A DNA stretch of 48,500 nt from a virus (IMGVR_UViG_3300008459_000076:1-48500); one strand, 5' to 3'. Positions 1 to 48,500 are shown, counted from the first letter of the stretch. The notes: generated by a model not told the origin, from the letters alone. Translations and numbers: made by a program.

Positions 1-620
1 TCAGCGTTGGTGAAGTTAATACCTGTCATACCTGAGAGGGTAGTGGAGGTATTTCCGAGTTCTATTTCGGTTGAGCCGATAGTGACAGAGTCGTTAACGA
101 GCTTGTTATTGGCAATAGTTGCGAGGGCGATGTCCCCGTCAACGATAGTGTTGGCTACGATTTGGACTTCGCCTGTATTGGATAGAGTGACATCGCCTGT
201 AATGGAAACATTTTTCCATTTATCATCATTAGCACCTGCGTCATTATCATAGACGAGGATTTGGGCGTTGGCTTTATCTACGATGTGGGTATCACCGAGT
301 TCTTCGAGGAGAATATCTGAAGCACCTGCGGAGTCAACATATGCTTTTGTGGCGACATCTTGAGGGAGGGTAGGGTCAGCCACATTGGATAGTTTTACGG
401 TCACATCGCCATCGTTGTCGGTGAAGTCAACGGAGGTGGCTGGGTCAAAGTCAATATTGGATAAGTCGGTACGGGCTGTTTCAGTACCACCTGCGGTGGC
501 TCCATCGTGTACGCGGATGCTATTGCGTGTGGTATCTACGGTAATCTCACCCGACGCACCGATAAAGGCGTTGTTTTCAGCCGAAGTACCCCTTCTAAGT
601 TGAACTCTACGAACGGACAT
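1..620 (-). CDS. Tail fibre/tropism-type structural protein, 3' end outside window
   Basis: An open frame on the minus strand runs from an ATG at 620 to the left edge without a stop, so at least 206 residues are present and the C-terminus is missing. The protein starts MSVRRVQLRRGTSAENNAF and continues with GEITVDTTRNSIRVHDG. That is the pattern of the small N-terminal domain found on phage tail-fibre and tropism-determinant proteins (an RRGT start, then an E(I/P)..DT...I..HDG loop). Later stretches such as DVATKAYVDSAGA and LEELGDTHIVD are typical of fibre repeats. The SD (AGAGGAG) lies 8 bases before the ATG inside a leader hairpin. It lies downstream of the giant fibre gene on the same strand, so both probably belong to the distal tail. 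The family call is by motif recognition; the receptor is unknown. Confidence 0.85.
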   Translation of the reverse strand, partial: MSVRRVQLRRGTSAENNAFIGASGEITVDTTRNSIRVHDGATAGGTETARTDLSNIDFDPATSVDFTDNDGDVTVKLSNVADPTLPQDVATKAYVDSAGASDILLEELGDTHIVDKANAQILVYDNDAGANDDKWKNVSITGDVTLSNTGEVQIVANTIVDGDIALATIANNKLVNDSVTIGSTEIELGNTSTTLSGMTGINFTNA

Positions 621-627
621 AGTGCGA

Positions 628-668
628 CTCCTCTGTTAGTCTATTTAGATACAGAGGGGTATAAAAGC
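628..668 (-). promoter_or_regulatory. TATA-type promoter plus SD-hairpin leader
   Basis: On the minus strand CTTTTATACCC (658-668) is followed at once by a hairpin with arms CCTCTGT and ACAGAGG (plus-strand 651-657 and 630-636). The SD AGAGGAG (628-634) of the 1-620 gene overlaps the 3' arm. The arrangement recurs at many other starts in the window. Promoter function is inferred. Confidence 0.55.
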
Positions 669-706
669 ACTATTGTGTTTAGTGTGTGGGTTAGATAATC
701 TCTTTA

Positions 707-3700
707 TTAAGAGACAAGGACTCCGTAGTCTTCTTGAGCGTACACGACAACATCACTGAAGCCTGTTCCGTTCCAATCTGTAGAGAAATCAACACCAGGC
801 ATAAAGACTGAACTTACCTGTCCATAGTCGATTGTCTCTATGACTCGCCCAAGCACAATAAGGTCGGCTACGGCATTTACATTTTGTTGAGTAGGTTCGC
901 TTAGTAAGAGTATTTCGTTGGGTGAGGTGCCAACATCATAATCGCTCGCTGTACCCAAGAGTGTGGGTACTAGCTTGTTTAACCCGCCTGCGGTCGAATA
1001 CCTTAAAACTTGTTTATCCAATGTGGGGGCTGAGTCCACATCGGTGAGGTCTGAGGTTTGGATAGAGAGGGCTACGCTTATGGTGTTGTTCAAGTCGTCG
1101 TAGCTGAAGTCTAATGAAGTGACTCCCGTATGTGTCCCATTATCGAGGGCTGTGGTCACAAGGCTTCTGACTTGGTCAGCGGTCAGTCCCCCATCAGGGG
1201 TGGATATAATGAAACCACCGAGTCCACCATTAGCAGTTTCGTCCCAAATGATGGTATTTCCATCCTCTATACCTGTTAGGTCAACATCTGAGTGAAGCCC
1301 TATAGAGCCGAGGGCGGTTAGGTTAACACCAGATACAGCGGGCAAACCTGTTGCTCCGAGTACAGGTATTTGTCCATCGGCTGTACCTACATCATAGGAG
1401 CTGGCTGTACCAAGCCCATCCACTACGCTCTTTATTTGCCCATCGAGAACAAAGTCAGCATTGGATAAACTTGTGGTTGCACCTAAGTAGTTAGAACCCA
1501 CAGGGGTTATGTAAGAACCATCTGTATCTAAGCCTGCTCCAAGTTGCGTATCGTCAATCTCGTTTTGGATATCTGTAAAGGTATCGGATAAGTTCTTAAT
1601 CTCTGTGTCCAAGAGAGAGTCAGCGGAGAATAAGCTAGTAGCACCTGCCAAGTAGTTAGAACCTACTGGTGCAGTATAGGTGCCATCCACACCGAGCCCA
1701 GCACCGAGTTGTGTGTCGTCTAACTCGTCTTGTAAGTCTGAGGTAAGGTTATTTAAGTTCGTCTCTAAGCCGAAGAGTGCGTTGTCTAGATTTCCTAAAG
1801 ATGTGTGGTGTGATTCGGTGTCGTTTATGAAGTGTGTGGAGGAATAAACGGGTAGTGACCCATCTACACCTACACCTACGGAAAGCTGGGTGTTATCTAG
1901 CTCTAGTTGTAGACCACCCTCTACACCTGTAGCCCTTAGGATTTCAGCGTCCAAGTTATCCGATACGCTCTTTATTTGACCATCGAGAATCGTATCGGCA
2001 TTGAATAGGCTTGTGGCTATGTTTATGTAGTTGGATGCAAGGGGTGGTGCATAAGTGCCATCTCCATCTAAGCCCGCACCTGTGACAACATTGGATAGTT
2101 GAGTGCTTATGTTTCCAACATCCGTCTGTGTGTTGGATAGAGAGGTAGCTACATCGAATATGCTCTGGTCGAGAGTGCCTATGGCATCGTGATGAGATTG
2201 CAGATCAGTGATGTAGTTGGTGGCTGTGTAAACAGGTCTGGATGCGTCTACATTCAGCCCAAGAGAAGATAAAGAAGTATCCAATAAGTCGGAGGTGTTT
2301 CCGAGGCTTATGTCGAGGGCGAGGTCAGCACTTGCCAAGCTCGTAGTTAGATCTAAGTAGTTAGAGCCTACAGGGACGATGTAAGAGCCATCGGTGTCTA
2401 AGCCTGCACCCTCTTGAGTCGCATCGAGTTCAGCTAAAGCCCCGCCTGTTGCGTTATTGACGGCAGTATCCAATAAGGACAGAGCCTCGTGGTGGGAAGT
2501 GCCGTTGGGTAGGTAGAAGTTAGAGGTGTAATCAGGTAATGACCCATCAGCGTTTAAGCCCAAAGAAGTCTGTGTGTTATCAAGCTCTAGCTGAATATCC
2601 CCCTCTACATCTGTTGCTCTGTTAATCTCATTCAGCAGAGCGGTATCGAGAGCTTTAATCTCGGTGTCCAATAGGCTATCCGCATTGAACAAGCTCGTGG
2701 CGAGCCTTATGTAGTTGGATGCCCCATCTGCTGTGTATGTACCATTAGCGTTTAAGCCAGCACCACCTTGTGTGTTATCTAGTTCTAGCTGTAGATCTCC
2801 CTCTACACCTGTTGCCCTTAGTATTTCTGCATCTAGGTTATCCGATACTCCCTTAATGGCTCCATCTAAAGCAAAGTCTGCATTGGATAAACTCGTGGTA
2901 GCCCCTAAGTAGTTAGAACCGACAGGAGTTATGTAAGAACCATCCGTATCTAAGCCCGCCCCCTCTTGCGTGTCATCTAGTTCTAGCTGTAGATCTCCCT
3001 CTACACCAGTAGCTCTGAGGATTTCAGCATCTAGGTTATCCGATACTCCCTTAATAGCTCCATCAAGGGTCGCATCGGCATTGGATAAACTTGTAGTTGC
3101 TCCTAAGTAGTTAGTGCCTACAGGGACTAAATAAGAACCATCTGTATCCAAGCCAGCACCAGATTGGGTGTTATCAAGCTCTAGCTGTGCGTCAGATAGG
3201 GCAGAAGATCTGACCCAGTTAGTTCCGTTCCATGCTAGGACTTGACCCGCAACAGAGGGATCCGTTGTATCAACATCGGATAGTGCGTTAATGGATAAGT
3301 CTCGTACCCATTCGGTCGTAGCGACTAGGCTTGAGTCTTCAGCAGAGGGTGGGGTAAGAGCCGAGATTGTACCAGTGGTTGAAAGAGCGGAAGCACCAAA
3401 GGTTATTGTGTTATTGGCGGATAGTATAGACCCAGCGGAGAGGGTTAGTTGAGCTGGGTCTCCTACGCCTATTAGAGCAGAGGTTGAGGCTTTGAGGGTG
3501 GATAGATTTAAGGGTTGGAGGGTGGGGTTGAGGGGAGAAAAATCGATTGTGTCGTCATTAGCGTTGGGGGCTGTTGTGAGGAAGTACTCATTAACGCCCT
3601 CGTCCCAATAGAACGCGGCAGGGTCTTCGGTAGAGCCTCTTGTAAAGATAAAGCCTGTGTCTGTAGAAGCGTTGGGGTCAGCATCGGCTCCGTTGGCTAA

Positions 3701-6700
3701 TCGGATAATAGGCTCTGTGACAGATAAAGACTCTGTGTTGATTGTGGTGGTGGTTCCGTTCACTACAAGGTTTTGTGTAGTGATAGTCCCTGTAGTGGTG
3801 AGGTTGTTCGCACCGAAGTTTATAGCCGCAGATAGGCTAGTGATAGACCCATCGCTTATGGAGATGTCGGCAAGGGTATGACCTTGTGCTGTAGAGGTGA
3901 TAGCTCCAATAATGGATAAGTCACCTGTTATTTCTACATCACCAGCAACATCTGAGAGTACGACCAAGTCTCCATTGGATAAATCAGAGGTAGAGAGGAC
4001 TCTATTGACGAAGTTTCCTGTGTTGTCTTGTACGAGGACTTGAAACTCCTCTAAGGCACCAAGATCAACATCGCTAAGATCACCTATAGAGAGGCTTACA
4101 GAAGCGGATATGGTGTGATTAAGTGGATCGTGGTCAAAAGATATGCCCGTGTGGGCGGATGCTTCTAAAGCCACACCAACAGCGTCTATGGCTTGGTTAT
4201 CCGTGTATGTGGAGGGGGCGTTTTGAGCAGTCCAAAGGTTGCCTGCACTCCAAGTTAAAACTTGACCTAGAGCGGGAGGGGTGGTCGTTGTGTCTACATC
4301 GGATAAGCCGTCAATAGAAGACGAGGTGGTGAGCAAGTCGCCAACATCGGATAAGTCAGAACTAGAGAGAGAAGCGTTCTCGAAGCCGTTGGCTACGCCT
4401 GTGTATTTAAGCGTCTGCCCAACAAGCGGTCCTGTGATTTTAACATCGGTGAGGTCATCAAGTTGGGTGACTCCACCTGCACCTGCAATCAAAGAACGGA
4501 CAAACGAAGCCGTGGCTACTTCTCTACCCACGGCTGTAAGATCTGGCGTATCAGCAGTTATGTCTCCGCCAAAGAAATCTACATTCCCTGTGAAGGTCTG
4601 ATTAGCGTTCAACCGAGCTATGTTAGCCGTATCGGATAAGTCGAGAGACGAAAGCGACTTGTTTCTAAAGGTGTTATTAGCGAGGTCATAAACGAGCGTC
4701 TGCCCATCTACTAAGGGAACTCCACCTGGTACACCCGCAAGGGTAATGAGAGAGCTAGATAGGAAATCCCCAGTATCCGCTTGAGAGGCAGTACCTAGAT
4801 TAAGGGCGGTTATTTCTTGTTGTACAAACGCGGTTGTAGCGATGAGGGTTGAGCTATCGGCTAGGGGCTGTGTCGTGACCCTTACAGAGCCTGTGAAGGT
4901 TTGGTTAGCGTCTAATAGGGCTATATTAGCTGTATTGGATAAGTCCGTAGAGGCTAGAAGTCTATTCGTGAACTGCCCAAGTCCATTATGAACTAAGACA
5001 TGACCTACTAGGGGTAGGTTTACTTGTACATCGGATAAGTCATCGAGTCCTGCACTAGAGGCTAAGAAGTCGGTCGTATTGGATAGGGAAGCAGATCCGA
5101 GACCCAAAGTCGTGCGGACTGCGGGAGCGTCTGCGTCATCGAGCAGTGAGCGAGCAAAGGTTGTAAGGTTGGCTTCTGCCCAAGTGTTCACGCCTGTGGT
5201 GTAGATAAGTTTATCTGCACCTGTGCCGAGGGTAGAGATGGAGTTGAGGTTAAGGTTAAAGGCTTGGACATCAACACCTGGCTCAAGCTCTAAGGTCGCC
5301 CTAGCGGTGGCGACATCGGTGTCGTCTATGAGGCTTCGACCGAAAGCTGTTATATCGCTCTCTGCCCATGTATCTACACCCACGCTATAGATGATCTTAT
5401 CCGCACCTGTGCCAAGTGTGGCTATAGACGAGAGGGTTGCGTCTAAGGGCTGATAGAGTCCATCTAGGTTTAGGGTAGTCCTAACTTGAGATGGGTCTTG
5501 GGATACTAGGTTAGCACCATCACCTACAATGAAGTTGCCCGCTGTTGGGGCAATAATGGATAAGTCGGTAAGTCTTGCGTTAAGAGGCTGATATGTATCA
5601 GCGAGGTCGAGGGCGGTTATTTCCTGCTGTACGAACTCAGTTGTGGCAAGCTGTGCGGTGTTTGTCCCTAAAGGAGCAGTGGGTGCCTCAGGTACACCCA
5701 CAAACACTGGACTATCCAATAGAGCCAAATCTGCACTATTGGATAAGTCGGTGGATGAAAGCTCCCTATTCGTGAACTGACCGAGTCCATTATGAACTAA
5801 GACATGACCTGCTAGGGGTAGGTTTACTTGTACATCGGATAAGTCGTCTAGGGAGAGGCTTACGCTGGCATTGAGTAAAGCGTTGTCGTCATCGTATGTG
5901 AAGGTGATACCCGAGTTCCCTGCTTGGTTATCCGTAAACATCGCTCCGACGAGGTCTTGAACTTGCTCTGCATCTAAGCCCTCAAGATCATCCGCTTGAG
6001 TTATAACCCCGCCCACGACCTTGAGGACTTTTCCATTTACTAGAACACCACCCAAGTCAACATCGGATAAGTCATCAATAGAAGCATTTGAGGCTAAGAA
6101 ATCTCCTGTATCTGCTTGGGAAGCCGTACCCAAGTTGAGTGCGGTTATTTCTTGTTGTACAAAGGCAGTGGAAGCGAGGAGTGTAGAGTTATCCGCTAGG
6201 GGCTGTGTTGTTGCTCTTACAGAGCCTGTGAAGGTTTGGTTCGCATCTAATAGGGCTATATTGGCACTATTGGATAAGTCCGTAGAAGCCAAAGAGACAA
6301 CAGCAGATATCTGAGCATTGTCGTCATCGTAAGTCCAAGTCACGCCCCCACCATCGACGAGCATTCCCCCAACGAGGTCTTGAACTTGCTCTGCGTCTAA
6401 CCCACCAGCTTCATCTGCTTGGGTTAGAACCCCACCTACAACCTTGAGGACTTTTCCATTTATTAAAGCCCCACCTAGATTGACATCGGATAAGTCGTCA
6501 ATAGAGGCGTTGGAGGCTAAGAAATCTCCTGTGTCCGCTTGGGAAGCAGAGCCTAGATTAAGAGCGTTTATTTCTTGTTGTACGAAGGCTGTGTTAGCAA
6601 CGAGGGAGGAGTTATCGGCTAGGGGCTGATTGGAGACTCTAGTGTTGCCTGTGAAGGTTTGGTTAGCGTCTAAGCGGGCGAGGTTAGCTGTGTCCGAGAG

Positions 6701-7834
6701 GTTTGTGGAGGCGAGGGTAACAACGGCTGATATTTCAGAGTTATCATCGTCATAAGTCCAAGTGACCCCCCCTCCATTGACAAACATAGCTCCGACGAAG
6801 TCTTCTATTTCCTCTTGGGTGAACCCTCCCCCACCGCCTGCTTCGTCAGCTTGAGTGATGACTCCGCCTACGACCTTGAGGATCTTTCCATTTACTAAAG
6901 CTCCGCCTAGATTGACATCTGATAGATCGTCAATAGAGGCGTTTGAAGGTAAGAAATCCCCAGTGTCTGCTTGAGAAGCCGACCCCAAGTTGAGTGCGGT
7001 TATTTCTTGTTGTACGAAAGCGGTTGTAGCTAGGAGGGTCGAGTTATCGGCTAGGGGTTGAGTCGTTGCTCTAGTGTTACCTGTGAAGGTTTGGTTCGCA
7101 TTGAGAAGAGGAATATTGGCACTATTGGATAAGTCTGTGGACGCTATAGAGACAACAGCAGATATTTCAGAGTTGTCGTCATCATAAGTCCAAGTGACTC
7201 CTCCGCCATTGACGAACATAGCTCCAACAAAATCTTCTATTTCCTCTTGGGTGAACCCACCCCCACCTCCGGCAGGGTCTGCTTGTGTAATGACACCGTC
7301 AACGACCTTGAGGATCTTTCCATTTACTAAAGCCCCACCCAAATCAACATCAGAGAGGTCATCAATAGAGGCGGTAGAGGATAAGAAATCTGTGGTGTCT
7401 GCTATAGAGGCAGAGCCTAGTCCGAGATTGGAGCGGGCGGAGGCTTGTGCTACTGCACCTGCTGTGGCGATTTCGGATAGGTTATTAGCTTTGAGCAGTA
7501 GAGAGGTGAGTGCTGTAGTGGCTGTGGAGGACAAGCCGAGGTTGGCTCGTGCGTTGGCTTGAGCTTGAGCCCCTTCATCTGCGAACTCGGATAAGTAGTT
7601 CGAGGCGATGAGATAACCAACGGGGTTAGAGCCATCTATAGTGCCAACCTCGTCTACAGCCACCTGCATGGCTGTGTTCACTTCTACAGGGTAAGTTCCG
7701 TTCCAAGTCACACCATTTCTACGGACATTTCCAATAGACACATACCCGTACTGATCCCTAGTGACGGTGAATGTAAAACGCCCAACAGGGGTGACTACAA
7801 GGTATTGTAGGGAGACTGATTGCTGTATAGCCAT
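707..7834 (-). CDS. Giant repetitive tail fibre (2375 aa)
   Basis: I place the start at the ATG at 7834 (MAIQQSVSLQYLVV), because GGAGG sits 8-9 bases upstream; the longer frame needs a TTG at 7849. The protein is built of fibre repeats. Four copies of a roughly 143-residue unit (IDDLSDV, then LVNGKILKVV, GGVTWTYDDDN, LLNANQTFTG and TTAFVQQEITALNLG) lie at about 5990-7390. A second family (GAGLDTDGSY, then PVGSNYLGATTSLSNAD) fills about 1450-3200. The middle holds NALSDVDTTDPSVAGQVLAW and PIIRLANGADADPNAS, phrases common in fibres of aquatic phages. No enzymatic domain was recognised. Such proteins form elongated trimeric fibres that touch the host surface. The codon pair TTA TCC (Leu-Ser) is heavily used, partly because of the repeated LSD/LSN motif. 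Confidence 0.85.
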   Translation of the reverse strand: MAIQQSVSLQYLVVTPVGRFTFTVTRDQYGYVSIGNVRRNGVTWNGTYPVEVNTAMQVAVDEVGTIDGSNPVGYLIASNYLSEFADEGAQAQANARANLGLSSTATTALTSLLLKANNLSEIATAGAVAQASARSNLGLGSASIADTTDFLSSTASIDDLSDVDLGGALVNGKILKVVDGVITQADPAGGGGGFTQEEIEDFVGAMFVNGGGVTWTYDDDNSEISAVVSIASTDLSNSANIPLLNANQTFTGNTRATTQPLADNSTLLATTAFVQQEITALNLGSASQADTGDFLPSNASIDDLSDVNLGGALVNGKILKVVGGVITQADEAGGGGGFTQEEIEDFVGAMFVNGGGVTWTYDDDNSEISAVVTLASTNLSDTANLARLDANQTFTGNTRVSNQPLADNSSLVANTAFVQQEINALNLGSASQADTGDFLASNASIDDLSDVNLGGALINGKVLKVVGGVLTQADEAGGLDAEQVQDLVGGMLVDGGGVTWTYDDDNAQISAVVSLASTDLSNSANIALLDANQTFTGSVRATTQPLADNSTLLASTAFVQQEITALNLGTASQADTGDFLASNASIDDLSDVDLGGVLVNGKVLKVVGGVITQADDLEGLDAEQVQDLVGAMFTDNQAGNSGITFTYDDDNALLNASVSLSLDDLSDVQVNLPLAGHVLVHNGLGQFTNRELSSTDLSNSADLALLDSPVFVGVPEAPTAPLGTNTAQLATTEFVQQEITALDLADTYQPLNARLTDLSIIAPTAGNFIVGDGANLVSQDPSQVRTTLNLDGLYQPLDATLSSIATLGTGADKIIYSVGVDTWAESDITAFGRSLIDDTDVATARATLELEPGVDVQAFNLNLNSISTLGTGADKLIYTTGVNTWAEANLTTFARSLLDDADAPAVRTTLGLGSASLSNTTDFLASSAGLDDLSDVQVNLPLVGHVLVHNGLGQFTNRLLASTDLSNTANIALLDANQTFTGSVRVTTQPLADSSTLIATTAFVQQEITALNLGTASQADTGDFLSSSLITLAGVPGGVPLVDGQTLVYDLANNTFRNKSLSSLDLSDTANIARLNANQTFTGNVDFFGGDITADTPDLTAVGREVATASFVRSLIAGAGGVTQLDDLTDVKITGPLVGQTLKYTGVANGFENASLSSSDLSDVGDLLTTSSSIDGLSDVDTTTTPPALGQVLTWSAGNLWTAQNAPSTYTDNQAIDAVGVALEASAHTGISFDHDPLNHTISASVSLSIGDLSDVDLGALEEFQVLVQDNTGNFVNRVLSTSDLSNGDLVVLSDVAGDVEITGDLSIIGAITSTAQGHTLADISISDGSITSLSAAINFGANNLTTTGTITTQNLVVNGTTTTINTESLSVTEPIIRLANGADADPNASTDTGFIFTRGSTEDPAAFYWDEGVNEYFLTTAPNANDDTIDFSPLNPTLQPLNLSTLKASTSALIGVGDPAQLTLSAGSILSANNTITFGASALSTTGTISALTPPSAEDSSLVATTEWVRDLSINALSDVDTTDPSVAGQVLAWNGTNWVRSSALSDAQLELDNTQSGAGLDTDGSYLVPVGTNYLGATTSLSNADATLDGAIKGVSDNLDAEILRATGVEGDLQLELDDTQEGAGLDTDGSYITPVGSNYLGATTSLSNADFALDGAIKGVSDNLDAEILRATGVEGDLQLELDNTQGGAGLNANGTYTADGASNYIRLATSLFNADSLLDTEIKALDTALLNEINRATDVEGDIQLELDNTQTSLGLNADGSLPDYTSNFYLPNGTSHHEALSLLDTAVNNATGGALAELDATQEGAGLDTDGSYIVPVGSNYLDLTTSLASADLALDISLGNTSDLLDTSLSSLGLNVDASRPVYTATNYITDLQSHHDAIGTLDQSIFDVATSLSNTQTDVGNISTQLSNVVTGAGLDGDGTYAPPLASNYINIATSLFNADTILDGQIKSVSDNLDAEILRATGVEGGLQLELDNTQLSVGVGVDGSLPVYSSTHFINDTESHHTSLGNLDNALFGLETNLNNLTSDLQDELDDTQLGAGLGVDGTYTAPVGSNYLAGATSLFSADSLLDTEIKNLSDTFTDIQNEIDDTQLGAGLDTDGSYITPVGSNYLGATTSLSNADFVLDGQIKSVVDGLGTASSYDVGTADGQIPVLGATGLPAVSGVNLTALGSIGLHSDVDLTGIEDGNTIIWDETANGGLGGFIISTPDGGLTADQVRSLVTTALDNGTHTGVTSLDFSYDDLNNTISVALSIQTSDLTDVDSAPTLDKQVLRYSTAGGLNKLVPTLLGTASDYDVGTSPNEILLLSEPTQQNVNAVADLIVLGRVIETIDYGQVSSVFMPGVDFSTDWNGTGFSDVVVYAQEDYGVLVS
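5990..7390 (-). repeat. Four imperfect 430-bp repeats within the tail fibre gene
   Basis: The segment encoding SIDDLSDV recurs near 6069, 6497, 6929 and 7359, i.e. at spacings of about 428-432 bp. Each unit carries the same order of short motifs (LGGALVNGK, TWTYDDDN, NQTFTG, FVQQEI). The repeats keep frame, so unequal crossing-over would lengthen or shorten the fibre without breaking it. Confidence 0.8.
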
Positions 7835-8023
7835 GACTCGAACCTCCAAAAGATTGGATACTTTAAGGGGTGTTCATCATTAAAAGATTATTGTTTCTTA
7901 TAGGTGTATGTAGTTCTGCCCCCTCCAGAGTGTTGTTGATGTAGTCCGAGTGTCGATTATCGACCAAGAGGGGGGGGGTTAATACATACAAATACTTAGC
8001 TTAAAAGAGAAAGGTGGGGTAGT
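7835..8023. promoter_or_regulatory. Divergent intergenic region with palindrome and G9 tract
   Basis: This 189-bp gap separates the leftward fibre gene from the rightward replication genes and must hold promoters for both. Visible elements are a palindrome GTCGATTATCGAC (7952-7964), a run of nine G (7970-7978), then AT-rich TTAATACATAC and TACAAATACTTA before the SD AGGTGGGG of the 8024 gene. On the minus strand TATAAG and TTTTAAT boxes precede a small TCCAA/TTGGA hairpin just before the GGAGG of the fibre gene. Nothing coding was seen. Confidence 0.5.
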
Positions 8024-9013
8024 ATGGGTCTATCTATTATGACGCAGGAAGAAGCAGAAGACCCTATGCGTAACATCTATTGGTCGCACTTGAAGATGAT
8101 GAGGGCTTGCCCTCAGCAGTACTTATGGCACAAGGGGCATCCAGACATTGACTTGGGGGCTGGTAAGGGAAACCCCAAGCCGTTGCCAGATGACAAGAGG
8201 GAGTCGGAACACCATCAGCTAATGGGTACGGTTTTATCCAAAGTCGTTGAGGATGTGTACAACCACGAGTTATGGAAAGAACCGAAGGTGTTATTGGAAA
8301 AGGTGCAAGACATAGCTCGCAGGGAGTTTGTATTTGCGGAGCAACGGCACTATGTGGAGTGGACTCTCATGACGAGGGAGAGTGCGTTAGAAACTTGTGT
8401 CGAGGGGGCGAGGAACTTTTTGGAAATCATGAGGGACAACAAGATGATTGGCCCTTTTGCGAAGTCCGAGATGAAGATGACCCCCACGATGAACAAGTAC
8501 TTCAATGTGTGTGGTGTGGCGGACTTGGTCTATAGGGATAAGGAGGGAAGGGTATTTATTCTTGATGGCAAGAACGCGATGACACCGATGAAGTATGAGG
8601 ACGAGGATCAGCTTAGGTGGTATGCGTTATGTTTTAGGCTTCAGTACGGAAAGACTCCAGATAAGTTGGGGTTTTTCTTCTTTCGTTATCCGAAGTCTAA
8701 TCCGCCCGCTGATTGGGACACTTCAAGTAGTGGTGAGTGGACTGGCTTTGTAGAGGTCAAGATAGACGAGGAAGACATTAAGCGTCTTGGCAAGGAAGCG
8801 ATTGAGACGAATAGGGCTATCCATTTTGGGAAGTTCGAGCCGAACCCACAGCCTAAGCACTGTAAAATGTGTAAGTTCGAAAACATCTGTGAGGAGCGTC
8901 AAGCTCAAAAGAAGCACAACGCTGCCAAGAGGGGTTTGGGTAGGTCTGACACGGAAGACCCTGCTTCGGTGGGTGGGGGGTTTGTGGATTTGGATATGAG
9001 CAAAAAAGGGTAG
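8024..9013 (+). CDS. PD-(D/E)XK nuclease, Cas4/RecB-like, with four-cysteine cluster
   Basis: A 329-residue protein. The core nuclease motif is visible as GVADLVYRD (about residues 161-170) followed by VFILDGKNA (about 177-186), the D...DxK arrangement of the PD-(D/E)XK superfamily. One cysteine near the N-terminus (RACPQQY, about residue 29) and three near the C-terminus (CKMCKFENIC, about 285-295) match the iron-sulfur layout of Cas4 and AddB-type nucleases. The family cuts or resects DNA ends in recombination. It heads a run with a coiled-coil protein, the sliding clamp and a Rad50 C-half, which fits DNA-end processing. The ATG has AGGTGGGG just upstream. Exact substrate is unknown; a role in early DNA metabolism is inferred. 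Confidence 0.8.
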   Translation: MGLSIMTQEEAEDPMRNIYWSHLKMMRACPQQYLWHKGHPDIDLGAGKGNPKPLPDDKRESEHHQLMGTVLSKVVEDVYNHELWKEPKVLLEKVQDIARREFVFAEQRHYVEWTLMTRESALETCVEGARNFLEIMRDNKMIGPFAKSEMKMTPTMNKYFNVCGVADLVYRDKEGRVFILDGKNAMTPMKYEDEDQLRWYALCFRLQYGKTPDKLGFFFFRYPKSNPPADWDTSSSGEWTGFVEVKIDEEDIKRLGKEAIETNRAIHFGKFEPNPQPKHCKMCKFENICEERQAQKKHNAAKRGLGRSDTEDPASVGGGFVDLDMSKKG

Positions 9014-9082
9014 TTCTGAAGGGAGCTGATGGGGTGGATTTTATAAGTGTGAACTGCACCAATCGATCCTAAGGAGGAAGAA

Positions 9083-9346
9083 ATGGATTTGGAGCAGTTA
9101 GTAGCCAAGAAGTCGGAGCTAGAAAAGAGGAGAGAGAGGCTTCTTGGTAAGATGGAGTCTGCTAGGGCATCTTTAGCCGATTTGGATAAGAAGCTCATGG
9201 AGAGGGGCATAAACCCCGAAAACCTTGAGGACGAGATCGTAAGGTTGAAGTCTAAGAGGGACGATTTAATGAAGCAGTTATCTGAAGCTATCGCTGAAGC
9301 AGAGACAATTTTAACACGCATCGAGACACGAGTGGAGAACCTATGA
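9083..9346 (+). CDS. Small coiled-coil protein, unknown function
   Basis: An 87-residue, highly charged protein, predicted almost wholly helical from its heptad-like pattern (LEQLVAKKSELEKRRERLL, DLDKKLMERG, DEIVRLKSKRDDLMKQL). It has a strong SD (AAGGAGG, 6 bases before the ATG), preceded by a TTTTATAAG box near 9039-9047. Its stop overlaps the start of the clamp gene by ATGA, so the two are translationally coupled. That points to a partner or accessory of the clamp or of the neighbouring nuclease, but no family was recognised. Confidence 0.75.
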   Translation: MDLEQLVAKKSELEKRRERLLGKMESARASLADLDKKLMERGINPENLEDEIVRLKSKRDDLMKQLSEAIAEAETILTRIETRVENL

Positions 9347-10560
9347 AGATTACGATTTCGACTAATGACCTCAAGGAAGCCTTGAGCATTGCCCAAAACA
9401 CATTGGGTTCGGCATCTGACATTACATCACATTTTGTGTTTGTGCCGAGTTCTAATGGTGTGTCGGTGATGGCTTGTGAGCCACCTCGCATCTTTTCCAA
9501 AATCCCTTGTTTGGGGGCGACCGTTCAAGAAGCAGATGACTCTGTGGGCTTTTCTTTCGATGGTAAGCGAGCCATGCAAGCTATCGGAGCGGTGAGCGGG
9601 GTACTTGAGATTTCCGATGCTGAGGGTGAGGTGACCATCAAGTCGGATAAGGGTACGATCAGCCTATCGAGCCTCGACCCCAATGCGTTTCCTCCGTGGT
9701 TGGATAAGTTTAACGAGTCCACCGGAGACAAGTCTGTTCCATCGGGTGTGTTGTACGATTGTTTGAATCAGCTTAAGGGGTACATCTCTACGGATGACTC
9801 TCGTAGACCTGAGCTTGCTATGTTGTACATCAATGATGGTAAGGCGTATGCTTGCGATGGTTTTGGGCTTTGTGTGTCTCGTCACGAGGCTTTGCAAGGG
9901 GTGACGCTGAAGCTCCACTTCAAGGATGTTGCCCCCTTGTGTAAGTTCTTGAAGGCACACGATGGTCACGCCATCTCCATAAAGGCAGGTGGGCAAGCGA
10001 CATTCTTTGTGTCTGAGAACAACGCGGTGTTTGGCACGATGGATTTGCCTTACACTTATCCTATGGCGATCACGACACACAATGCTTTGGACTTCGACAT
10101 GGTTCCGAGGAGGGTGTGGAGGCTCTCTAAGGGAGATGTTTTGACCGCGATCAACTTCCTCTCAGCAGGTGCAGATAAGACCGACCTCAAGGTGGTGTTC
10201 AAAGACCCTGAGGGTGAGATTGGATCATCACCTGTGATGGAGATGCGTCCAGCGAGCGGTAAGGGCTATATGTCTTATACGCTTGAGACTCCAAACTACG
10301 ATTTGGATAATGCCAAGCTAGAGACGCTGACCGACCCTGGGGAGCGTATGTTTGTTTCTCGCTCTAAGGCTAAGGACACCGAGGGAGAAGACATCGAGTC
10401 GTTTAACTTCAACTACTTGTACATGAAGAGGGCTTTGGAGGGTATCGATCAGTTTGTATATATGGGTTGTAATCGTCAACAGGGCAAGGGCTATATGTTG
10501 TTCAAGAGCCAATGCTCATCTAGCGTTGAGATTGTATCCGTTATCGGTTGGATGATCTAA
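9343..10560 (+). CDS. dnaN: DNA polymerase sliding clamp, beta-clamp (DnaN)-like
   Basis: A 405-residue protein that begins MKITISTNDLKEALSIAQNT, the usual start of bacterial beta clamps. It keeps the pattern of repeated clamp subdomains, with GVLEISDAEGEVTIKSDKG and FPPWLDKF near the first domain boundary. It is somewhat longer than the typical 366-380 residues. The clamp encircles DNA and holds the polymerase on its template; the DnaX-like loader subunit encoded at 31556-32782 is the expected partner. The start overlaps the upstream coiled-coil gene (ATGA) and the stop overlaps the next gene. The assignment rests on the N-terminal motif and context; the middle is diverged, so confidence is moderate to good. 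Confidence 0.7.
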   Translation: MKITISTNDLKEALSIAQNTLGSASDITSHFVFVPSSNGVSVMACEPPRIFSKIPCLGATVQEADDSVGFSFDGKRAMQAIGAVSGVLEISDAEGEVTIKSDKGTISLSSLDPNAFPPWLDKFNESTGDKSVPSGVLYDCLNQLKGYISTDDSRRPELAMLYINDGKAYACDGFGLCVSRHEALQGVTLKLHFKDVAPLCKFLKAHDGHAISIKAGGQATFFVSENNAVFGTMDLPYTYPMAITTHNALDFDMVPRRVWRLSKGDVLTAINFLSAGADKTDLKVVFKDPEGEIGSSPVMEMRPASGKGYMSYTLETPNYDLDNAKLETLTDPGERMFVSRSKAKDTEGEDIESFNFNYLYMKRALEGIDQFVYMGCNRQQGKGYMLFKSQCSSSVEIVSVIGWMI

Positions 10561-11174
10561 TGAATGACCTTGCCTCTCGCCTTCATCGTCTTTCTATCCT
10601 AAAGGAAACGACCGAGCAAAGGATTTCGTCCCTTGAGCGGGAGATAGCGTTCCTAGAGGTGGACAAGGACAAGAGGGTAGAGGCAAGTGCCATATTGGAT
10701 AAACTAGCAGAGGACGAGGTGGAACAGGGTGTGTCCACCTATGTAACTCTGTTAGAGGAGGGGTTAAAGGCTATCTTTCCCGACCAAGAGGTGGGGCTAA
10801 CAGCCTCAGTCGAAAAGGTGAGGGGGAAGGTATCTGTAAAGCTAAAGACTAGCTTTAAGGGTCAAGACGGCTTAGAGGTAGAGGGTGAGGGCATAGATGC
10901 GTTCGGAGGGGCGGTAGCTACCGTTCAGAGCCTCTTATTGAGAGTCGCTCTTATCCTTAAACGCAATCTGAGACCCATACTTATCCTAGACGAGACTTTC
11001 CCCGCAGTAGATGAGGGGAGGGTTGGTTTGTTGGTGGACTTCTTAAAAGTTCTGTGTGATCGGTTAGATATGGAAATCCTTTGTATAACACACGACCCCT
11101 CAATAGCGGAGGGGGCTGATGTCGCATACAAGATCAAGCCCACCGCTCATGGGGCTAAACTGAAACGGATATGA
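10548..11174 (+). CDS. C-terminal half of a Rad50/SbcC-like ABC ATPase
   Basis: A 208-residue protein (or 204 if the in-frame ATG at 10560, overlapping the clamp stop as TAATG, is used). A short coiled coil (about residues 5-60) leads into a half ATPase: signature-like DAFGGAVATVQSLLLRVAL (117-135), Walker B RPILILDE (142-149), D-loop FPAVDE and an H-loop THD (181-183). There is no Walker A. This is the C-terminal lobe of an SMC/Rad50-type ATPase. The matching N-terminal lobe with Walker A and zinc hook is a separate gene at 25028-26173. The two would have to associate to form a working ATPase; that pairing is inferred. The coiled coil here is much shorter than in the N-half. Confidence 0.75.
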   Translation: MDDLMNDLASRLHRLSILKETTEQRISSLEREIAFLEVDKDKRVEASAILDKLAEDEVEQGVSTYVTLLEEGLKAIFPDQEVGLTASVEKVRGKVSVKLKTSFKGQDGLEVEGEGIDAFGGAVATVQSLLLRVALILKRNLRPILILDETFPAVDEGRVGLLVDFLKVLCDRLDMEILCITHDPSIAEGADVAYKIKPTAHGAKLKRI

Positions 11175-11177
11175 ACT

Positions 11178-11654
11178 ATGAAGTCTCAAGGGGCTATCCG
11201 TCATAAGTTAAAGCAAGTTAAGGCGAGGCTACTTCAAAAGGCTATACGGAACAATCTATCCAAAAAGCCTTGCAACTGCAAGCACAGCGGACTCGTGAGG
11301 GGTTCAGCTTCAGAACCCCTCTTTTATGTGTGCCTATTGGATAGTGACAAGCCTAAAGAGTGGGAGGGGACAATCTGCGACCCATCAGTTCCCAATAACT
11401 GTCCCTTCTTCAAGCCACCAAAGTCAAAAGAAGAAATAGAGCAAGAGTTCGAGGAGGAGTTCAACAAGCTCATAGACTCTGGGGATATGGGTGAGATAGC
11501 GTCTAAATATCCAGATGTTGCCGCTCTCGTTTGGGTTTTATCTGGAGATGGGGACATAGACAGCGATACTCAAATCAGCGAGAGCGAAACTACCACAGAG
11601 GAAGTTCAGTCTAACACCACAGAGGAAACTAAAAAAGATGTTGGAGATAGTTAG
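11178..11654 (+). CDS. Hypothetical protein with cysteine cluster and acidic tail
   Basis: A 158-residue protein. The N-terminus is basic (KLKQVKARLLQKAIRNNL). Next comes a cysteine-rich middle (PCNCKHSG, FYVCLLD, GTICDPS, NNCPFF, about residues 32-76) that could bind zinc or an iron-sulfur cluster. A helical acidic section follows, then a Ser/Thr/Glu-rich, probably disordered tail. It begins 3 bases after the Rad50 C-half and its end overlaps the next gene, so it belongs to the same operon. No family was recognised. Confidence 0.7.
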   Translation: MKSQGAIRHKLKQVKARLLQKAIRNNLSKKPCNCKHSGLVRGSASEPLFYVCLLDSDKPKEWEGTICDPSVPNNCPFFKPPKSKEEIEQEFEEEFNKLIDSGDMGEIASKYPDVAALVWVLSGDGDIDSDTQISESETTTEEVQSNTTEETKKDVGDS

Positions 11655-12060
11655 GTTAAAAGGAAAACAGCCCCTTTTCTTGGAGGCAAATGTACCCCCC
11701 TTGTGTTATCCATATCTTGTCGGAAATCCAAAAGGGGAAGGTTTTTTGAAATGGGTAGAGAAGCCCACGGCTAAAGAGACCATCCTTACATGGGGGGTAG
11801 AAGCCACAATCGAACAAATCTTAGCCGAGATGATTCGTTTAACCCTAGACAGAAGTGAGGTAGAGGGTTGGGGTGTTCGGCAGAAGAGTTTTAATTTAGC
11901 CGAAAAGAGGCTAAAGGATTTGGGCGTAAACGACCTTGAAGTGTCGAACAAGCTGATTTATCCAAAAGACCCGTCTTTATTGGGGACTATCCTTATATCG
12001 GAAAAGAAGTGCTTTCCTATTATTCACAATGTGAGCAGAGGATTGTGCGTACTAGAATAA
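11638..12060 (+). CDS. Hypothetical protein
   Basis: A 140-residue protein whose start overlaps the preceding gene by 17 bases in another frame. It is a soluble mix of helix and strand with no motif I can assign; notable stretches are PPLCYPYLVGNPKGEGFL and a Leu/Lys-rich helix around residues 85-105. Last gene of the 8024-12060 run before a new leader hairpin. Confidence 0.6.
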   Translation: MLEIVRLKGKQPLFLEANVPPLCYPYLVGNPKGEGFLKWVEKPTAKETILTWGVEATIEQILAEMIRLTLDRSEVEGWGVRQKSFNLAEKRLKDLGVNDLEVSNKLIYPKDPSLLGTILISEKKCFPIIHNVSRGLCVLE

Positions 12061-12069
12061 ATTATCCCA

Positions 12070-12123
12070 ACTCTCTTTGAGTCTTATTATTGGGTAAGTG
12101 TTAAGACCCATTCTCAAAGGAGT
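12070..12123 (+). promoter_or_regulatory. SD-hairpin leader before 12129
   Basis: Arms ACTC-T-CTTTGAG (12070-12081, T12074 bulged) and CTCAAAGGAGT (12113-12123) pair over 11 bases. The AAGGAG ribosome-binding site of the 12129 gene lies wholly inside the 3' arm, so the folded RNA would hide it. An AT-rich AATAAATTAT stretch lies just upstream. Confidence 0.5.
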
Positions 12124-12128
12124 CTCCC

Positions 12129-12311
12129 ATGTTAGACGACTACATTATCAAGATAGAGATTGAAAGAGAGAGGGATAGGAGAAGAAGGGTACAAGAGGAG
12201 GATGGGAGGCGGATACAGCTTCCGATACCAGAGTACGAGGATAGGGGCGAGGGTAGGGGCGAGACAAAGCCACAAGATGAACCGAAAAGGGTGATAGTAA
12301 TAGATCTGTAG
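12129..12311 (+). CDS. Small, highly charged hypothetical protein
   Basis: A 60-residue protein dominated by Arg, Glu and Asp (IEIERERDRRRRVQEEDGRR), ending in a hydrophobic VIVIDL. It has a good AAGGAG SD placed in the 3' arm of a leader hairpin, which supports it as a real gene. No family is recognisable. It may be a small phage regulatory or host-takeover protein, but nothing in the sequence proves this. Confidence 0.5.
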   Translation: MLDDYIIKIEIERERDRRRRVQEEDGRRIQLPIPEYEDRGEGRGETKPQDEPKRVIVIDL

Positions 12312-12314
12312 CGG

Positions 12315-12360
12315 TATAAAGGGGGGGTGTGGATAATCAAGTCCCACCTTTTCACCCTTT
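12315..12360 (+). promoter_or_regulatory. TATAAA box and leader hairpin before 12373
   Basis: TATAAA (12315-12320) runs directly into a G7 tract whose AAAGGG...GTG pairs with CACCCTTT (12353-12360), with part of the G tract bulged. An exact DnaA-box-like TGTGGATAA lies within it. The SD AGAGGA (12361-12366) follows and is itself in a small AGAG/CTCT stem. Confidence 0.45.
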
Positions 12361-12372
12361 AGAGGACGCTCT

Positions 12373-12951
12373 ATGTCAGCGACTATTATTCTTGTGCGTG
12401 GTCTTACAGGTTCGGGCAAGACGACCCTTGCCGATCTTATTATTGGTGACGATGAAAACCGAGTGAGCATTTCTGTTGATGATTACTTCACAGACGATGC
12501 TGGTTTTAACTTCGATCACACGAAGCTAAAGGAAGCCCACGATTGGTGTAAGAACAAGACCCTTGAGTTTATTCTAGAGGGCTACGAGGTGGTGGTTGTA
12601 CACAACACATTCACTCGTAAGTGGGAGTGCGACCCCTACTTGGAGATGGCTAAGGAGAGGGGTTGTAACATCCATGTAATCAACCTGTACGATGCTGGGT
12701 TGAACGATGTGGAGTTATCCAATAGAAATGGTCACAATGTTCCTGCTCATGTGATTCAAGCACAGCGTAAGCGTTGGGATAAGGATGTTTACCGTGAGCG
12801 GAAGCAACATACACCACAGCAGAACTTCATGCCTTACCCTCCCCCTTATGGATATGGGAACTATCACCCTCAACAGCCGTTCGGTGGTTATCCCCCATAT
12901 GTGCCTAACGAGGGTGGGTATCAGCGTAAGTCACCTCGCCCTAGTCGTTAA
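12373..12951 (+). CDS. P-loop kinase/ATPase (N4BP2/polynucleotide kinase-like) with Pro-Tyr-Gly-rich tail
   Basis: A 192-residue protein. Walker A is GLTGSGKTTLA (about residues 10-20), followed by SISVDDYFTDD and EVVVVHNTFTRKWECDPYLE, the layout of the AAA_33/zeta-toxin-like kinases related to N4BP2 and T4 polynucleotide kinase. NVPAHVIQAQRKRWDKD near residue 130 matches the lid region. These enzymes phosphorylate nucleotides, nucleic-acid 5' ends or small molecules. The last about 50 residues are low-complexity (YPPPYGYGNYHPQQPFGG), probably disordered and sticky. There is no nearby RNA ligase in the window, so RNA repair is only a guess. Confidence 0.7.
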   Translation: MSATIILVRGLTGSGKTTLADLIIGDDENRVSISVDDYFTDDAGFNFDHTKLKEAHDWCKNKTLEFILEGYEVVVVHNTFTRKWECDPYLEMAKERGCNIHVINLYDAGLNDVELSNRNGHNVPAHVIQAQRKRWDKDVYRERKQHTPQQNFMPYPPPYGYGNYHPQQPFGGYPPYVPNEGGYQRKSPRPSR

Positions 12952-12970
12952 GTTTAGTCGTTAAGTTTAG
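12942..12970 (+). repeat. 13-bp tandem duplication over the kinase stop codon
   Basis: TAGTCGTTAAGTT occurs twice in a row (12942-12954, 12955-12967), then TAG. The first copy contains the TAA stop of the kinase gene, so the repeat is a small duplication at the gene's end. Confidence 0.7.
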
Positions 12971-12998
12971 TTTTTCTTAACCTATTACTCTTCTTATT

Positions 12999-13041
12999 GT
13001 ATAACCTCTCTTAAAGAGGCTACAAAAGAGGGTGTGGTTAA
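12999..13041 (+). promoter_or_regulatory. TATA box and leader hairpin before 13042
   Basis: TGTATAACC is followed by a CCTCT (13005-13009)/AGAGG (13015-13019) hairpin, and the SD GAGGG follows at 13028-13032. An alternative fold pairs TAACC with GGTTA next to the ATG. Confidence 0.4.
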
Positions 13042-13467
13042 ATGGATAAGTTTAGAATAGGGCAGACGGTGCTCGTTGGGGAGAACTCTTTCGACGAGCA
13101 TACGATCATAACTATCACTAAAGATGATTTTGATTTGCTTTATGTTACGGACGATAAAAAGTCTATACGCTCGGAAAGCATTGTGGCGATATTATCAGGA
13201 CCTACTCAGCCTGAGACAGAGGATGTAGAAGACACCATTACGGTTCAAGACCCATACACAACAGACTACAACACGGAAATGTTCCGTTGGGGGGACGAGG
13301 TTGTGTTCACCTCTAGGTATCTAGACGCTGAGATAGAGATAGAGGGGTATGTACTTGTACCTGGTAGGTCGTGGTGTGTCTTAACAGAAAAAGGTATTTC
13401 CATACCCAATCGGCATTGGCGTGTACACAAAAATGCGATTCGCTTAAAGAACGACTTAAAGAAGTGA
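13042..13467 (+). CDS. Hypothetical protein with two SH3/KOW-like modules
   Basis: A 141-residue, beta-rich protein. Two similar stretches, FRIGQTVLVGENSFDEHTII (residues 4-23) and FRWGDEVVFTSRYLDAEIEI (about 81-100), each followed by a short strand-rich segment, look like repeated SH3 or KOW-type barrels. Such modules bind nucleic acid or protein. No closer family was recognised. It stands alone with its own leader, ending in a tandem repeat before convergent genes. Confidence 0.55.
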   Translation: MDKFRIGQTVLVGENSFDEHTIITITKDDFDLLYVTDDKKSIRSESIVAILSGPTQPETEDVEDTITVQDPYTTDYNTEMFRWGDEVVFTSRYLDAEIEIEGYVLVPGRSWCVLTEKGISIPNRHWRVHKNAIRLKNDLKK

Positions 13468-13502
13468 GACCATTAATCAGACCATTAATCAGACCATTTA
13501 TC
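13467..13502. repeat. Three 12-bp tandem repeats
   Basis: AGACCATTAATC occurs at 13467-13478 and 13479-13490, and a third copy with one change (AGACCATTTATC) at 13491-13502. It lies in the 121-bp convergent gap between 13467 and 13589, which otherwise shows no gene or clear terminator. Confidence 0.8.
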
Positions 13503-13588
13503 GTCTTTGATGTGTTTGGGGTCGATGGTGTTGCTGAGGATCTGTCGGGTGGTGTAGTAACCGATGGTTATGTAAATAATCAGTAGTG

Positions 13589-14053
13589 TCAAAGTGGTAG
13601 TCCCCTTTTTCTGGCAAGATTTCTAACTGCTCTGTAGCATGAAGAAGCGTCGAAATAGCCGACAATCTTTGCTATCTCTCTATAGGTTAGTCCACTCTGT
13701 CTTCTTAGATTGTAGCTTAAAAAAGCATTTTTATCCAAAGACAAAGGGTCGGTGTCCCCTATTAACTGAGCATATGCGTTTATCCAATTTCGAGCGGTCA
13801 TAGAGGTGACAGAGAAAAGTAGACCTATGTCTTGGGTGTTCATCCCATTTATGTATAGGCAGTAAGCATATTGAGTGGGTGCAGTTCTAGGATAGGGCAA
13901 GAAGTTCTTCTTAGCGTACTTTTTAATCCTAATACTCGCGTTGTGGGGGTGTGTAAGGCTTATGCCCAAAGCGTCACATATTTCTCTGTATGTAAGTCCA
14001 TCCATGTAAAGTCTATAGGCGTTAGCCCAATCTATCTTGCTCTCACAAGTCAT
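13589..14053 (-). CDS. Triple helix-turn-helix DNA-binding protein
   Basis: A 154-residue protein made of three similar helical repeats: AYRLYMDGLTYREICDALGI (about 12-31), AYCLYINGMNTQDIGLLFSV (about 63-82) and LRRQSGLTYREIAKIVGYF (about 116-134). Each reads as a homeodomain-like HTH (x-L-T-Y-R-E-I-A-x-x-x-G). Phages use such proteins as transcription regulators or as terminase-like DNA binders. It is the last gene of the leftward amidase operon and its start overlaps the end of the gene before it. DNA binding is well supported; target and role are not known. Confidence 0.65.
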   Translation of the reverse strand: MTCESKIDWANAYRLYMDGLTYREICDALGISLTHPHNASIRIKKYAKKNFLPYPRTAPTQYAYCLYINGMNTQDIGLLFSVTSMTARNWINAYAQLIGDTDPLSLDKNAFLSYNLRRQSGLTYREIAKIVGYFDASSCYRAVRNLARKRGLPL

Positions 14054-14363
14054 GTGTTTGCTCCCAGATCTCTAGGTCTCCATAATCACTCAAAAACTTA
14101 CGCTCCTCAGACAAAATAATGGATAGTTCATCTGAGGTCATAGAGTTATCCATTATAGACGAAGACTTGTCGTAAGAGACTACACAGAACCCATGTTCCC
14201 TTGCATAAGACCCTCCTTTGTTCAGTGCCTCAACCCAACAAAGAGCCGATAAGAAAGAGTTATGCGTGTCCTGCACAAAATGGATATGTGGACAACCCTT
14301 ATCCATTTTTATTTGAAGTGCTAGGGTTATAGACGATGTGAGGAAGAGCGTGGGCATAATCAC
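14043..14363 (-). CDS. Hypothetical protein with hydrophobic N-terminus
   Basis: A 106-residue protein. The first about 17 residues (MIMPTLFLTSSITLALQ) are hydrophobic and could be a signal or a single membrane segment; the rest is soluble, with an acidic helical C-terminus. The SD AGGTG is 4 bases before the ATG. It sits directly downstream of the amidase, where lysis accessory genes are often found, but no spanin or holin signature is visible. Function unknown. Confidence 0.55.
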   Translation of the reverse strand: MIMPTLFLTSSITLALQIKMDKGCPHIHFVQDTHNSFLSALCWVEALNKGGSYAREHGFCVVSYDKSSSIMDNSMTSDELSIILSEERKFLSDYGDLEIWEQTHDL

Positions 14364-14389
14364 CTAAAGATGATGCGGTCAATGAGTGT

Positions 14390-15298
14390 TTATCCAAAAA
14401 TAGAGTCCCACCAACAAGCTATGTCCCATTTGTTATCCGTAAGGTGATGATGCCCCACAACGCCCTTAAAGTCTTCCACCAAGAAATCTTTATCCAATAC
14501 ATCATGTGTATTGGGAAAGCGATAGGGTACATCTAGGGTATCGCATAAGGACTTTACAGCGGAGCGAGTGGCTTGTGCTATGCGTGGGTCTAAGCTCAAC
14601 ACCTTACTTGGACCTCTAGAGGTAGGGTTGTCCACAATGGAAACTTGATAGCCGAGTTTGGTGTAGTGATCTTTCCATTTTACATCTGGCTGTTGGCAGA
14701 TGTCGATGCCGACAGAGTGAGGGTTAACCCAACCTCCATGCCACGAAATATGCTGTAGATCGAGCCATTGGTAGATAGTAGCCTCTTGTTCATTTAGCCC
14801 TATGCCCGCATGACTAGACACCTTGCGGTCAGGATCTGAGAACACACGAAAACAATGCCGAGGGTCAAGCCCTCCCCAATGCACAACAATGAGGTGTGGT
14901 GGCTTGTTTCTACGAGTAGAGAAGTGACCGAACCTATGTAGGTCAAGACCACCATCTTGGTCGAAGTTTATGATTTGTGTTGAGCTATCTACGCGAACTC
15001 GTCTGTCTTTGTGTACCCAATAAGCGTCTAGTGACTCAACATAGTCGTAAAGTTTAAGAAGTTCAGCCCATGTGCCTCGCCCGAGTTTTCCGTCTATCTG
15101 AGAAGATCCTTTTCCGTAAATCGCTGTCTGAAATTGGATAACCCCTAGAGCGAAGTCGTTCGAGTCGGCAGGGTTGGATAACAGAGGGTATTTCTCAAGG
15201 GCATTAGGGGGTATGCTATTCGCCCACCCTAGAGAAACAGAGGCGGTAGCGTTAAACTTTTTAGCTGAACCTAGCGTCTGTATAACAGAGTGAGACAA
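14390..15298 (-). CDS. N-acetylmuramoyl-L-alanine amidase (amidase_2/T7 lysozyme type) endolysin
   Basis: A 302-residue protein starting at TTG (GGAG is 6 bases upstream; no ATG fits). The N-terminal third includes VIQFQTAIYG and DGKLGRGTWAELL, a peptidoglycan-binding-domain-like pattern. The catalytic domain starts at PPHLIVVHWGG (zinc His), with SSHAGIGL, QHISWHGGWVNPHSVGIDIC and GVVGHHHLTDNKWDIACWW near the end, the zinc and substrate motifs of amidase_2 enzymes. It cleaves the amide bond between muramic acid and the stem peptide, either for lysis or as a tail-borne lysin. No signal peptide is seen, so release would need a holin, not identified here. Confidence 0.85.
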   Translation of the reverse strand: MSHSVIQTLGSAKKFNATASVSLGWANSIPPNALEKYPLLSNPADSNDFALGVIQFQTAIYGKGSSQIDGKLGRGTWAELLKLYDYVESLDAYWVHKDRRVRVDSSTQIINFDQDGGLDLHRFGHFSTRRNKPPHLIVVHWGGLDPRHCFRVFSDPDRKVSSHAGIGLNEQEATIYQWLDLQHISWHGGWVNPHSVGIDICQQPDVKWKDHYTKLGYQVSIVDNPTSRGPSKVLSLDPRIAQATRSAVKSLCDTLDVPYRFPNTHDVLDKDFLVEDFKGVVGHHHLTDNKWDIACWWDSIFG

Positions 15299-15327
15299 CT
15301 GATACTCCTATCTAGTGCGGTGTTTAC

Positions 15328-16695
15328 ATGAGCTTAGAACTCTTAATGCCAGATATAAACCAAGCTGTACAGCTACTTATCCTAAGCCATGCAAGCAAGG
15401 GTGGGTCTGTTTGCTTATACCGAAATGGAAAAGTGTGGAACAACCTATCTGCGTTATCCATTTTGAACGCTTGGTCACCCACACATAAAGTGGTTCAAAA
15501 AGGGTTCTTAGATGTATGTGGTACAGGCGGAGATGGTGGGAAAATGGGGGTGTTCATCACCGCGTCTTTGTTGAAGTCCATCTACAGAACAGGTGAAAGC
15601 CTAACCCCTTCGGAAGTGGAAGATTTCTTAGGGAACTTCAAAGAGGCAGTCAGCAAAAAGAAAAAGAAAGCCACCTACGATGTGCTGTTGGAGATCGGGA
15701 GTAGATCAAAGCTCCATGCAGAACACCTAGAGAAGATCTGTGACGCTCTGATGACACATGGGGTTGACTCCCATATCTCATTAGAGCGTGGTAGGTCAGT
15801 CCATACGGAGGTTATCCAATCCGAGGCGTTGGAAACGCCTGTTATAGCTGGAATAGACACGGATCAGATTTCCTTAAAGGGTGCGATGTTTGCTTTCTTC
15901 GACTATCCATTATTCTCTTACACGCAAGTTCAAGATGCGATGGAACAGATGGGGGAGTTCGAGGGCAGACCTTTGTGTATAGTCTCACCGCTCATGGGTA
16001 AAGAGGTGAAGGCGACCATAGCCCTCAATAGGAATAAGGGGGTGGTGGAGGTCTATGGGCTAGAAGCTCCACAGATCACTTGGAGCAAGGGGTGGTTAGA
16101 AGACCTTTGTGCTTTTACAGGTGGCACAATACACACAAAAATGGATAAGTCCTTTCCTGTGGAGTTTTATGGTTCAGCACTAGAGGTGTTAATCAAGCCT
16201 TCGTCTTTGCTGATAGAGCCATATGAGGATCATGCAGAACAGACAGCTAAACACGCTGAGGCGTTATTGAGAGAGGCTGAGTTTATCCCTCACGCACACA
16301 CACAAGATCTGTGGCGTAAGAGAGCTTCTTCTCTGATGGGGTCTTTGATCCGAGTCCAAGTGGGTGGGACGACCGAGGCGGAGTCTAGGGTGAACTTAAA
16401 CCTAGCCGAGAAATCTTTATTGTCCATGACTGACGCTCTAGAAAATGGATATGTCGAGGGGTCGATTCCATTTTTAGCGGAGGTGCAGTCAAGCTCTATA
16501 ATAGGACACGCTATGCGTTGCCCTTTAAGGGTAGTCGCACACAACCTCAACCTCCCTCAACACTCCGTATTGGATAACCCAATACTAAGGGAGAGCTTCC
16601 CTACAGGTCGCTTAGTTTCCCTTATGGAGCGTTCTCTCTCTGTGGCGTACACACTAGGTACTATAGGTCACATAATCAAAGCAAAGGGGCATTAA
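15328..16695 (+). CDS. GroEL-like chaperonin, short and lacking catalytic acidic residues
   Basis: A 455-residue protein (bacterial GroEL about 548). Family marks are visible in order: equatorial VCGTGGDGGKMGVFITASLL, aligned with the GroEL segment that contains GDGTTT; apical MGKEVKATIALNRNKGVVEV then LEAPQ and LCAFTGGTI, aligned with the GroEL stretch ending DIATLTGGT; equatorial IRVQVGGTTEAES then NLAEKSL; and MRCPLRVVAHNLN, aligned with MEAPLRQIVLN. By-eye alignment puts Asn in place of GroEL D52 (KDG becomes RNG) and Lys in place of D398 (VED becomes AEK); the TTT of the nucleotide loop is GKM. The fold call is firm; ATPase activity is doubtful. No GroES is seen. It divergently faces the amidase with 29 bases between, so its promoter must lie inside that gene. 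Confidence 0.85.
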   Translation: MSLELLMPDINQAVQLLILSHASKGGSVCLYRNGKVWNNLSALSILNAWSPTHKVVQKGFLDVCGTGGDGGKMGVFITASLLKSIYRTGESLTPSEVEDFLGNFKEAVSKKKKKATYDVLLEIGSRSKLHAEHLEKICDALMTHGVDSHISLERGRSVHTEVIQSEALETPVIAGIDTDQISLKGAMFAFFDYPLFSYTQVQDAMEQMGEFEGRPLCIVSPLMGKEVKATIALNRNKGVVEVYGLEAPQITWSKGWLEDLCAFTGGTIHTKMDKSFPVEFYGSALEVLIKPSSLLIEPYEDHAEQTAKHAEALLREAEFIPHAHTQDLWRKRASSLMGSLIRVQVGGTTEAESRVNLNLAEKSLLSMTDALENGYVEGSIPFLAEVQSSSIIGHAMRCPLRVVAHNLNLPQHSVLDNPILRESFPTGRLVSLMERSLSVAYTLGTIGHIIKAKGH

Positions 16696-16697
16696 AG

Positions 16698-17111
16698 ATG
16701 TTTAAGAACTATCATTGGACAGTGGTCGAAGCTGAAAATGCTTGTACGGGTTTTAAGCTCGCCAAACAAAGCGACAACACCTTCGAGAACTTCAACCGAT
16801 ACTATATCGTCAACCCCAACACACAAATCCTTTTTGAGGAAATCGAGTACTTGATCGAGAGTACAAAGGACACCCGCTCCCCATCTCGGTCTCGCTCCTG
16901 TTGTTGCTTTGTCCTTCAAGGAAATAAGTACTTCTTCTATGTCAAGAAGTCCTCCTTAGTCAAAGCGGACAAGCTGTTTATCCAAAACATCGGCAGGATA
17001 CTGCATGGAGGTGGCGACTTAACCGAGGACGACTTAAATAAGCTCGCTTCCTCTGTACAGAGGCTCAAGGCTTCCCTTAAAAGCACACCCAAGAAAGCGG
17101 ATGGTCGATGA
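16698..17111 (+). CDS. Hypothetical protein linking the chaperonin and methyltransferase array
   Basis: A 137-residue protein starting 3 bases after the chaperonin stop, with AAGGGG 7-8 bases upstream. It has a Ser/Arg/Cys-rich middle (SPSRSRSCCCFVLQGNKYFF) and a helical C-terminus. The stop overlaps the first methyltransferase module as ATGA. No family was recognised. It occupies the place where a DPPY-type B module would be expected before A1. Confidence 0.65.
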   Translation: MFKNYHWTVVEAENACTGFKLAKQSDNTFENFNRYYIVNPNTQILFEEIEYLIESTKDTRSPSRSRSCCCFVLQGNKYFFYVKKSSLVKADKLFIQNIGRILHGGGDLTEDDLNKLASSVQRLKASLKSTPKKADGR

Positions 17112-17728
17112 TAATCACCCTGTTGAGAAAGCCCCTAGACGGGAGCGTAGCTGAGAACGCCTTACAGCATGGCTGTGGGGCTATCAATATAGACGCTACA
17201 AGAGTAGGTTTTGTGAATGGAGAAAACCCCTCCGCCTCCTCACGAGAGGCGTACACTCCCAATCACTCGGCAGTGGCGGACATGAACGCGAGCGGTGTCA
17301 TCTATTCCGATCCAACACGGCAACTCGGCAGGTGGCCCGCTAACTTTATCCTTAACCACCTAGAGAGCTGTGAGCTAAAAGGTACTAAGAAAGTTAAAGG
17401 GGCGATAAGCAAACCTTCGGTGGGATACAAAGCTAAGACCTCCACCTCTTGGTTCAACTCTAAAGATGGTATTCATAGGGTTGGTCATGCGGATGAAGAT
17501 GGGAATGAAGAAGTAGCGGATTGGGCTTGTGTAGAGGGTTGCCCTGTCCAAGAGCTAGACCAACAAAGTGGACATCTGAAAAGTGGGAAGATGGGTGCTA
17601 AGTCATATCAAATGTGGGGGGTAAATGGGATATATGGGGGAGGTAAAGAACACCCTGCGACATATTATGGAGATGAGGGTGGTGCTTCTAGGTTCTTCAT
17701 GCAGTTTAAGAAAGACCCAGAAGAATGA
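17108..17728 (+). CDS. Split methyltransferase middle module A1
   Basis: A 206-residue protein equivalent to the middle of single-chain phage N6A/N4C methyltransferases. Conserved marks are LLRKPLDGSVAENALQHGCG and INIDATRV at the start, GRWPANFILNHLESCEL then GTKKVKG, ADWACVEGCPVQELDQQSG, and the end GGASRFFMQFKKDPEE. In full-length relatives these follow the DPPY half and precede the HPTVKP/SAM-binding half. It has neither DPPY nor the SAM motif, so it cannot work alone. Three cysteines (SCEL, ACVEGC) are kept in all A modules. The region between about residues 34 and 70 and the stretch before the end are variable. It probably contributes to target recognition; that is inferred. Start and stop both overlap neighbours as ATGA. 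Confidence 0.8.
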   Translation: MIITLLRKPLDGSVAENALQHGCGAINIDATRVGFVNGENPSASSREAYTPNHSAVADMNASGVIYSDPTRQLGRWPANFILNHLESCELKGTKKVKGAISKPSVGYKAKTSTSWFNSKDGIHRVGHADEDGNEEVADWACVEGCPVQELDQQSGHLKSGKMGAKSYQMWGVNGIYGGGKEHPATYYGDEGGASRFFMQFKKDPEE

Positions 17729-18303
17729 TAGAAATAAAAATCGGAGACTGCGTGGATAGGCTCAAAGACCTAGAGGATAACTCCGTTGACGCTATTATTT
17801 CTGACCCCCCCTATGGTCTGAAGTTCATGAGTAAGGGTTGGGATGATATTGGAGAGGGTGCCGAACAACGAGAGTGGCACCGAGCTTGGCTTACTGAAGC
17901 CTATAGAGTCTTAAAGCCTAATGGAGTCCTTAAAGCCTTCTCAGGTACGAGAACTTTCCATCACCTCATAGCGATGATGGGAGAGGTGGGGTTCTCAGAG
18001 TTATCTGTGGAGGCATGGACATACGGAAGCGGTTTTCCAAAATCCCATAATGTGAGCAAGGCACTCGATAAAGGATTTGGGGCGGAAAGAACAGTAGTAG
18101 GGACGCAAAAAATGGGGGGTTCTGCGAGAAAACTAAAAGGTTCAAATAGGAACGGTCAGAAAATGGTCGGAGTTGACTTGGAATACGAAGAGACATACGC
18201 AGAAATAACTATCCCCGCAACAGATGAAGCAAAAACATGGGAGGGATGGGGAACTGCTCTTAAGCCAGCTTGGGAGCCCATCTGCATAGGAGTTAAGAAA
18301 TGA
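17725..18303 (+). CDS. Split methyltransferase catalytic module B1 (type 1)
   Basis: A 192-residue protein with IISDPPYGLKFM (motif IV, about residues 28-39), EWHRAWLTEAYRVLKPNGVL (about 54-73), KAFSGTRTFHHLIAMM and WTYGSGFPKSHNVSKALDKG, then WEGWGTALKPAWEPICIG at the end. This is the N-terminal, catalytic half of a beta-order amino-methyltransferase. The SAM-binding FxGxG region is absent and is found only in the C module at 21750-22532. The GSGFPKSHN form defines type 1, shared with B3. The variable segment (about 120-165) lies between conserved ends. DPPY predicts methylation of the amino group of adenine or cytosine. Confidence 0.85.
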   Translation: MIEIKIGDCVDRLKDLEDNSVDAIISDPPYGLKFMSKGWDDIGEGAEQREWHRAWLTEAYRVLKPNGVLKAFSGTRTFHHLIAMMGEVGFSELSVEAWTYGSGFPKSHNVSKALDKGFGAERTVVGTQKMGGSARKLKGSNRNGQKMVGVDLEYEETYAEITIPATDEAKTWEGWGTALKPAWEPICIGVKK

Positions 18304-18911
18304 TAATCACCCTCCTAAGAAAGCCCCTAGAGGGTACTGTAGCTGAGAACGCCTTACAGCATGGCTGTGGGGCTATCAATATAGACGCTACGAGAGTGTC
18401 CACTTCCGATAATCTTAATGGCGGGGCTTATCGTTGTGAAAACCCTACTGATAGTGAATCAGTTTCCTATTCTTTGAGAAAAGGGATAGGTGAGTATGAG
18501 CAACCGAGTGGGAGGTGGCCAGCTAACTTTATCCTTAACCACCTAGAGGGCTGTGAACTAAAAGGCACTAAGAAAGTTAAAGAGGGTAAAAGTAGCTCTG
18601 CTGTTGGTGGCTCTGACAGAAAAGTAGGTCTTTATAAGGATGGACTTAAGAAAGAAGCGGAAAATCGCTATCGAGGAGAGGAAGAAGTGGCAGATTGGGC
18701 TTGTGCCGAGGGATGCCCTATTAAGAAATTGGATACTCAGTCTGGGATACTCAAAAGTGGAGCATTGAAACCCGATGCTTATGTTAAAAATGACAGGGTC
18801 AACTCCTCTATGTTTGCAGGAGCAGGTACTTACTCAAATAAGGGATATTCATCTGAGGAGGGTGGAGCGTCTAGGTTCTTCATGCAGTTTAAGAAAGACC
18901 CCGAACAATGA
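18300..18911 (+). CDS. Split methyltransferase middle module A2
   Basis: A 203-residue paralogue of A1 and A3 with the same frame: LLRKPLEGTVAENALQHGCG, INIDATRV, GRWPANFILNHLEGCEL then GTKKVK, VADWACAEGCPIKKLDTQSG and GGASRFFMQFKKDPEQ. Its early variable part (STSDNLNGGAY, EYEQPSGRW) is shared with A3, whereas its centre (EGKSSSAVGGSDRKVGLYKD) is unlike either, so it is a mosaic. Translationally coupled to B1 and B2 by ATGA overlaps. Role as a target-recognition or linker part is inferred. Confidence 0.8.
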   Translation: MIITLLRKPLEGTVAENALQHGCGAINIDATRVSTSDNLNGGAYRCENPTDSESVSYSLRKGIGEYEQPSGRWPANFILNHLEGCELKGTKKVKEGKSSSAVGGSDRKVGLYKDGLKKEAENRYRGEEEVADWACAEGCPIKKLDTQSGILKSGALKPDAYVKNDRVNSSMFAGAGTYSNKGYSSEEGGASRFFMQFKKDPEQ

Positions 18912-19495
18912 TAGAAATAAAAATCGGAGACTGCGTTGACCGACTTAAAGACCTCGCGGATAACTCTATTGACGCGGTTATTTCTGACCCTCCTTATGGT
19001 GTTAAGGTATTAGGGAAGGGTTGGGATAATATCGGTGAGGGGATTCAACAACGAGAATGGCATAGAGGTTGGCTCATGGAAGCCTATAGAGCCTTAAAGC
19101 CTAATGGAGTCCTTAAAGCCTTTTCTAGTGCGGTCACTTATCATCACTTATTAGAGGTAATGGGAGAGGTGGGGTTCTCGGACTTGAGCGTAGAGGCTTG
19201 GGTTTATTCAAGCGGTATGCCCGCTGGAAACTTTGATTTGGCGAAGGGGGTTGAGTGTCAGATTCTCTTTGGTGACTCGAACAACAAGCAGTTTAAGAAA
19301 CTTAAAGGTAGTCGTAGAGAGGGTAAAACAGGTTTGGGGCAACTCAACTTTTTACACGACTCAAGACCTGAGAACTACAAACAGCATGGGGCGTTTACGC
19401 TCGACCCTCAAACAGAGCAAGGTGCTTTGTGGGCAGGCTGGGGAACAACACTAAAGAAATCTTGGGAACCCATTTGCATTGGAGTTAAGAAATGA
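18908..19495 (+). CDS. Split methyltransferase catalytic module B2 (type 2)
   Basis: A 195-residue protein with VISDPPYGVKVLGKGWDNIG, EWHRGWLMEAYRALKPNGVL, KAFSSAVTYHHLLEVM and WVYSSGMPAGNFDLAKGVE. The SSGMPAGNF wording separates type 2 (B2, B4) from type 1 (B1, B3) and suggests a different target or partner fit. The end (AGWGTTLKKSWEPICIG) is conserved. It is followed directly by another B module (B3) and not by an A, which suggests that an A module was lost here by recombination between identical seams. Confidence 0.85.
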   Translation: MIEIKIGDCVDRLKDLADNSIDAVISDPPYGVKVLGKGWDNIGEGIQQREWHRGWLMEAYRALKPNGVLKAFSSAVTYHHLLEVMGEVGFSDLSVEAWVYSSGMPAGNFDLAKGVECQILFGDSNNKQFKKLKGSRREGKTGLGQLNFLHDSRPENYKQHGAFTLDPQTEQGALWAGWGTTLKKSWEPICIGVKK

Positions 19496-20061
19496 TAGAA
19501 ATAAAAATCGGAGACTGCGTTGATAGGCTTAAAGACCTCGCGGATAACTCCGTTGACGCTATTATTTCTGACCCCCCCTATGGTCTGAAGTTCATGGGTA
19601 AAGGTTGGGATGATATTGGAGAGGGTGCCGAACAACGAGAGTGGCATAGGGCATGGCTTACTGAAGCCCACCGCGTCTTAAAGCCTAATGGAGTCCTTAA
19701 AGCCTTCTCAGGGACGAGGACTTTCCATCATCTGATAGCGATGATGGAAGAAATAGGTTTCTCAGACTTGAGCGTAGAGGCTTGGGCATATGGGAGCGGT
19801 TTCCCGAAGTCTCACAACCTTGCCAAGCAGTTCGATAAGAAGGCTGGTGTAGAGGGTGAGATAATAGGTCATAAGCCCGGAGTGTCAGTAGAGGACTCTC
19901 AAGGACATGGGGGCATCGCGAGAGGTGGTGTGGGGATTGTTCAGAAGAACGCGATGATACCCATTAGAGCTTCGGTGACGGATGACGCGAAAGTATGGGA
20001 GGGATGGGGAACGGCTCTTAAACCAGCTTGGGAGCCCATCTGCATAGGAGTTAAGAAATGA
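19492..20061 (+). CDS. Split methyltransferase catalytic module B3 (type 1)
   Basis: A 189-residue type 1 module: IISDPPYGLKFMGKGWDDIG, EWHRAWLTEAHRVLKPNGVL, KAFSGTRTFHHLIAMM and WAYGSGFPKSHNLAKQFDKK. The N-terminal RLKDLADNS matches B2, whereas the core matches B1, another sign of exchange. The variable segment (KAGVEGEIIGHKPGVSVEDS and on) is unique. Motif IV is intact and the SAM-binding motif is absent. Coupled by ATGA to B2 upstream and A3 downstream. Confidence 0.85.
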   Translation: MIEIKIGDCVDRLKDLADNSVDAIISDPPYGLKFMGKGWDDIGEGAEQREWHRAWLTEAHRVLKPNGVLKAFSGTRTFHHLIAMMEEIGFSDLSVEAWAYGSGFPKSHNLAKQFDKKAGVEGEIIGHKPGVSVEDSQGHGGIARGGVGIVQKNAMIPIRASVTDDAKVWEGWGTALKPAWEPICIGVKK

Positions 20062-20708
20062 TAATCACTTTGCTCAGAAAGCCCCTAGAGGGTACTGTAG
20101 CTGAGAACGCCTTACAGCATCGCTGTGGGGCAATCAACATTGACGCTACAAGAGTGTCCACTTCCGATAATCTTAATGGTGGAGCGTATGCAGAAAACCC
20201 TACAGAGCGTGGGGGGGCGGATATGTGGACTTCAACAAGAAAAGGGGATTCTAACTGCTTTAAGCGTGGTGGTGGGGGTGAATATGAGCAACCGAGTGGC
20301 AGATGGCCCGCTAACTTTATCCTTAACCACCTAGAGGGCTGTGAGCTAAAAGGCACTAAGAAAGTTAAAGGGGCGATAAGCAAACCTTCGGAGGGAAACA
20401 AAGCTAAGACTTCTATCTCTATGAACAACTCTAAAGAAGGTATTCATAGGGTTAGTCACGCTGATGAAGATGGGAATGAAGAAGTGGCAGATTGGGCTTG
20501 TGTAGAGGGATGCCCTGTTAAGACCCTCGATGAACAAAGTGGTATTTCTAAAAGTACAGGTGGGCGTATCGGTAATAAGCAAGGAGCTTATGCTCATCAG
20601 GGGCCGGGGGGGTGGTCAACGGATTATACGAAAGGTGACCCAGGTTTTGGAGATGAGGGTGGTGCTTCTAGGTTCTTTATGCAGTTTAAGAAAGACCCCG
20701 AACAATGA
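20058..20708 (+). CDS. Split methyltransferase middle module A3, mosaic of A1 and A2
   Basis: A 216-residue module. Its first third (STSDNLNGGAY and EYEQPSGRWPANFILNHLEG) follows A2, and its centre (GAISKPSEGNKAKTS, then GIHRVSHADEDGNEEVADWA) follows A1. The C-terminal variable part (STGGRIGNKQGAYAHQGPGG) is its own, ending again GGASRFFMQFKKDPEQ. The mixture shows past recombination inside the array. Like A1 and A2 it has three conserved cysteines and no catalytic or SAM motif. Confidence 0.8.
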   Translation: MIITLLRKPLEGTVAENALQHRCGAINIDATRVSTSDNLNGGAYAENPTERGGADMWTSTRKGDSNCFKRGGGGEYEQPSGRWPANFILNHLEGCELKGTKKVKGAISKPSEGNKAKTSISMNNSKEGIHRVSHADEDGNEEVADWACVEGCPVKTLDEQSGISKSTGGRIGNKQGAYAHQGPGGWSTDYTKGDPGFGDEGGASRFFMQFKKDPEQ

Positions 20709-21295
20709 TAGAAATAAAAATCGGAGACTGCGTGGATAGGCTCAAAGACCTAGAGGATAACTCCATTGATGCGGTTATTTCTGACCCCCCTTATGGTGTT
20801 AAAGTACTAGGGAAGGGTTGGGATAATATCGGAGAAGGTGCCTTACAGAGAGAGTGGCATAAAGGTTGGGTTCAAGAAGCCTATAGAGTCTTAAAGCCTA
20901 ATGGAGTCCTTAAAGCCTTTTCTAGTGCGGTCACTTATCATCACTTATTAGAGGTAATGGGGCAGATGGGCTTCTCAGACTTGAGCGTAGAAGCGTGGGT
21001 TTATTCAAGCGGTATGCCCGCAGGGAACTTCGACTTGGCGAAGGGGGTTGAGTGTCAGCTTCTCTTTGGGGTGTCGAACTCAAAACACTTCCATAAACTT
21101 AAAGGGACAAAGCGAGCAGGGAAGACAGGGATAAACAAGTGGGGGGTAGAGCATGGCTCTCGTCAGGTGGACTCTCAGATAGGGGCTTCCGCCTTTGACC
21201 TAGAGCCACAGACGAAGGAGGGGGAGACATGGATGGGGTGGGGTTCTGTTCTCAAGAAATCTTGGGAGCCTATCTGCATAGGGGTTAAGAAGTGA
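20705..21295 (+). CDS. Split methyltransferase catalytic module B4 (type 2)
   Basis: A 196-residue type 2 module: VISDPPYGVKVLGKGWDNIG, EWHKGWVQEAYRVLKPNGVL, KAFSSAVTYHHLLEVM and WVYSSGMPAGNFDLAKGVE, ending GWGSVLKKSWEPICIG. The variable stretch (KHFHKLKGTKRAGKTGINKW and on) differs from B2. Its N-terminus RLKDLEDNS matches B1. The last codons run into the dCMP deaminase as a GTGA overlap, instead of the ATGA seen elsewhere. Confidence 0.85.
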   Translation: MIEIKIGDCVDRLKDLEDNSIDAVISDPPYGVKVLGKGWDNIGEGALQREWHKGWVQEAYRVLKPNGVLKAFSSAVTYHHLLEVMGQMGFSDLSVEAWVYSSGMPAGNFDLAKGVECQLLFGVSNSKHFHKLKGTKRAGKTGINKWGVEHGSRQVDSQIGASAFDLEPQTKEGETWMGWGSVLKKSWEPICIGVKK

Positions 21296-21753
21296 AAGAC
21301 AAACACCTAAAAACACGGATTATCCAATGCGACTTGATTGCCTCTAACTCCCCTTGTTGTAGGCGGAAAGTGGGGGCTTTGGTGATAGACCCAGAGAGTA
21401 ATGTGGTTATTTCCGAGGGGTACAATGGAACACCACGAGGATCTACTTATCCATTGTGTGGCGGAGAGTTCTGTTTAAGGGAAGAGTTATCCATTAAGAG
21501 TGGGACACAAAACGATGTGGGGTGCATACACGCGGAACAGAACGCAATCTATAATGCCTCAAGGACAGGGAACAGCACACTCAACAAGTGGATGATCACT
21601 AACTGCGACCCTTGCCTTATGTGTGCGAAGGCTATTCACCAAGCGGGAATAACAAGGGTCTATCTACCTCTACACGAGCAAGTCCACATAGAGGGCGTAA
21701 AGTTCCTCAGAAACAACCAAGTAGAACTCATTAAGACGGAGAGCTTCAAATGA
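21292..21753 (+). CDS. Deoxycytidylate (dCMP) deaminase
   Basis: A 153-residue zinc enzyme starting at GTG overlapping the stop of B4. The zinc site is visible as CIHAEQNAIYNA (HAE, about residues 79-90) and CDPCLMCAKAI (PCxxC, about 103-113). NSPCCRRKVGALVID and GYNGTPRG are typical of dCMP deaminases. It converts dCMP to dUMP, feeding dTTP synthesis, and so works with the ribonucleotide reductase at the right edge. It is unusual in lying inside the methyltransferase operon, between B4 and C, with a 4-base overlap at each end. Confidence 0.9.
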   Translation: MKDKHLKTRIIQCDLIASNSPCCRRKVGALVIDPESNVVISEGYNGTPRGSTYPLCGGEFCLREELSIKSGTQNDVGCIHAEQNAIYNASRTGNSTLNKWMITNCDPCLMCAKAIHQAGITRVYLPLHEQVHIEGVKFLRNNQVELIKTESFK

Positions 21754-22532
21754 ACGAGATGATAGATTATTTCCTCAAGATGATTACGCCACCAGTGGAA
21801 GACGCTTATGTGCTAGTGTCTGACCCAAGTGAGATAAACTTCGATCTTTATCTAAAAGAGATAGGGGCTGAAGACTCACTTACAAGTACCTTCGAGCCTA
21901 TGCTTCATGGTCTTATCCTCTTGGGAGAACCGACTGCGGACGAAGCAGATCAGATTATGAGGATACTAAAGCCTGGTGCTCATGTAGTTCTCATCCCTAA
22001 GAGCGACTCCCCCATAGGCTACAAGGGTGTGATCGCTATGGAGGACAACGGATTTGAGGTGCGTGACGCAATCTTCGTTGCCGAGGGGAACTCAGATTTC
22101 TTCTATGGCTCAAAGGCAGGTCGGAGTGAGAGAGAGGCGGGGCTAGAGGGCTTTGAAGAGAAAGAGGGTCATGGCGGGATGACGGCTACAAAGAACCAAG
22201 ACATGAAAACAGGAAGCGGAAATGACCGAGACAACTCGCGTAAGAATATACACCCAACCGTTAAGCCGATTGATGTGATGGAGTGGTGTGCTAGGGATAT
22301 TGGAAAGAAGTGTAAGGTGGTCGATCCATTCTTAGGAAGTGGGACAACGGGCTGTGCTATGGCTCGACTAGGTCACGACTTTGTGGGGATAGAGCTTCAG
22401 CCAGAATATGGAAAGATTTGTGAGGCTCGTATTCGTCATTGGATGCCGATAGGTACGGAACTCAAGTCCGAGGCTGTAGGGGTAGCGAAGTCCCCTACGA
22501 AGGGTGGGATGGTTTCTATATTTGACTTTTGA
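21750..22532 (+). CDS. Split methyltransferase SAM-binding module C, with degenerate catalytic remnant
   Basis: A 260-residue protein. The C-terminal half has NIHPTVKPIDVMEWCARDIG (motif X region, about 170-189) and VVDPFLGSGTTGCAMARLGH (FxGxG motif I, about 193-212), then FVGIELQPEYGKICEARI, the SAM-binding end of beta-order methyltransferases. FFYGSKAGRSEREAGLE (about 112-128) matches the sequence that in single-chain enzymes follows the end of an A module. The first about 110 residues resemble a worn B module (ADQIMRILKPGAHVVLI, AMEDNGFEVRD) with no DPPY. It is therefore the natural shared partner for the B and A modules. That they assemble is inferred. Coupled to the deaminase by ATGA. 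Confidence 0.85.
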   Translation: MNEMIDYFLKMITPPVEDAYVLVSDPSEINFDLYLKEIGAEDSLTSTFEPMLHGLILLGEPTADEADQIMRILKPGAHVVLIPKSDSPIGYKGVIAMEDNGFEVRDAIFVAEGNSDFFYGSKAGRSEREAGLEGFEEKEGHGGMTATKNQDMKTGSGNDRDNSRKNIHPTVKPIDVMEWCARDIGKKCKVVDPFLGSGTTGCAMARLGHDFVGIELQPEYGKICEARIRHWMPIGTELKSEAVGVAKSPTKGGMVSIFDF

Positions 22533-22546
22533 GCCAACAGAGGCTC

Positions 22547-22566
22547 CTAAGTCTTAGGGGTGAGAT
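22547..22566 (+). promoter_or_regulatory. SD-hairpin before 22567
   Basis: CCTAAG (22547-22552) and CTTAGG (22554-22559) form a tight 6-bp stem with a single-base loop; the ribosome-binding site TTAGGGGTGAG overlaps the 3' arm. Lies in the 34-bp gap after the methyltransferase C gene. Confidence 0.4.
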
Positions 22567-22950
22567 ATGGGGTACGGTTTCAGCTACTTAGAAAATGGCT
22601 TGAGGACAATAGACGGTACGAAGCTACCTATCCCCAACACGCTTTACTTTGTGTTATGCTTGTTGGAGGAGTGCGGTTTCGAGGACGAGAATAAAGTCCC
22701 TGTAAACACAAGTAATGCCTATTTTAAGCTAGTGCATAAAACAGACGAAAAACTTAAAGTCACCGTTAGCACCCGCGAGATAGGCATCTTATCCATTTCT
22801 TTAGTCTTGGATAACTATAAATCGAGCCTCAAGTTCGACATAAGCAACAAGGATCTCTTATTACACACTCAGATGGACATAGGCACTACCATACTGAGAC
22901 AGATAAGGGGTCTTTATGTGTTCAGTAGTAAACACCATGAGAAAGGATAA
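22567..22950 (+). CDS. Hypothetical protein
   Basis: A 127-residue protein starting 34 bases after the methyltransferase C module. It is a soluble alpha/beta protein with no recognised motif; a Leu/Ile-rich region (REIGILSISLVLDNYKSSL) is predicted to be strand. It sits 3 bases before the RuvC gene, so it belongs to the recombination operon. Confidence 0.6.
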   Translation: MGYGFSYLENGLRTIDGTKLPIPNTLYFVLCLLEECGFEDENKVPVNTSNAYFKLVHKTDEKLKVTVSTREIGILSISLVLDNYKSSLKFDISNKDLLLHTQMDIGTTILRQIRGLYVFSSKHHEKG

Positions 22951-22953
22951 GCG

Positions 22954-23667
22954 ATGATACTTGGACTTGATCCGTCATTGAGAAACTTCGGTTGGGTGTT
23001 GATGACGGACGAGGGAGATTTCTTGGATAAGGGCATGATGAGTACGGAGGCGGATATGGTGTTTGTGGAGCGGTATATCTACTTGAGGGAGGGTCTGAGG
23101 AAAGTGGTGCAGATGCTGAGGGAAAAGTATCCAAATGATGTGATGAGGGTAGGCATAGAGTCGCCCATCTTTAACGACCTCTATTCTGAGGGTATGTATG
23201 GGTTATTCCTCTACTCGAACGAGGCGTTGATGTTAGAGAAGTTGGATACGGTGTATTTAACACCGAACCAAGTGAAGGCTCATGCTCATGTGTACTTGGG
23301 TCGTCCGAAGGGTTGGAAAATGCAGAAGGCGGACATGGTGGACGCGGTAAAGAAAGCCACACAAGGTCAAGGTGCTAAGGCGTGGAATCACCACCAAGCA
23401 GACGCTTATTGGGTGGGTCGTACAGCGGGTAGATTTTGGAAACTTGTGGAGGGGGATCTAGATATAGCGGACTTATCCGATTTGGAGAGGAAGCATTTCA
23501 CAGATCTAGAGCGGTATGTACAGGGAAAGAAAGCTGGCAAGATTAAGCGTATGGGGATAACCCACAAAGAAGATGACCGATATTTTAGGTGGTCTTCTAT
23601 AACTACAACCGATGAGTCACCTAGCGTGGGAGACTCAGACAACCCGAACGGAGCGAGCGATGAGTAA
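22954..23667 (+). CDS. ruvC: RuvC-like Holliday junction resolvase
   Basis: A 237-residue protein. The RNase H-fold active-site acids are visible: MILGLDPSLRNFGWVL (D6), VGIESPI (E69) and NHHQADAYWVG (D150). This is the RuvC pattern. RuvC resolves four-way junctions formed in recombination and clears branches before packaging. The C-terminal about 65 residues (from KHFTDLERYVQGKKAGKIKR) extend past the usual about 170-residue fold and are charged. It overlaps the start of recA, which supports joint expression. AAAGGA lies upstream of the ATG. Confidence 0.85.
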   Translation: MILGLDPSLRNFGWVLMTDEGDFLDKGMMSTEADMVFVERYIYLREGLRKVVQMLREKYPNDVMRVGIESPIFNDLYSEGMYGLFLYSNEALMLEKLDTVYLTPNQVKAHAHVYLGRPKGWKMQKADMVDAVKKATQGQGAKAWNHHQADAYWVGRTAGRFWKLVEGDLDIADLSDLERKHFTDLERYVQGKKAGKIKRMGITHKEDDRYFRWSSITTTDESPSVGDSDNPNGASDE

Positions 23668-24904
23668 AGCACCGAATAAAAAGGTGGAGGGCGTGAAGTC
23701 AGCCCTCAATAAGAAGGCGGATTTGATGGGGACTCTTAAGGAGGTTGAGAAGGGTACGAAGGACTCTGCACTTGTAGAGCTAGACCCTGCGTCTTTGACA
23801 ACATCTATGCCCCATATCTCTACAGGGGCTGTGGCGTTGGATTATCTCATTGGGGGCAAGGAGAACGCTCAAGGTGTGCGTCCATGTCCAGGTATCCCTC
23901 GTGGGCGTATCACCAACATTTACGGCATGGCAGGTGCAGGTAAGACGACCATCGCTCTACAGACCGCAGCGAGCGTTTGTGCTGAGGGTGGGACTTGCGT
24001 GTACATAGATTGGGAGAACGAAGTTGAGCCTCGTTATGCCTCAGTCTTAGGTGTTCCCGTGACGGATAAAAATCATTTCCTTTTGCTTCAGCCTGAGACC
24101 CTAGAGCAAGGGTTCAAGCTCATGGTGAAGTTCGCTCATGCAGGGGTGGACTTAATCGTCGTGGACTCTGTGGGTGCAGGTGTACCTGAGGCGATGTACA
24201 AGAAGGAAGCGGGCGAGCAAGGTGGTGTGGGTTTATTGGCTCGTCAATGGTCGCAGTTCTTGCCCTTGTTTAAGAAGGTTATTGCAAGCTCCAACACGGC
24301 TGTTATTGGTATCTCTCAGTTGCGTGAGGCTATCGGTGGTATGCCAGGTTTTGGTGCTGGACCTACGAAGAAGCCACAAGGCGGTCAGGCTTGGACTTTC
24401 TACTCTACGCTCAAGATTATGCTCACCGTTATTGGAAAGGATAAAGGCAAGGAGTGGGATGGGCTACAGAACAAGATGATCGAGACGGTGAAGGGCAACA
24501 TCGTCAAGGCGGCATTGGATAAGTGCAAGGTGTCGGACTCGTATAAGCACGAGGCTCAGTTCTACCTCATGTCGGGCAAGGGCGTAGATAACGAGCGTAC
24601 GGTGATTGACTTGGCTATCGCCACGAACATCTTGGTTAAGAAGGGTGCTTGGTTCTCATGGATGGGACCAGAGGGCGAAGTGCGTGGGCAAGGGCTTGAG
24701 GGCTTTAGAGCTAACTTGCCTGAGGGTTGGCTCGACTTCATGTTCGCACAGGTGAAGCCATACCTTACTTCAAAAAAGGGAGACGAGGGTGGAGCTACCA
24801 CAGCTTTGAGCGGTGGTGCAGGTGGTGCTTTGGAGTTGGGAGATGAAGCAGATGACGCTATGGAAGAGCTTGACGCTTTGTTCGGTGGTGAAGACGAGGA
24901 GTAA
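23660..24904 (+). CDS. recA: RecA/UvsX-like recombinase
   Basis: I set the start at the ATG at 23660 (MSKAPNKKVEG; GGAG 7 bases upstream), overlapping the end of ruvC by 8 bases; this gives 414 residues. Walker A is GMAGAGKTT (89-97). Other marks are CVYIDWENEVEPRYASVLG, LIVVDSVGAGVPEA and AVIGISQLREAIGG with a Gly-rich L2 region, then GGQAWTFYSTLK, as in RecA-family strand exchange proteins. The acidic C-terminal tail (DEADDAMEELDALFGGEDEE) resembles the regulatory tail of RecA. It forms filaments on single-stranded DNA and pairs homologous duplexes; RuvC and the Rad50/Mre11 pair are its expected co-workers. Confidence 0.9.
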   Translation: MSKAPNKKVEGVKSALNKKADLMGTLKEVEKGTKDSALVELDPASLTTSMPHISTGAVALDYLIGGKENAQGVRPCPGIPRGRITNIYGMAGAGKTTIALQTAASVCAEGGTCVYIDWENEVEPRYASVLGVPVTDKNHFLLLQPETLEQGFKLMVKFAHAGVDLIVVDSVGAGVPEAMYKKEAGEQGGVGLLARQWSQFLPLFKKVIASSNTAVIGISQLREAIGGMPGFGAGPTKKPQGGQAWTFYSTLKIMLTVIGKDKGKEWDGLQNKMIETVKGNIVKAALDKCKVSDSYKHEAQFYLMSGKGVDNERTVIDLAIATNILVKKGAWFSWMGPEGEVRGQGLEGFRANLPEGWLDFMFAQVKPYLTSKKGDEGGATTALSGGAGGALELGDEADDAMEELDALFGGEDEE

Positions 24905-24917
24905 GCAGAGTAGGGTA

Positions 24918-25027
24918 GTGGATATAATGGGGGGGGTAGGGTAAGTGGTGGATATAATGGGGTAGATAGTGGTGGTGGATATAATAGGGTATCTATATAA
25001 GGGGTTAAGGAGAGAGGGGATACACCT
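24918..25027 (+). promoter_or_regulatory. Three tandem TATAAT repeats and TATATAAG box before the Rad50 N-half
   Basis: GTGGATATAATGGG-type repeats place exact TATAAT boxes at 24923-24928, 24953-24958 and 24980-24985, with spacings of 30 and 27 bp. A fourth AT-rich box TATATAAGGGG follows (about 24995-25004). A run of eight G (24929-24936) lies between the first two. GGTATC upstream and GATACACC downstream can pair around the SD (AAGGAG, AGAGGGG). The whole 123-bp gap between recA and 25028 has no gene. Confidence 0.5.
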
Positions 25028-26173
25028 ATGAAGGTCACTATAGAGAACTTTCAGTCTATTGAACACACCGAGTTTGAGGTGAAGGGGCTTACGGTCATAA
25101 CAGGTCCAAACAACACGGGTAAATCAGCGTGTGCAAGGGCTGTTATAGGGGCTTTCACCAACACAAGGGGGTCTAGCTTTGTCCGTCAAGGTACAAAGGG
25201 CTGTAGGGTTCAAATCGACTTCAAAGATGGGAAAAGCCTTGTTTGGGAAAAGGGGAAAAACACTAACCGATATGAGGTCGATGGCTTCGAGATCAACAAG
25301 GTCGGCTCTGGAGTTCCAGACGAGGTCAAACAGCTTGGGGTTGTGGCTGTAGAGGTGGATGGAAAAGAAGTCTATCCACAAATTGCCAAGCAGTTTGAGC
25401 AGATTTTTCTTTTGGATATGCCACCGAGCGTTTTGTCTAGTGCTTTGTCCGATGTGGATAAAATCCAAGTGTTGGAGCAAGCTACTGCGATGGCACGAAA
25501 CGAGGTTAAGAGCATAAACAATAGGATAAAAGTCAAATCGGAGGACTTAGATCTAGAAAGGAAAAAAGTAAAAGCATTTGATGAACTGTACTTGGCACAA
25601 CAAGCGAATCTTGTAGTCCAATCCTTACAAAACGAGTTATCCAATTTAGAACAAACAGTAAAGGTTTTAGGGGATATAATGGATAAAAGGTCTCAGTGTA
25701 AAAATATATTAAGTGTGTTGGGTGATGCTGTTCAAGTGTCTTTACCAGACACTAGAGCGGTTTATGATTTCGACAGGATACCAGAGCTTGAGCGGATAAA
25801 GCGTGAGAGATCCAAGTGCTTACTATTGGATAAGTCTATATCTATTGGTTTGGATTCTTTACCGAGTCTTCCAGAGATTAAGGGCTTTGAGAAGATAGAA
25901 AACCTAGAGCGTATTGTTGGTGTTCGTAATGGATATATTCAGTTATCGAGAGGTTTATCCAATATCCAAGAAATGAACATGAGTTTCAGTTCTGCCGAGG
26001 TGGAGCAGGTTATCCTATTTTTAGAGTACATGGAAAAGAGGAACGACTTAGCTTCAAAGTTAAAAGTTGCGGACTTGGAGGTAGAGCGTATATCGGATGA
26101 GTTAAGCTCACTGAAGACATCTTTAGGTGCTGTGTGTCCGCTCTGTGAGAAGGCGTGTGGGGATACACATTAA
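25028..26173 (+). CDS. N-terminal half of a Rad50/SbcC-like ATPase, ending in a zinc hook
   Basis: A 381-residue protein. It begins MKVTIENFQSIEHTEFEV, with Walker A GPNNTGKSA (26-34), the N-lobe of SMC/Rad50 ATPases. Residues about 150-365 are a coiled coil. The last residues hold CPLC (370-373), the CxxC zinc-hook motif that joins two Rad50 arms. The protein stops right there: Walker B, signature and D-loop are absent. They are found in the separate 208-residue gene at 10548-11174. The expected nuclease partner (Mre11/SbcD-like) is at 29025-30011. The protein is intact, with a proper start and stop, and looks like a genuine split and not a decayed gene. Confidence 0.85.
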   Translation: MKVTIENFQSIEHTEFEVKGLTVITGPNNTGKSACARAVIGAFTNTRGSSFVRQGTKGCRVQIDFKDGKSLVWEKGKNTNRYEVDGFEINKVGSGVPDEVKQLGVVAVEVDGKEVYPQIAKQFEQIFLLDMPPSVLSSALSDVDKIQVLEQATAMARNEVKSINNRIKVKSEDLDLERKKVKAFDELYLAQQANLVVQSLQNELSNLEQTVKVLGDIMDKRSQCKNILSVLGDAVQVSLPDTRAVYDFDRIPELERIKRERSKCLLLDKSISIGLDSLPSLPEIKGFEKIENLERIVGVRNGYIQLSRGLSNIQEMNMSFSSAEVEQVILFLEYMEKRNDLASKLKVADLEVERISDELSSLKTSLGAVCPLCEKACGDTH

Positions 26174-26697
26174 ACTTTGAGTGGGTTCCCATCATCGTCA
26201 AACATACGCTCGATGTCGTAAGAACCGTCTTCGGCTAACTTAACCGACCATAGGTCTTTGGTCGCCTTATGGACTAATACGGCATCGTCGTTAGCGAACA
26301 TAGAGTGAGCCATAAGGGAGGGACCACTAAGGATAACAAAGTGGTCGTCTATGGATGCGACCCTCTTAGAAACGACTTGTAAGAACTCTGAGGGGATGCG
26401 GTCTATCTTCGCACCCCTACCATCGAACTTTACAAATACCTCTCCACCCATAGAGGTGACCTCGCCTGAGGCTGTCCTCACCGCCACAACCGTTCCCTTA
26501 GTGCCACTCATGGGAACTTGTGTGGGGATCACTACGCCATTGTTGGTGTAAACGGCTACCCGAGTTCCCTCTTTGAAGTTAATCCGTTTAGCTTTCCGAC
26601 CTGTATCTGTAAGGTCAGAAATCTTGGTGTTCAACACCGCGTCCATGCTAGAGGTCTTGGCGTTCCCATAGAAGGTAATCTCGTCATCGTCCCACAT
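26170..26697 (-). CDS. Hypothetical beta-rich protein with RTAS/RVAS motifs
   Basis: A 175-residue protein. GTRVAVYTNNGVV and GTKGTVVAVRTASGEV followed by EVFVKFDGRG resemble an SH3/KOW-like barrel; KRVASIDDHFVILSGPSL follows. RTAS and RVAS echo motifs in other minus-strand proteins. The stop lies within the same TTAA as the stop of the Rad50 N-half on the other strand, so the genes converge with no gap. It has its own TATA box and leader hairpin. Family unknown. Confidence 0.6.
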   Translation of the reverse strand: MWDDDEITFYGNAKTSSMDAVLNTKISDLTDTGRKAKRINFKEGTRVAVYTNNGVVIPTQVPMSGTKGTVVAVRTASGEVTSMGGEVFVKFDGRGAKIDRIPSEFLQVVSKRVASIDDHFVILSGPSLMAHSMFANDDAVLVHKATKDLWSVKLAEDGSYDIERMFDDDGNPLKV

Positions 26698-26702
26698 GGT
26701 AT

Positions 26703-26740
26703 CTCTCCTTATGTGTCATTCCATAAGGCTGAGATATAAA
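26703..26740 (-). promoter_or_regulatory. TATA box and SD-hairpin leader for 26697
   Basis: On the minus strand CCTTTATATC (about 26733-26742) precedes a hairpin with arms CCTTATG and CATAAGG (plus 26722-26728 and 26707-26713). The SD AAGGAGAG begins in the 3' arm. Confidence 0.5.
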
Positions 26741-26768
26741 GGGTTTATTGAGAGACCCTTAAAGCACA

Positions 26769-26818
26769 AAGCCCCAGCCCCCTTTAGCCTTTGTGAGGGC
26801 GTTAAGGGGCTGGGGCTT
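26769..26818 (-). terminator. Strong GC-rich hairpin downstream of the ssDNA-binding gene
   Basis: AAGCCCCAGCCCC (26769-26781) pairs perfectly with GGGGCTGGGGCTT (26806-26818) over 13 bp. It lies 40 bp past the stop of the 27589 gene in the direction of transcription, followed by TTTGTGCTTT. It is probably a terminator or RNA-stabilising structure; the T tract is imperfect. A smaller AAGGGT/ACCCTT hairpin lies next to it. Confidence 0.65.
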
Positions 26819-26857
26819 GTTAGCCCTCTAGTGTTGGGGGGAGTCTAGGTGCGGTTT

Positions 26858-27589
26858 TTAGCCGAGGACATCATCGAGGATGTCATCCGCGTCAAACGAG
26901 CTATTAAAGCTCCCACCGCCCTTGTTGCCCGTGGGTGAACCAACCTGACCGCTGATACGCTCACGGATCTGATCAATCGTGAGGTCTTGGGCGATGTCGT
27001 TTTGGATATTGCCGTGGATACCACGAGCGTGTTCCACAATCGTCTTGTAGATGTCAGCACCCTTGTCGCAGAGGGTCTTAAAGAGCGACTCCTTGCAAGG
27101 GGCGAAGGACATCTTATGGAACTGAGGGTCGGTCACAGTGATGGAGAGGTCGTGATGAGACAGAGGGAACTCCCCATTAATCGACTCTAACTGCTTGTAC
27201 TTATCGAGGCTGAAGACCCAAGTCTTGATCTCGTACTCACCGTTGGCGAAGCGAGCCTTATCCAAGTTGCCGTTGGCATCCACAGGCCAGAACACAAGGG
27301 TCGTAGCGATAGAGGTCTTAGACCCCTTACCATCATCCGCGTACTTCTGATACTCGGGGCCGTGGTCGAGGAAGTACCCAACCTTCTGATTGTACAGACG
27401 CTTGCCCCCCTTGAAAGAGGGGTTTGTGGGGTTGCCATTCGCATCCGAGAAGATGGGGGCGTTCTTGTCGAGACCTGGGAGAGCCACGAAGGTCACGCGA
27501 TACTTGCCCTTCTGGGGCTTCCAACGAACCTTGTCGCCAGAGAGGAGGGGGGCTGAACCACCGAGGGAAAAATCTGAGAAGCCTGCCAT
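26858..27589 (-). CDS. Probable single-stranded DNA-binding protein with acidic tail
   Basis: I choose the ATG at 27589 (MAGFSDFSLGGSAPLLSGDK; AAGGAG 8 bases upstream), giving 243 residues. The core is beta-rich (GKYRVTFVALPG, TTLVFWPVDANGN, YEIKTWVFSLDKYKQL, HHDLSITVTDPQFHKMSF), consistent with an OB-type fold, and the C-terminus is FDADDILDDVLG, the acidic tip typical of phage and bacterial SSBs that recruits partners. The gene has a strong leader and a strong terminator, which suits an abundant protein. Position among recombination genes fits. Sequence identity to a known SSB was not recognised, so the call rests on layout. Confidence 0.55.
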   Translation of the reverse strand: MAGFSDFSLGGSAPLLSGDKVRWKPQKGKYRVTFVALPGLDKNAPIFSDANGNPTNPSFKGGKRLYNQKVGYFLDHGPEYQKYADDGKGSKTSIATTLVFWPVDANGNLDKARFANGEYEIKTWVFSLDKYKQLESINGEFPLSHHDLSITVTDPQFHKMSFAPCKESLFKTLCDKGADIYKTIVEHARGIHGNIQNDIAQDLTIDQIRERISGQVGSPTGNKGGGSFNSSFDADDILDDVLG

Positions 27590-27608
27590 AGCAGTCACTC
27601 CTTGTATG

Positions 27609-27671
27609 AGGGTTAAGAGCGTTAGCAAGTCATTCGTATGATAGGCTCATCGCTCACCTAACCCTTATAAA
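27609..27671 (-). promoter_or_regulatory. TATA box and long leader hairpin for the SSB-like gene
   Basis: On the minus strand ATTTTATAAGGG leads into TAAGGGTTA, whose AGGGTTA (plus 27659-27665) pairs with TAACCCT (plus 27609-27615) across a 43-base loop. The SD AAGGAG lies just beyond the 3' arm. Confidence 0.45.
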
Positions 27672-27699
27672 ATCTCACCCTCACTCTAAGGGTTTTTTT
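27660..27699 (+). terminator. Intrinsic terminator reading rightward
   Basis: AACCCTTA (27660-27667) and TAAGGGTT (27687-27694) form an 8-bp stem followed by seven T (27693-27699) on the plus strand. No plus-strand gene ends here; it would stop read-through from the Rad50 N-half operon, or antisense RNA, before the 27724 gene. It overlaps the leftward SSB promoter. Confidence 0.55.
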
Positions 27700-27723
27700 A
27701 AGTTTTTTCTGCCCCCCCCCAAA

Positions 27724-28938
27724 CTATCCATTATTCTCCTCTTTTACCTTAGCTTCATATTCAGCCTGAGCCTGAGCCGCCTCCGCTTCCCATCGTGCTC
27801 CCTCTTCTTGTCTCTTTCTAGCCTCTGCTTCCCAATCTTGTGCTCTGCTTTGTTGGTTCTTTTTACGCCTCTGCTCTTTCTCATACTCTTTCTGTAGCCT
27901 TTTAGCTTCACGCTCCGCCGCCTCTTGAGCTATTTGACGAGCTAGGGCTTCCTCCCTGGCTTTAGCTTCTTCTTCTTCCTTAAGCCTCTTCTGATTATTC
28001 TCATGTAGGGCTTTATTTTGCTCATCACTAAGGATTTCTAGTGGGTCGCAGTTCACCTCGTCAGACTGACCATAAGGAACAATAGACTTAATAAAAATCC
28101 CCTCAAGTCGCCACTTATGCTCTTTGATTATCTCATTAACTATCCTTCTCCTTAGTTCCGCACTTTGGCTGTTTCTCTCTCTACCCCTAGCGAAGTTCTC
28201 TAATAAAGGTAGCTTCTTAATAGTTATGGTGTTCTCACTACCCTCTTCTTTTAGCTCAATGTCTTTATCCAAGTACTTCTTTAAGTCTGAGTCGTTCGTG
28301 TGGATGTTGGACTCCAAGATAATCAAAATCGTAAGCCCCCCATGCTCTATGGTTATTTTGTTGTAACTCTCTTGGCTAACACCGAAGTATCCTTTGGAAG
28401 TCCACAATGACTTCACTAAAGCCAGTTGCACACTATCTTCATCTTTGAAGAAACTTCCGATTGCCTTAACCACCGTGTCTTCTGAGATACTCCTAAGATC
28501 CATCCTCCATTGTGTATGCCTATTAAACTCCAAAGGTACGACACCTGCCCTACCAAACCTAAAGCTCTCCTCATAGGTTTTGTAAGCCGCATATTCAATA
28601 TCTTCGTTATATATGGCTTTTATGCCGTCCTCAGTAATTATTGCTGGGCTGTTATTAAGGGAAGTCACGAGCTTGTTATAATCTTGCCTTTGCCTATTCA
28701 ACAGCCTGTCTAGATGGTCTGGGTGTACACGCATTGCTCGGCTAATCGCCACGCAAGGGCCACCGCTACCTAAGGGGGGGGTTAGGTCGGCTTGTCTCTC
28801 CAACATCGCCACTCTCTGCATAAGACGCTCTATTTGAGCGGCGAGCTTATCTGTAGAGGCAACCCTAGAAATCTTATTCTGAGCCACAAGGGAAGCTATC
28901 TTCCTTTGTGCTACGCGGACAATCATAAATCTATCCAT
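27724..28938 (-). CDS. Hypothetical protein with basic N-terminal tag and long charged helix
   Basis: A 404-residue protein. The N-terminus is basic and amphipathic (IVRVAQRKIASLVAQNKI, then SRVASTDKLAA) and resembles tags on other proteins here. A globular alpha/beta middle (about 90-290) includes TIEHGGLTILIILESNIH. The last about 110 residues form a highly charged helix rich in Glu, Lys, Arg and Ala (KRLKEEEEAKAREEALARQI). A C9-10 tract follows the stop. It may be a virion-associated or scaffold-like protein; no family was recognised. Confidence 0.65.
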   Translation of the reverse strand: MDRFMIVRVAQRKIASLVAQNKISRVASTDKLAAQIERLMQRVAMLERQADLTPPLGSGGPCVAISRAMRVHPDHLDRLLNRQRQDYNKLVTSLNNSPAIITEDGIKAIYNEDIEYAAYKTYEESFRFGRAGVVPLEFNRHTQWRMDLRSISEDTVVKAIGSFFKDEDSVQLALVKSLWTSKGYFGVSQESYNKITIEHGGLTILIILESNIHTNDSDLKKYLDKDIELKEEGSENTITIKKLPLLENFARGRERNSQSAELRRRIVNEIIKEHKWRLEGIFIKSIVPYGQSDEVNCDPLEILSDEQNKALHENNQKRLKEEEEAKAREEALARQIAQEAAEREAKRLQKEYEKEQRRKKNQQSRAQDWEAEARKRQEEGARWEAEAAQAQAEYEAKVKEENNG

Positions 28939-28951
28939 TTTCAGCTCCTTC

Positions 28952-28985
28952 TATGAGTTATCCTAAATGTAACCTCATAAAAGGA
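28952..28985 (-). promoter_or_regulatory. TATA-type box and leader hairpin for 28938
   Basis: On the minus strand CCTTTTATGAGG overlaps a hairpin with arms TATGAG and CTCATA (plus 28974-28979 and 28952-28957); TTATCC and GGATAA can also pair. The SD AAGGAG follows immediately. Confidence 0.4.
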
Positions 28986-29024
28986 TAATACACCCCCCAC
29001 CAAAGAGCTAGTATCCACCTCCCA

Positions 29025-30011
29025 CTAGAGGTCGAGCTTATCCACCTGCTCTAAATAAGCCAAAGCACACTCCTTTGCTCCGTTGGAAGCCGACACGCTC
29101 ATGACACGCTCACGGAGGGTTAAACTAGACCAACCTGTGGTAGCAACGCTCTTCATTTTCTCTACTATGGTTTCCATACGCTCTTTTGAGTCTTTGTCCC
29201 TTATGGCTTCCTCTACCTTAAAAGCCTCCGTAGCGGGACGACAAGGCACATCGTGTCGAATAATGGATAAATCTGTCTCAGATACGGAAACCTCTACAGC
29301 ACAAGGTGTACGGTCTAGGTCGTCTAGGTGTAAAGACCCTCGTGTCAAAGACCCTACATTTACGACATGAGAGCCATTGGATAACTTGGTGATTCCTTGA
29401 TCCTTATGCCAATGACCGAAGAACCAACAATCCACATCGGTTATGCTATCCAATAAATCATAGCCTACGATGTCCTCGTTCTCGAACATAGAGCCACCCT
29501 CACCTTTGCGGGCTAAAAGATGGCAAGCTACGAATAAGTAGTCCTCTGGACCTTTTTGGATACTTTTGAGCCTCTCGAAGTCGTAGCTTGTGCCATGATA
29601 CGGCACACCGACTATCCTTAATGAAACCCCTGACTTATCCGTAATGAATACCTCTTGGTTGTCTCCGAACTGCTTGAACACACCAGATGAAAACAAGACG
29701 CTCAGTGGTTGCTCAGGTAAATACTCGATGTTTCCGTATTTCACATCGTGATTGCCGACAAGGGCGTAAACGGGACACGGATAGTTGCTGTGAGCCTCAC
29801 ACGCTTGACGAACAAGGGCATGGGAGTTTCTTGTGGGCGACTTCACATCAAAAAAGTCACCACCATCCAGCACTAGGTCTGCACCCACCTCTTGAGCGAG
29901 CTTCCCTATCCATTTTAGCTTATCCACCACATCGAGCGTCCAATCGCCTGTACGCCTACGAGGGGTTTTATCGGACAGATGGACATCAGTCCGCCAGATT
30001 AGTTTTATCAT
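29025..30011 (-). CDS. Mre11/SbcD-like DNA exonuclease
   Basis: A 328-residue metallophosphoesterase. Metal-binding motifs appear in order: RTDVHLSD (D9, H11), LVLDGGDFFD (about 47-55), LVGNHDV (N87, H88, D89), VACHLLARKG (H near 172) and FGHWHKD (about 208-214). This is the Mre11/SbcD/T4 gp47 pattern. With Rad50 it trims broken DNA ends and hairpins and frees 3' ends for the recombinase. Here Rad50 is encoded in two separate halves (25028-26173 and 10548-11174). The start lies in a leader hairpin with AGGAG in the stem-loop. Confidence 0.85.
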   Translation of the reverse strand: MIKLIWRTDVHLSDKTPRRRTGDWTLDVVDKLKWIGKLAQEVGADLVLDGGDFFDVKSPTRNSHALVRQACEAHSNYPCPVYALVGNHDVKYGNIEYLPEQPLSVLFSSGVFKQFGDNQEVFITDKSGVSLRIVGVPYHGTSYDFERLKSIQKGPEDYLFVACHLLARKGEGGSMFENEDIVGYDLLDSITDVDCWFFGHWHKDQGITKLSNGSHVVNVGSLTRGSLHLDDLDRTPCAVEVSVSETDLSIIRHDVPCRPATEAFKVEEAIRDKDSKERMETIVEKMKSVATTGWSSLTLRERVMSVSASNGAKECALAYLEQVDKLDL

Positions 30012-30040
30012 GGTAGCTCTCCTAGAGCCTTATTATAACA
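30012..30040 (-). promoter_or_regulatory. TATAAT box and SD-hairpin for the Mre11-like gene
   Basis: On the minus strand TTATAATAAGG is followed by GCTCT-AGG-AGAGC (plus 30016-30028), so the AGGAG ribosome-binding site forms the loop and 3' arm of a 5-bp stem. Confidence 0.45.
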
Positions 30041-30049
30041 TAAAACCCA

Positions 30050-30535
30050 TCAAGGTGTAGGCGGTTTCTTGGTGTACTTGTCCGCTATACATGAAGCACA
30101 CCAAGCATTGGGCTTTATTTCTACACGCTCGTATCCAAAGCCTTTGGCTATGCTCACTAGACCCTTCGACCACCTATGGGTGTATCCCCTCTCATTAGAG
30201 TTCACATCTAAATGGATAACTATCGGCATCGAGGGATACGCTTGTTTGAGTGCATTAGCGACTTCTAGGGTTGCCTCAAACTCCGTATATAGCCTTGTGT
30301 ACAAATCCATGAACGGCTTCAGCATCGGAAGGCTCTTATGAAAGCACCTCCCATGATGGGCTGTGTTATTGGATAACACACACACAGCCACCACAACGAA
30401 AGTACCCTCTTTGAAGGGCTGACTGTCTGCACCCACAACCACCTCTATGAGATCTCCGCTCCTAAGGTAAGAACCAACCTCAGTTAAGAAATGTTCTTCT
30501 GTGTACAGATCACTACCGCGTATCCATTTATCCAT
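30050..30535 (-). CDS. RNase H-fold protein of the DUF458/YkuK family
   Basis: A 161-residue protein. EVVVGADSQPF (about 32-42), VIHLDVNSNERG (about 106-117) and KPNAWCASCIADKYTKKP near the end match the YkuK/DUF458 family, which has an RNase H-like fold (compare the family's GTDSQ, H(I/L)DVN and W.AS..AD..TK). Function in phages is not established; a nuclease or nucleic-acid-binding role is likely from the fold. Its AUG is unusual: the only good purine run (AAGGGG) lies about 18 bases upstream, separated by a GGTCT-G-AGACC hairpin that may bring it closer. Confidence 0.75.
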   Translation of the reverse strand: MDKWIRGSDLYTEEHFLTEVGSYLRSGDLIEVVVGADSQPFKEGTFVVVAVCVLSNNTAHHGRCFHKSLPMLKPFMDLYTRLYTEFEATLEVANALKQAYPSMPIVIHLDVNSNERGYTHRWSKGLVSIAKGFGYERVEIKPNAWCASCIADKYTKKPPTP

Positions 30536-30580
30536 TTTTTGGTCTCAGACCCCTTATGGACTCGGATAAGCCTTAGAGGG

Positions 30581-30940
30581 CTAGTTATTGGGTGTAATCC
30601 TCAGAGTGGGGACCACAGAGTTTGAGGAGTTTTTCTCAACGAGGTCGGTGGGGATAACACCTTGTTGAATCGCCTCAGCGAGCATCTTGCGGTTGATAGA
30701 TACTACCACATCACCAATCAATGTGGGGTCGATACCCTTTTCTAGCAGATCTTTAAGAAACTGTGCCTCATCGTAGCTCGTGCGGTTAACCCCAACAAGA
30801 TGTACCTTGCCCGCAGATGTTGTAATGGAGTCTCCAACCTCAAGATAAGCCCTTAGGGATTTAACCTCTTGATCGAGCATCACACGAAGAGACTCGATAC
30901 GGCACAAACGCTCACACACTTGGTTTTTATCCAATGTCAT
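30581..30940 (-). CDS. Hypothetical protein with N-terminal coiled coil
   Basis: A 119-residue protein starting at the ATG at 30940 (AGGAG 8 bases upstream; the longer frame would use TTG). The first about 35 residues form a helix (VCERLCRIESLRVMLDQEVK), then a strand-rich patch (GKVHLVGVNRTSYDEAQFL) and a helical end. It resembles small phage proteins that describe a bound substrate or cofactor, but no family was identified. Confidence 0.6.
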   Translation of the reverse strand: MTLDKNQVCERLCRIESLRVMLDQEVKSLRAYLEVGDSITTSAGKVHLVGVNRTSYDEAQFLKDLLEKGIDPTLIGDVVVSINRKMLAEAIQQGVIPTDLVEKNSSNSVVPTLRITPNN

Positions 30941-30964
30941 CAAAACACTCCTAGAGAGGGTTGA

Positions 30965-30990
30965 GGGGTGTCACCCCCATATAGATTTTG
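30965..30990 (-). promoter_or_regulatory. TATATG box and perfect palindromic hairpin for 30940
   Basis: GGGGTG (30965-30970) and CACCCC (30972-30977) form a 6-bp hairpin; on the minus strand AATCTATATG lies directly upstream. The rest of the 195-bp gap 30941-31135 shows no gene. Confidence 0.45.
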
Positions 30991-31135
30991 GTAAGGACAT
31001 TTTGAGAGATTGGGTATAAGTCCACGCACATGATGCCTATCACTACACCTAGTCGCATTTATCCAATACGGATACTCGAAGAAGAAGGGTGTCAGAGGCG
31101 ATTGGGAGTAGAAATCTGTTTGACTCCGTAGATTT

Positions 31136-31480
31136 TCACCCTTTCTTTACGGGGGAGGAGACGATAGGGTCATGTGCTTTATGTTCTGAGTTATTTGGGG
31201 GGTGTGGATTATTTGTGACCTCTTGTTCGTCTAAGAGTTTGAAGTAAAAGAAGTCTCCGTTATCCAACAAGAAGGCGAAGGCGATCTGTGGGTAGCGTCT
31301 GCATTTAAGGTGTTTAGAGGCTCTTATCTTGGCTTCTTCTAGAGTTTGCACCTCAAGTCCTTTGGGTAAGACATAGGACTTTTTATCCTCAAAGCCAGCT
31401 TGTGTTTTCACTCTCTCTAAGAACAGAGTTTTTAGACCACGACTGCGGTCTGGATTGGTCACGATTATGTACTCGTACAT
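31136..31480 (-). CDS. Hypothetical protein
   Basis: A 114-residue protein. The first about 85 residues look like a small alpha/beta domain (MYEYIIVTNPDRSRGLKTLF, QIAFAFLLDNGDFFYFKLL); the last about 28 are Pro/Asn-rich and probably disordered (TNNPHPPNNSEHKAHDPI). GGAG precedes the ATG by 5-6 bases. It is transcribed divergently from the DnaX-like gene across a 75-bp gap containing CCTATA-C-TATAGG. Confidence 0.6.
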   Translation of the reverse strand: MYEYIIVTNPDRSRGLKTLFLERVKTQAGFEDKKSYVLPKGLEVQTLEEAKIRASKHLKCRRYPQIAFAFLLDNGDFFYFKLLDEQEVTNNPHPPNNSEHKAHDPIVSSPVKKG

Positions 31481-31555
31481 GGGGACTCCGTTTATAGATG
31501 GGTCGGTTCAATCCTATAGTATAGGGACTCACACACTAGTTCATAAGGAGAACTG

Positions 31556-32782
31556 ATGTCGTTAGACACAAAATACCGCCCCAAAGCGTACTCGGATGTG
31601 TTAGGACAGCAAGGGTCGATACAAGCTCTGAAGGGGTTTATTAAGTCAGGTGCGGGTTGGAGGCAGTCTTATCTTTTCGCTGGGCCATATGGGTCAGGTA
31701 AGACCACCCTCGGTCGCATCATGGCTCGTGCTTTATTGTGTATGAGTCCACGCGATGGCGAGCCGTGTGACGAGTGTGCTTCTTGTGTATCTATGCTTAA
31801 TGGATCTTCGGATAGCTTTGTGGAGGTGGACGCGGCTACGAACTCTGGTAAGGCAGATGTAAAGAAGCTGTTAGAGGAGATTGGATACTCTAGCTTCTCT
31901 GGTAATCGGAAACTTTATCTTTTTGACGAGGCACATCAGCTTTCCAAAGACGCACTCGATGCACTGCTCAAGCCTATGGAGGAAAACGAAAGGGGTACAT
32001 TGGATAAAAGGCTTGTGGTCATTTTCGCCACGACTGAGCCTGAGAAGATGAGGCAGACGGTTTTATCTCGTTGTGCTCCAGCGTTCATTATCCGTCATGT
32101 GAACTCCGAGGAGATTGCGGATAGACTTCAATGGGTGTGTGAGCAAGAGAATATCTCTTGGGAGCGAGAGGCTCTTTTGCTCATTGCTGACTTCACTGAG
32201 GGACACATAAGGGATGCCCTTAAAGCCATCGAGGGGGTTGCATCGGCTTGTGGGGGGAGCGTCACTTTAAAGGGGGTGAGGACATACCTTCATGTGGATC
32301 GAAACGATACGATATGTAAGATGTTGTTATCCAATGGTGGAGAGAGCCTAGCCCTTGCAGACGAGCTTTTAGAATCTACTCCAGTGGGTACTGCTTATGA
32401 TAGGCTCTTATCGGCTAGTATGTACGCGGTGAGTCTTGGGCTTGGAGCAGGTTCACCACCCCCTTATTGGAGCAAAGACGACATACAACGCATTTGGGAC
32501 ACCTATGGTTTGAGCCTTTTGTCTTTATCGGATAGTTTGGCGAGCAGACCTATACGCCCCACTTCTGCTATGTTTAAGTGTGATTTATTAAAATGGAAAA
32601 TCGGAGGTGTGGCACCTACAAGGAGTTTGGGGTCTAGCACTTCCGACTTAGTGATGACGACTCCCTCAGTGGGGATGACGAACCCTTCCGTGAAACAAGA
32701 GAAAGAAGTATCCAATATAATAAAGGATTTATCGCTATCGGATTTCGCTAGGTTGGTAAAAGGGTTTTTGAATAACCAATAG
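31556..32782 (+). CDS. dnaX: DnaX-like clamp loader ATPase
   Basis: A 408-residue AAA+ protein that begins MSLDTKYRPKAYSDVLGQQG, the typical DnaX start. Walker A is GPYGSGKTT (43-51), a four-cysteine zinc module follows (LLCMSP, EPCDECASC, about 61-78), then LYLFDEAHQLS (Walker B), FATTEPEKM and VLSRCAPAF (sensor/SRC arginine finger). The length fits the gamma form, without the tau domains. It loads the sliding clamp encoded at 9343-10560. AAGGAG stands 7 bases before the ATG in the loop of an AGTTC/GAACT hairpin. Confidence 0.9.
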   Translation: MSLDTKYRPKAYSDVLGQQGSIQALKGFIKSGAGWRQSYLFAGPYGSGKTTLGRIMARALLCMSPRDGEPCDECASCVSMLNGSSDSFVEVDAATNSGKADVKKLLEEIGYSSFSGNRKLYLFDEAHQLSKDALDALLKPMEENERGTLDKRLVVIFATTEPEKMRQTVLSRCAPAFIIRHVNSEEIADRLQWVCEQENISWEREALLLIADFTEGHIRDALKAIEGVASACGGSVTLKGVRTYLHVDRNDTICKMLLSNGGESLALADELLESTPVGTAYDRLLSASMYAVSLGLGAGSPPPYWSKDDIQRIWDTYGLSLLSLSDSLASRPIRPTSAMFKCDLLKWKIGGVAPTRSLGSSTSDLVMTTPSVGMTNPSVKQEKEVSNIIKDLSLSDFARLVKGFLNNQ

Positions 32783-32800
32783 CCAACGAGTAGGAGACCT

Positions 32801-33316
32801 ATGAAAGAACCTGCATGGGTCACATTAGAGATAACACCACGCGGTGAAGAGGAAGCAAGAGCTGGAAGGTTGAGAAGCCTCCTCTCAAATAGAAGTCCAT
32901 TTAAAGAGGAGGACATCTATATCCCGATCATTAGGTCGGGGAAAGACCCAGTTTTTTTACTTGAGGGGTACATATTCATAAAGTGGGGGTATCCAACAAG
33001 CGACTATGTGCATCTGAAACGCACACCGTGGATATCGGGTTTAATGGCGAGGATTGACCCAAGAACGGGTCTTATCAGTAGCGGTGTGCTAAAGGATAAA
33101 GACCTAAAGGCAATGGTCAAGAGGGCAGATAACATGGGGGGCAAGTTTCAGATAGGGGACTTGGTGGAGATAAAGTCTGGTGAGATGAAGGGGTTCTCTG
33201 CCATTGTGATGGATTGGTGGATGAACGAAGAGGGTTTAAGAAGCTATACGCTCCTTATTGAGTTACGGAGCGTAGAGGTTGTCTTATCCGTCGATTGCCT
33301 ATCTTTGGAGGGGTGA
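32801..33316 (+). CDS. NusG-like transcription elongation factor
   Basis: A 171-residue protein with the NusG order. An NGN-like domain begins WVTLEITPRGEEEARAGRL and includes DIYIPIIRSG, LLEGYIFIKWGYP and a helix before PWISGLMARIDP. A KOW domain follows: KFQIGDLVEIKSGEMKGFSA then IVMDWW. The size suits NusG/RfaH (about 165-180). These proteins bind RNA polymerase and change pausing or termination. Encoded next to a sigma-region-4-like protein, it suggests phage control of host RNA polymerase; whether it helps or blocks termination cannot be told. Confidence 0.75.
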   Translation: MKEPAWVTLEITPRGEEEARAGRLRSLLSNRSPFKEEDIYIPIIRSGKDPVFLLEGYIFIKWGYPTSDYVHLKRTPWISGLMARIDPRTGLISSGVLKDKDLKAMVKRADNMGGKFQIGDLVEIKSGEMKGFSAIVMDWWMNEEGLRSYTLLIELRSVEVVLSVDCLSLEG

Positions 33317-33317
33317 T

Positions 33318-33887
33318 ATGGACTCTAAGTTAATGGAAAGATTGTTTTCATCTGAACAGGGGTTGCACACACTACCCACTGCACCAGAGGAGCTATCCGA
33401 GGAAGCAAAGGGTCAGTTAGCGACTATAATAGAGAACATGGGGCGAATATCTCCCTTAGAAGCTGATCTGTTGGAGATGTATTTGCTCAAAGGGGTCAGT
33501 CAGGCAACTCTTGGTAAGATTTTTCAGTACACCCAACCGAATATCCATTACAGAATAAATAGGGGTTTACAGAGGCTCCGTGTGTTTGTAAGCATACGAA
33601 TCTACACAGAGGAAGAGCTAAGGAAACGCTTATCCACTTTTTTCACCGACACAAAAGACATAGAGGTAATGACGCTCATTTATGTACACTCTAGTCAGAG
33701 CTTGGTAGCCCGTATGATAGGTGAGTCACAAGGTAAAGTTAGATATCGTTACCTCAAGTGCATAAAGGCACTCGAACAAGCTCCATCGCTTCAAGATGTG
33801 TATCTAACCCTCAAGTCCATAGGTGACAATATCACCCTACTGAGAAAACACAAAGACGACGACCTTGAGAAGAAGGTCATATTATGA
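33318..33887 (+). CDS. Sigma-region-4-like HTH protein
   Basis: I choose the ATG at 33318 (GGAGGGG just upstream) over a TTG at 33279, giving 189 residues. The segment RISPLEADLLEMYLLKGVSQ followed by ATLGKIFQYTQPNIHYRINR (about 43-82) reads as a sigma-70 region 4-type HTH, which recognises -35 elements. A second possible HTH is around SQSLVARMIGESQGKVRYRY. No region 2 is visible, so it is not a complete sigma factor. Late-sigma-like or anti-host regulator roles are both possible. It is coupled to the NusG-like gene upstream and overlaps the next start by ATGA. Confidence 0.65.
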   Translation: MDSKLMERLFSSEQGLHTLPTAPEELSEEAKGQLATIIENMGRISPLEADLLEMYLLKGVSQATLGKIFQYTQPNIHYRINRGLQRLRVFVSIRIYTEEELRKRLSTFFTDTKDIEVMTLIYVHSSQSLVARMIGESQGKVRYRYLKCIKALEQAPSLQDVYLTLKSIGDNITLLRKHKDDDLEKKVIL

Positions 33888-34141
33888 GCGAGGAAAACAA
33901 AACACCACCCATCCTAGCAAAAGCTGTGGTGGATAAATGGCTGTCTGAGATTCTCTCTTACGAGTACTCCATTACTATTTATCCAAAAGACAAGCCTTTT
34001 CGTGAAAGGTTTGTGCGTTCTTTAACGGATAAGTATCAGGTAAGTATCTCTGGGGATAAGCTCGTAATATTATCTAATAATCCCATAGAGCTGGCGGAAC
34101 TGTCTTTAGCACTACAAAATCAAGGTTACTTAGTGGACTGA
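33884..34141 (+). CDS. Small hypothetical protein
   Basis: An 85-residue protein overlapping the end of the sigma-like gene by ATGA. It has an N-terminal helix (AKAVVDKWLSEILSYEY) and a strand-helix end (ISGDKLVILSNNPIELAELS) without a recognised motif. Coupling suggests a partner of the regulator before it. Confidence 0.6.
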   Translation: MSEENKTPPILAKAVVDKWLSEILSYEYSITIYPKDKPFRERFVRSLTDKYQVSISGDKLVILSNNPIELAELSLALQNQGYLVD

Positions 34142-34165
34142 CTTTTAGTTTATTTATGATAGCCG

Positions 34166-34200
34166 ACCCCTAGACACATCTTTCACATGGGGTGCTTCAT
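34166..34200 (+). promoter_or_regulatory. Leader hairpin before the Snf2-like gene
   Basis: ACCCC (34166-34170) can pair with GGGGT (34189-34193), which also forms the likely ribosome-binding site for the ATG at 34201. Confidence 0.35.
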
Positions 34201-37200
34201 ATGCTTTTCCTAAGAAATAAAAACAGATCGGTGGTTCCCTTTAAGGGGGAGCTGTTCAAGATGATAGAGACGAAGTTCTCTAGGATTCCAGTCTTGAACG
34301 CTATGGGTCAGCAGATAGTGGATCCTTCCACCAAGAAGGTCAAGACGACAAAAGCTGAAGAAGTGACGATGCCCTTTTTCGTCTATAACTCTCTTGTGTC
34401 CTTAGACGAGTATGTCATGGGCAAAATGGAGCAACTAGAGGCGGATAAGGATAGGAAAAGGGTTAAGTCAGACTTAACGACTAAGTTCGCTGCGTCTTGG
34501 CGGTTTATACTTCGTAGGTGGACGGTGACCGCCCCCAAAGGCATGAGGGACAACTGCGTTAAGATCGAAAGATTTATCGAAGCACTCGACAACGAAATGG
34601 AAAACCTTATCAACGATAGGAATACCCCCTTCACAGAGAAGGTTAAAGCCATCAAAGATTATGCGAAGAGTACCGAGGGCAAAAAGCTCATGGAGCTTTA
34701 CTGCGACTTCATGCGTAATGTGTTTCAGACCTTCGGCATGGTCGTGGCAGTATCCATTAAGGTCAATAACAGAGTCGGTGTAAGATATCTTCAGTTCAAG
34801 CTCGGCTCTCAAGTAGAGGCTATGCTTGAGGAAGCAAGCAACTCTGAAAAGGTTCGTATCGAACGAGCCATGAAGATGACCGAACTTCGTGATCTCAAGC
34901 TCAAAGCCCAAATGGATAACATGGGCTATGTTGTTGAGTCTATGCCCGTCTACGGAGATGGGGATAAACCCATCTTCGCCCTCGTAGCGTACGACCCCGC
35001 ATACAAGCAAATCCCCGTACCCAAAGTCCCCACAAGGGTAAAAGTAAGTGACGAGGAAAAGAAGCTCATTAAAGAGCTTTATCCCAACGAACAAGGGCTT
35101 TATTCAGTACTCCCCCCTAGAGCCACAAAGGAAGACAGGGATAGGCTTTTGGAAAGGATTGAGTTCCTTAAAGAAGAGATTAAGGATCAAATAGGAAAGT
35201 CACAAAAATTCTATCTCCCTGGTTATGGGATAAAACCTGATGGGACACCAGAGAAAACGGATAAAAACGGCAAGCCTATTTACAAGTACATAAATACAGA
35301 AACTGAACGCAGAAAAGCCGCTAGAGCCGCTAAAGCACTAGAAAAACTGCAATACAATATGAGCCTTCAGCTCTCTTCCAATGTAACCAAAGAAATCAAA
35401 GATCAATACAGAAGGGCTATAGAGCCTTACATCAAGGGCATATACCACCCCAACTTCACCACAAACCTCGGCAACGAGTACGAGTACTTCCCCTCGCTAC
35501 AAGCCTTAAAGGATAAAATAGCAGTACAACAAGCCTCTAGTACTGCTATTCAAACCGTACTCGTCCCTGAGTTCCAAACACAGAAGGTCAATGTGCCTAA
35601 CTATCCTGTTTGGGATGATGTCACGCAGAAGATTAAGTATGAGTCCAAAGATCTCACTGTACCCGTGATAACAATCGGACCAAACAACACCGCAGTACCC
35701 CACTACGCAACAGAGCTTGCTAGTGTGAACTACGAAAAAGACGAAATCGTCACTAGAGAGATCAGGGACTTCGGTGAATCCCAAGTCGTAGGTAGTGGGA
35801 TTTCTCGCTCTGTAGAGACAAAGCAGATAGTAGTAAACGGCTCACCAAAGTCTCTCATCGTAAAGGGTCGCTATGCAGGCTATCTCTTAGAACACATCGT
35901 TAACCTTGAGGGTAAGTTCATCGAGGGTGGGTACATCAACAAGGTTGGTGGAGATAACAAGACGGTCTCCCTCCTTGAAGACCGCATGATTGTTAAGGAC
36001 GGAGTAGTACAGACCATAGACTACTTAGCGGACAATAAGGTACGCCAACGCTTAATCGAGCCTTATGTGACCCTCACAGAAGATGGGCAGTCGCTCTTGT
36101 TGGGTCTCCCTGGATCATCCCCTCGTGGGATAAATCTCGACCATAGCATAATGGATAAACTATCCAAAAAGGTAGCCACTATTGAGAAGGTGATCAATAA
36201 GGATATACCAGAGTCTCACTCATGGCATAGGTCTCGTAACCCTTACTACACCTTCAAGGTTGAAGACTTTGAGCTAGTTCGTAAGAGCCTCGGTTCTGTT
36301 GGTGTGAGCAAGCCAGCCTCCGACTTCATTGACGCTTATTTCAATAAGCTCAAAGCACAAGAGGCGGCGATGGCTGTAGAAAACCTAGAACGCTTCACCC
36401 CAGCGTCTCTAGGTGGCTTCGTTAAGCAAACGGATAGAGGCCCGTTTAGGTTCAACAATAAGCAACTCGAAGCCCTTGCTTGGATCGACTCCGCTGAAAT
36501 GAAGGGTGTAGTCGGTCTAGACACAGGTGTAGGAAAGACGGTGACGGCTCTCGCCGCCATCAAGAACGCCATAAACCAAGAGATGTACGAGGGGCTACCT
36601 AAGCGTAAGTTCCTATTCGTATCGCCTGCTCGTCTTGTGGGCAACCTCAAGAAAGAGATAGATGCCTACATGGATGAGGGTGGTGAAGAAGTCACTCTCG
36701 CTGACGGCACTAAGGATGTGTCTCCAAACTGGCGTAAGATACTCAACGACCGCGTGGTCGAGATGTCTTATGACAAGTACACGGAAACTTTCCAAGATTT
36801 CGGTGGGCAGTTCGCCTCCACAGAAGAGGGTTCTAAGCTACTGGAAGAGTTATCCGTTCTAGAGAGAGAAATACAGCTACAAGGTCGTCCCGTTGACCCT
36901 AACAACCTAGAGGGCGAAAAGCACCCCACCCTAAGCGATAAGCAACTAGAGGCTAAGAAAAAGCTCATCAAAGAACTCAAGAAGCAAATCCGTCTGCTTC
37001 AAAAGGCACTCGTGGTGGAGAGTTATCCTAAAGCGGATAAGTATTTCCAAAAGGAGTTCTATGCCTGCTTCTTTGACGAGGTGAACGAAGCCCTTGTTGG
37101 GGATAAGAGGAAAGCCCTCGCCTCTCTCAAGCACCCTCGTAAGGTTTTCCTTACCGCCTCTACCATGCAGAAGGATCCCCTCGACCTTTACAGATTCGTT

Positions 37201-39777
37201 ACGCTCGCTAAGGGTGCAGATTACTCAGCGGCAGATGAAGAAGCCTTCGTTAAGAAATACGGAAATGTCGTGGGCGGTCGCTTTGTAGGCATCAAGAACG
37301 ACCCTGAGGCTCAGAGAGAGTTCTACACATGGGTCAAGGAAAACGCTTTCTTTGCCTTTAAGGAGAGCGTCAACTATGAGGAGGTTGGCTTACCCAAGCT
37401 ACTCCCCAAGACCTCACGCACCTTAACGGTTAAGATGCCACAGGCTGTTCAAAACGCCTATAAGCAAGAGGCTTCTAAAATCAAACGCGAACTCGCAGCC
37501 ATGCTCAAGAAGTATCGTGACTTGAGTGCTGAAGAGCTTTCCTCATACAGCGACACCGAGGATGACGACTTCAGAGAGCTTAATCCCTCCGCTGTGGGTC
37601 GTGGCAGAAACCGCACCATGCAGAAGAAGCTACTCCAAGACTACGCTCAGAAGTCTCTTACACCGCTCATTAAGAAGCTCATGAAGCTATCCAATAGACC
37701 TGAGAGCGTTATCAAGGGAGCTAAAAATGTAAAGGTGGAACAGGCTGTTGCTCTAGCCCTTGAGTACAGAACAACTAAGACCCTTTACTTCACCGCAGAT
37801 AACCTCTTAGCTGTAGAGACAGGTAAGAGCATCAGTAAGAAGATGCCTGCAAAAGTCGTAGCTGTGTGCTTACCAGAAGCTATCCGCTTCTATCAAGCGG
37901 GCAAGCTCATCTACACCGTCAACTCAAGGGATAACCTCTCCCTTGAGCAGTTTGAAAAGCTAGATGTGGCTAAGATCATCAAGCGTTCAAACGAAATGCC
38001 TGAGGGTGAAGAGATGGAGGCTGAGGCTACATGGGCAATGGATATCTCCAAGCAGTACATCAACAACAACCCCCACATCGGGTCTACCGTGTGTACTGAC
38101 GCTTATGCGTTCGGCTTTAACTTCCAAACCTTCACCAAAGTTATCCATTTGGATAGAGGTGCGGGATTCAACTCCGAAGTGATTAAGCAACGCACAGCTA
38201 GAGCCTATAGAGCGGGACAAGACAAAGAGGTCGAAGAAATCTTCATCGACACCACAATGAGTGAAGCCACAGACTCACCCACCGCTGTGTCTCAGAATAT
38301 CCAAGAGGGCGACATAGAGAACCTATCCATTGACGAGCTTCAGGGTCTAGTCGCCATGAAGGATCAAGAGTTCTTTACGGACATTATCCGTAAGAGCCTC
38401 ACAATGGATTTAACCGCTGGTGCAGACGCAGTACAAAGAGACTCCTCTAAGGTGGTTAACTTCACCAACGAGATGCTCTCTTCTATTGTGGATCCTACGC
38501 CTCAGAACATCACCGCTCTTGAGGTACAGCTTGACGATTTTGAGAAGAATCCAGTAAATCATGTGTCTCTACCTGCGGATAGATATGCTCGGCTTAAAGG
38601 TAAATATAGTTTTGCTGTAGAGGGTTATCCACCTAAGAATTTAACTCTTATTCAAGCAATAAATACATTCACAAATGTGCCTGTAGAGCGTCTTTTCGAC
38701 TCCATTGGGTTGTTCTTTAACAACTCAGACACAGAAAGCACTCAAAAAAGGATAAACATAGAAAAATATATGACTAAGGGATGGCAGATTTCCTACCTAA
38801 CACCCTTTGCCAGAACTACCGCTACAATAAAGTTTACTCAGGATACTGGTGAAGAGTATATTTATGGGGACTACACGGTGGCTGGAGAGTGTGCTCCAAG
38901 CGGTACTGGTATAAGGATAATGATTACCCGTGCCATATCCGCGATGAAGTCTGGTTTGAAGTCCGTGAGGAACACCTCTGCATTAACTGGTGGACCGCGT
39001 GTGTGGCCGAAGGTTGGAATGAATGGTAAGGTCGATGTAGGTAGTATCGCAAACACTTGGAGATACAAGCATAACGGTTCTGCCGTTGCCGAACAGGAAG
39101 TAGAGTGGATGAAAGATCTTCTTGAAAGCGACAATAGCATCCTCAGGCTTATTGCTTCAGAGAGAAATCCTGGAGACAAGTTAGGTGAGCGTATGTGGTC
39201 TGCGGGAGCCCACGCTTTCAGCGGAAAAATAGACCTCACTCCAGGGAGTCTATCTCTACAGGTGCTGAACGGATACATTAAAAAGAAGTGTGAGCAGTTA
39301 GGCATAAGCGTACAAGATTACCTCACCGCACCACTAGAGCCTTTCGATCTCGAATCTGTGGATTGCTGGCGTAACCTAGCTAATGGGACTAAGTTCACTT
39401 ATGAGGGGAAGGAAATAACCCTTGAGGAAGCAGCCTCGTTATTCCCCACAGAGTTCAAGATTGCCCTTAGGAGTAGTTCAATCCTTAGGGAAGTTTTGAA
39501 GTATTCCAAGCCAGAACTTTTGTCCAAGTATTTCCGCACACCTGTAGAACCCACGGTAGGGAGAACAGCCTCTCCTAGTCACAAGTACTCTTCTGAACAG
39601 CAAGAGGGTGTGGAAATGGATAGCATCCTTAAAGGCATGATGAATGACCCCATATTGGATAGTGTATGGGACGCTATTCGTAGGCAACACTCTATCATCT
39701 CTATGGAGATAGACCTAGAGATAGACAGAGGCGACACCGACCTCTCACTCGTTGAGAAACTCAAAGGAGCTAACTGA
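34201..39777 (+). CDS. Giant Snf2/DEAD-like helicase (1858 aa)
   Basis: I prefer the ATG at 34201 (GGGGTG 6-7 bases upstream) to a GTG at 34192. The first about 750 residues match no family I know. The helicase core starts FRFNNKQLEALAWID, with Walker A GLDTGVGKTVTALAAIKNAI (about 772-791), KFLFVSPARLVGNLKKEI, and CFFDEVNEAL (motif II, DEVN in place of DEAH), then KVFLTASTM. Motif V-VI are VCTDAYAFGFNFQ and KQRTARAYRAGQ (about 1330), the Snf2 form. The last about 430 residues are unassigned and carry VGRTASPSH near the end. Snf2 enzymes use ATP to track along DNA and remodel bound proteins. The size and the RTAS tag suggest it could travel in the virion, as large phage DNA-protection proteins do; that is inference. 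Confidence 0.8.
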   Translation: MLFLRNKNRSVVPFKGELFKMIETKFSRIPVLNAMGQQIVDPSTKKVKTTKAEEVTMPFFVYNSLVSLDEYVMGKMEQLEADKDRKRVKSDLTTKFAASWRFILRRWTVTAPKGMRDNCVKIERFIEALDNEMENLINDRNTPFTEKVKAIKDYAKSTEGKKLMELYCDFMRNVFQTFGMVVAVSIKVNNRVGVRYLQFKLGSQVEAMLEEASNSEKVRIERAMKMTELRDLKLKAQMDNMGYVVESMPVYGDGDKPIFALVAYDPAYKQIPVPKVPTRVKVSDEEKKLIKELYPNEQGLYSVLPPRATKEDRDRLLERIEFLKEEIKDQIGKSQKFYLPGYGIKPDGTPEKTDKNGKPIYKYINTETERRKAARAAKALEKLQYNMSLQLSSNVTKEIKDQYRRAIEPYIKGIYHPNFTTNLGNEYEYFPSLQALKDKIAVQQASSTAIQTVLVPEFQTQKVNVPNYPVWDDVTQKIKYESKDLTVPVITIGPNNTAVPHYATELASVNYEKDEIVTREIRDFGESQVVGSGISRSVETKQIVVNGSPKSLIVKGRYAGYLLEHIVNLEGKFIEGGYINKVGGDNKTVSLLEDRMIVKDGVVQTIDYLADNKVRQRLIEPYVTLTEDGQSLLLGLPGSSPRGINLDHSIMDKLSKKVATIEKVINKDIPESHSWHRSRNPYYTFKVEDFELVRKSLGSVGVSKPASDFIDAYFNKLKAQEAAMAVENLERFTPASLGGFVKQTDRGPFRFNNKQLEALAWIDSAEMKGVVGLDTGVGKTVTALAAIKNAINQEMYEGLPKRKFLFVSPARLVGNLKKEIDAYMDEGGEEVTLADGTKDVSPNWRKILNDRVVEMSYDKYTETFQDFGGQFASTEEGSKLLEELSVLEREIQLQGRPVDPNNLEGEKHPTLSDKQLEAKKKLIKELKKQIRLLQKALVVESYPKADKYFQKEFYACFFDEVNEALVGDKRKALASLKHPRKVFLTASTMQKDPLDLYRFVTLAKGADYSAADEEAFVKKYGNVVGGRFVGIKNDPEAQREFYTWVKENAFFAFKESVNYEEVGLPKLLPKTSRTLTVKMPQAVQNAYKQEASKIKRELAAMLKKYRDLSAEELSSYSDTEDDDFRELNPSAVGRGRNRTMQKKLLQDYAQKSLTPLIKKLMKLSNRPESVIKGAKNVKVEQAVALALEYRTTKTLYFTADNLLAVETGKSISKKMPAKVVAVCLPEAIRFYQAGKLIYTVNSRDNLSLEQFEKLDVAKIIKRSNEMPEGEEMEAEATWAMDISKQYINNNPHIGSTVCTDAYAFGFNFQTFTKVIHLDRGAGFNSEVIKQRTARAYRAGQDKEVEEIFIDTTMSEATDSPTAVSQNIQEGDIENLSIDELQGLVAMKDQEFFTDIIRKSLTMDLTAGADAVQRDSSKVVNFTNEMLSSIVDPTPQNITALEVQLDDFEKNPVNHVSLPADRYARLKGKYSFAVEGYPPKNLTLIQAINTFTNVPVERLFDSIGLFFNNSDTESTQKRINIEKYMTKGWQISYLTPFARTTATIKFTQDTGEEYIYGDYTVAGECAPSGTGIRIMITRAISAMKSGLKSVRNTSALTGGPRVWPKVGMNGKVDVGSIANTWRYKHNGSAVAEQEVEWMKDLLESDNSILRLIASERNPGDKLGERMWSAGAHAFSGKIDLTPGSLSLQVLNGYIKKKCEQLGISVQDYLTAPLEPFDLESVDCWRNLANGTKFTYEGKEITLEEAASLFPTEFKIALRSSSILREVLKYSKPELLSKYFRTPVEPTVGRTASPSHKYSSEQQEGVEMDSILKGMMNDPILDSVWDAIRRQHSIISMEIDLEIDRGDTDLSLVEKLKGAN

Positions 39778-39779
39778 AA

Positions 39780-40061
39780 ATGGAACCTGAGAACCTACAA
39801 GAATGGATAGATTTTATCCTTAATGAGATACCTATGGAGGAGCTTATCTTCCAAGCCCAAGCCATAGGCTCTATCGCCTTCCAAAATCAGCTACAGCAAG
39901 AGGGCTATACAGGTGAAGACCTACTAGCCATCTATAGAGCCGTAGCCCTTCGCTTTACACGCGATGATTTTCGTATCCCATCTCAGATGGACGATTGTAT
40001 CGTGGACTATCAAGAAATAGCGGATTTCGACCCCAACAATCCGCTCAATATGCCTCAGTAA
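39780..40061 (+). CDS. Small acidic hypothetical protein
   Basis: A 93-residue acidic helical protein (NLQEWIDFILNEIPMEELIF and GEDLLAIYRAVALRFTRDDF) starting 2 bases after the Snf2-like stop, probably its partner. It ends 2 bases from the stop of a convergent gene on the other strand, with no terminator between them. Confidence 0.6.
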   Translation: MEPENLQEWIDFILNEIPMEELIFQAQAIGSIAFQNQLQQEGYTGEDLLAIYRAVALRFTRDDFRIPSQMDDCIVDYQEIADFDPNNPLNMPQ

Positions 40062-40063
40062 TC

Positions 40064-40849
40064 TTAACCCTCGAACTCGGAGAACAGATCGTCTAGATTT
40101 AACTCGTCTATGTTCGAGGTGTCTACTTGAGTGAGGGGGGTCTTGGCAAACTCCTCAATAGCATCCATATCCGACACATTATCCAATAACTGAGCCTTAG
40201 GTGGTGTCGCTAAGGCTCGGTTCAACTCGTCCTCCGCATCTTCGGCTTCTTGCCTTCGGTCTAGATAGTCTTTTACGAGCGAGTCCGTGTTGGCTTGTGT
40301 GTCGGGTGCTTTGCTTGCAGGGAGCTTCAAGTCCGAGGGCAACCCAAAGTCTTGTGCCGTGTAAGCCCTACTACCCCAACGCTGACCTAAGCCCAACTGC
40401 TCTTGGCAGAGCTTCAACTGATCCTTAAGCCTCCCTTGTAGGTCTTTCAAGTCCGCCCGCTTCGCTTTGATTACGGCTAAGACATCCTCCAAGTCATGAA
40501 CTGCAAGGGTCAAGTCATTAATGGAAACTTGCAAGGGTACTAAGCGAGTAGCCGCTATAGCCTCTCGCTCAGGCTGAGATCTGCCCGACCTCACAATGGG
40601 GTCGTTCGTCATTAGGCTCGTCACCTCTAGCTTGTACTGCGTCTGAGCCACCAACAGATTACGCTTGTATTGCTGAAGGTTATGAGACACCTCCATGAAT
40701 ATACGCTCTGTATTGGATAAATAACCGCGTACTTCTGCTGTCTTTTGATTAAGCCTCGATGGTCCAAACTGCAAAGGGTCTGCGTCTAGCTCCACATCCA
40801 TTTCGGATAAACGCTGATAAACACCATCAATATAGTCTTGGGTTATCAA
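40064..40849 (-). CDS. Coiled-coil protein with acidic tail, unknown function
   Basis: A 261-residue protein starting at TTG (GGAGGGG 9 bases upstream; no ATG fits). Helical throughout: long heptad-like stretches (VRGYLSNTERIFMEVSHNLQ, AVIKAKRADLKDLQGRLKDQ), a likely flexible Pro/Ala section, and the acidic end IDELNLDDLFSEFEG. The tail resembles the acidic tips of SSB-interacting phage proteins, but no family was recognised. A recombination-mediator role is only a guess. Confidence 0.6.
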   Translation of the reverse strand: MITQDYIDGVYQRLSEMDVELDADPLQFGPSRLNQKTAEVRGYLSNTERIFMEVSHNLQQYKRNLLVAQTQYKLEVTSLMTNDPIVRSGRSQPEREAIAATRLVPLQVSINDLTLAVHDLEDVLAVIKAKRADLKDLQGRLKDQLKLCQEQLGLGQRWGSRAYTAQDFGLPSDLKLPASKAPDTQANTDSLVKDYLDRRQEAEDAEDELNRALATPPKAQLLDNVSDMDAIEEFAKTPLTQVDTSNIDELNLDDLFSEFEG

Positions 40850-40864
40850 TGTACTCGCCCCTCC

Positions 40865-40903
40865 TGCTAGGGTTTAGGTGTAGGTCAGCCCTATTATATA
40901 AAG
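40865..40903 (-). promoter_or_regulatory. TATATAAT box and leader hairpin for 40849
   Basis: On the minus strand CTTTATATAATAGGG is followed by a hairpin pairing TAGGG with CCCTA (plus 40889-40893 and 40868-40872), then the SD GGAGGGG. Confidence 0.45.
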
Positions 40904-40929
40904 CTCAACCCTCAACCCCACCAAAATCC

Positions 40930-41793
40930 CTACACACCCACCTCTTTAGCCGTTAAGTGTCCATTTTTGTACAGCCAATAAAGCTGAAGACCTAGCGTTG
41001 GAATAATCAGAGCGTTCCAACCTATCTGTAAAGACTTCATCACCCAACCTCCAGGGATACCAGGGAACATCAGCGTCACCAAGAACCCAAGCCCGCTCTC
41101 AGGTAATGACGCAAGCAACTCCCCCCATGAGATCATCCCTAGAAATCCCTTTAGGATATCCGTGATCTTCCAACTCACCTCCGTCACATTTATCCAGATT
41201 ATCCAAAATATGTAGGCTTTAGCGGGAGTGGTTAAAGCGGACAATAAGGGGTTCGCCTCTAAGAACTTAGTCATCCAATCCGTCAGAGAGCGTGTGCCTT
41301 TGGTGAGCTTGCCCACATAAGCTGAAACAGCGGATCTCTTTTCCTCTGGTAGCTTCTTTATGAGGTCTGTCACTAAGGAGGTAAGCGTAGGGGCGTTGTT
41401 AGCGTAGGCAAAGAAAAACCTAACGAACGCATACTTGTCCTCTAAAGATTTCTTCTTTGAATCTATCCATTTTTTCCCCTCGTCCAAGAACTTCTCGAAC
41501 TTGGTGGATAGCTCTTTGTAGAGGCTCAAAACATTCGTAGATGTGATGCCGAGCATCTCTTTGAACTGCTCCCACAGCTTAGGTGCTTTTTGGAAGCCTT
41601 GATAGATTTCTTTAATCTTTGAGACAAGCCCTTTGATACTCGCCCGCTTAACCGAACCTTTGAGGATTTGGTTTCCAAAGGGGATGAGGGTAATCTCGTT
41701 CAGTTCTTGGCGAACCAAATAAGCAGAGGCTGTACGAACTCTTGGGGATGTCCTTACAGCCTCTCTACAGGCAAAAGAGATTGTAGATCTCAT
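40930..41793 (-). CDS. Membrane-associated, probable virion/ejection protein with N-terminal RTAS tag
   Basis: A 287-residue protein. The N-terminus is basic and amphipathic with RVRTASAYLVRQE (about residues 18-30), a motif shared with other proteins here. The middle (60-170) is charged helix. Hydrophobic segments follow: AKAYIFWIIWINVT, GFLGMISWGELLASL, GLGFLVTLMFPG and LIIPTLGLQLYWLY, four possible membrane spans. This layout suits a protein that is packaged and then inserts into the host membrane at ejection; that is inference. The start codon lies in the end of a 15-bp leader hairpin. Confidence 0.6.
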   Translation of the reverse strand: MRSTISFACREAVRTSPRVRTASAYLVRQELNEITLIPFGNQILKGSVKRASIKGLVSKIKEIYQGFQKAPKLWEQFKEMLGITSTNVLSLYKELSTKFEKFLDEGKKWIDSKKKSLEDKYAFVRFFFAYANNAPTLTSLVTDLIKKLPEEKRSAVSAYVGKLTKGTRSLTDWMTKFLEANPLLSALTTPAKAYIFWIIWINVTEVSWKITDILKGFLGMISWGELLASLPESGLGFLVTLMFPGIPGGWVMKSLQIGWNALIIPTLGLQLYWLYKNGHLTAKEVGV

Positions 41794-41836
41794 AGTGGGT
41801 TATCCTATCTGTTTAAGGATAACCCACTATAAAAGA
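41792..41836 (-). promoter_or_regulatory. TATA box and 15-bp perfect hairpin covering SD and start codon
   Basis: ATAGTGGGTTATCCT (41792-41806) and AGGATAACCCACTAT (41816-41830) pair perfectly. On the minus strand CTTTTATAG opens the 5' arm, and the 3' arm holds the SD AGGA and the first bases of the ATG at 41793. Confidence 0.6.
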
Positions 41837-41871
41837 CTTACACAAGATAAGGGGTGTTGATCAAAAGCTAA

Positions 41872-42201
41872 TCAGCCCTCGCTATTGCCCTTAATGAGAT
41901 AAGTGAAGTTTCCTTTAATCTTCTTGATAGAGGCTTCCATCTGAGCTTGTGTGATAAGACCACCTGCGGCAGCTTGCTCGTGAGCGAGTACATTTACATC
42001 CAAGCCCAACAGATGGGTTGCAACACGCACATCTGCATGGTCTAGACCCTCAGTCAAGTCATCAGGGGTTCCGTAGTTTGCAGTAAGAGAGACAAACACA
42101 TCACCACCACCGCGTGGGAGCTTCACAACACGGCTTACCATAATCTGAGTCACTTTGGTGTTCGACCTTATACGACTCACTTGTGCTTTCAAATCGCTCA
42201 T
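41872..42201 (-). CDS. Hypothetical protein
   Basis: A 109-residue protein. The N-terminal half is basic and strand-rich (MVSRVVKLPRGGGDVFVSL); the second half is helical (HEQAAAGGLITQAQMEASIK) and ends KGNSEG. GAGG lies 8 bases before the ATG. It stands alone with its own TATATA box. Family unknown. Confidence 0.6.
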   Translation of the reverse strand: MSDLKAQVSRIRSNTKVTQIMVSRVVKLPRGGGDVFVSLTANYGTPDDLTEGLDHADVRVATHLLGLDVNVLAHEQAAAGGLITQAQMEASIKKIKGNFTYLIKGNSEG

Positions 42202-42206
42202 ATAAA

Positions 42207-42257
42207 ACCTCGTTTAAGTGCGGTAACTTACACCCCTTTATATAGGAAAGGGGGTTT
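42207..42257 (-). promoter_or_regulatory. TATATA box within hairpins for 42201
   Basis: On the minus strand CTATATAAAGGGG (about 42232-42244) lies in a CCCCTTT/AAAGGGG inverted repeat, followed by TAAGT-TACCGC-ACTTA (plus 42215-42230) and the SD GAGG. Confidence 0.45.
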
Positions 42258-42268
42258 AGAACACCGCC

Positions 42269-42691
42269 TTATTTACGGATTTTTCTCATGCGAGCGTTGA
42301 TCTTGTTGAACACCGCCTCTACATCCTCGATAGCCTCGATAGACTCTTCCAAAATGGATAACGCCTTACCCAAGTCACCGCCAGGTAAATCGAGGTGGTT
42401 CATGAGGTTGTTCTGAAGGATACGAGCCTCAGCCCTAAGGGGGTTAGCCTCGTCCTCGTCAAAAGAAACCTCCTCGTCTTCGTCCAACTGAGATTGAATA
42501 GAACCAACCTCTTTCAGTACAGCCTTAAACTCCGACTTAACGGACTCTACTGCCTTCTTTAGACCACCGAGGTCGAGCTTCACATCCTTATCATCTGCGG
42601 CGATACGGCTAGAGAAATCATTACGACCCTCTAGGCGGGCTAAACGGGACTCAAGTTCACGGACTACTTCACTTGCTAGACGAGTTCTCAT
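42269..42691 (-). CDS. Coiled-coil protein with the shared N-terminal tag
   Basis: I set the start at the ATG at 42691 (MRTRLASEVVRELESRLARL; AAAGGA upstream), not at the longer frame from 42760, because this N-terminus matches that of the 43103-43717 protein (MRTASEVLRSLEVRVARLE). The protein has 140 residues. After the tag come SSRIAADDK and an acidic helical body (SQLDEDEEVSFDEDEANPL). It is likely a virion or scaffold-associated protein by its tag; otherwise unknown. Confidence 0.6.
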   Translation of the reverse strand: MRTRLASEVVRELESRLARLEGRNDFSSRIAADDKDVKLDLGGLKKAVESVKSEFKAVLKEVGSIQSQLDEDEEVSFDEDEANPLRAEARILQNNLMNHLDLPGGDLGKALSILEESIEAIEDVEAVFNKINARMRKIRK

Positions 42692-42814
42692 AGCTGTCTT
42701 ATCCTTTGTAAGTGGGGTGAAAAACACATGGGCAACAAAATATAAACGAATAAAAATCATCCCAACCCTGGTTATCCATTATTAGTGAGGAGAACCAACA
42801 GCTAGGAGAGCTAA

Positions 42815-43081
42815 ATGAACAAGTACGATAACAAGATCACCCAATGGCTCTTTGAGAGCCCCGCCAATAACTTCAACCTCACCCTCAGCGAGCTAACCGC
42901 CCTCAATGACCACCTCAAGGGGATTGACCTCGACAGCCTTGAGATTGAGATGCCCCAAGCCTCTGTCTCTACCAAGAGACTCTTAAACGCCCTCAAAGGC
43001 GATTTTGGAAGGTCGGTCAAGTTTAAGGCTTTTGAGTATCTGATGGCTACCTGCCCTAACTTCGCTCAGTATTGGGACTGA
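42815..43081 (+). CDS. Small hypothetical protein, lone plus-strand gene
   Basis: An 88-residue protein with AGGAG 7 bases before the ATG, inside a small AGCT-AGGAG-AGCT stem-loop. It is helical (NLTLSELTALNDHLKGIDLD and STKRLLNALKGDFG). It is the only rightward gene between leftward neighbours. The minus-strand frame through the same bases has no ribosome-binding site. Function unknown. Confidence 0.6.
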   Translation: MNKYDNKITQWLFESPANNFNLTLSELTALNDHLKGIDLDSLEIEMPQASVSTKRLLNALKGDFGRSVKFKAFEYLMATCPNFAQYWD

Positions 43082-43102
43082 AGAGGAGCTAGGGGGGTAG
43101 GG

Positions 43103-43717
43103 TCACTCAGAGTAAACGATCTCGCTCTCCACAGAGACTAAGAGAGACACCACTAGGGTATTCCTCTCTTTCTTAGCGGAGAGGTTCACCACCTCTAGTT
43201 CGGTCGTTATGTCTTGGATATCCAATCCACGAACCTCGTAGTTGAGTTCGAGCTTGGTGGCTTCTATGAGGTCTTGCTCTACGCTAGAGAGCTTAGACTT
43301 CACAACCGAGAACAAAGTTTTGGATAGATCTTCATAGCCCATGCCACCGAGTACTAGGGGTGTGCCTAGTACTCTTTCGAAATCACTTCCATCATAGACA
43401 TAGGTGAGAACCATCGAGCCACCTACTACCACTTGATCTGGATAAGGGATAAGCTCAGTCTCTCGTTCTGCTCTGTTGTATCGCTCGATAGAGGCGTAGC
43501 CCTTTTTGGCTTTAAAGTTCGAAGAACCATCTAGGTTAGAACCGAATCCTTGAAGGATTACATTTAGGACTTGATTAGCGACTTTATCGTCTCCCTCTGT
43601 TTGAGGGAAAACAGCATGGACAGGCTTTAGGTCTAAAGCCGCCCTACGAGTCATTCCGCTTTCGAGGCGGGCGACTCTCACCTCTAGACTTCTCAATACT
43701 TCACTTGCTGTTCTCAT
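43103..43717 (-). CDS. Hypothetical, probable virion protein with RTASEVLR tag
   Basis: A 204-residue protein starting MRTASEVLRSLEVRVARLES, nearly the same as the start of the 42269-42691 protein, followed by TRRAALDLKP. The body is beta-rich (VGGSMVLTYVYDGSDF, RNTLVVSLLVSVESEIVY). The shared N-terminus on different bodies looks like a targeting or propeptide signal. The start codon and SD lie in an 18-bp perfect hairpin. Confidence 0.6.
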   Translation of the reverse strand: MRTASEVLRSLEVRVARLESGMTRRAALDLKPVHAVFPQTEGDDKVANQVLNVILQGFGSNLDGSSNFKAKKGYASIERYNRAERETELIPYPDQVVVGGSMVLTYVYDGSDFERVLGTPLVLGGMGYEDLSKTLFSVVKSKLSSVEQDLIEATKLELNYEVRGLDIQDITTELEVVNLSAKKERNTLVVSLLVSVESEIVYSE

Positions 43718-43766
43718 TTATAACCCCTTAGGTGAATCTTATTGTATCCACCTAAGGGGTTATAAA
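43717..43766 (-). promoter_or_regulatory. 18-bp perfect hairpin with TTTATA box and hidden SD
   Basis: TTTATAACCCCTTAGGTG (43717-43734) pairs perfectly with CACCTAAGGGGTTATAAA (43749-43766) around a 14-base loop. Read on the minus strand, TTTATAACC opens the 5' arm and the 3' arm holds AAGGGG, the ribosome-binding site for the ATG at 43717. It is also 12 bases past the helicase stop, so it may end that transcript. Confidence 0.65.
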
Positions 43767-43778
43767 GAGACTATAAAC

Positions 43779-46700
43779 TCAGTTAGACCTAAGGAACTCC
43801 CGCATAGCTTCCATAAAGCTAACGCTTGCAGTACGAGTATCGAGGGAGATCTCGGGTTGGATACAAGCCTCAGAGATGAAGGGGGAAGGACCGCCCTTAC
43901 CCTTATTCCCACGGTCTGAGGGGTTTCTGTCAGGACCATAAAGAATCTTAACGCGGTCTTGCCCACGAGTGATAGCCACATAAGCAAGCCTACGCTCAGA
44001 CTCTATATCAGAGCGAGGGTCTGGGAAGTATCCATTTGTCATAGGGAGGTACATATCCCTACACTCAAGACCTTTCCAAGCGTGCATGGTGCCGAGGAAC
44101 ACAGAGTTCTTATTTCGACCACCCTCTTCGTTGGACTTATCCGCCATCGTCTTCGACTGTTTCTTTAGCTCAAAGAAGAAGGTCAACCCATCTTCGAGGG
44201 TTCGTTTCTCGAACACACGATGGACTACGCGGGTTCCAGACTCAGCGTACTGAGCCATATCATCCAGAGTGACCTCGCCTGACTCGGTCTCTCTGGATAG
44301 ATCGTCGATCTCGGCAGCGGACAAGTTTTCACCCGTGCGTTCCAAGAGGTTCTTACCATCTAGACCACGGATATTACGGCACACAAAGTCTATCAGTTCT
44401 GAGTTAGTCCCTTCGAAGTCCATAATAGACTTCAAAGCATCCGCATACGCCTTAGCATTGGACAATCTCTTGGTTTGGCTTGAAGGATAGAGCGACCTCC
44501 AACCGCCATTCACCAAGAAATCTAAGGGGTGTTGCCCAGCGTGTCTTGCTTGCTCATCTAGGCTGGCATTGAACTGAGAGTCGATGTAAAACAACAAGTG
44601 CTTGTGAGCCATCTTAACGGCTTCAAGTTTGTACACTGGATTGTTTGAACGAACCGACATCAAGTGAACAGGTGCAAGCATTGTGGCTGTGTTCATTAAG
44701 TCTCTCTTACAGAAGTAAGGAACTCCAGCTACCAATAACTCAAACGCATATCCAGTCAGTTCTGCGTTTGTACGGCAACCAATACCGAACTTGTGTTGCT
44801 CACCATTTTGGTGAGACCAACCCTCAATCTCAATAATCTCAGAGATCTCCTTAGCCACCTCTACAGCACCAGGTGATTGGGGTGTCGATGTATTGATGTG
44901 ATCCTCTGAGGTAATCCGACCCTCTTCTTTTGTGGGTGTAGGATTACAAACCATAGGGATTTGTTTGGTGTTATGGGCGATGAGTTTATTAGCCGCTTGG
45001 ACGATGTTGCGACCTGATCTAAAGTTTGTCCTTAAAACAGATGTCTTGAACTCACCATTGTAAGCGTCTGAGATGTTGATGAACTCCTCGGGTTGAGCAC
45101 CTCTAAACTCGTAAATGGCTTGCTTGTCGTCACCAATGAAGCAGTATGTGTCTGCCGTCATACGACCATCACCATATGGCTGTAAGGTCTCGGGATTAAT
45201 ATGACCTGCAATAAGACCGAACAGAGTGTGTTGTGCCTTATTTAAGTCTTGTGCCTCGTCTACGAAGATGTACTTGTAAGCCGCCTGCATGGAGCGGAGC
45301 TTAGACGGATTCTCTACAAGGGATTTATTCGCCCACACCAAAAGGTCGTCATAATCAGCGAGCTTCTCCCTTGTCTTAAAGTACATATAAGCACCATAAA
45401 CTGCCGCTACCGCTCCACCATTGCCCCCAGACCAAAGCTCGGTGGGTGACACCATATCCGCCATGTAGATACCGATCTCCTTCATGTAATCGGATACCTT
45501 CTGGTCTTTAGAGAGGACATCTTCCCTCTCGTAGCCAATGTTAAACCACTGCCCTACAGGCTCAGGTTTACCAAAGGGAGGGAAAGAGGCGAACTTACCC
45601 GTAAAGCCAGGAAATGGACCAGCCTTTTGGATAGAGTTCTGCCCACGATTTGTGGTGATGAGAGCATTAACTGTATCCCTAAAACCCCTATCGTCCCAAA
45701 TGGGACTGCTCGGAGGTAAGAATGTGATGTTCCCTCTGTTGTCGATGTTTTGGATAGATGGACGAATCTTATCCAAATCACCTCTACCCCACGACATATT
45801 GTTATTTATAGCCCAAATCGCCTTCTCACCGATTACGCGGGCGGTCTCAATAAGAAGTCTCTTTAGCTCGTCCACTTGTTGTGTGTTTCCAGCCGCTTGA
45901 TCCACTTGTACGCTCATAGACTGAAGTGGAGCGGCGGCGAGGGCGAGGTTAATGAAAGGTCTAACAAGTGGAGGGGTATTACTAGCAGGGTGATAAAGCA
46001 TAACCTGCTCTATAGCCGCCTTCATCCACGCCTCTGCCTTAGACTCTGACATTAGCTCCACACCCCTAAGAAAACCAGAATCGGTACAAATCTTATGGGA
46101 GATAGAGTGTGTCGTAGAGCCAATAAAACGACCAGAATCCGATGCTCCATTCGAGTACTTAGATGCCCTAGACTTCAACTCGTTAGAAGCCTCCTTGCCG
46201 AAGGTCGTGGCGATTATCTGATCAGGGCTGGCACCTAACTCGTTAATGGTGTAGGCGATCTTAGATGCCAACACACGAGTCTTACCAGAACCTGCACCCG
46301 CAGCAATAATCGACTTACCCGTCACCATCATCGCTTCCTCTTGCTCTGGAGTGAGCCTTTGGATCTCTCCAGTTCGAGTTTGGAAACTTGTGTTGGTGTT
46401 GATTACACGACCCGCCTCTGCCAACAAAGCCTGCCTGTCTTCCGAACCTTTCGTCATATCCAAGAGCTTGTCGTACAAAACCTCGCGGTTTTGAAGCATC
46501 TTGATCTGCTCCCCTTCAGGCAAACCACCCGCCCTGATCCTCGCATCTAAGCTCTTAATCTCCCCCGCCAGCTTCGCTACCTCCCTTATGTCCCTAAGGC
46601 TTTGCTCCACAGGGTTCGCTTGCTCCAATAGAGCACACGCATCAGCTATCCATTTCCCTATCGACTGTGCCTTGCTCGCCCTCTCGACTAAGAGTAGACC

Positions 46701-47150
46701 GTTAAGATCCACCATAACATCAAGACAAGCATTGCTAACCCCAATCAAAGCTACTTGAGTCGGCTTATCTGTAAAAGCTGACTTCAAAAGAGGCTGACGA
46801 GTTTTAAACCAACCAAAAACACTCTTATAAACACGGCTTACAGCCACCACACGCTTTATCGTGACTTGTGGCGTCCCGACCAACCTAGATAAATAAGCCA
46901 CTAAACGAGGCTTACTCTTTAAACCGTCAAACGCCTGCCCCTCAAGCAAACTTAAAATAGACTTCTCAGTTTCGAGAAACTCCTCTTTGAAACGCCTCAA
47001 GAGAGCCTCCGCATCTCCCATTAAAGCAGAAACATCGACACCGCTCTCTACAGAAAGCTCCTCAACAGCCCTAACAGCTAGAGAAAACTTGATTAAATCA
47101 GCTTGAAGCCTTGTCTCAGGCAAGGGTCCAGTAGCGGTCTTTACTCTCAT
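43779..47150 (-). CDS. UvrD/PcrA-like superfamily 1 DNA helicase with N-terminal extension
   Basis: A 1123-residue protein. A helical N-terminal extension of about 265 residues precedes the core: LTPEQEEAMMVTGKS and Walker A AAGAGSGKTRVLASKIAY (about 283-300), YIFVDEAQDLNKAQH (about 630), CFIGDDKQAIYEFRGAQ, LRTNFRSGRNIVQAANK, TMHAWKGLE and RLAYVAITRGQDRVKIL (about 1060). These are motifs I to VI of UvrD/Rep helicases. Such enzymes unwind DNA 3' to 5' in repair or replication. The ends carry MRVKTATG and DTRTASVSF, like tags on the presumed virion proteins. Leader hairpin at 47159-47193 hides part of the AGGAG site. Confidence 0.9.
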   Translation of the reverse strand: MRVKTATGPLPETRLQADLIKFSLAVRAVEELSVESGVDVSALMGDAEALLRRFKEEFLETEKSILSLLEGQAFDGLKSKPRLVAYLSRLVGTPQVTIKRVVAVSRVYKSVFGWFKTRQPLLKSAFTDKPTQVALIGVSNACLDVMVDLNGLLLVERASKAQSIGKWIADACALLEQANPVEQSLRDIREVAKLAGEIKSLDARIRAGGLPEGEQIKMLQNREVLYDKLLDMTKGSEDRQALLAEAGRVINTNTSFQTRTGEIQRLTPEQEEAMMVTGKSIIAAGAGSGKTRVLASKIAYTINELGASPDQIIATTFGKEASNELKSRASKYSNGASDSGRFIGSTTHSISHKICTDSGFLRGVELMSESKAEAWMKAAIEQVMLYHPASNTPPLVRPFINLALAAAPLQSMSVQVDQAAGNTQQVDELKRLLIETARVIGEKAIWAINNNMSWGRGDLDKIRPSIQNIDNRGNITFLPPSSPIWDDRGFRDTVNALITTNRGQNSIQKAGPFPGFTGKFASFPPFGKPEPVGQWFNIGYEREDVLSKDQKVSDYMKEIGIYMADMVSPTELWSGGNGGAVAAVYGAYMYFKTREKLADYDDLLVWANKSLVENPSKLRSMQAAYKYIFVDEAQDLNKAQHTLFGLIAGHINPETLQPYGDGRMTADTYCFIGDDKQAIYEFRGAQPEEFINISDAYNGEFKTSVLRTNFRSGRNIVQAANKLIAHNTKQIPMVCNPTPTKEEGRITSEDHINTSTPQSPGAVEVAKEISEIIEIEGWSHQNGEQHKFGIGCRTNAELTGYAFELLVAGVPYFCKRDLMNTATMLAPVHLMSVRSNNPVYKLEAVKMAHKHLLFYIDSQFNASLDEQARHAGQHPLDFLVNGGWRSLYPSSQTKRLSNAKAYADALKSIMDFEGTNSELIDFVCRNIRGLDGKNLLERTGENLSAAEIDDLSRETESGEVTLDDMAQYAESGTRVVHRVFEKRTLEDGLTFFFELKKQSKTMADKSNEEGGRNKNSVFLGTMHAWKGLECRDMYLPMTNGYFPDPRSDIESERRLAYVAITRGQDRVKILYGPDRNPSDRGNKGKGGPSPFISEACIQPEISLDTRTASVSFMEAMREFLRSN

Positions 47151-47155
47151 AAGTA

Positions 47156-47206
47156 GCTCCTATGTGTGCTTAGATTATCCAAACACACATAGGGTTATAA
47201 ACAAAG
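47156..47206 (-). promoter_or_regulatory. TTTATAAC box and 10-bp SD-hairpin for the UvrD-like gene
   Basis: CCTATGTGTG (47159-47168) and CACACATAGG (47184-47193) pair perfectly. On the minus strand GTTTATAACC precedes the 5' arm by a base or two, and the SD AGGAG begins within the 3' arm. Confidence 0.6.
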
Positions 47207-47212
47207 TATAAA

Positions 47213-48286
47213 TTATAAACCCTTTGCCCCAATCCTTACATACCCACGCCTAGAACCTAACTCCCAATCACTACTTCTTAACAAGAGCTTCTTCGCACTA
47301 CCTCGCCCCAAAAATACCACCTGCTTAGTCGTGTTGTTCCTTAAGTCTACACTCGCACTCTTAAACTCATAACCCAACCTCAACTTGTCCAAGTACTCCC
47401 CACGAGCCACCGACACAACATCACCACTTGGACTCACCAACAACACCGGCTTATCCGACCACGACTTCACCTGCCCTTCCGACTTCACTTGCTTTACTCC
47501 CTCTAGATTGGAAATCACATCGTAGTTCACCCTCTCAAGTCCATAATGCGTCCCAAACTGAAAACCATGCTCCACCACCAAGTGCTTCACCACATCATGC
47601 TGTCCACAGCTATACACACCTATGTCCGAGCGGTAAATGTTCACCACCCCCTTCGAACATAAAGACCAACCTAATCGAAAATAATCGGATAACTCATCTC
47701 GGTTAATGGATAAAACCACTCCGTTTTTCTCTATCCTTATTGGCTTAACCATGTTGCTCCTTCTAAGGTTCTCTCTCCTAGAAGCACAGCGAAACCTACC
47801 CCTCAACCACTCCATGAAAATCGGGTCCCTGAGCTTAATCTTATAGGCTTCTATCCTTTTAACAGCTACGGAACCTTGCCTAGACAAGAGTACTTTTGCT
47901 CGATACTTGTTGTCTGCCCATAAAGACTTTCCAATTTGCCTAGACCGCTCTATGTTGCTTGGGTTTTTGTAAAATGCCCGCATAAAGGAAGAAGAAACCC
48001 CACGCCCACCCGCGTCCATGTTCAAACACAAAAGGTCGTGTTCCGCACCACCTATGTACTTCTCACCTATAAGCTCTCTCTCATAGGCATAGGCTTCGCT
48101 CTCATCCTCGAAGTCCTTTAAGATTTCTTTCTCAAAGTCCTGTGGGTGAGCCCTGTACTTACGCAAGAATAGAATACCAGACCCAAGATACCTCGAACCA
48201 TCTGGGTCTTTAGACGAGTAAGTACCCTTGCCTATGTAGTACTCCCCCGTAACCTTGTTTAACTGCCGATACACATACGATGCCAT
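47213..48286 (-). CDS. GIY-YIG homing endonuclease
   Basis: I set the start at the ATG at 48286 (MASYVYRQLNKVTGEYYIGK; AAGGGAG 8 bases upstream), giving 357 residues. YVYRQ and EYYIGKGTY are the GIY-YIG catalytic strands, and YAYERELIGEKYIG includes the conserved Glu region. The C-terminal half has repeated segments, KPIRIEKNGVVLSINRDEL then FRLGWSL, and KPVLLVSPSGDVVSVARGEY then LRLGYEF, which look like NUMOD-type DNA-contacting repeats. Homing endonucleases cut a specific site and spread by repair; they often sit beside ribonucleotide reductase genes, as here. Its leader shares 22 bp with the reductase gene. Confidence 0.85.
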   Translation of the reverse strand: MASYVYRQLNKVTGEYYIGKGTYSSKDPDGSRYLGSGILFLRKYRAHPQDFEKEILKDFEDESEAYAYERELIGEKYIGGAEHDLLCLNMDAGGRGVSSSFMRAFYKNPSNIERSRQIGKSLWADNKYRAKVLLSRQGSVAVKRIEAYKIKLRDPIFMEWLRGRFRCASRRENLRRSNMVKPIRIEKNGVVLSINRDELSDYFRLGWSLCSKGVVNIYRSDIGVYSCGQHDVVKHLVVEHGFQFGTHYGLERVNYDVISNLEGVKQVKSEGQVKSWSDKPVLLVSPSGDVVSVARGEYLDKLRLGYEFKSASVDLRNNTTKQVVFLGRGSAKKLLLRSSDWELGSRRGYVRIGAKGL

Positions 48287-48293
48287 TAAAGCT

Positions 48294-48326
48294 CCCTTCA
48301 AAGTAGTTCTTGAAGGGTAGCATATA
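48294..48326 (-). promoter_or_regulatory. SD-hairpin leader of the homing endonuclease
   Basis: CCCTTCAA (48294-48301) and TTGAAGGG (48310-48317) form an 8-bp stem; the ribosome-binding site GAAGGGAG starts in the 3' arm. TGTATATGCTA lies upstream on the minus strand. Confidence 0.5.
48295..48316. repeat. 22-bp repeat, copy 1 (endonuclease leader)
   Basis: CCTTCAAAG-T-AGTTCTTGAAGG differs from copy 2 at 48435-48456, inside the reductase gene, by one base. Each copy is itself a near-perfect inverted repeat. Confidence 0.85.
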
Positions 48327-48370
48327 CAAACACCTCAGTCAAATAATACCTCTGTCAAAATAACCCTATT

Positions 48371-48500
48371 TTACGACACTTCTGACCAATCCCAATCCCC
48401 TGTTAACCCGTTAGCAGAGTAGTCGCTCACCGTGCCTTCAAAGAAGTTCTTGAAGGAGTCTCCGCTAATGATCCAATCGAGCCAAGAGATGGGGTTATCT
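48371..48500 (-). CDS. Ribonucleotide reductase beta subunit, C-terminal end (5' part outside window)
   Basis: A minus-strand frame enters from the right edge and ends with TAA at 48371-48373. The 42 residues read NPISWLDWIISGDSFKNFFE, then GTVSDYSANG and DWDWSEVS. NFFE followed by (V/T)xxY is the usual wording at the end of class I ribonucleotide reductase beta subunits, which carry the radical cofactor and make deoxyribonucleotides with the alpha subunit. The acidic/aromatic tail is where beta binds alpha. Only the end is visible, so the subclass cannot be told. It works with the dCMP deaminase at 21292-21753. Confidence 0.75.
   Translation of the reverse strand, partial: DNPISWLDWIISGDSFKNFFEGTVSDYSANGLTGDWDWSEVS
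48435..48456. repeat. 22-bp repeat, copy 2 (inside reductase coding region)
   Basis: CCTTCAAAG-A-AGTTCTTGAAGG encodes SFKNFFEG of the reductase on the minus strand and matches the endonuclease leader at 48295-48316 in 21 of 22 bases. Confidence 0.85.

Follow-up and report, generated by a model that had tools for sequence, protein, structure and literature searches.

To our knowledge, DNA methyltransferases carry the catalytic motif and the SAM site either on one chain or on one fixed split pair of chains. The single-chain phage beta-class methyltransferases (PF01555; PHROG 67, 3008 and 498; LR745208 and the mycobacteriophage DNA methylases) are built, like the array described here, from a catalytic block (B), a middle block (A) and a SAM-binding block (C) in that order, with the same cassettes at the same positions; unlike the array, each is one polypeptide, with no multiplication of parts and no degenerate N-terminal half of C. 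Multispecific phage C5 methyltransferases reportedly have several target-recognising domains (Trautner et al. 1996, cited in PMC12707154). Their target-recognition modules lie within one chain. The array, with several A genes of different cassettes and one C, may resemble them in having one core for several such modules, but here each module has a gene to itself, the enzyme is an amino-methyltransferase, and there are several copies of the catalytic half as well. In Type I systems the M subunit is a complete methyltransferase with the catalytic and SAM motifs on the same chain. Methylation and DNA recognition are allotted to separate subunits, HsdM and HsdS (PMC3874165), as would be the case in the array, and the genes are translationally coupled (PMC3510504), as the overlaps suggest for the array. 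The split C5 methyltransferases M.AquI and M.EcoHK31I each need two polypeptides for one enzyme (PMC3404938) and share with the array the division of the motifs between chains, but they belong to the C5-cytosine family, form a fixed subunit pair and are split at another point. Split C5 pairs, Type I M/S systems and multispecific phage enzymes thus each match one aspect of the array, and none matches the combination.

The window, by which we mean the whole stretch of DNA analysed, is a linear virus record of 48.5 kb. Nine overlapping genes occupy 17108–22532 in the order A1 B1 A2 B2 B3 A3 B4, dCMP deaminase, C:

A1, 17108..17728, + strand: target-recognition-like middle part; cassettes V1 a, V2 a, V3 a; PHROG 3008
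B1, 17725..18303, + strand: catalytic half with DPPY; subtype alpha (YGSGFPKS)
A2, 18300..18911, + strand: middle part as in A1; cassettes V1 b, V2 b, V3 b
B2, 18908..19495, + strand: catalytic half with DPPY; subtype beta (YSSGMPAGN)
B3, 19492..20061, + strand: catalytic half with DPPY; subtype alpha
A3, 20058..20708, + strand: mosaic, with V1 like A2, V2 like A1 and a V3 type of its own
B4, 20705..21295, + strand: catalytic half with DPPY; subtype beta
dCMP deaminase, 21292..21753, + strand: within the operon, between B4 and C
C, 21750..22532, + strand: single SAM subunit; HPTVKP (motif X) and DPFLGSGTTG (motif I) in the C-terminal half

All of the junctions are 4-base ATGA overlaps. The preliminary description counted four B, three A and one C gene in one coupled operon, and the open reading frames, overlapping by 4 bases at every junction, show that count to be correct; it named the B, A and C genes rightly but overlooked the dCMP deaminase between B4 and C. 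Its reading of the motifs (B with DPPY and no SAM motif, A with the middle region only, C with HPTVKP and DPFLGSGTTG) is confirmed by Pfam and PHROG matches. A second record, a 290-kb contig, has an identical array layout and differs from the window by 1 base over 14.6 kb. A promoter and terminator scan of the operon in the window gave a signal no higher than the shuffled level.

The surroundings of the array are those of a large phage. Replication genes are spread over 8024–48301 of the window (exonuclease, clamp, clamp loader, UvsX, RuvC-like, SbcC-like, SbcD-like, helicase and a homing endonuclease), a GroEL-like phage protein (PHROG 5725, E = 7e-16) is encoded upstream of the array at 15328–16695, one gene before A1, and there are two giant open frames, at 707–7849 (− strand, 2380 aa) and 34192–39777 (+ strand, 1861 aa). 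A dCMP deaminase gene is found inside or beside the array in many phages (L014, L019, L021, L026, L029, L034, L035 and others); in some of them it separates two B genes, or a B gene from C.

The B proteins of the window match Pfam N6_N4_Mtase (PF01555, 221 positions) over positions 1–111 at most, with E-values of 1e-10 to 1e-13. They have motif IV in the beta-class form ([DNS]PP[YFW]) with its flanking fold, DPPY is present in 43 of 43 distinct split B proteins, and the solved structures that they resemble in sequence are M.RsrI, CcrM and DpnA, in each case in the N-terminal part. B represents the half of a beta-class enzyme, most likely an adenine methyltransferase, that carries the catalytic motif IV (DPPY). 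The closest pairs in the window are B1/B3 and B2/B4, giving the two subtypes alpha and beta, and the single variable stretch, which follows YGSGFPKS, is also common to different phages. An AU test on a tree of the B region, calculated from few columns, gave no reason to discard one common origin for the split B genes (p = 0.917). Intein-like in-frame inserts were seen at L037:7001–8764, L266:8585–10492, L036:8190–10103 and L267:5531–7363, at the sites YG/SGFP of B and HP/TVKP of C. One B gene of L036 is spread over two frames that overlap (7001–7327 and 7299–7550), the break falling exactly at YGSGFP/KSHN without a large insert; sequencing error, frameshifting or a real break would account for it. 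In L024 (2143–2652) a 170-aa chimera consists of an A gene with the tail of a B gene in place of its own (TWDGWGTALKPAWEPVCIGVKK) and probably arose by recombination.

The C protein of the window matches the same Pfam family (N6_N4_Mtase, 221 positions) only at 153–218. All 18 of the aligned C proteins keep HPTVKP and DPF[L/M]GSGTTG, the motif X and SAM motif I that come after the target-recognition region in the beta class, and the solved relatives by sequence are C-terminal parts, here of M.BceJIV, DpnA, CcrM and MboIIA. DPPY is present in none of the 18, its place being taken by HGxILxxEPT. The N-terminal half (residues 1 to about 130), although it has no DPPY, is conserved and homologous to the B half: a profile of it matched 98 of the 112 single-chain enzymes described below, with 94 of 103 matching domains in their motif IV–VI region, while 560 shuffled sequences gave no match. 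A comparison of B with C by hhalign was less clear than the profile search (34 aligned columns only, E = 0.0011, probability 21%). Since the profile of the N-terminal half matches the motif IV–VI region, C looks like a whole methyltransferase minus the target-recognition part and the catalytic motif, that is, a degenerate METHYLTRANSFERASE whose N-terminal half is B-like; B plus A, in turn, looks like a methyltransferase that lost its SAM part. C had earlier been described as the single SAM part, which holds, but its N-terminal half was overlooked: it is a degenerate methyltransferase and not just a SAM fragment. The ratio dN/dS is 0.06–0.22 for B and 0.06–0.13 for C; purifying selection acts on both.

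The 112 single-chain relatives were gathered by their B, A and C matches and include the L266-type fusion. Most have the motif order IV – NIDxxR – GRWPAN – X – I in one protein, an example being a 515-aa protein of LR745208 with B, A and C in order, and the B-A-C order proposed for the single-chain family is thereby supported by more than 100 proteins. (L005:10483–11388, upstream of the LR745208 single-chain methyltransferase, encodes a protein of 301 aa that combines HPTVKP with a degenerate motif I, VPFCGTG, and may be a further relative of the SAM part.) Compared with the single chains, the split points are sharply defined. At the B/A boundary the single chain reads WEPIxxARKPLxGTVAEN, whereas B ends WEPICIGVKK and A begins MIITLLRKPL (MIITLLRKPLEGTVAEN); at the A/C boundary it reads SRFFYxAKASKxER, whereas A ends SRFFMQFKK (SRFFMQFKKDPE) and C has its own FFYGSKAGRSERE. 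The split-point sequences are present on both partners, so that each junction strand occurs twice, which suggests that the fragments overlap by a beta strand. Fragments of M.SssI cut at unfavourable places complement only with a short overlap (PMC3404938). Natural partial fusions also occur, of A with C in L011 and L081 and of B, A and C in L266, the last containing the whole of C with its degenerate half and accompanied by separate B genes. A beta-class enzyme has both motifs on one polypeptide; in the window and in almost every array B has the one and C the other, the L266 fusion being an exception.

The A proteins of the window match PHROG 3008 ('DNA methyltransferase'), A3 having in addition one weak match of unknown function. 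No Pfam match was found at E ≤ 1 and no relatives of solved structure (PDB) were found by sequence; the identification of A with HsdS or another known specificity family was rejected on these grounds. Three variable stretches lie between the conserved blocks, V1 before GRWPAN, V2 before DWAC and V3 before GGASRFF. Among 43 A proteins we found 14 types of V1, 7 of V2 and 14 of V3, in 35 combinations. The pairing of V1 with V2 (p = 0.41) and of V2 with V3 (p = 0.84) is no tighter than in shuffled sets of the 43, while V1 and V3 are weakly associated (p = 0.035). A3 of the window is a mosaic at the DNA level, with an A2-like V1 and an A1-like V2. The same positions in single-chain enzymes carry the same cassettes with up to 74% identity (V1, 74% in L106; V3, 71% in L041 and L139), and inspection by eye places them in L264 and L267 too, two split arrays of divergent sequence. 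Copies within one genome mostly differ, V1 being identical in 2 of 21 within-genome pairs and V3 in 0 of 12, and such differences are about as frequent within genomes as between them. The dN/dS of A is 0.29–0.45. The A genes are built as mosaics, their three variable cassettes being reassorted between phages and present in single-chain enzymes as well. We infer from these patterns that the variable stretches of A and B read the DNA target.

Viral contigs were searched with B, A and C and the matches classified with profiles; the 35 loci obtained were grouped by eye into about 28 distinct arrays, all from environmental phage contigs, many of 70–375 kb. Each array has exactly one C, with 1–7 A and 1–6 B genes whose numbers are often unequal. 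The minimal arrays are B-A-C (L028 and L263), unequal ones are A3B1C1 (L262), A4B2C1 (L260), A7B2C1 (L267) and A1B2C1 (L244 and L248), and L083 has six A and six B genes with C first. Searches of whole records gave one strong C match per record, two being interrupted by an intein-like insert; an extra weak C match in L261 belongs to another methyltransferase-like gene. The commonest junction across the arrays is −4 (69 cases), followed by −1 (11). An artefact of sequencing or assembly is ruled out by the near-identical second record and the about 28 distinct arrays. Ribosomal frameshifting into one long chain was set aside as well: although the overlaps place neighbouring genes in different frames, orders with A ahead of B, with C distant or with C first (L083) would not restore B-A-C.

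Outside these contigs the split form was not encountered. Among 50,697 named phage records no standalone N-terminal half of C was found; the matches were weak, lay inside methyltransferase genes and spanned no more than 57% of the query. A DNA search of named phages for the split system gave a match of only 2%. A single scan of reference bacterial and archaeal genomes gave single-chain and other methyltransferases, with no array having such a C among the 80 loci kept. Nor did full-text searches of an open-access collection turn up a description of such a layout, and the earlier statement that no described system with it is known stands for the named phages and that collection. C5-methyltransferase motifs are absent from the array, Pfam giving PF01555 and other non-C5 methyltransferase matches only. 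With A lacking a Pfam match (E ≤ 1), no HsdS-like subunit is present, and there is no HsdM-like subunit that is a complete methyltransferase, B being without motifs X and I and C without DPPY.

We consider it likely that the array encodes a heteromeric beta-class DNA methyltransferase, split by nature into several parts and most likely acting on N6-adenine, whose exchangeable parts would be directed against restriction. Its core would come together only from a B protein (motifs III–VIII, with DPPY) and the C-terminal end of the single C (motifs X and I), the former providing catalysis and the latter SAM; the predicted fold of the natural fusion, described below, agrees with this. A would complete the enzyme and read the DNA target together with the variable stretch of B, and the degenerate N-terminal half of C would probably be a scaffold or placeholder. 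N6-adenine as the methylated base is suggested by DPPY and by the closest relatives of solved structure (RsrI, CcrM, DpnA and BceJIV). With one C for several A and B proteins of different cassettes, the parts would be exchanged and several target sites methylated by the phage, most likely to escape restriction; phage methylation is in general an established route round restriction (PMC10711547). Assembly, m6A, free mixing, the diversity of targets and the anti-restriction role are what we infer in this proposal. The division of motifs and the single C per array support the earlier claim of three complementary kinds of parts with one common SAM subunit. The parts-kit idea put forward with it is supported indirectly, as far as exchangeable parts are concerned, by the unequal copy numbers, the reassorted cassettes and the single shared C; the four B proteins form two subtypes (B1/B3 and B2/B4), so the 12 combinations need not all be equivalent. 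A more specific form of the proposal, which we put forward tentatively and at slightly less than even chances, is a combinatorial methyltransferase in which interchangeable catalytic half-subunits and interchangeable target-reading subunits share a single SAM subunit descended from a dead methyltransferase. New specificities would arise by gain, loss and recombination of the part genes, and the N-terminal half of C would hold the SAM unit until displaced by B.

It may be that only certain A and B proteins work together. If the partnerships were fixed (for example as B1-A2-B2 and B3-A3-B4), the split enzyme would be real and heteromeric but would amount to a few defined enzymes with a common C. 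The order of the window genes after A1 fits this, being two tandem copies of B-alpha, A, B-beta with B1/B3 and B2/B4 as the closest pairs, and the 4-base overlaps of B and A genes suggest coupled translation. The counts are nevertheless very unequal in L262, L267, L260, L244 and L248, where, provided that all are functional, at least some A or B proteins must have a partner in common. With such copy numbers C, and certain A or B proteins, can hardly fail to be shared. We regard fixed partnerships as a serious but unlikely alternative to exchangeable parts.

It is rather improbable that C folds alone as a SAM-binding pseudo-methyltransferase, with B, with or without A, as another kind of partner (a DNA-binding half or a regulator) in an arrangement like METTL3-METTL14, where one member of the pair is dead. 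Its conserved N-terminal half, homologous to the B half, could in principle complete C's own fold. In all members, however, B has DPPY without a SAM motif and C the reverse, so that a self-folded C would leave no catalytic centre. The structure models point the same way. The AlphaFold2 model of C alone is poor (pLDDT 67.6, pTM 0.45) and has no single packed domain; its halves follow one another along the sequence as in a methyltransferase, but their placement relative to each other differs (rmsd of about 20 Å to 2zig). The model of the natural B-A-C fusion of L266 (577 aa, 103 aligned sequences) has a pLDDT of 78 and a pTM of 0.79. Foldseek aligned it with M1.HpyAVI, M.BceJIV, MboIIA and CcrM over about 520–560 query columns, the targets having 193–350 residues; these long alignments reach a TM of 0.74 of the target with an rmsd of 9–15 Å, and shorter matches to the same kind of enzyme (196–281 columns) give a TM of 0.28–0.44. 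Read from the alignment spans, the full methyltransferase fold is predicted to be built from B and the C-terminal half of C, with A and the degenerate half inserted, although the alignment behind the model is rich in single-chain enzymes and the pairing of B with the end of C was favoured beforehand. Finally, the broken B gene of L036 and the A-B chimera of L024 would suit an array decaying into fragments of former single-chain methyltransferases through frameshifts, recombination or sequencing error. We give this explanation very little weight: the boundaries are identical in about 28 arrays, the overlaps are of 4 bases, B and C evolve with a dN/dS far below 1, the intein-like inserts keep the frame and the second record differs by 1 base in 14.6 kb.

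An enzyme of exchangeable parts remains the preferred reading, and there is a fair chance that the split array deserves a class of its own among the DNA amino-methyltransferases. Its catalytic motif and SAM site are on different genes, the parts are multiplied independently, the cofactor subunit is common, and many large phages, divergent in sequence, show this organisation. Should the parts assemble freely, they would give phages a modular route to changed epigenetic specificity against host restriction, the question of which cassette reads which base would become approachable, and the parts might serve as ready-made split enzymes for targeted methylation.
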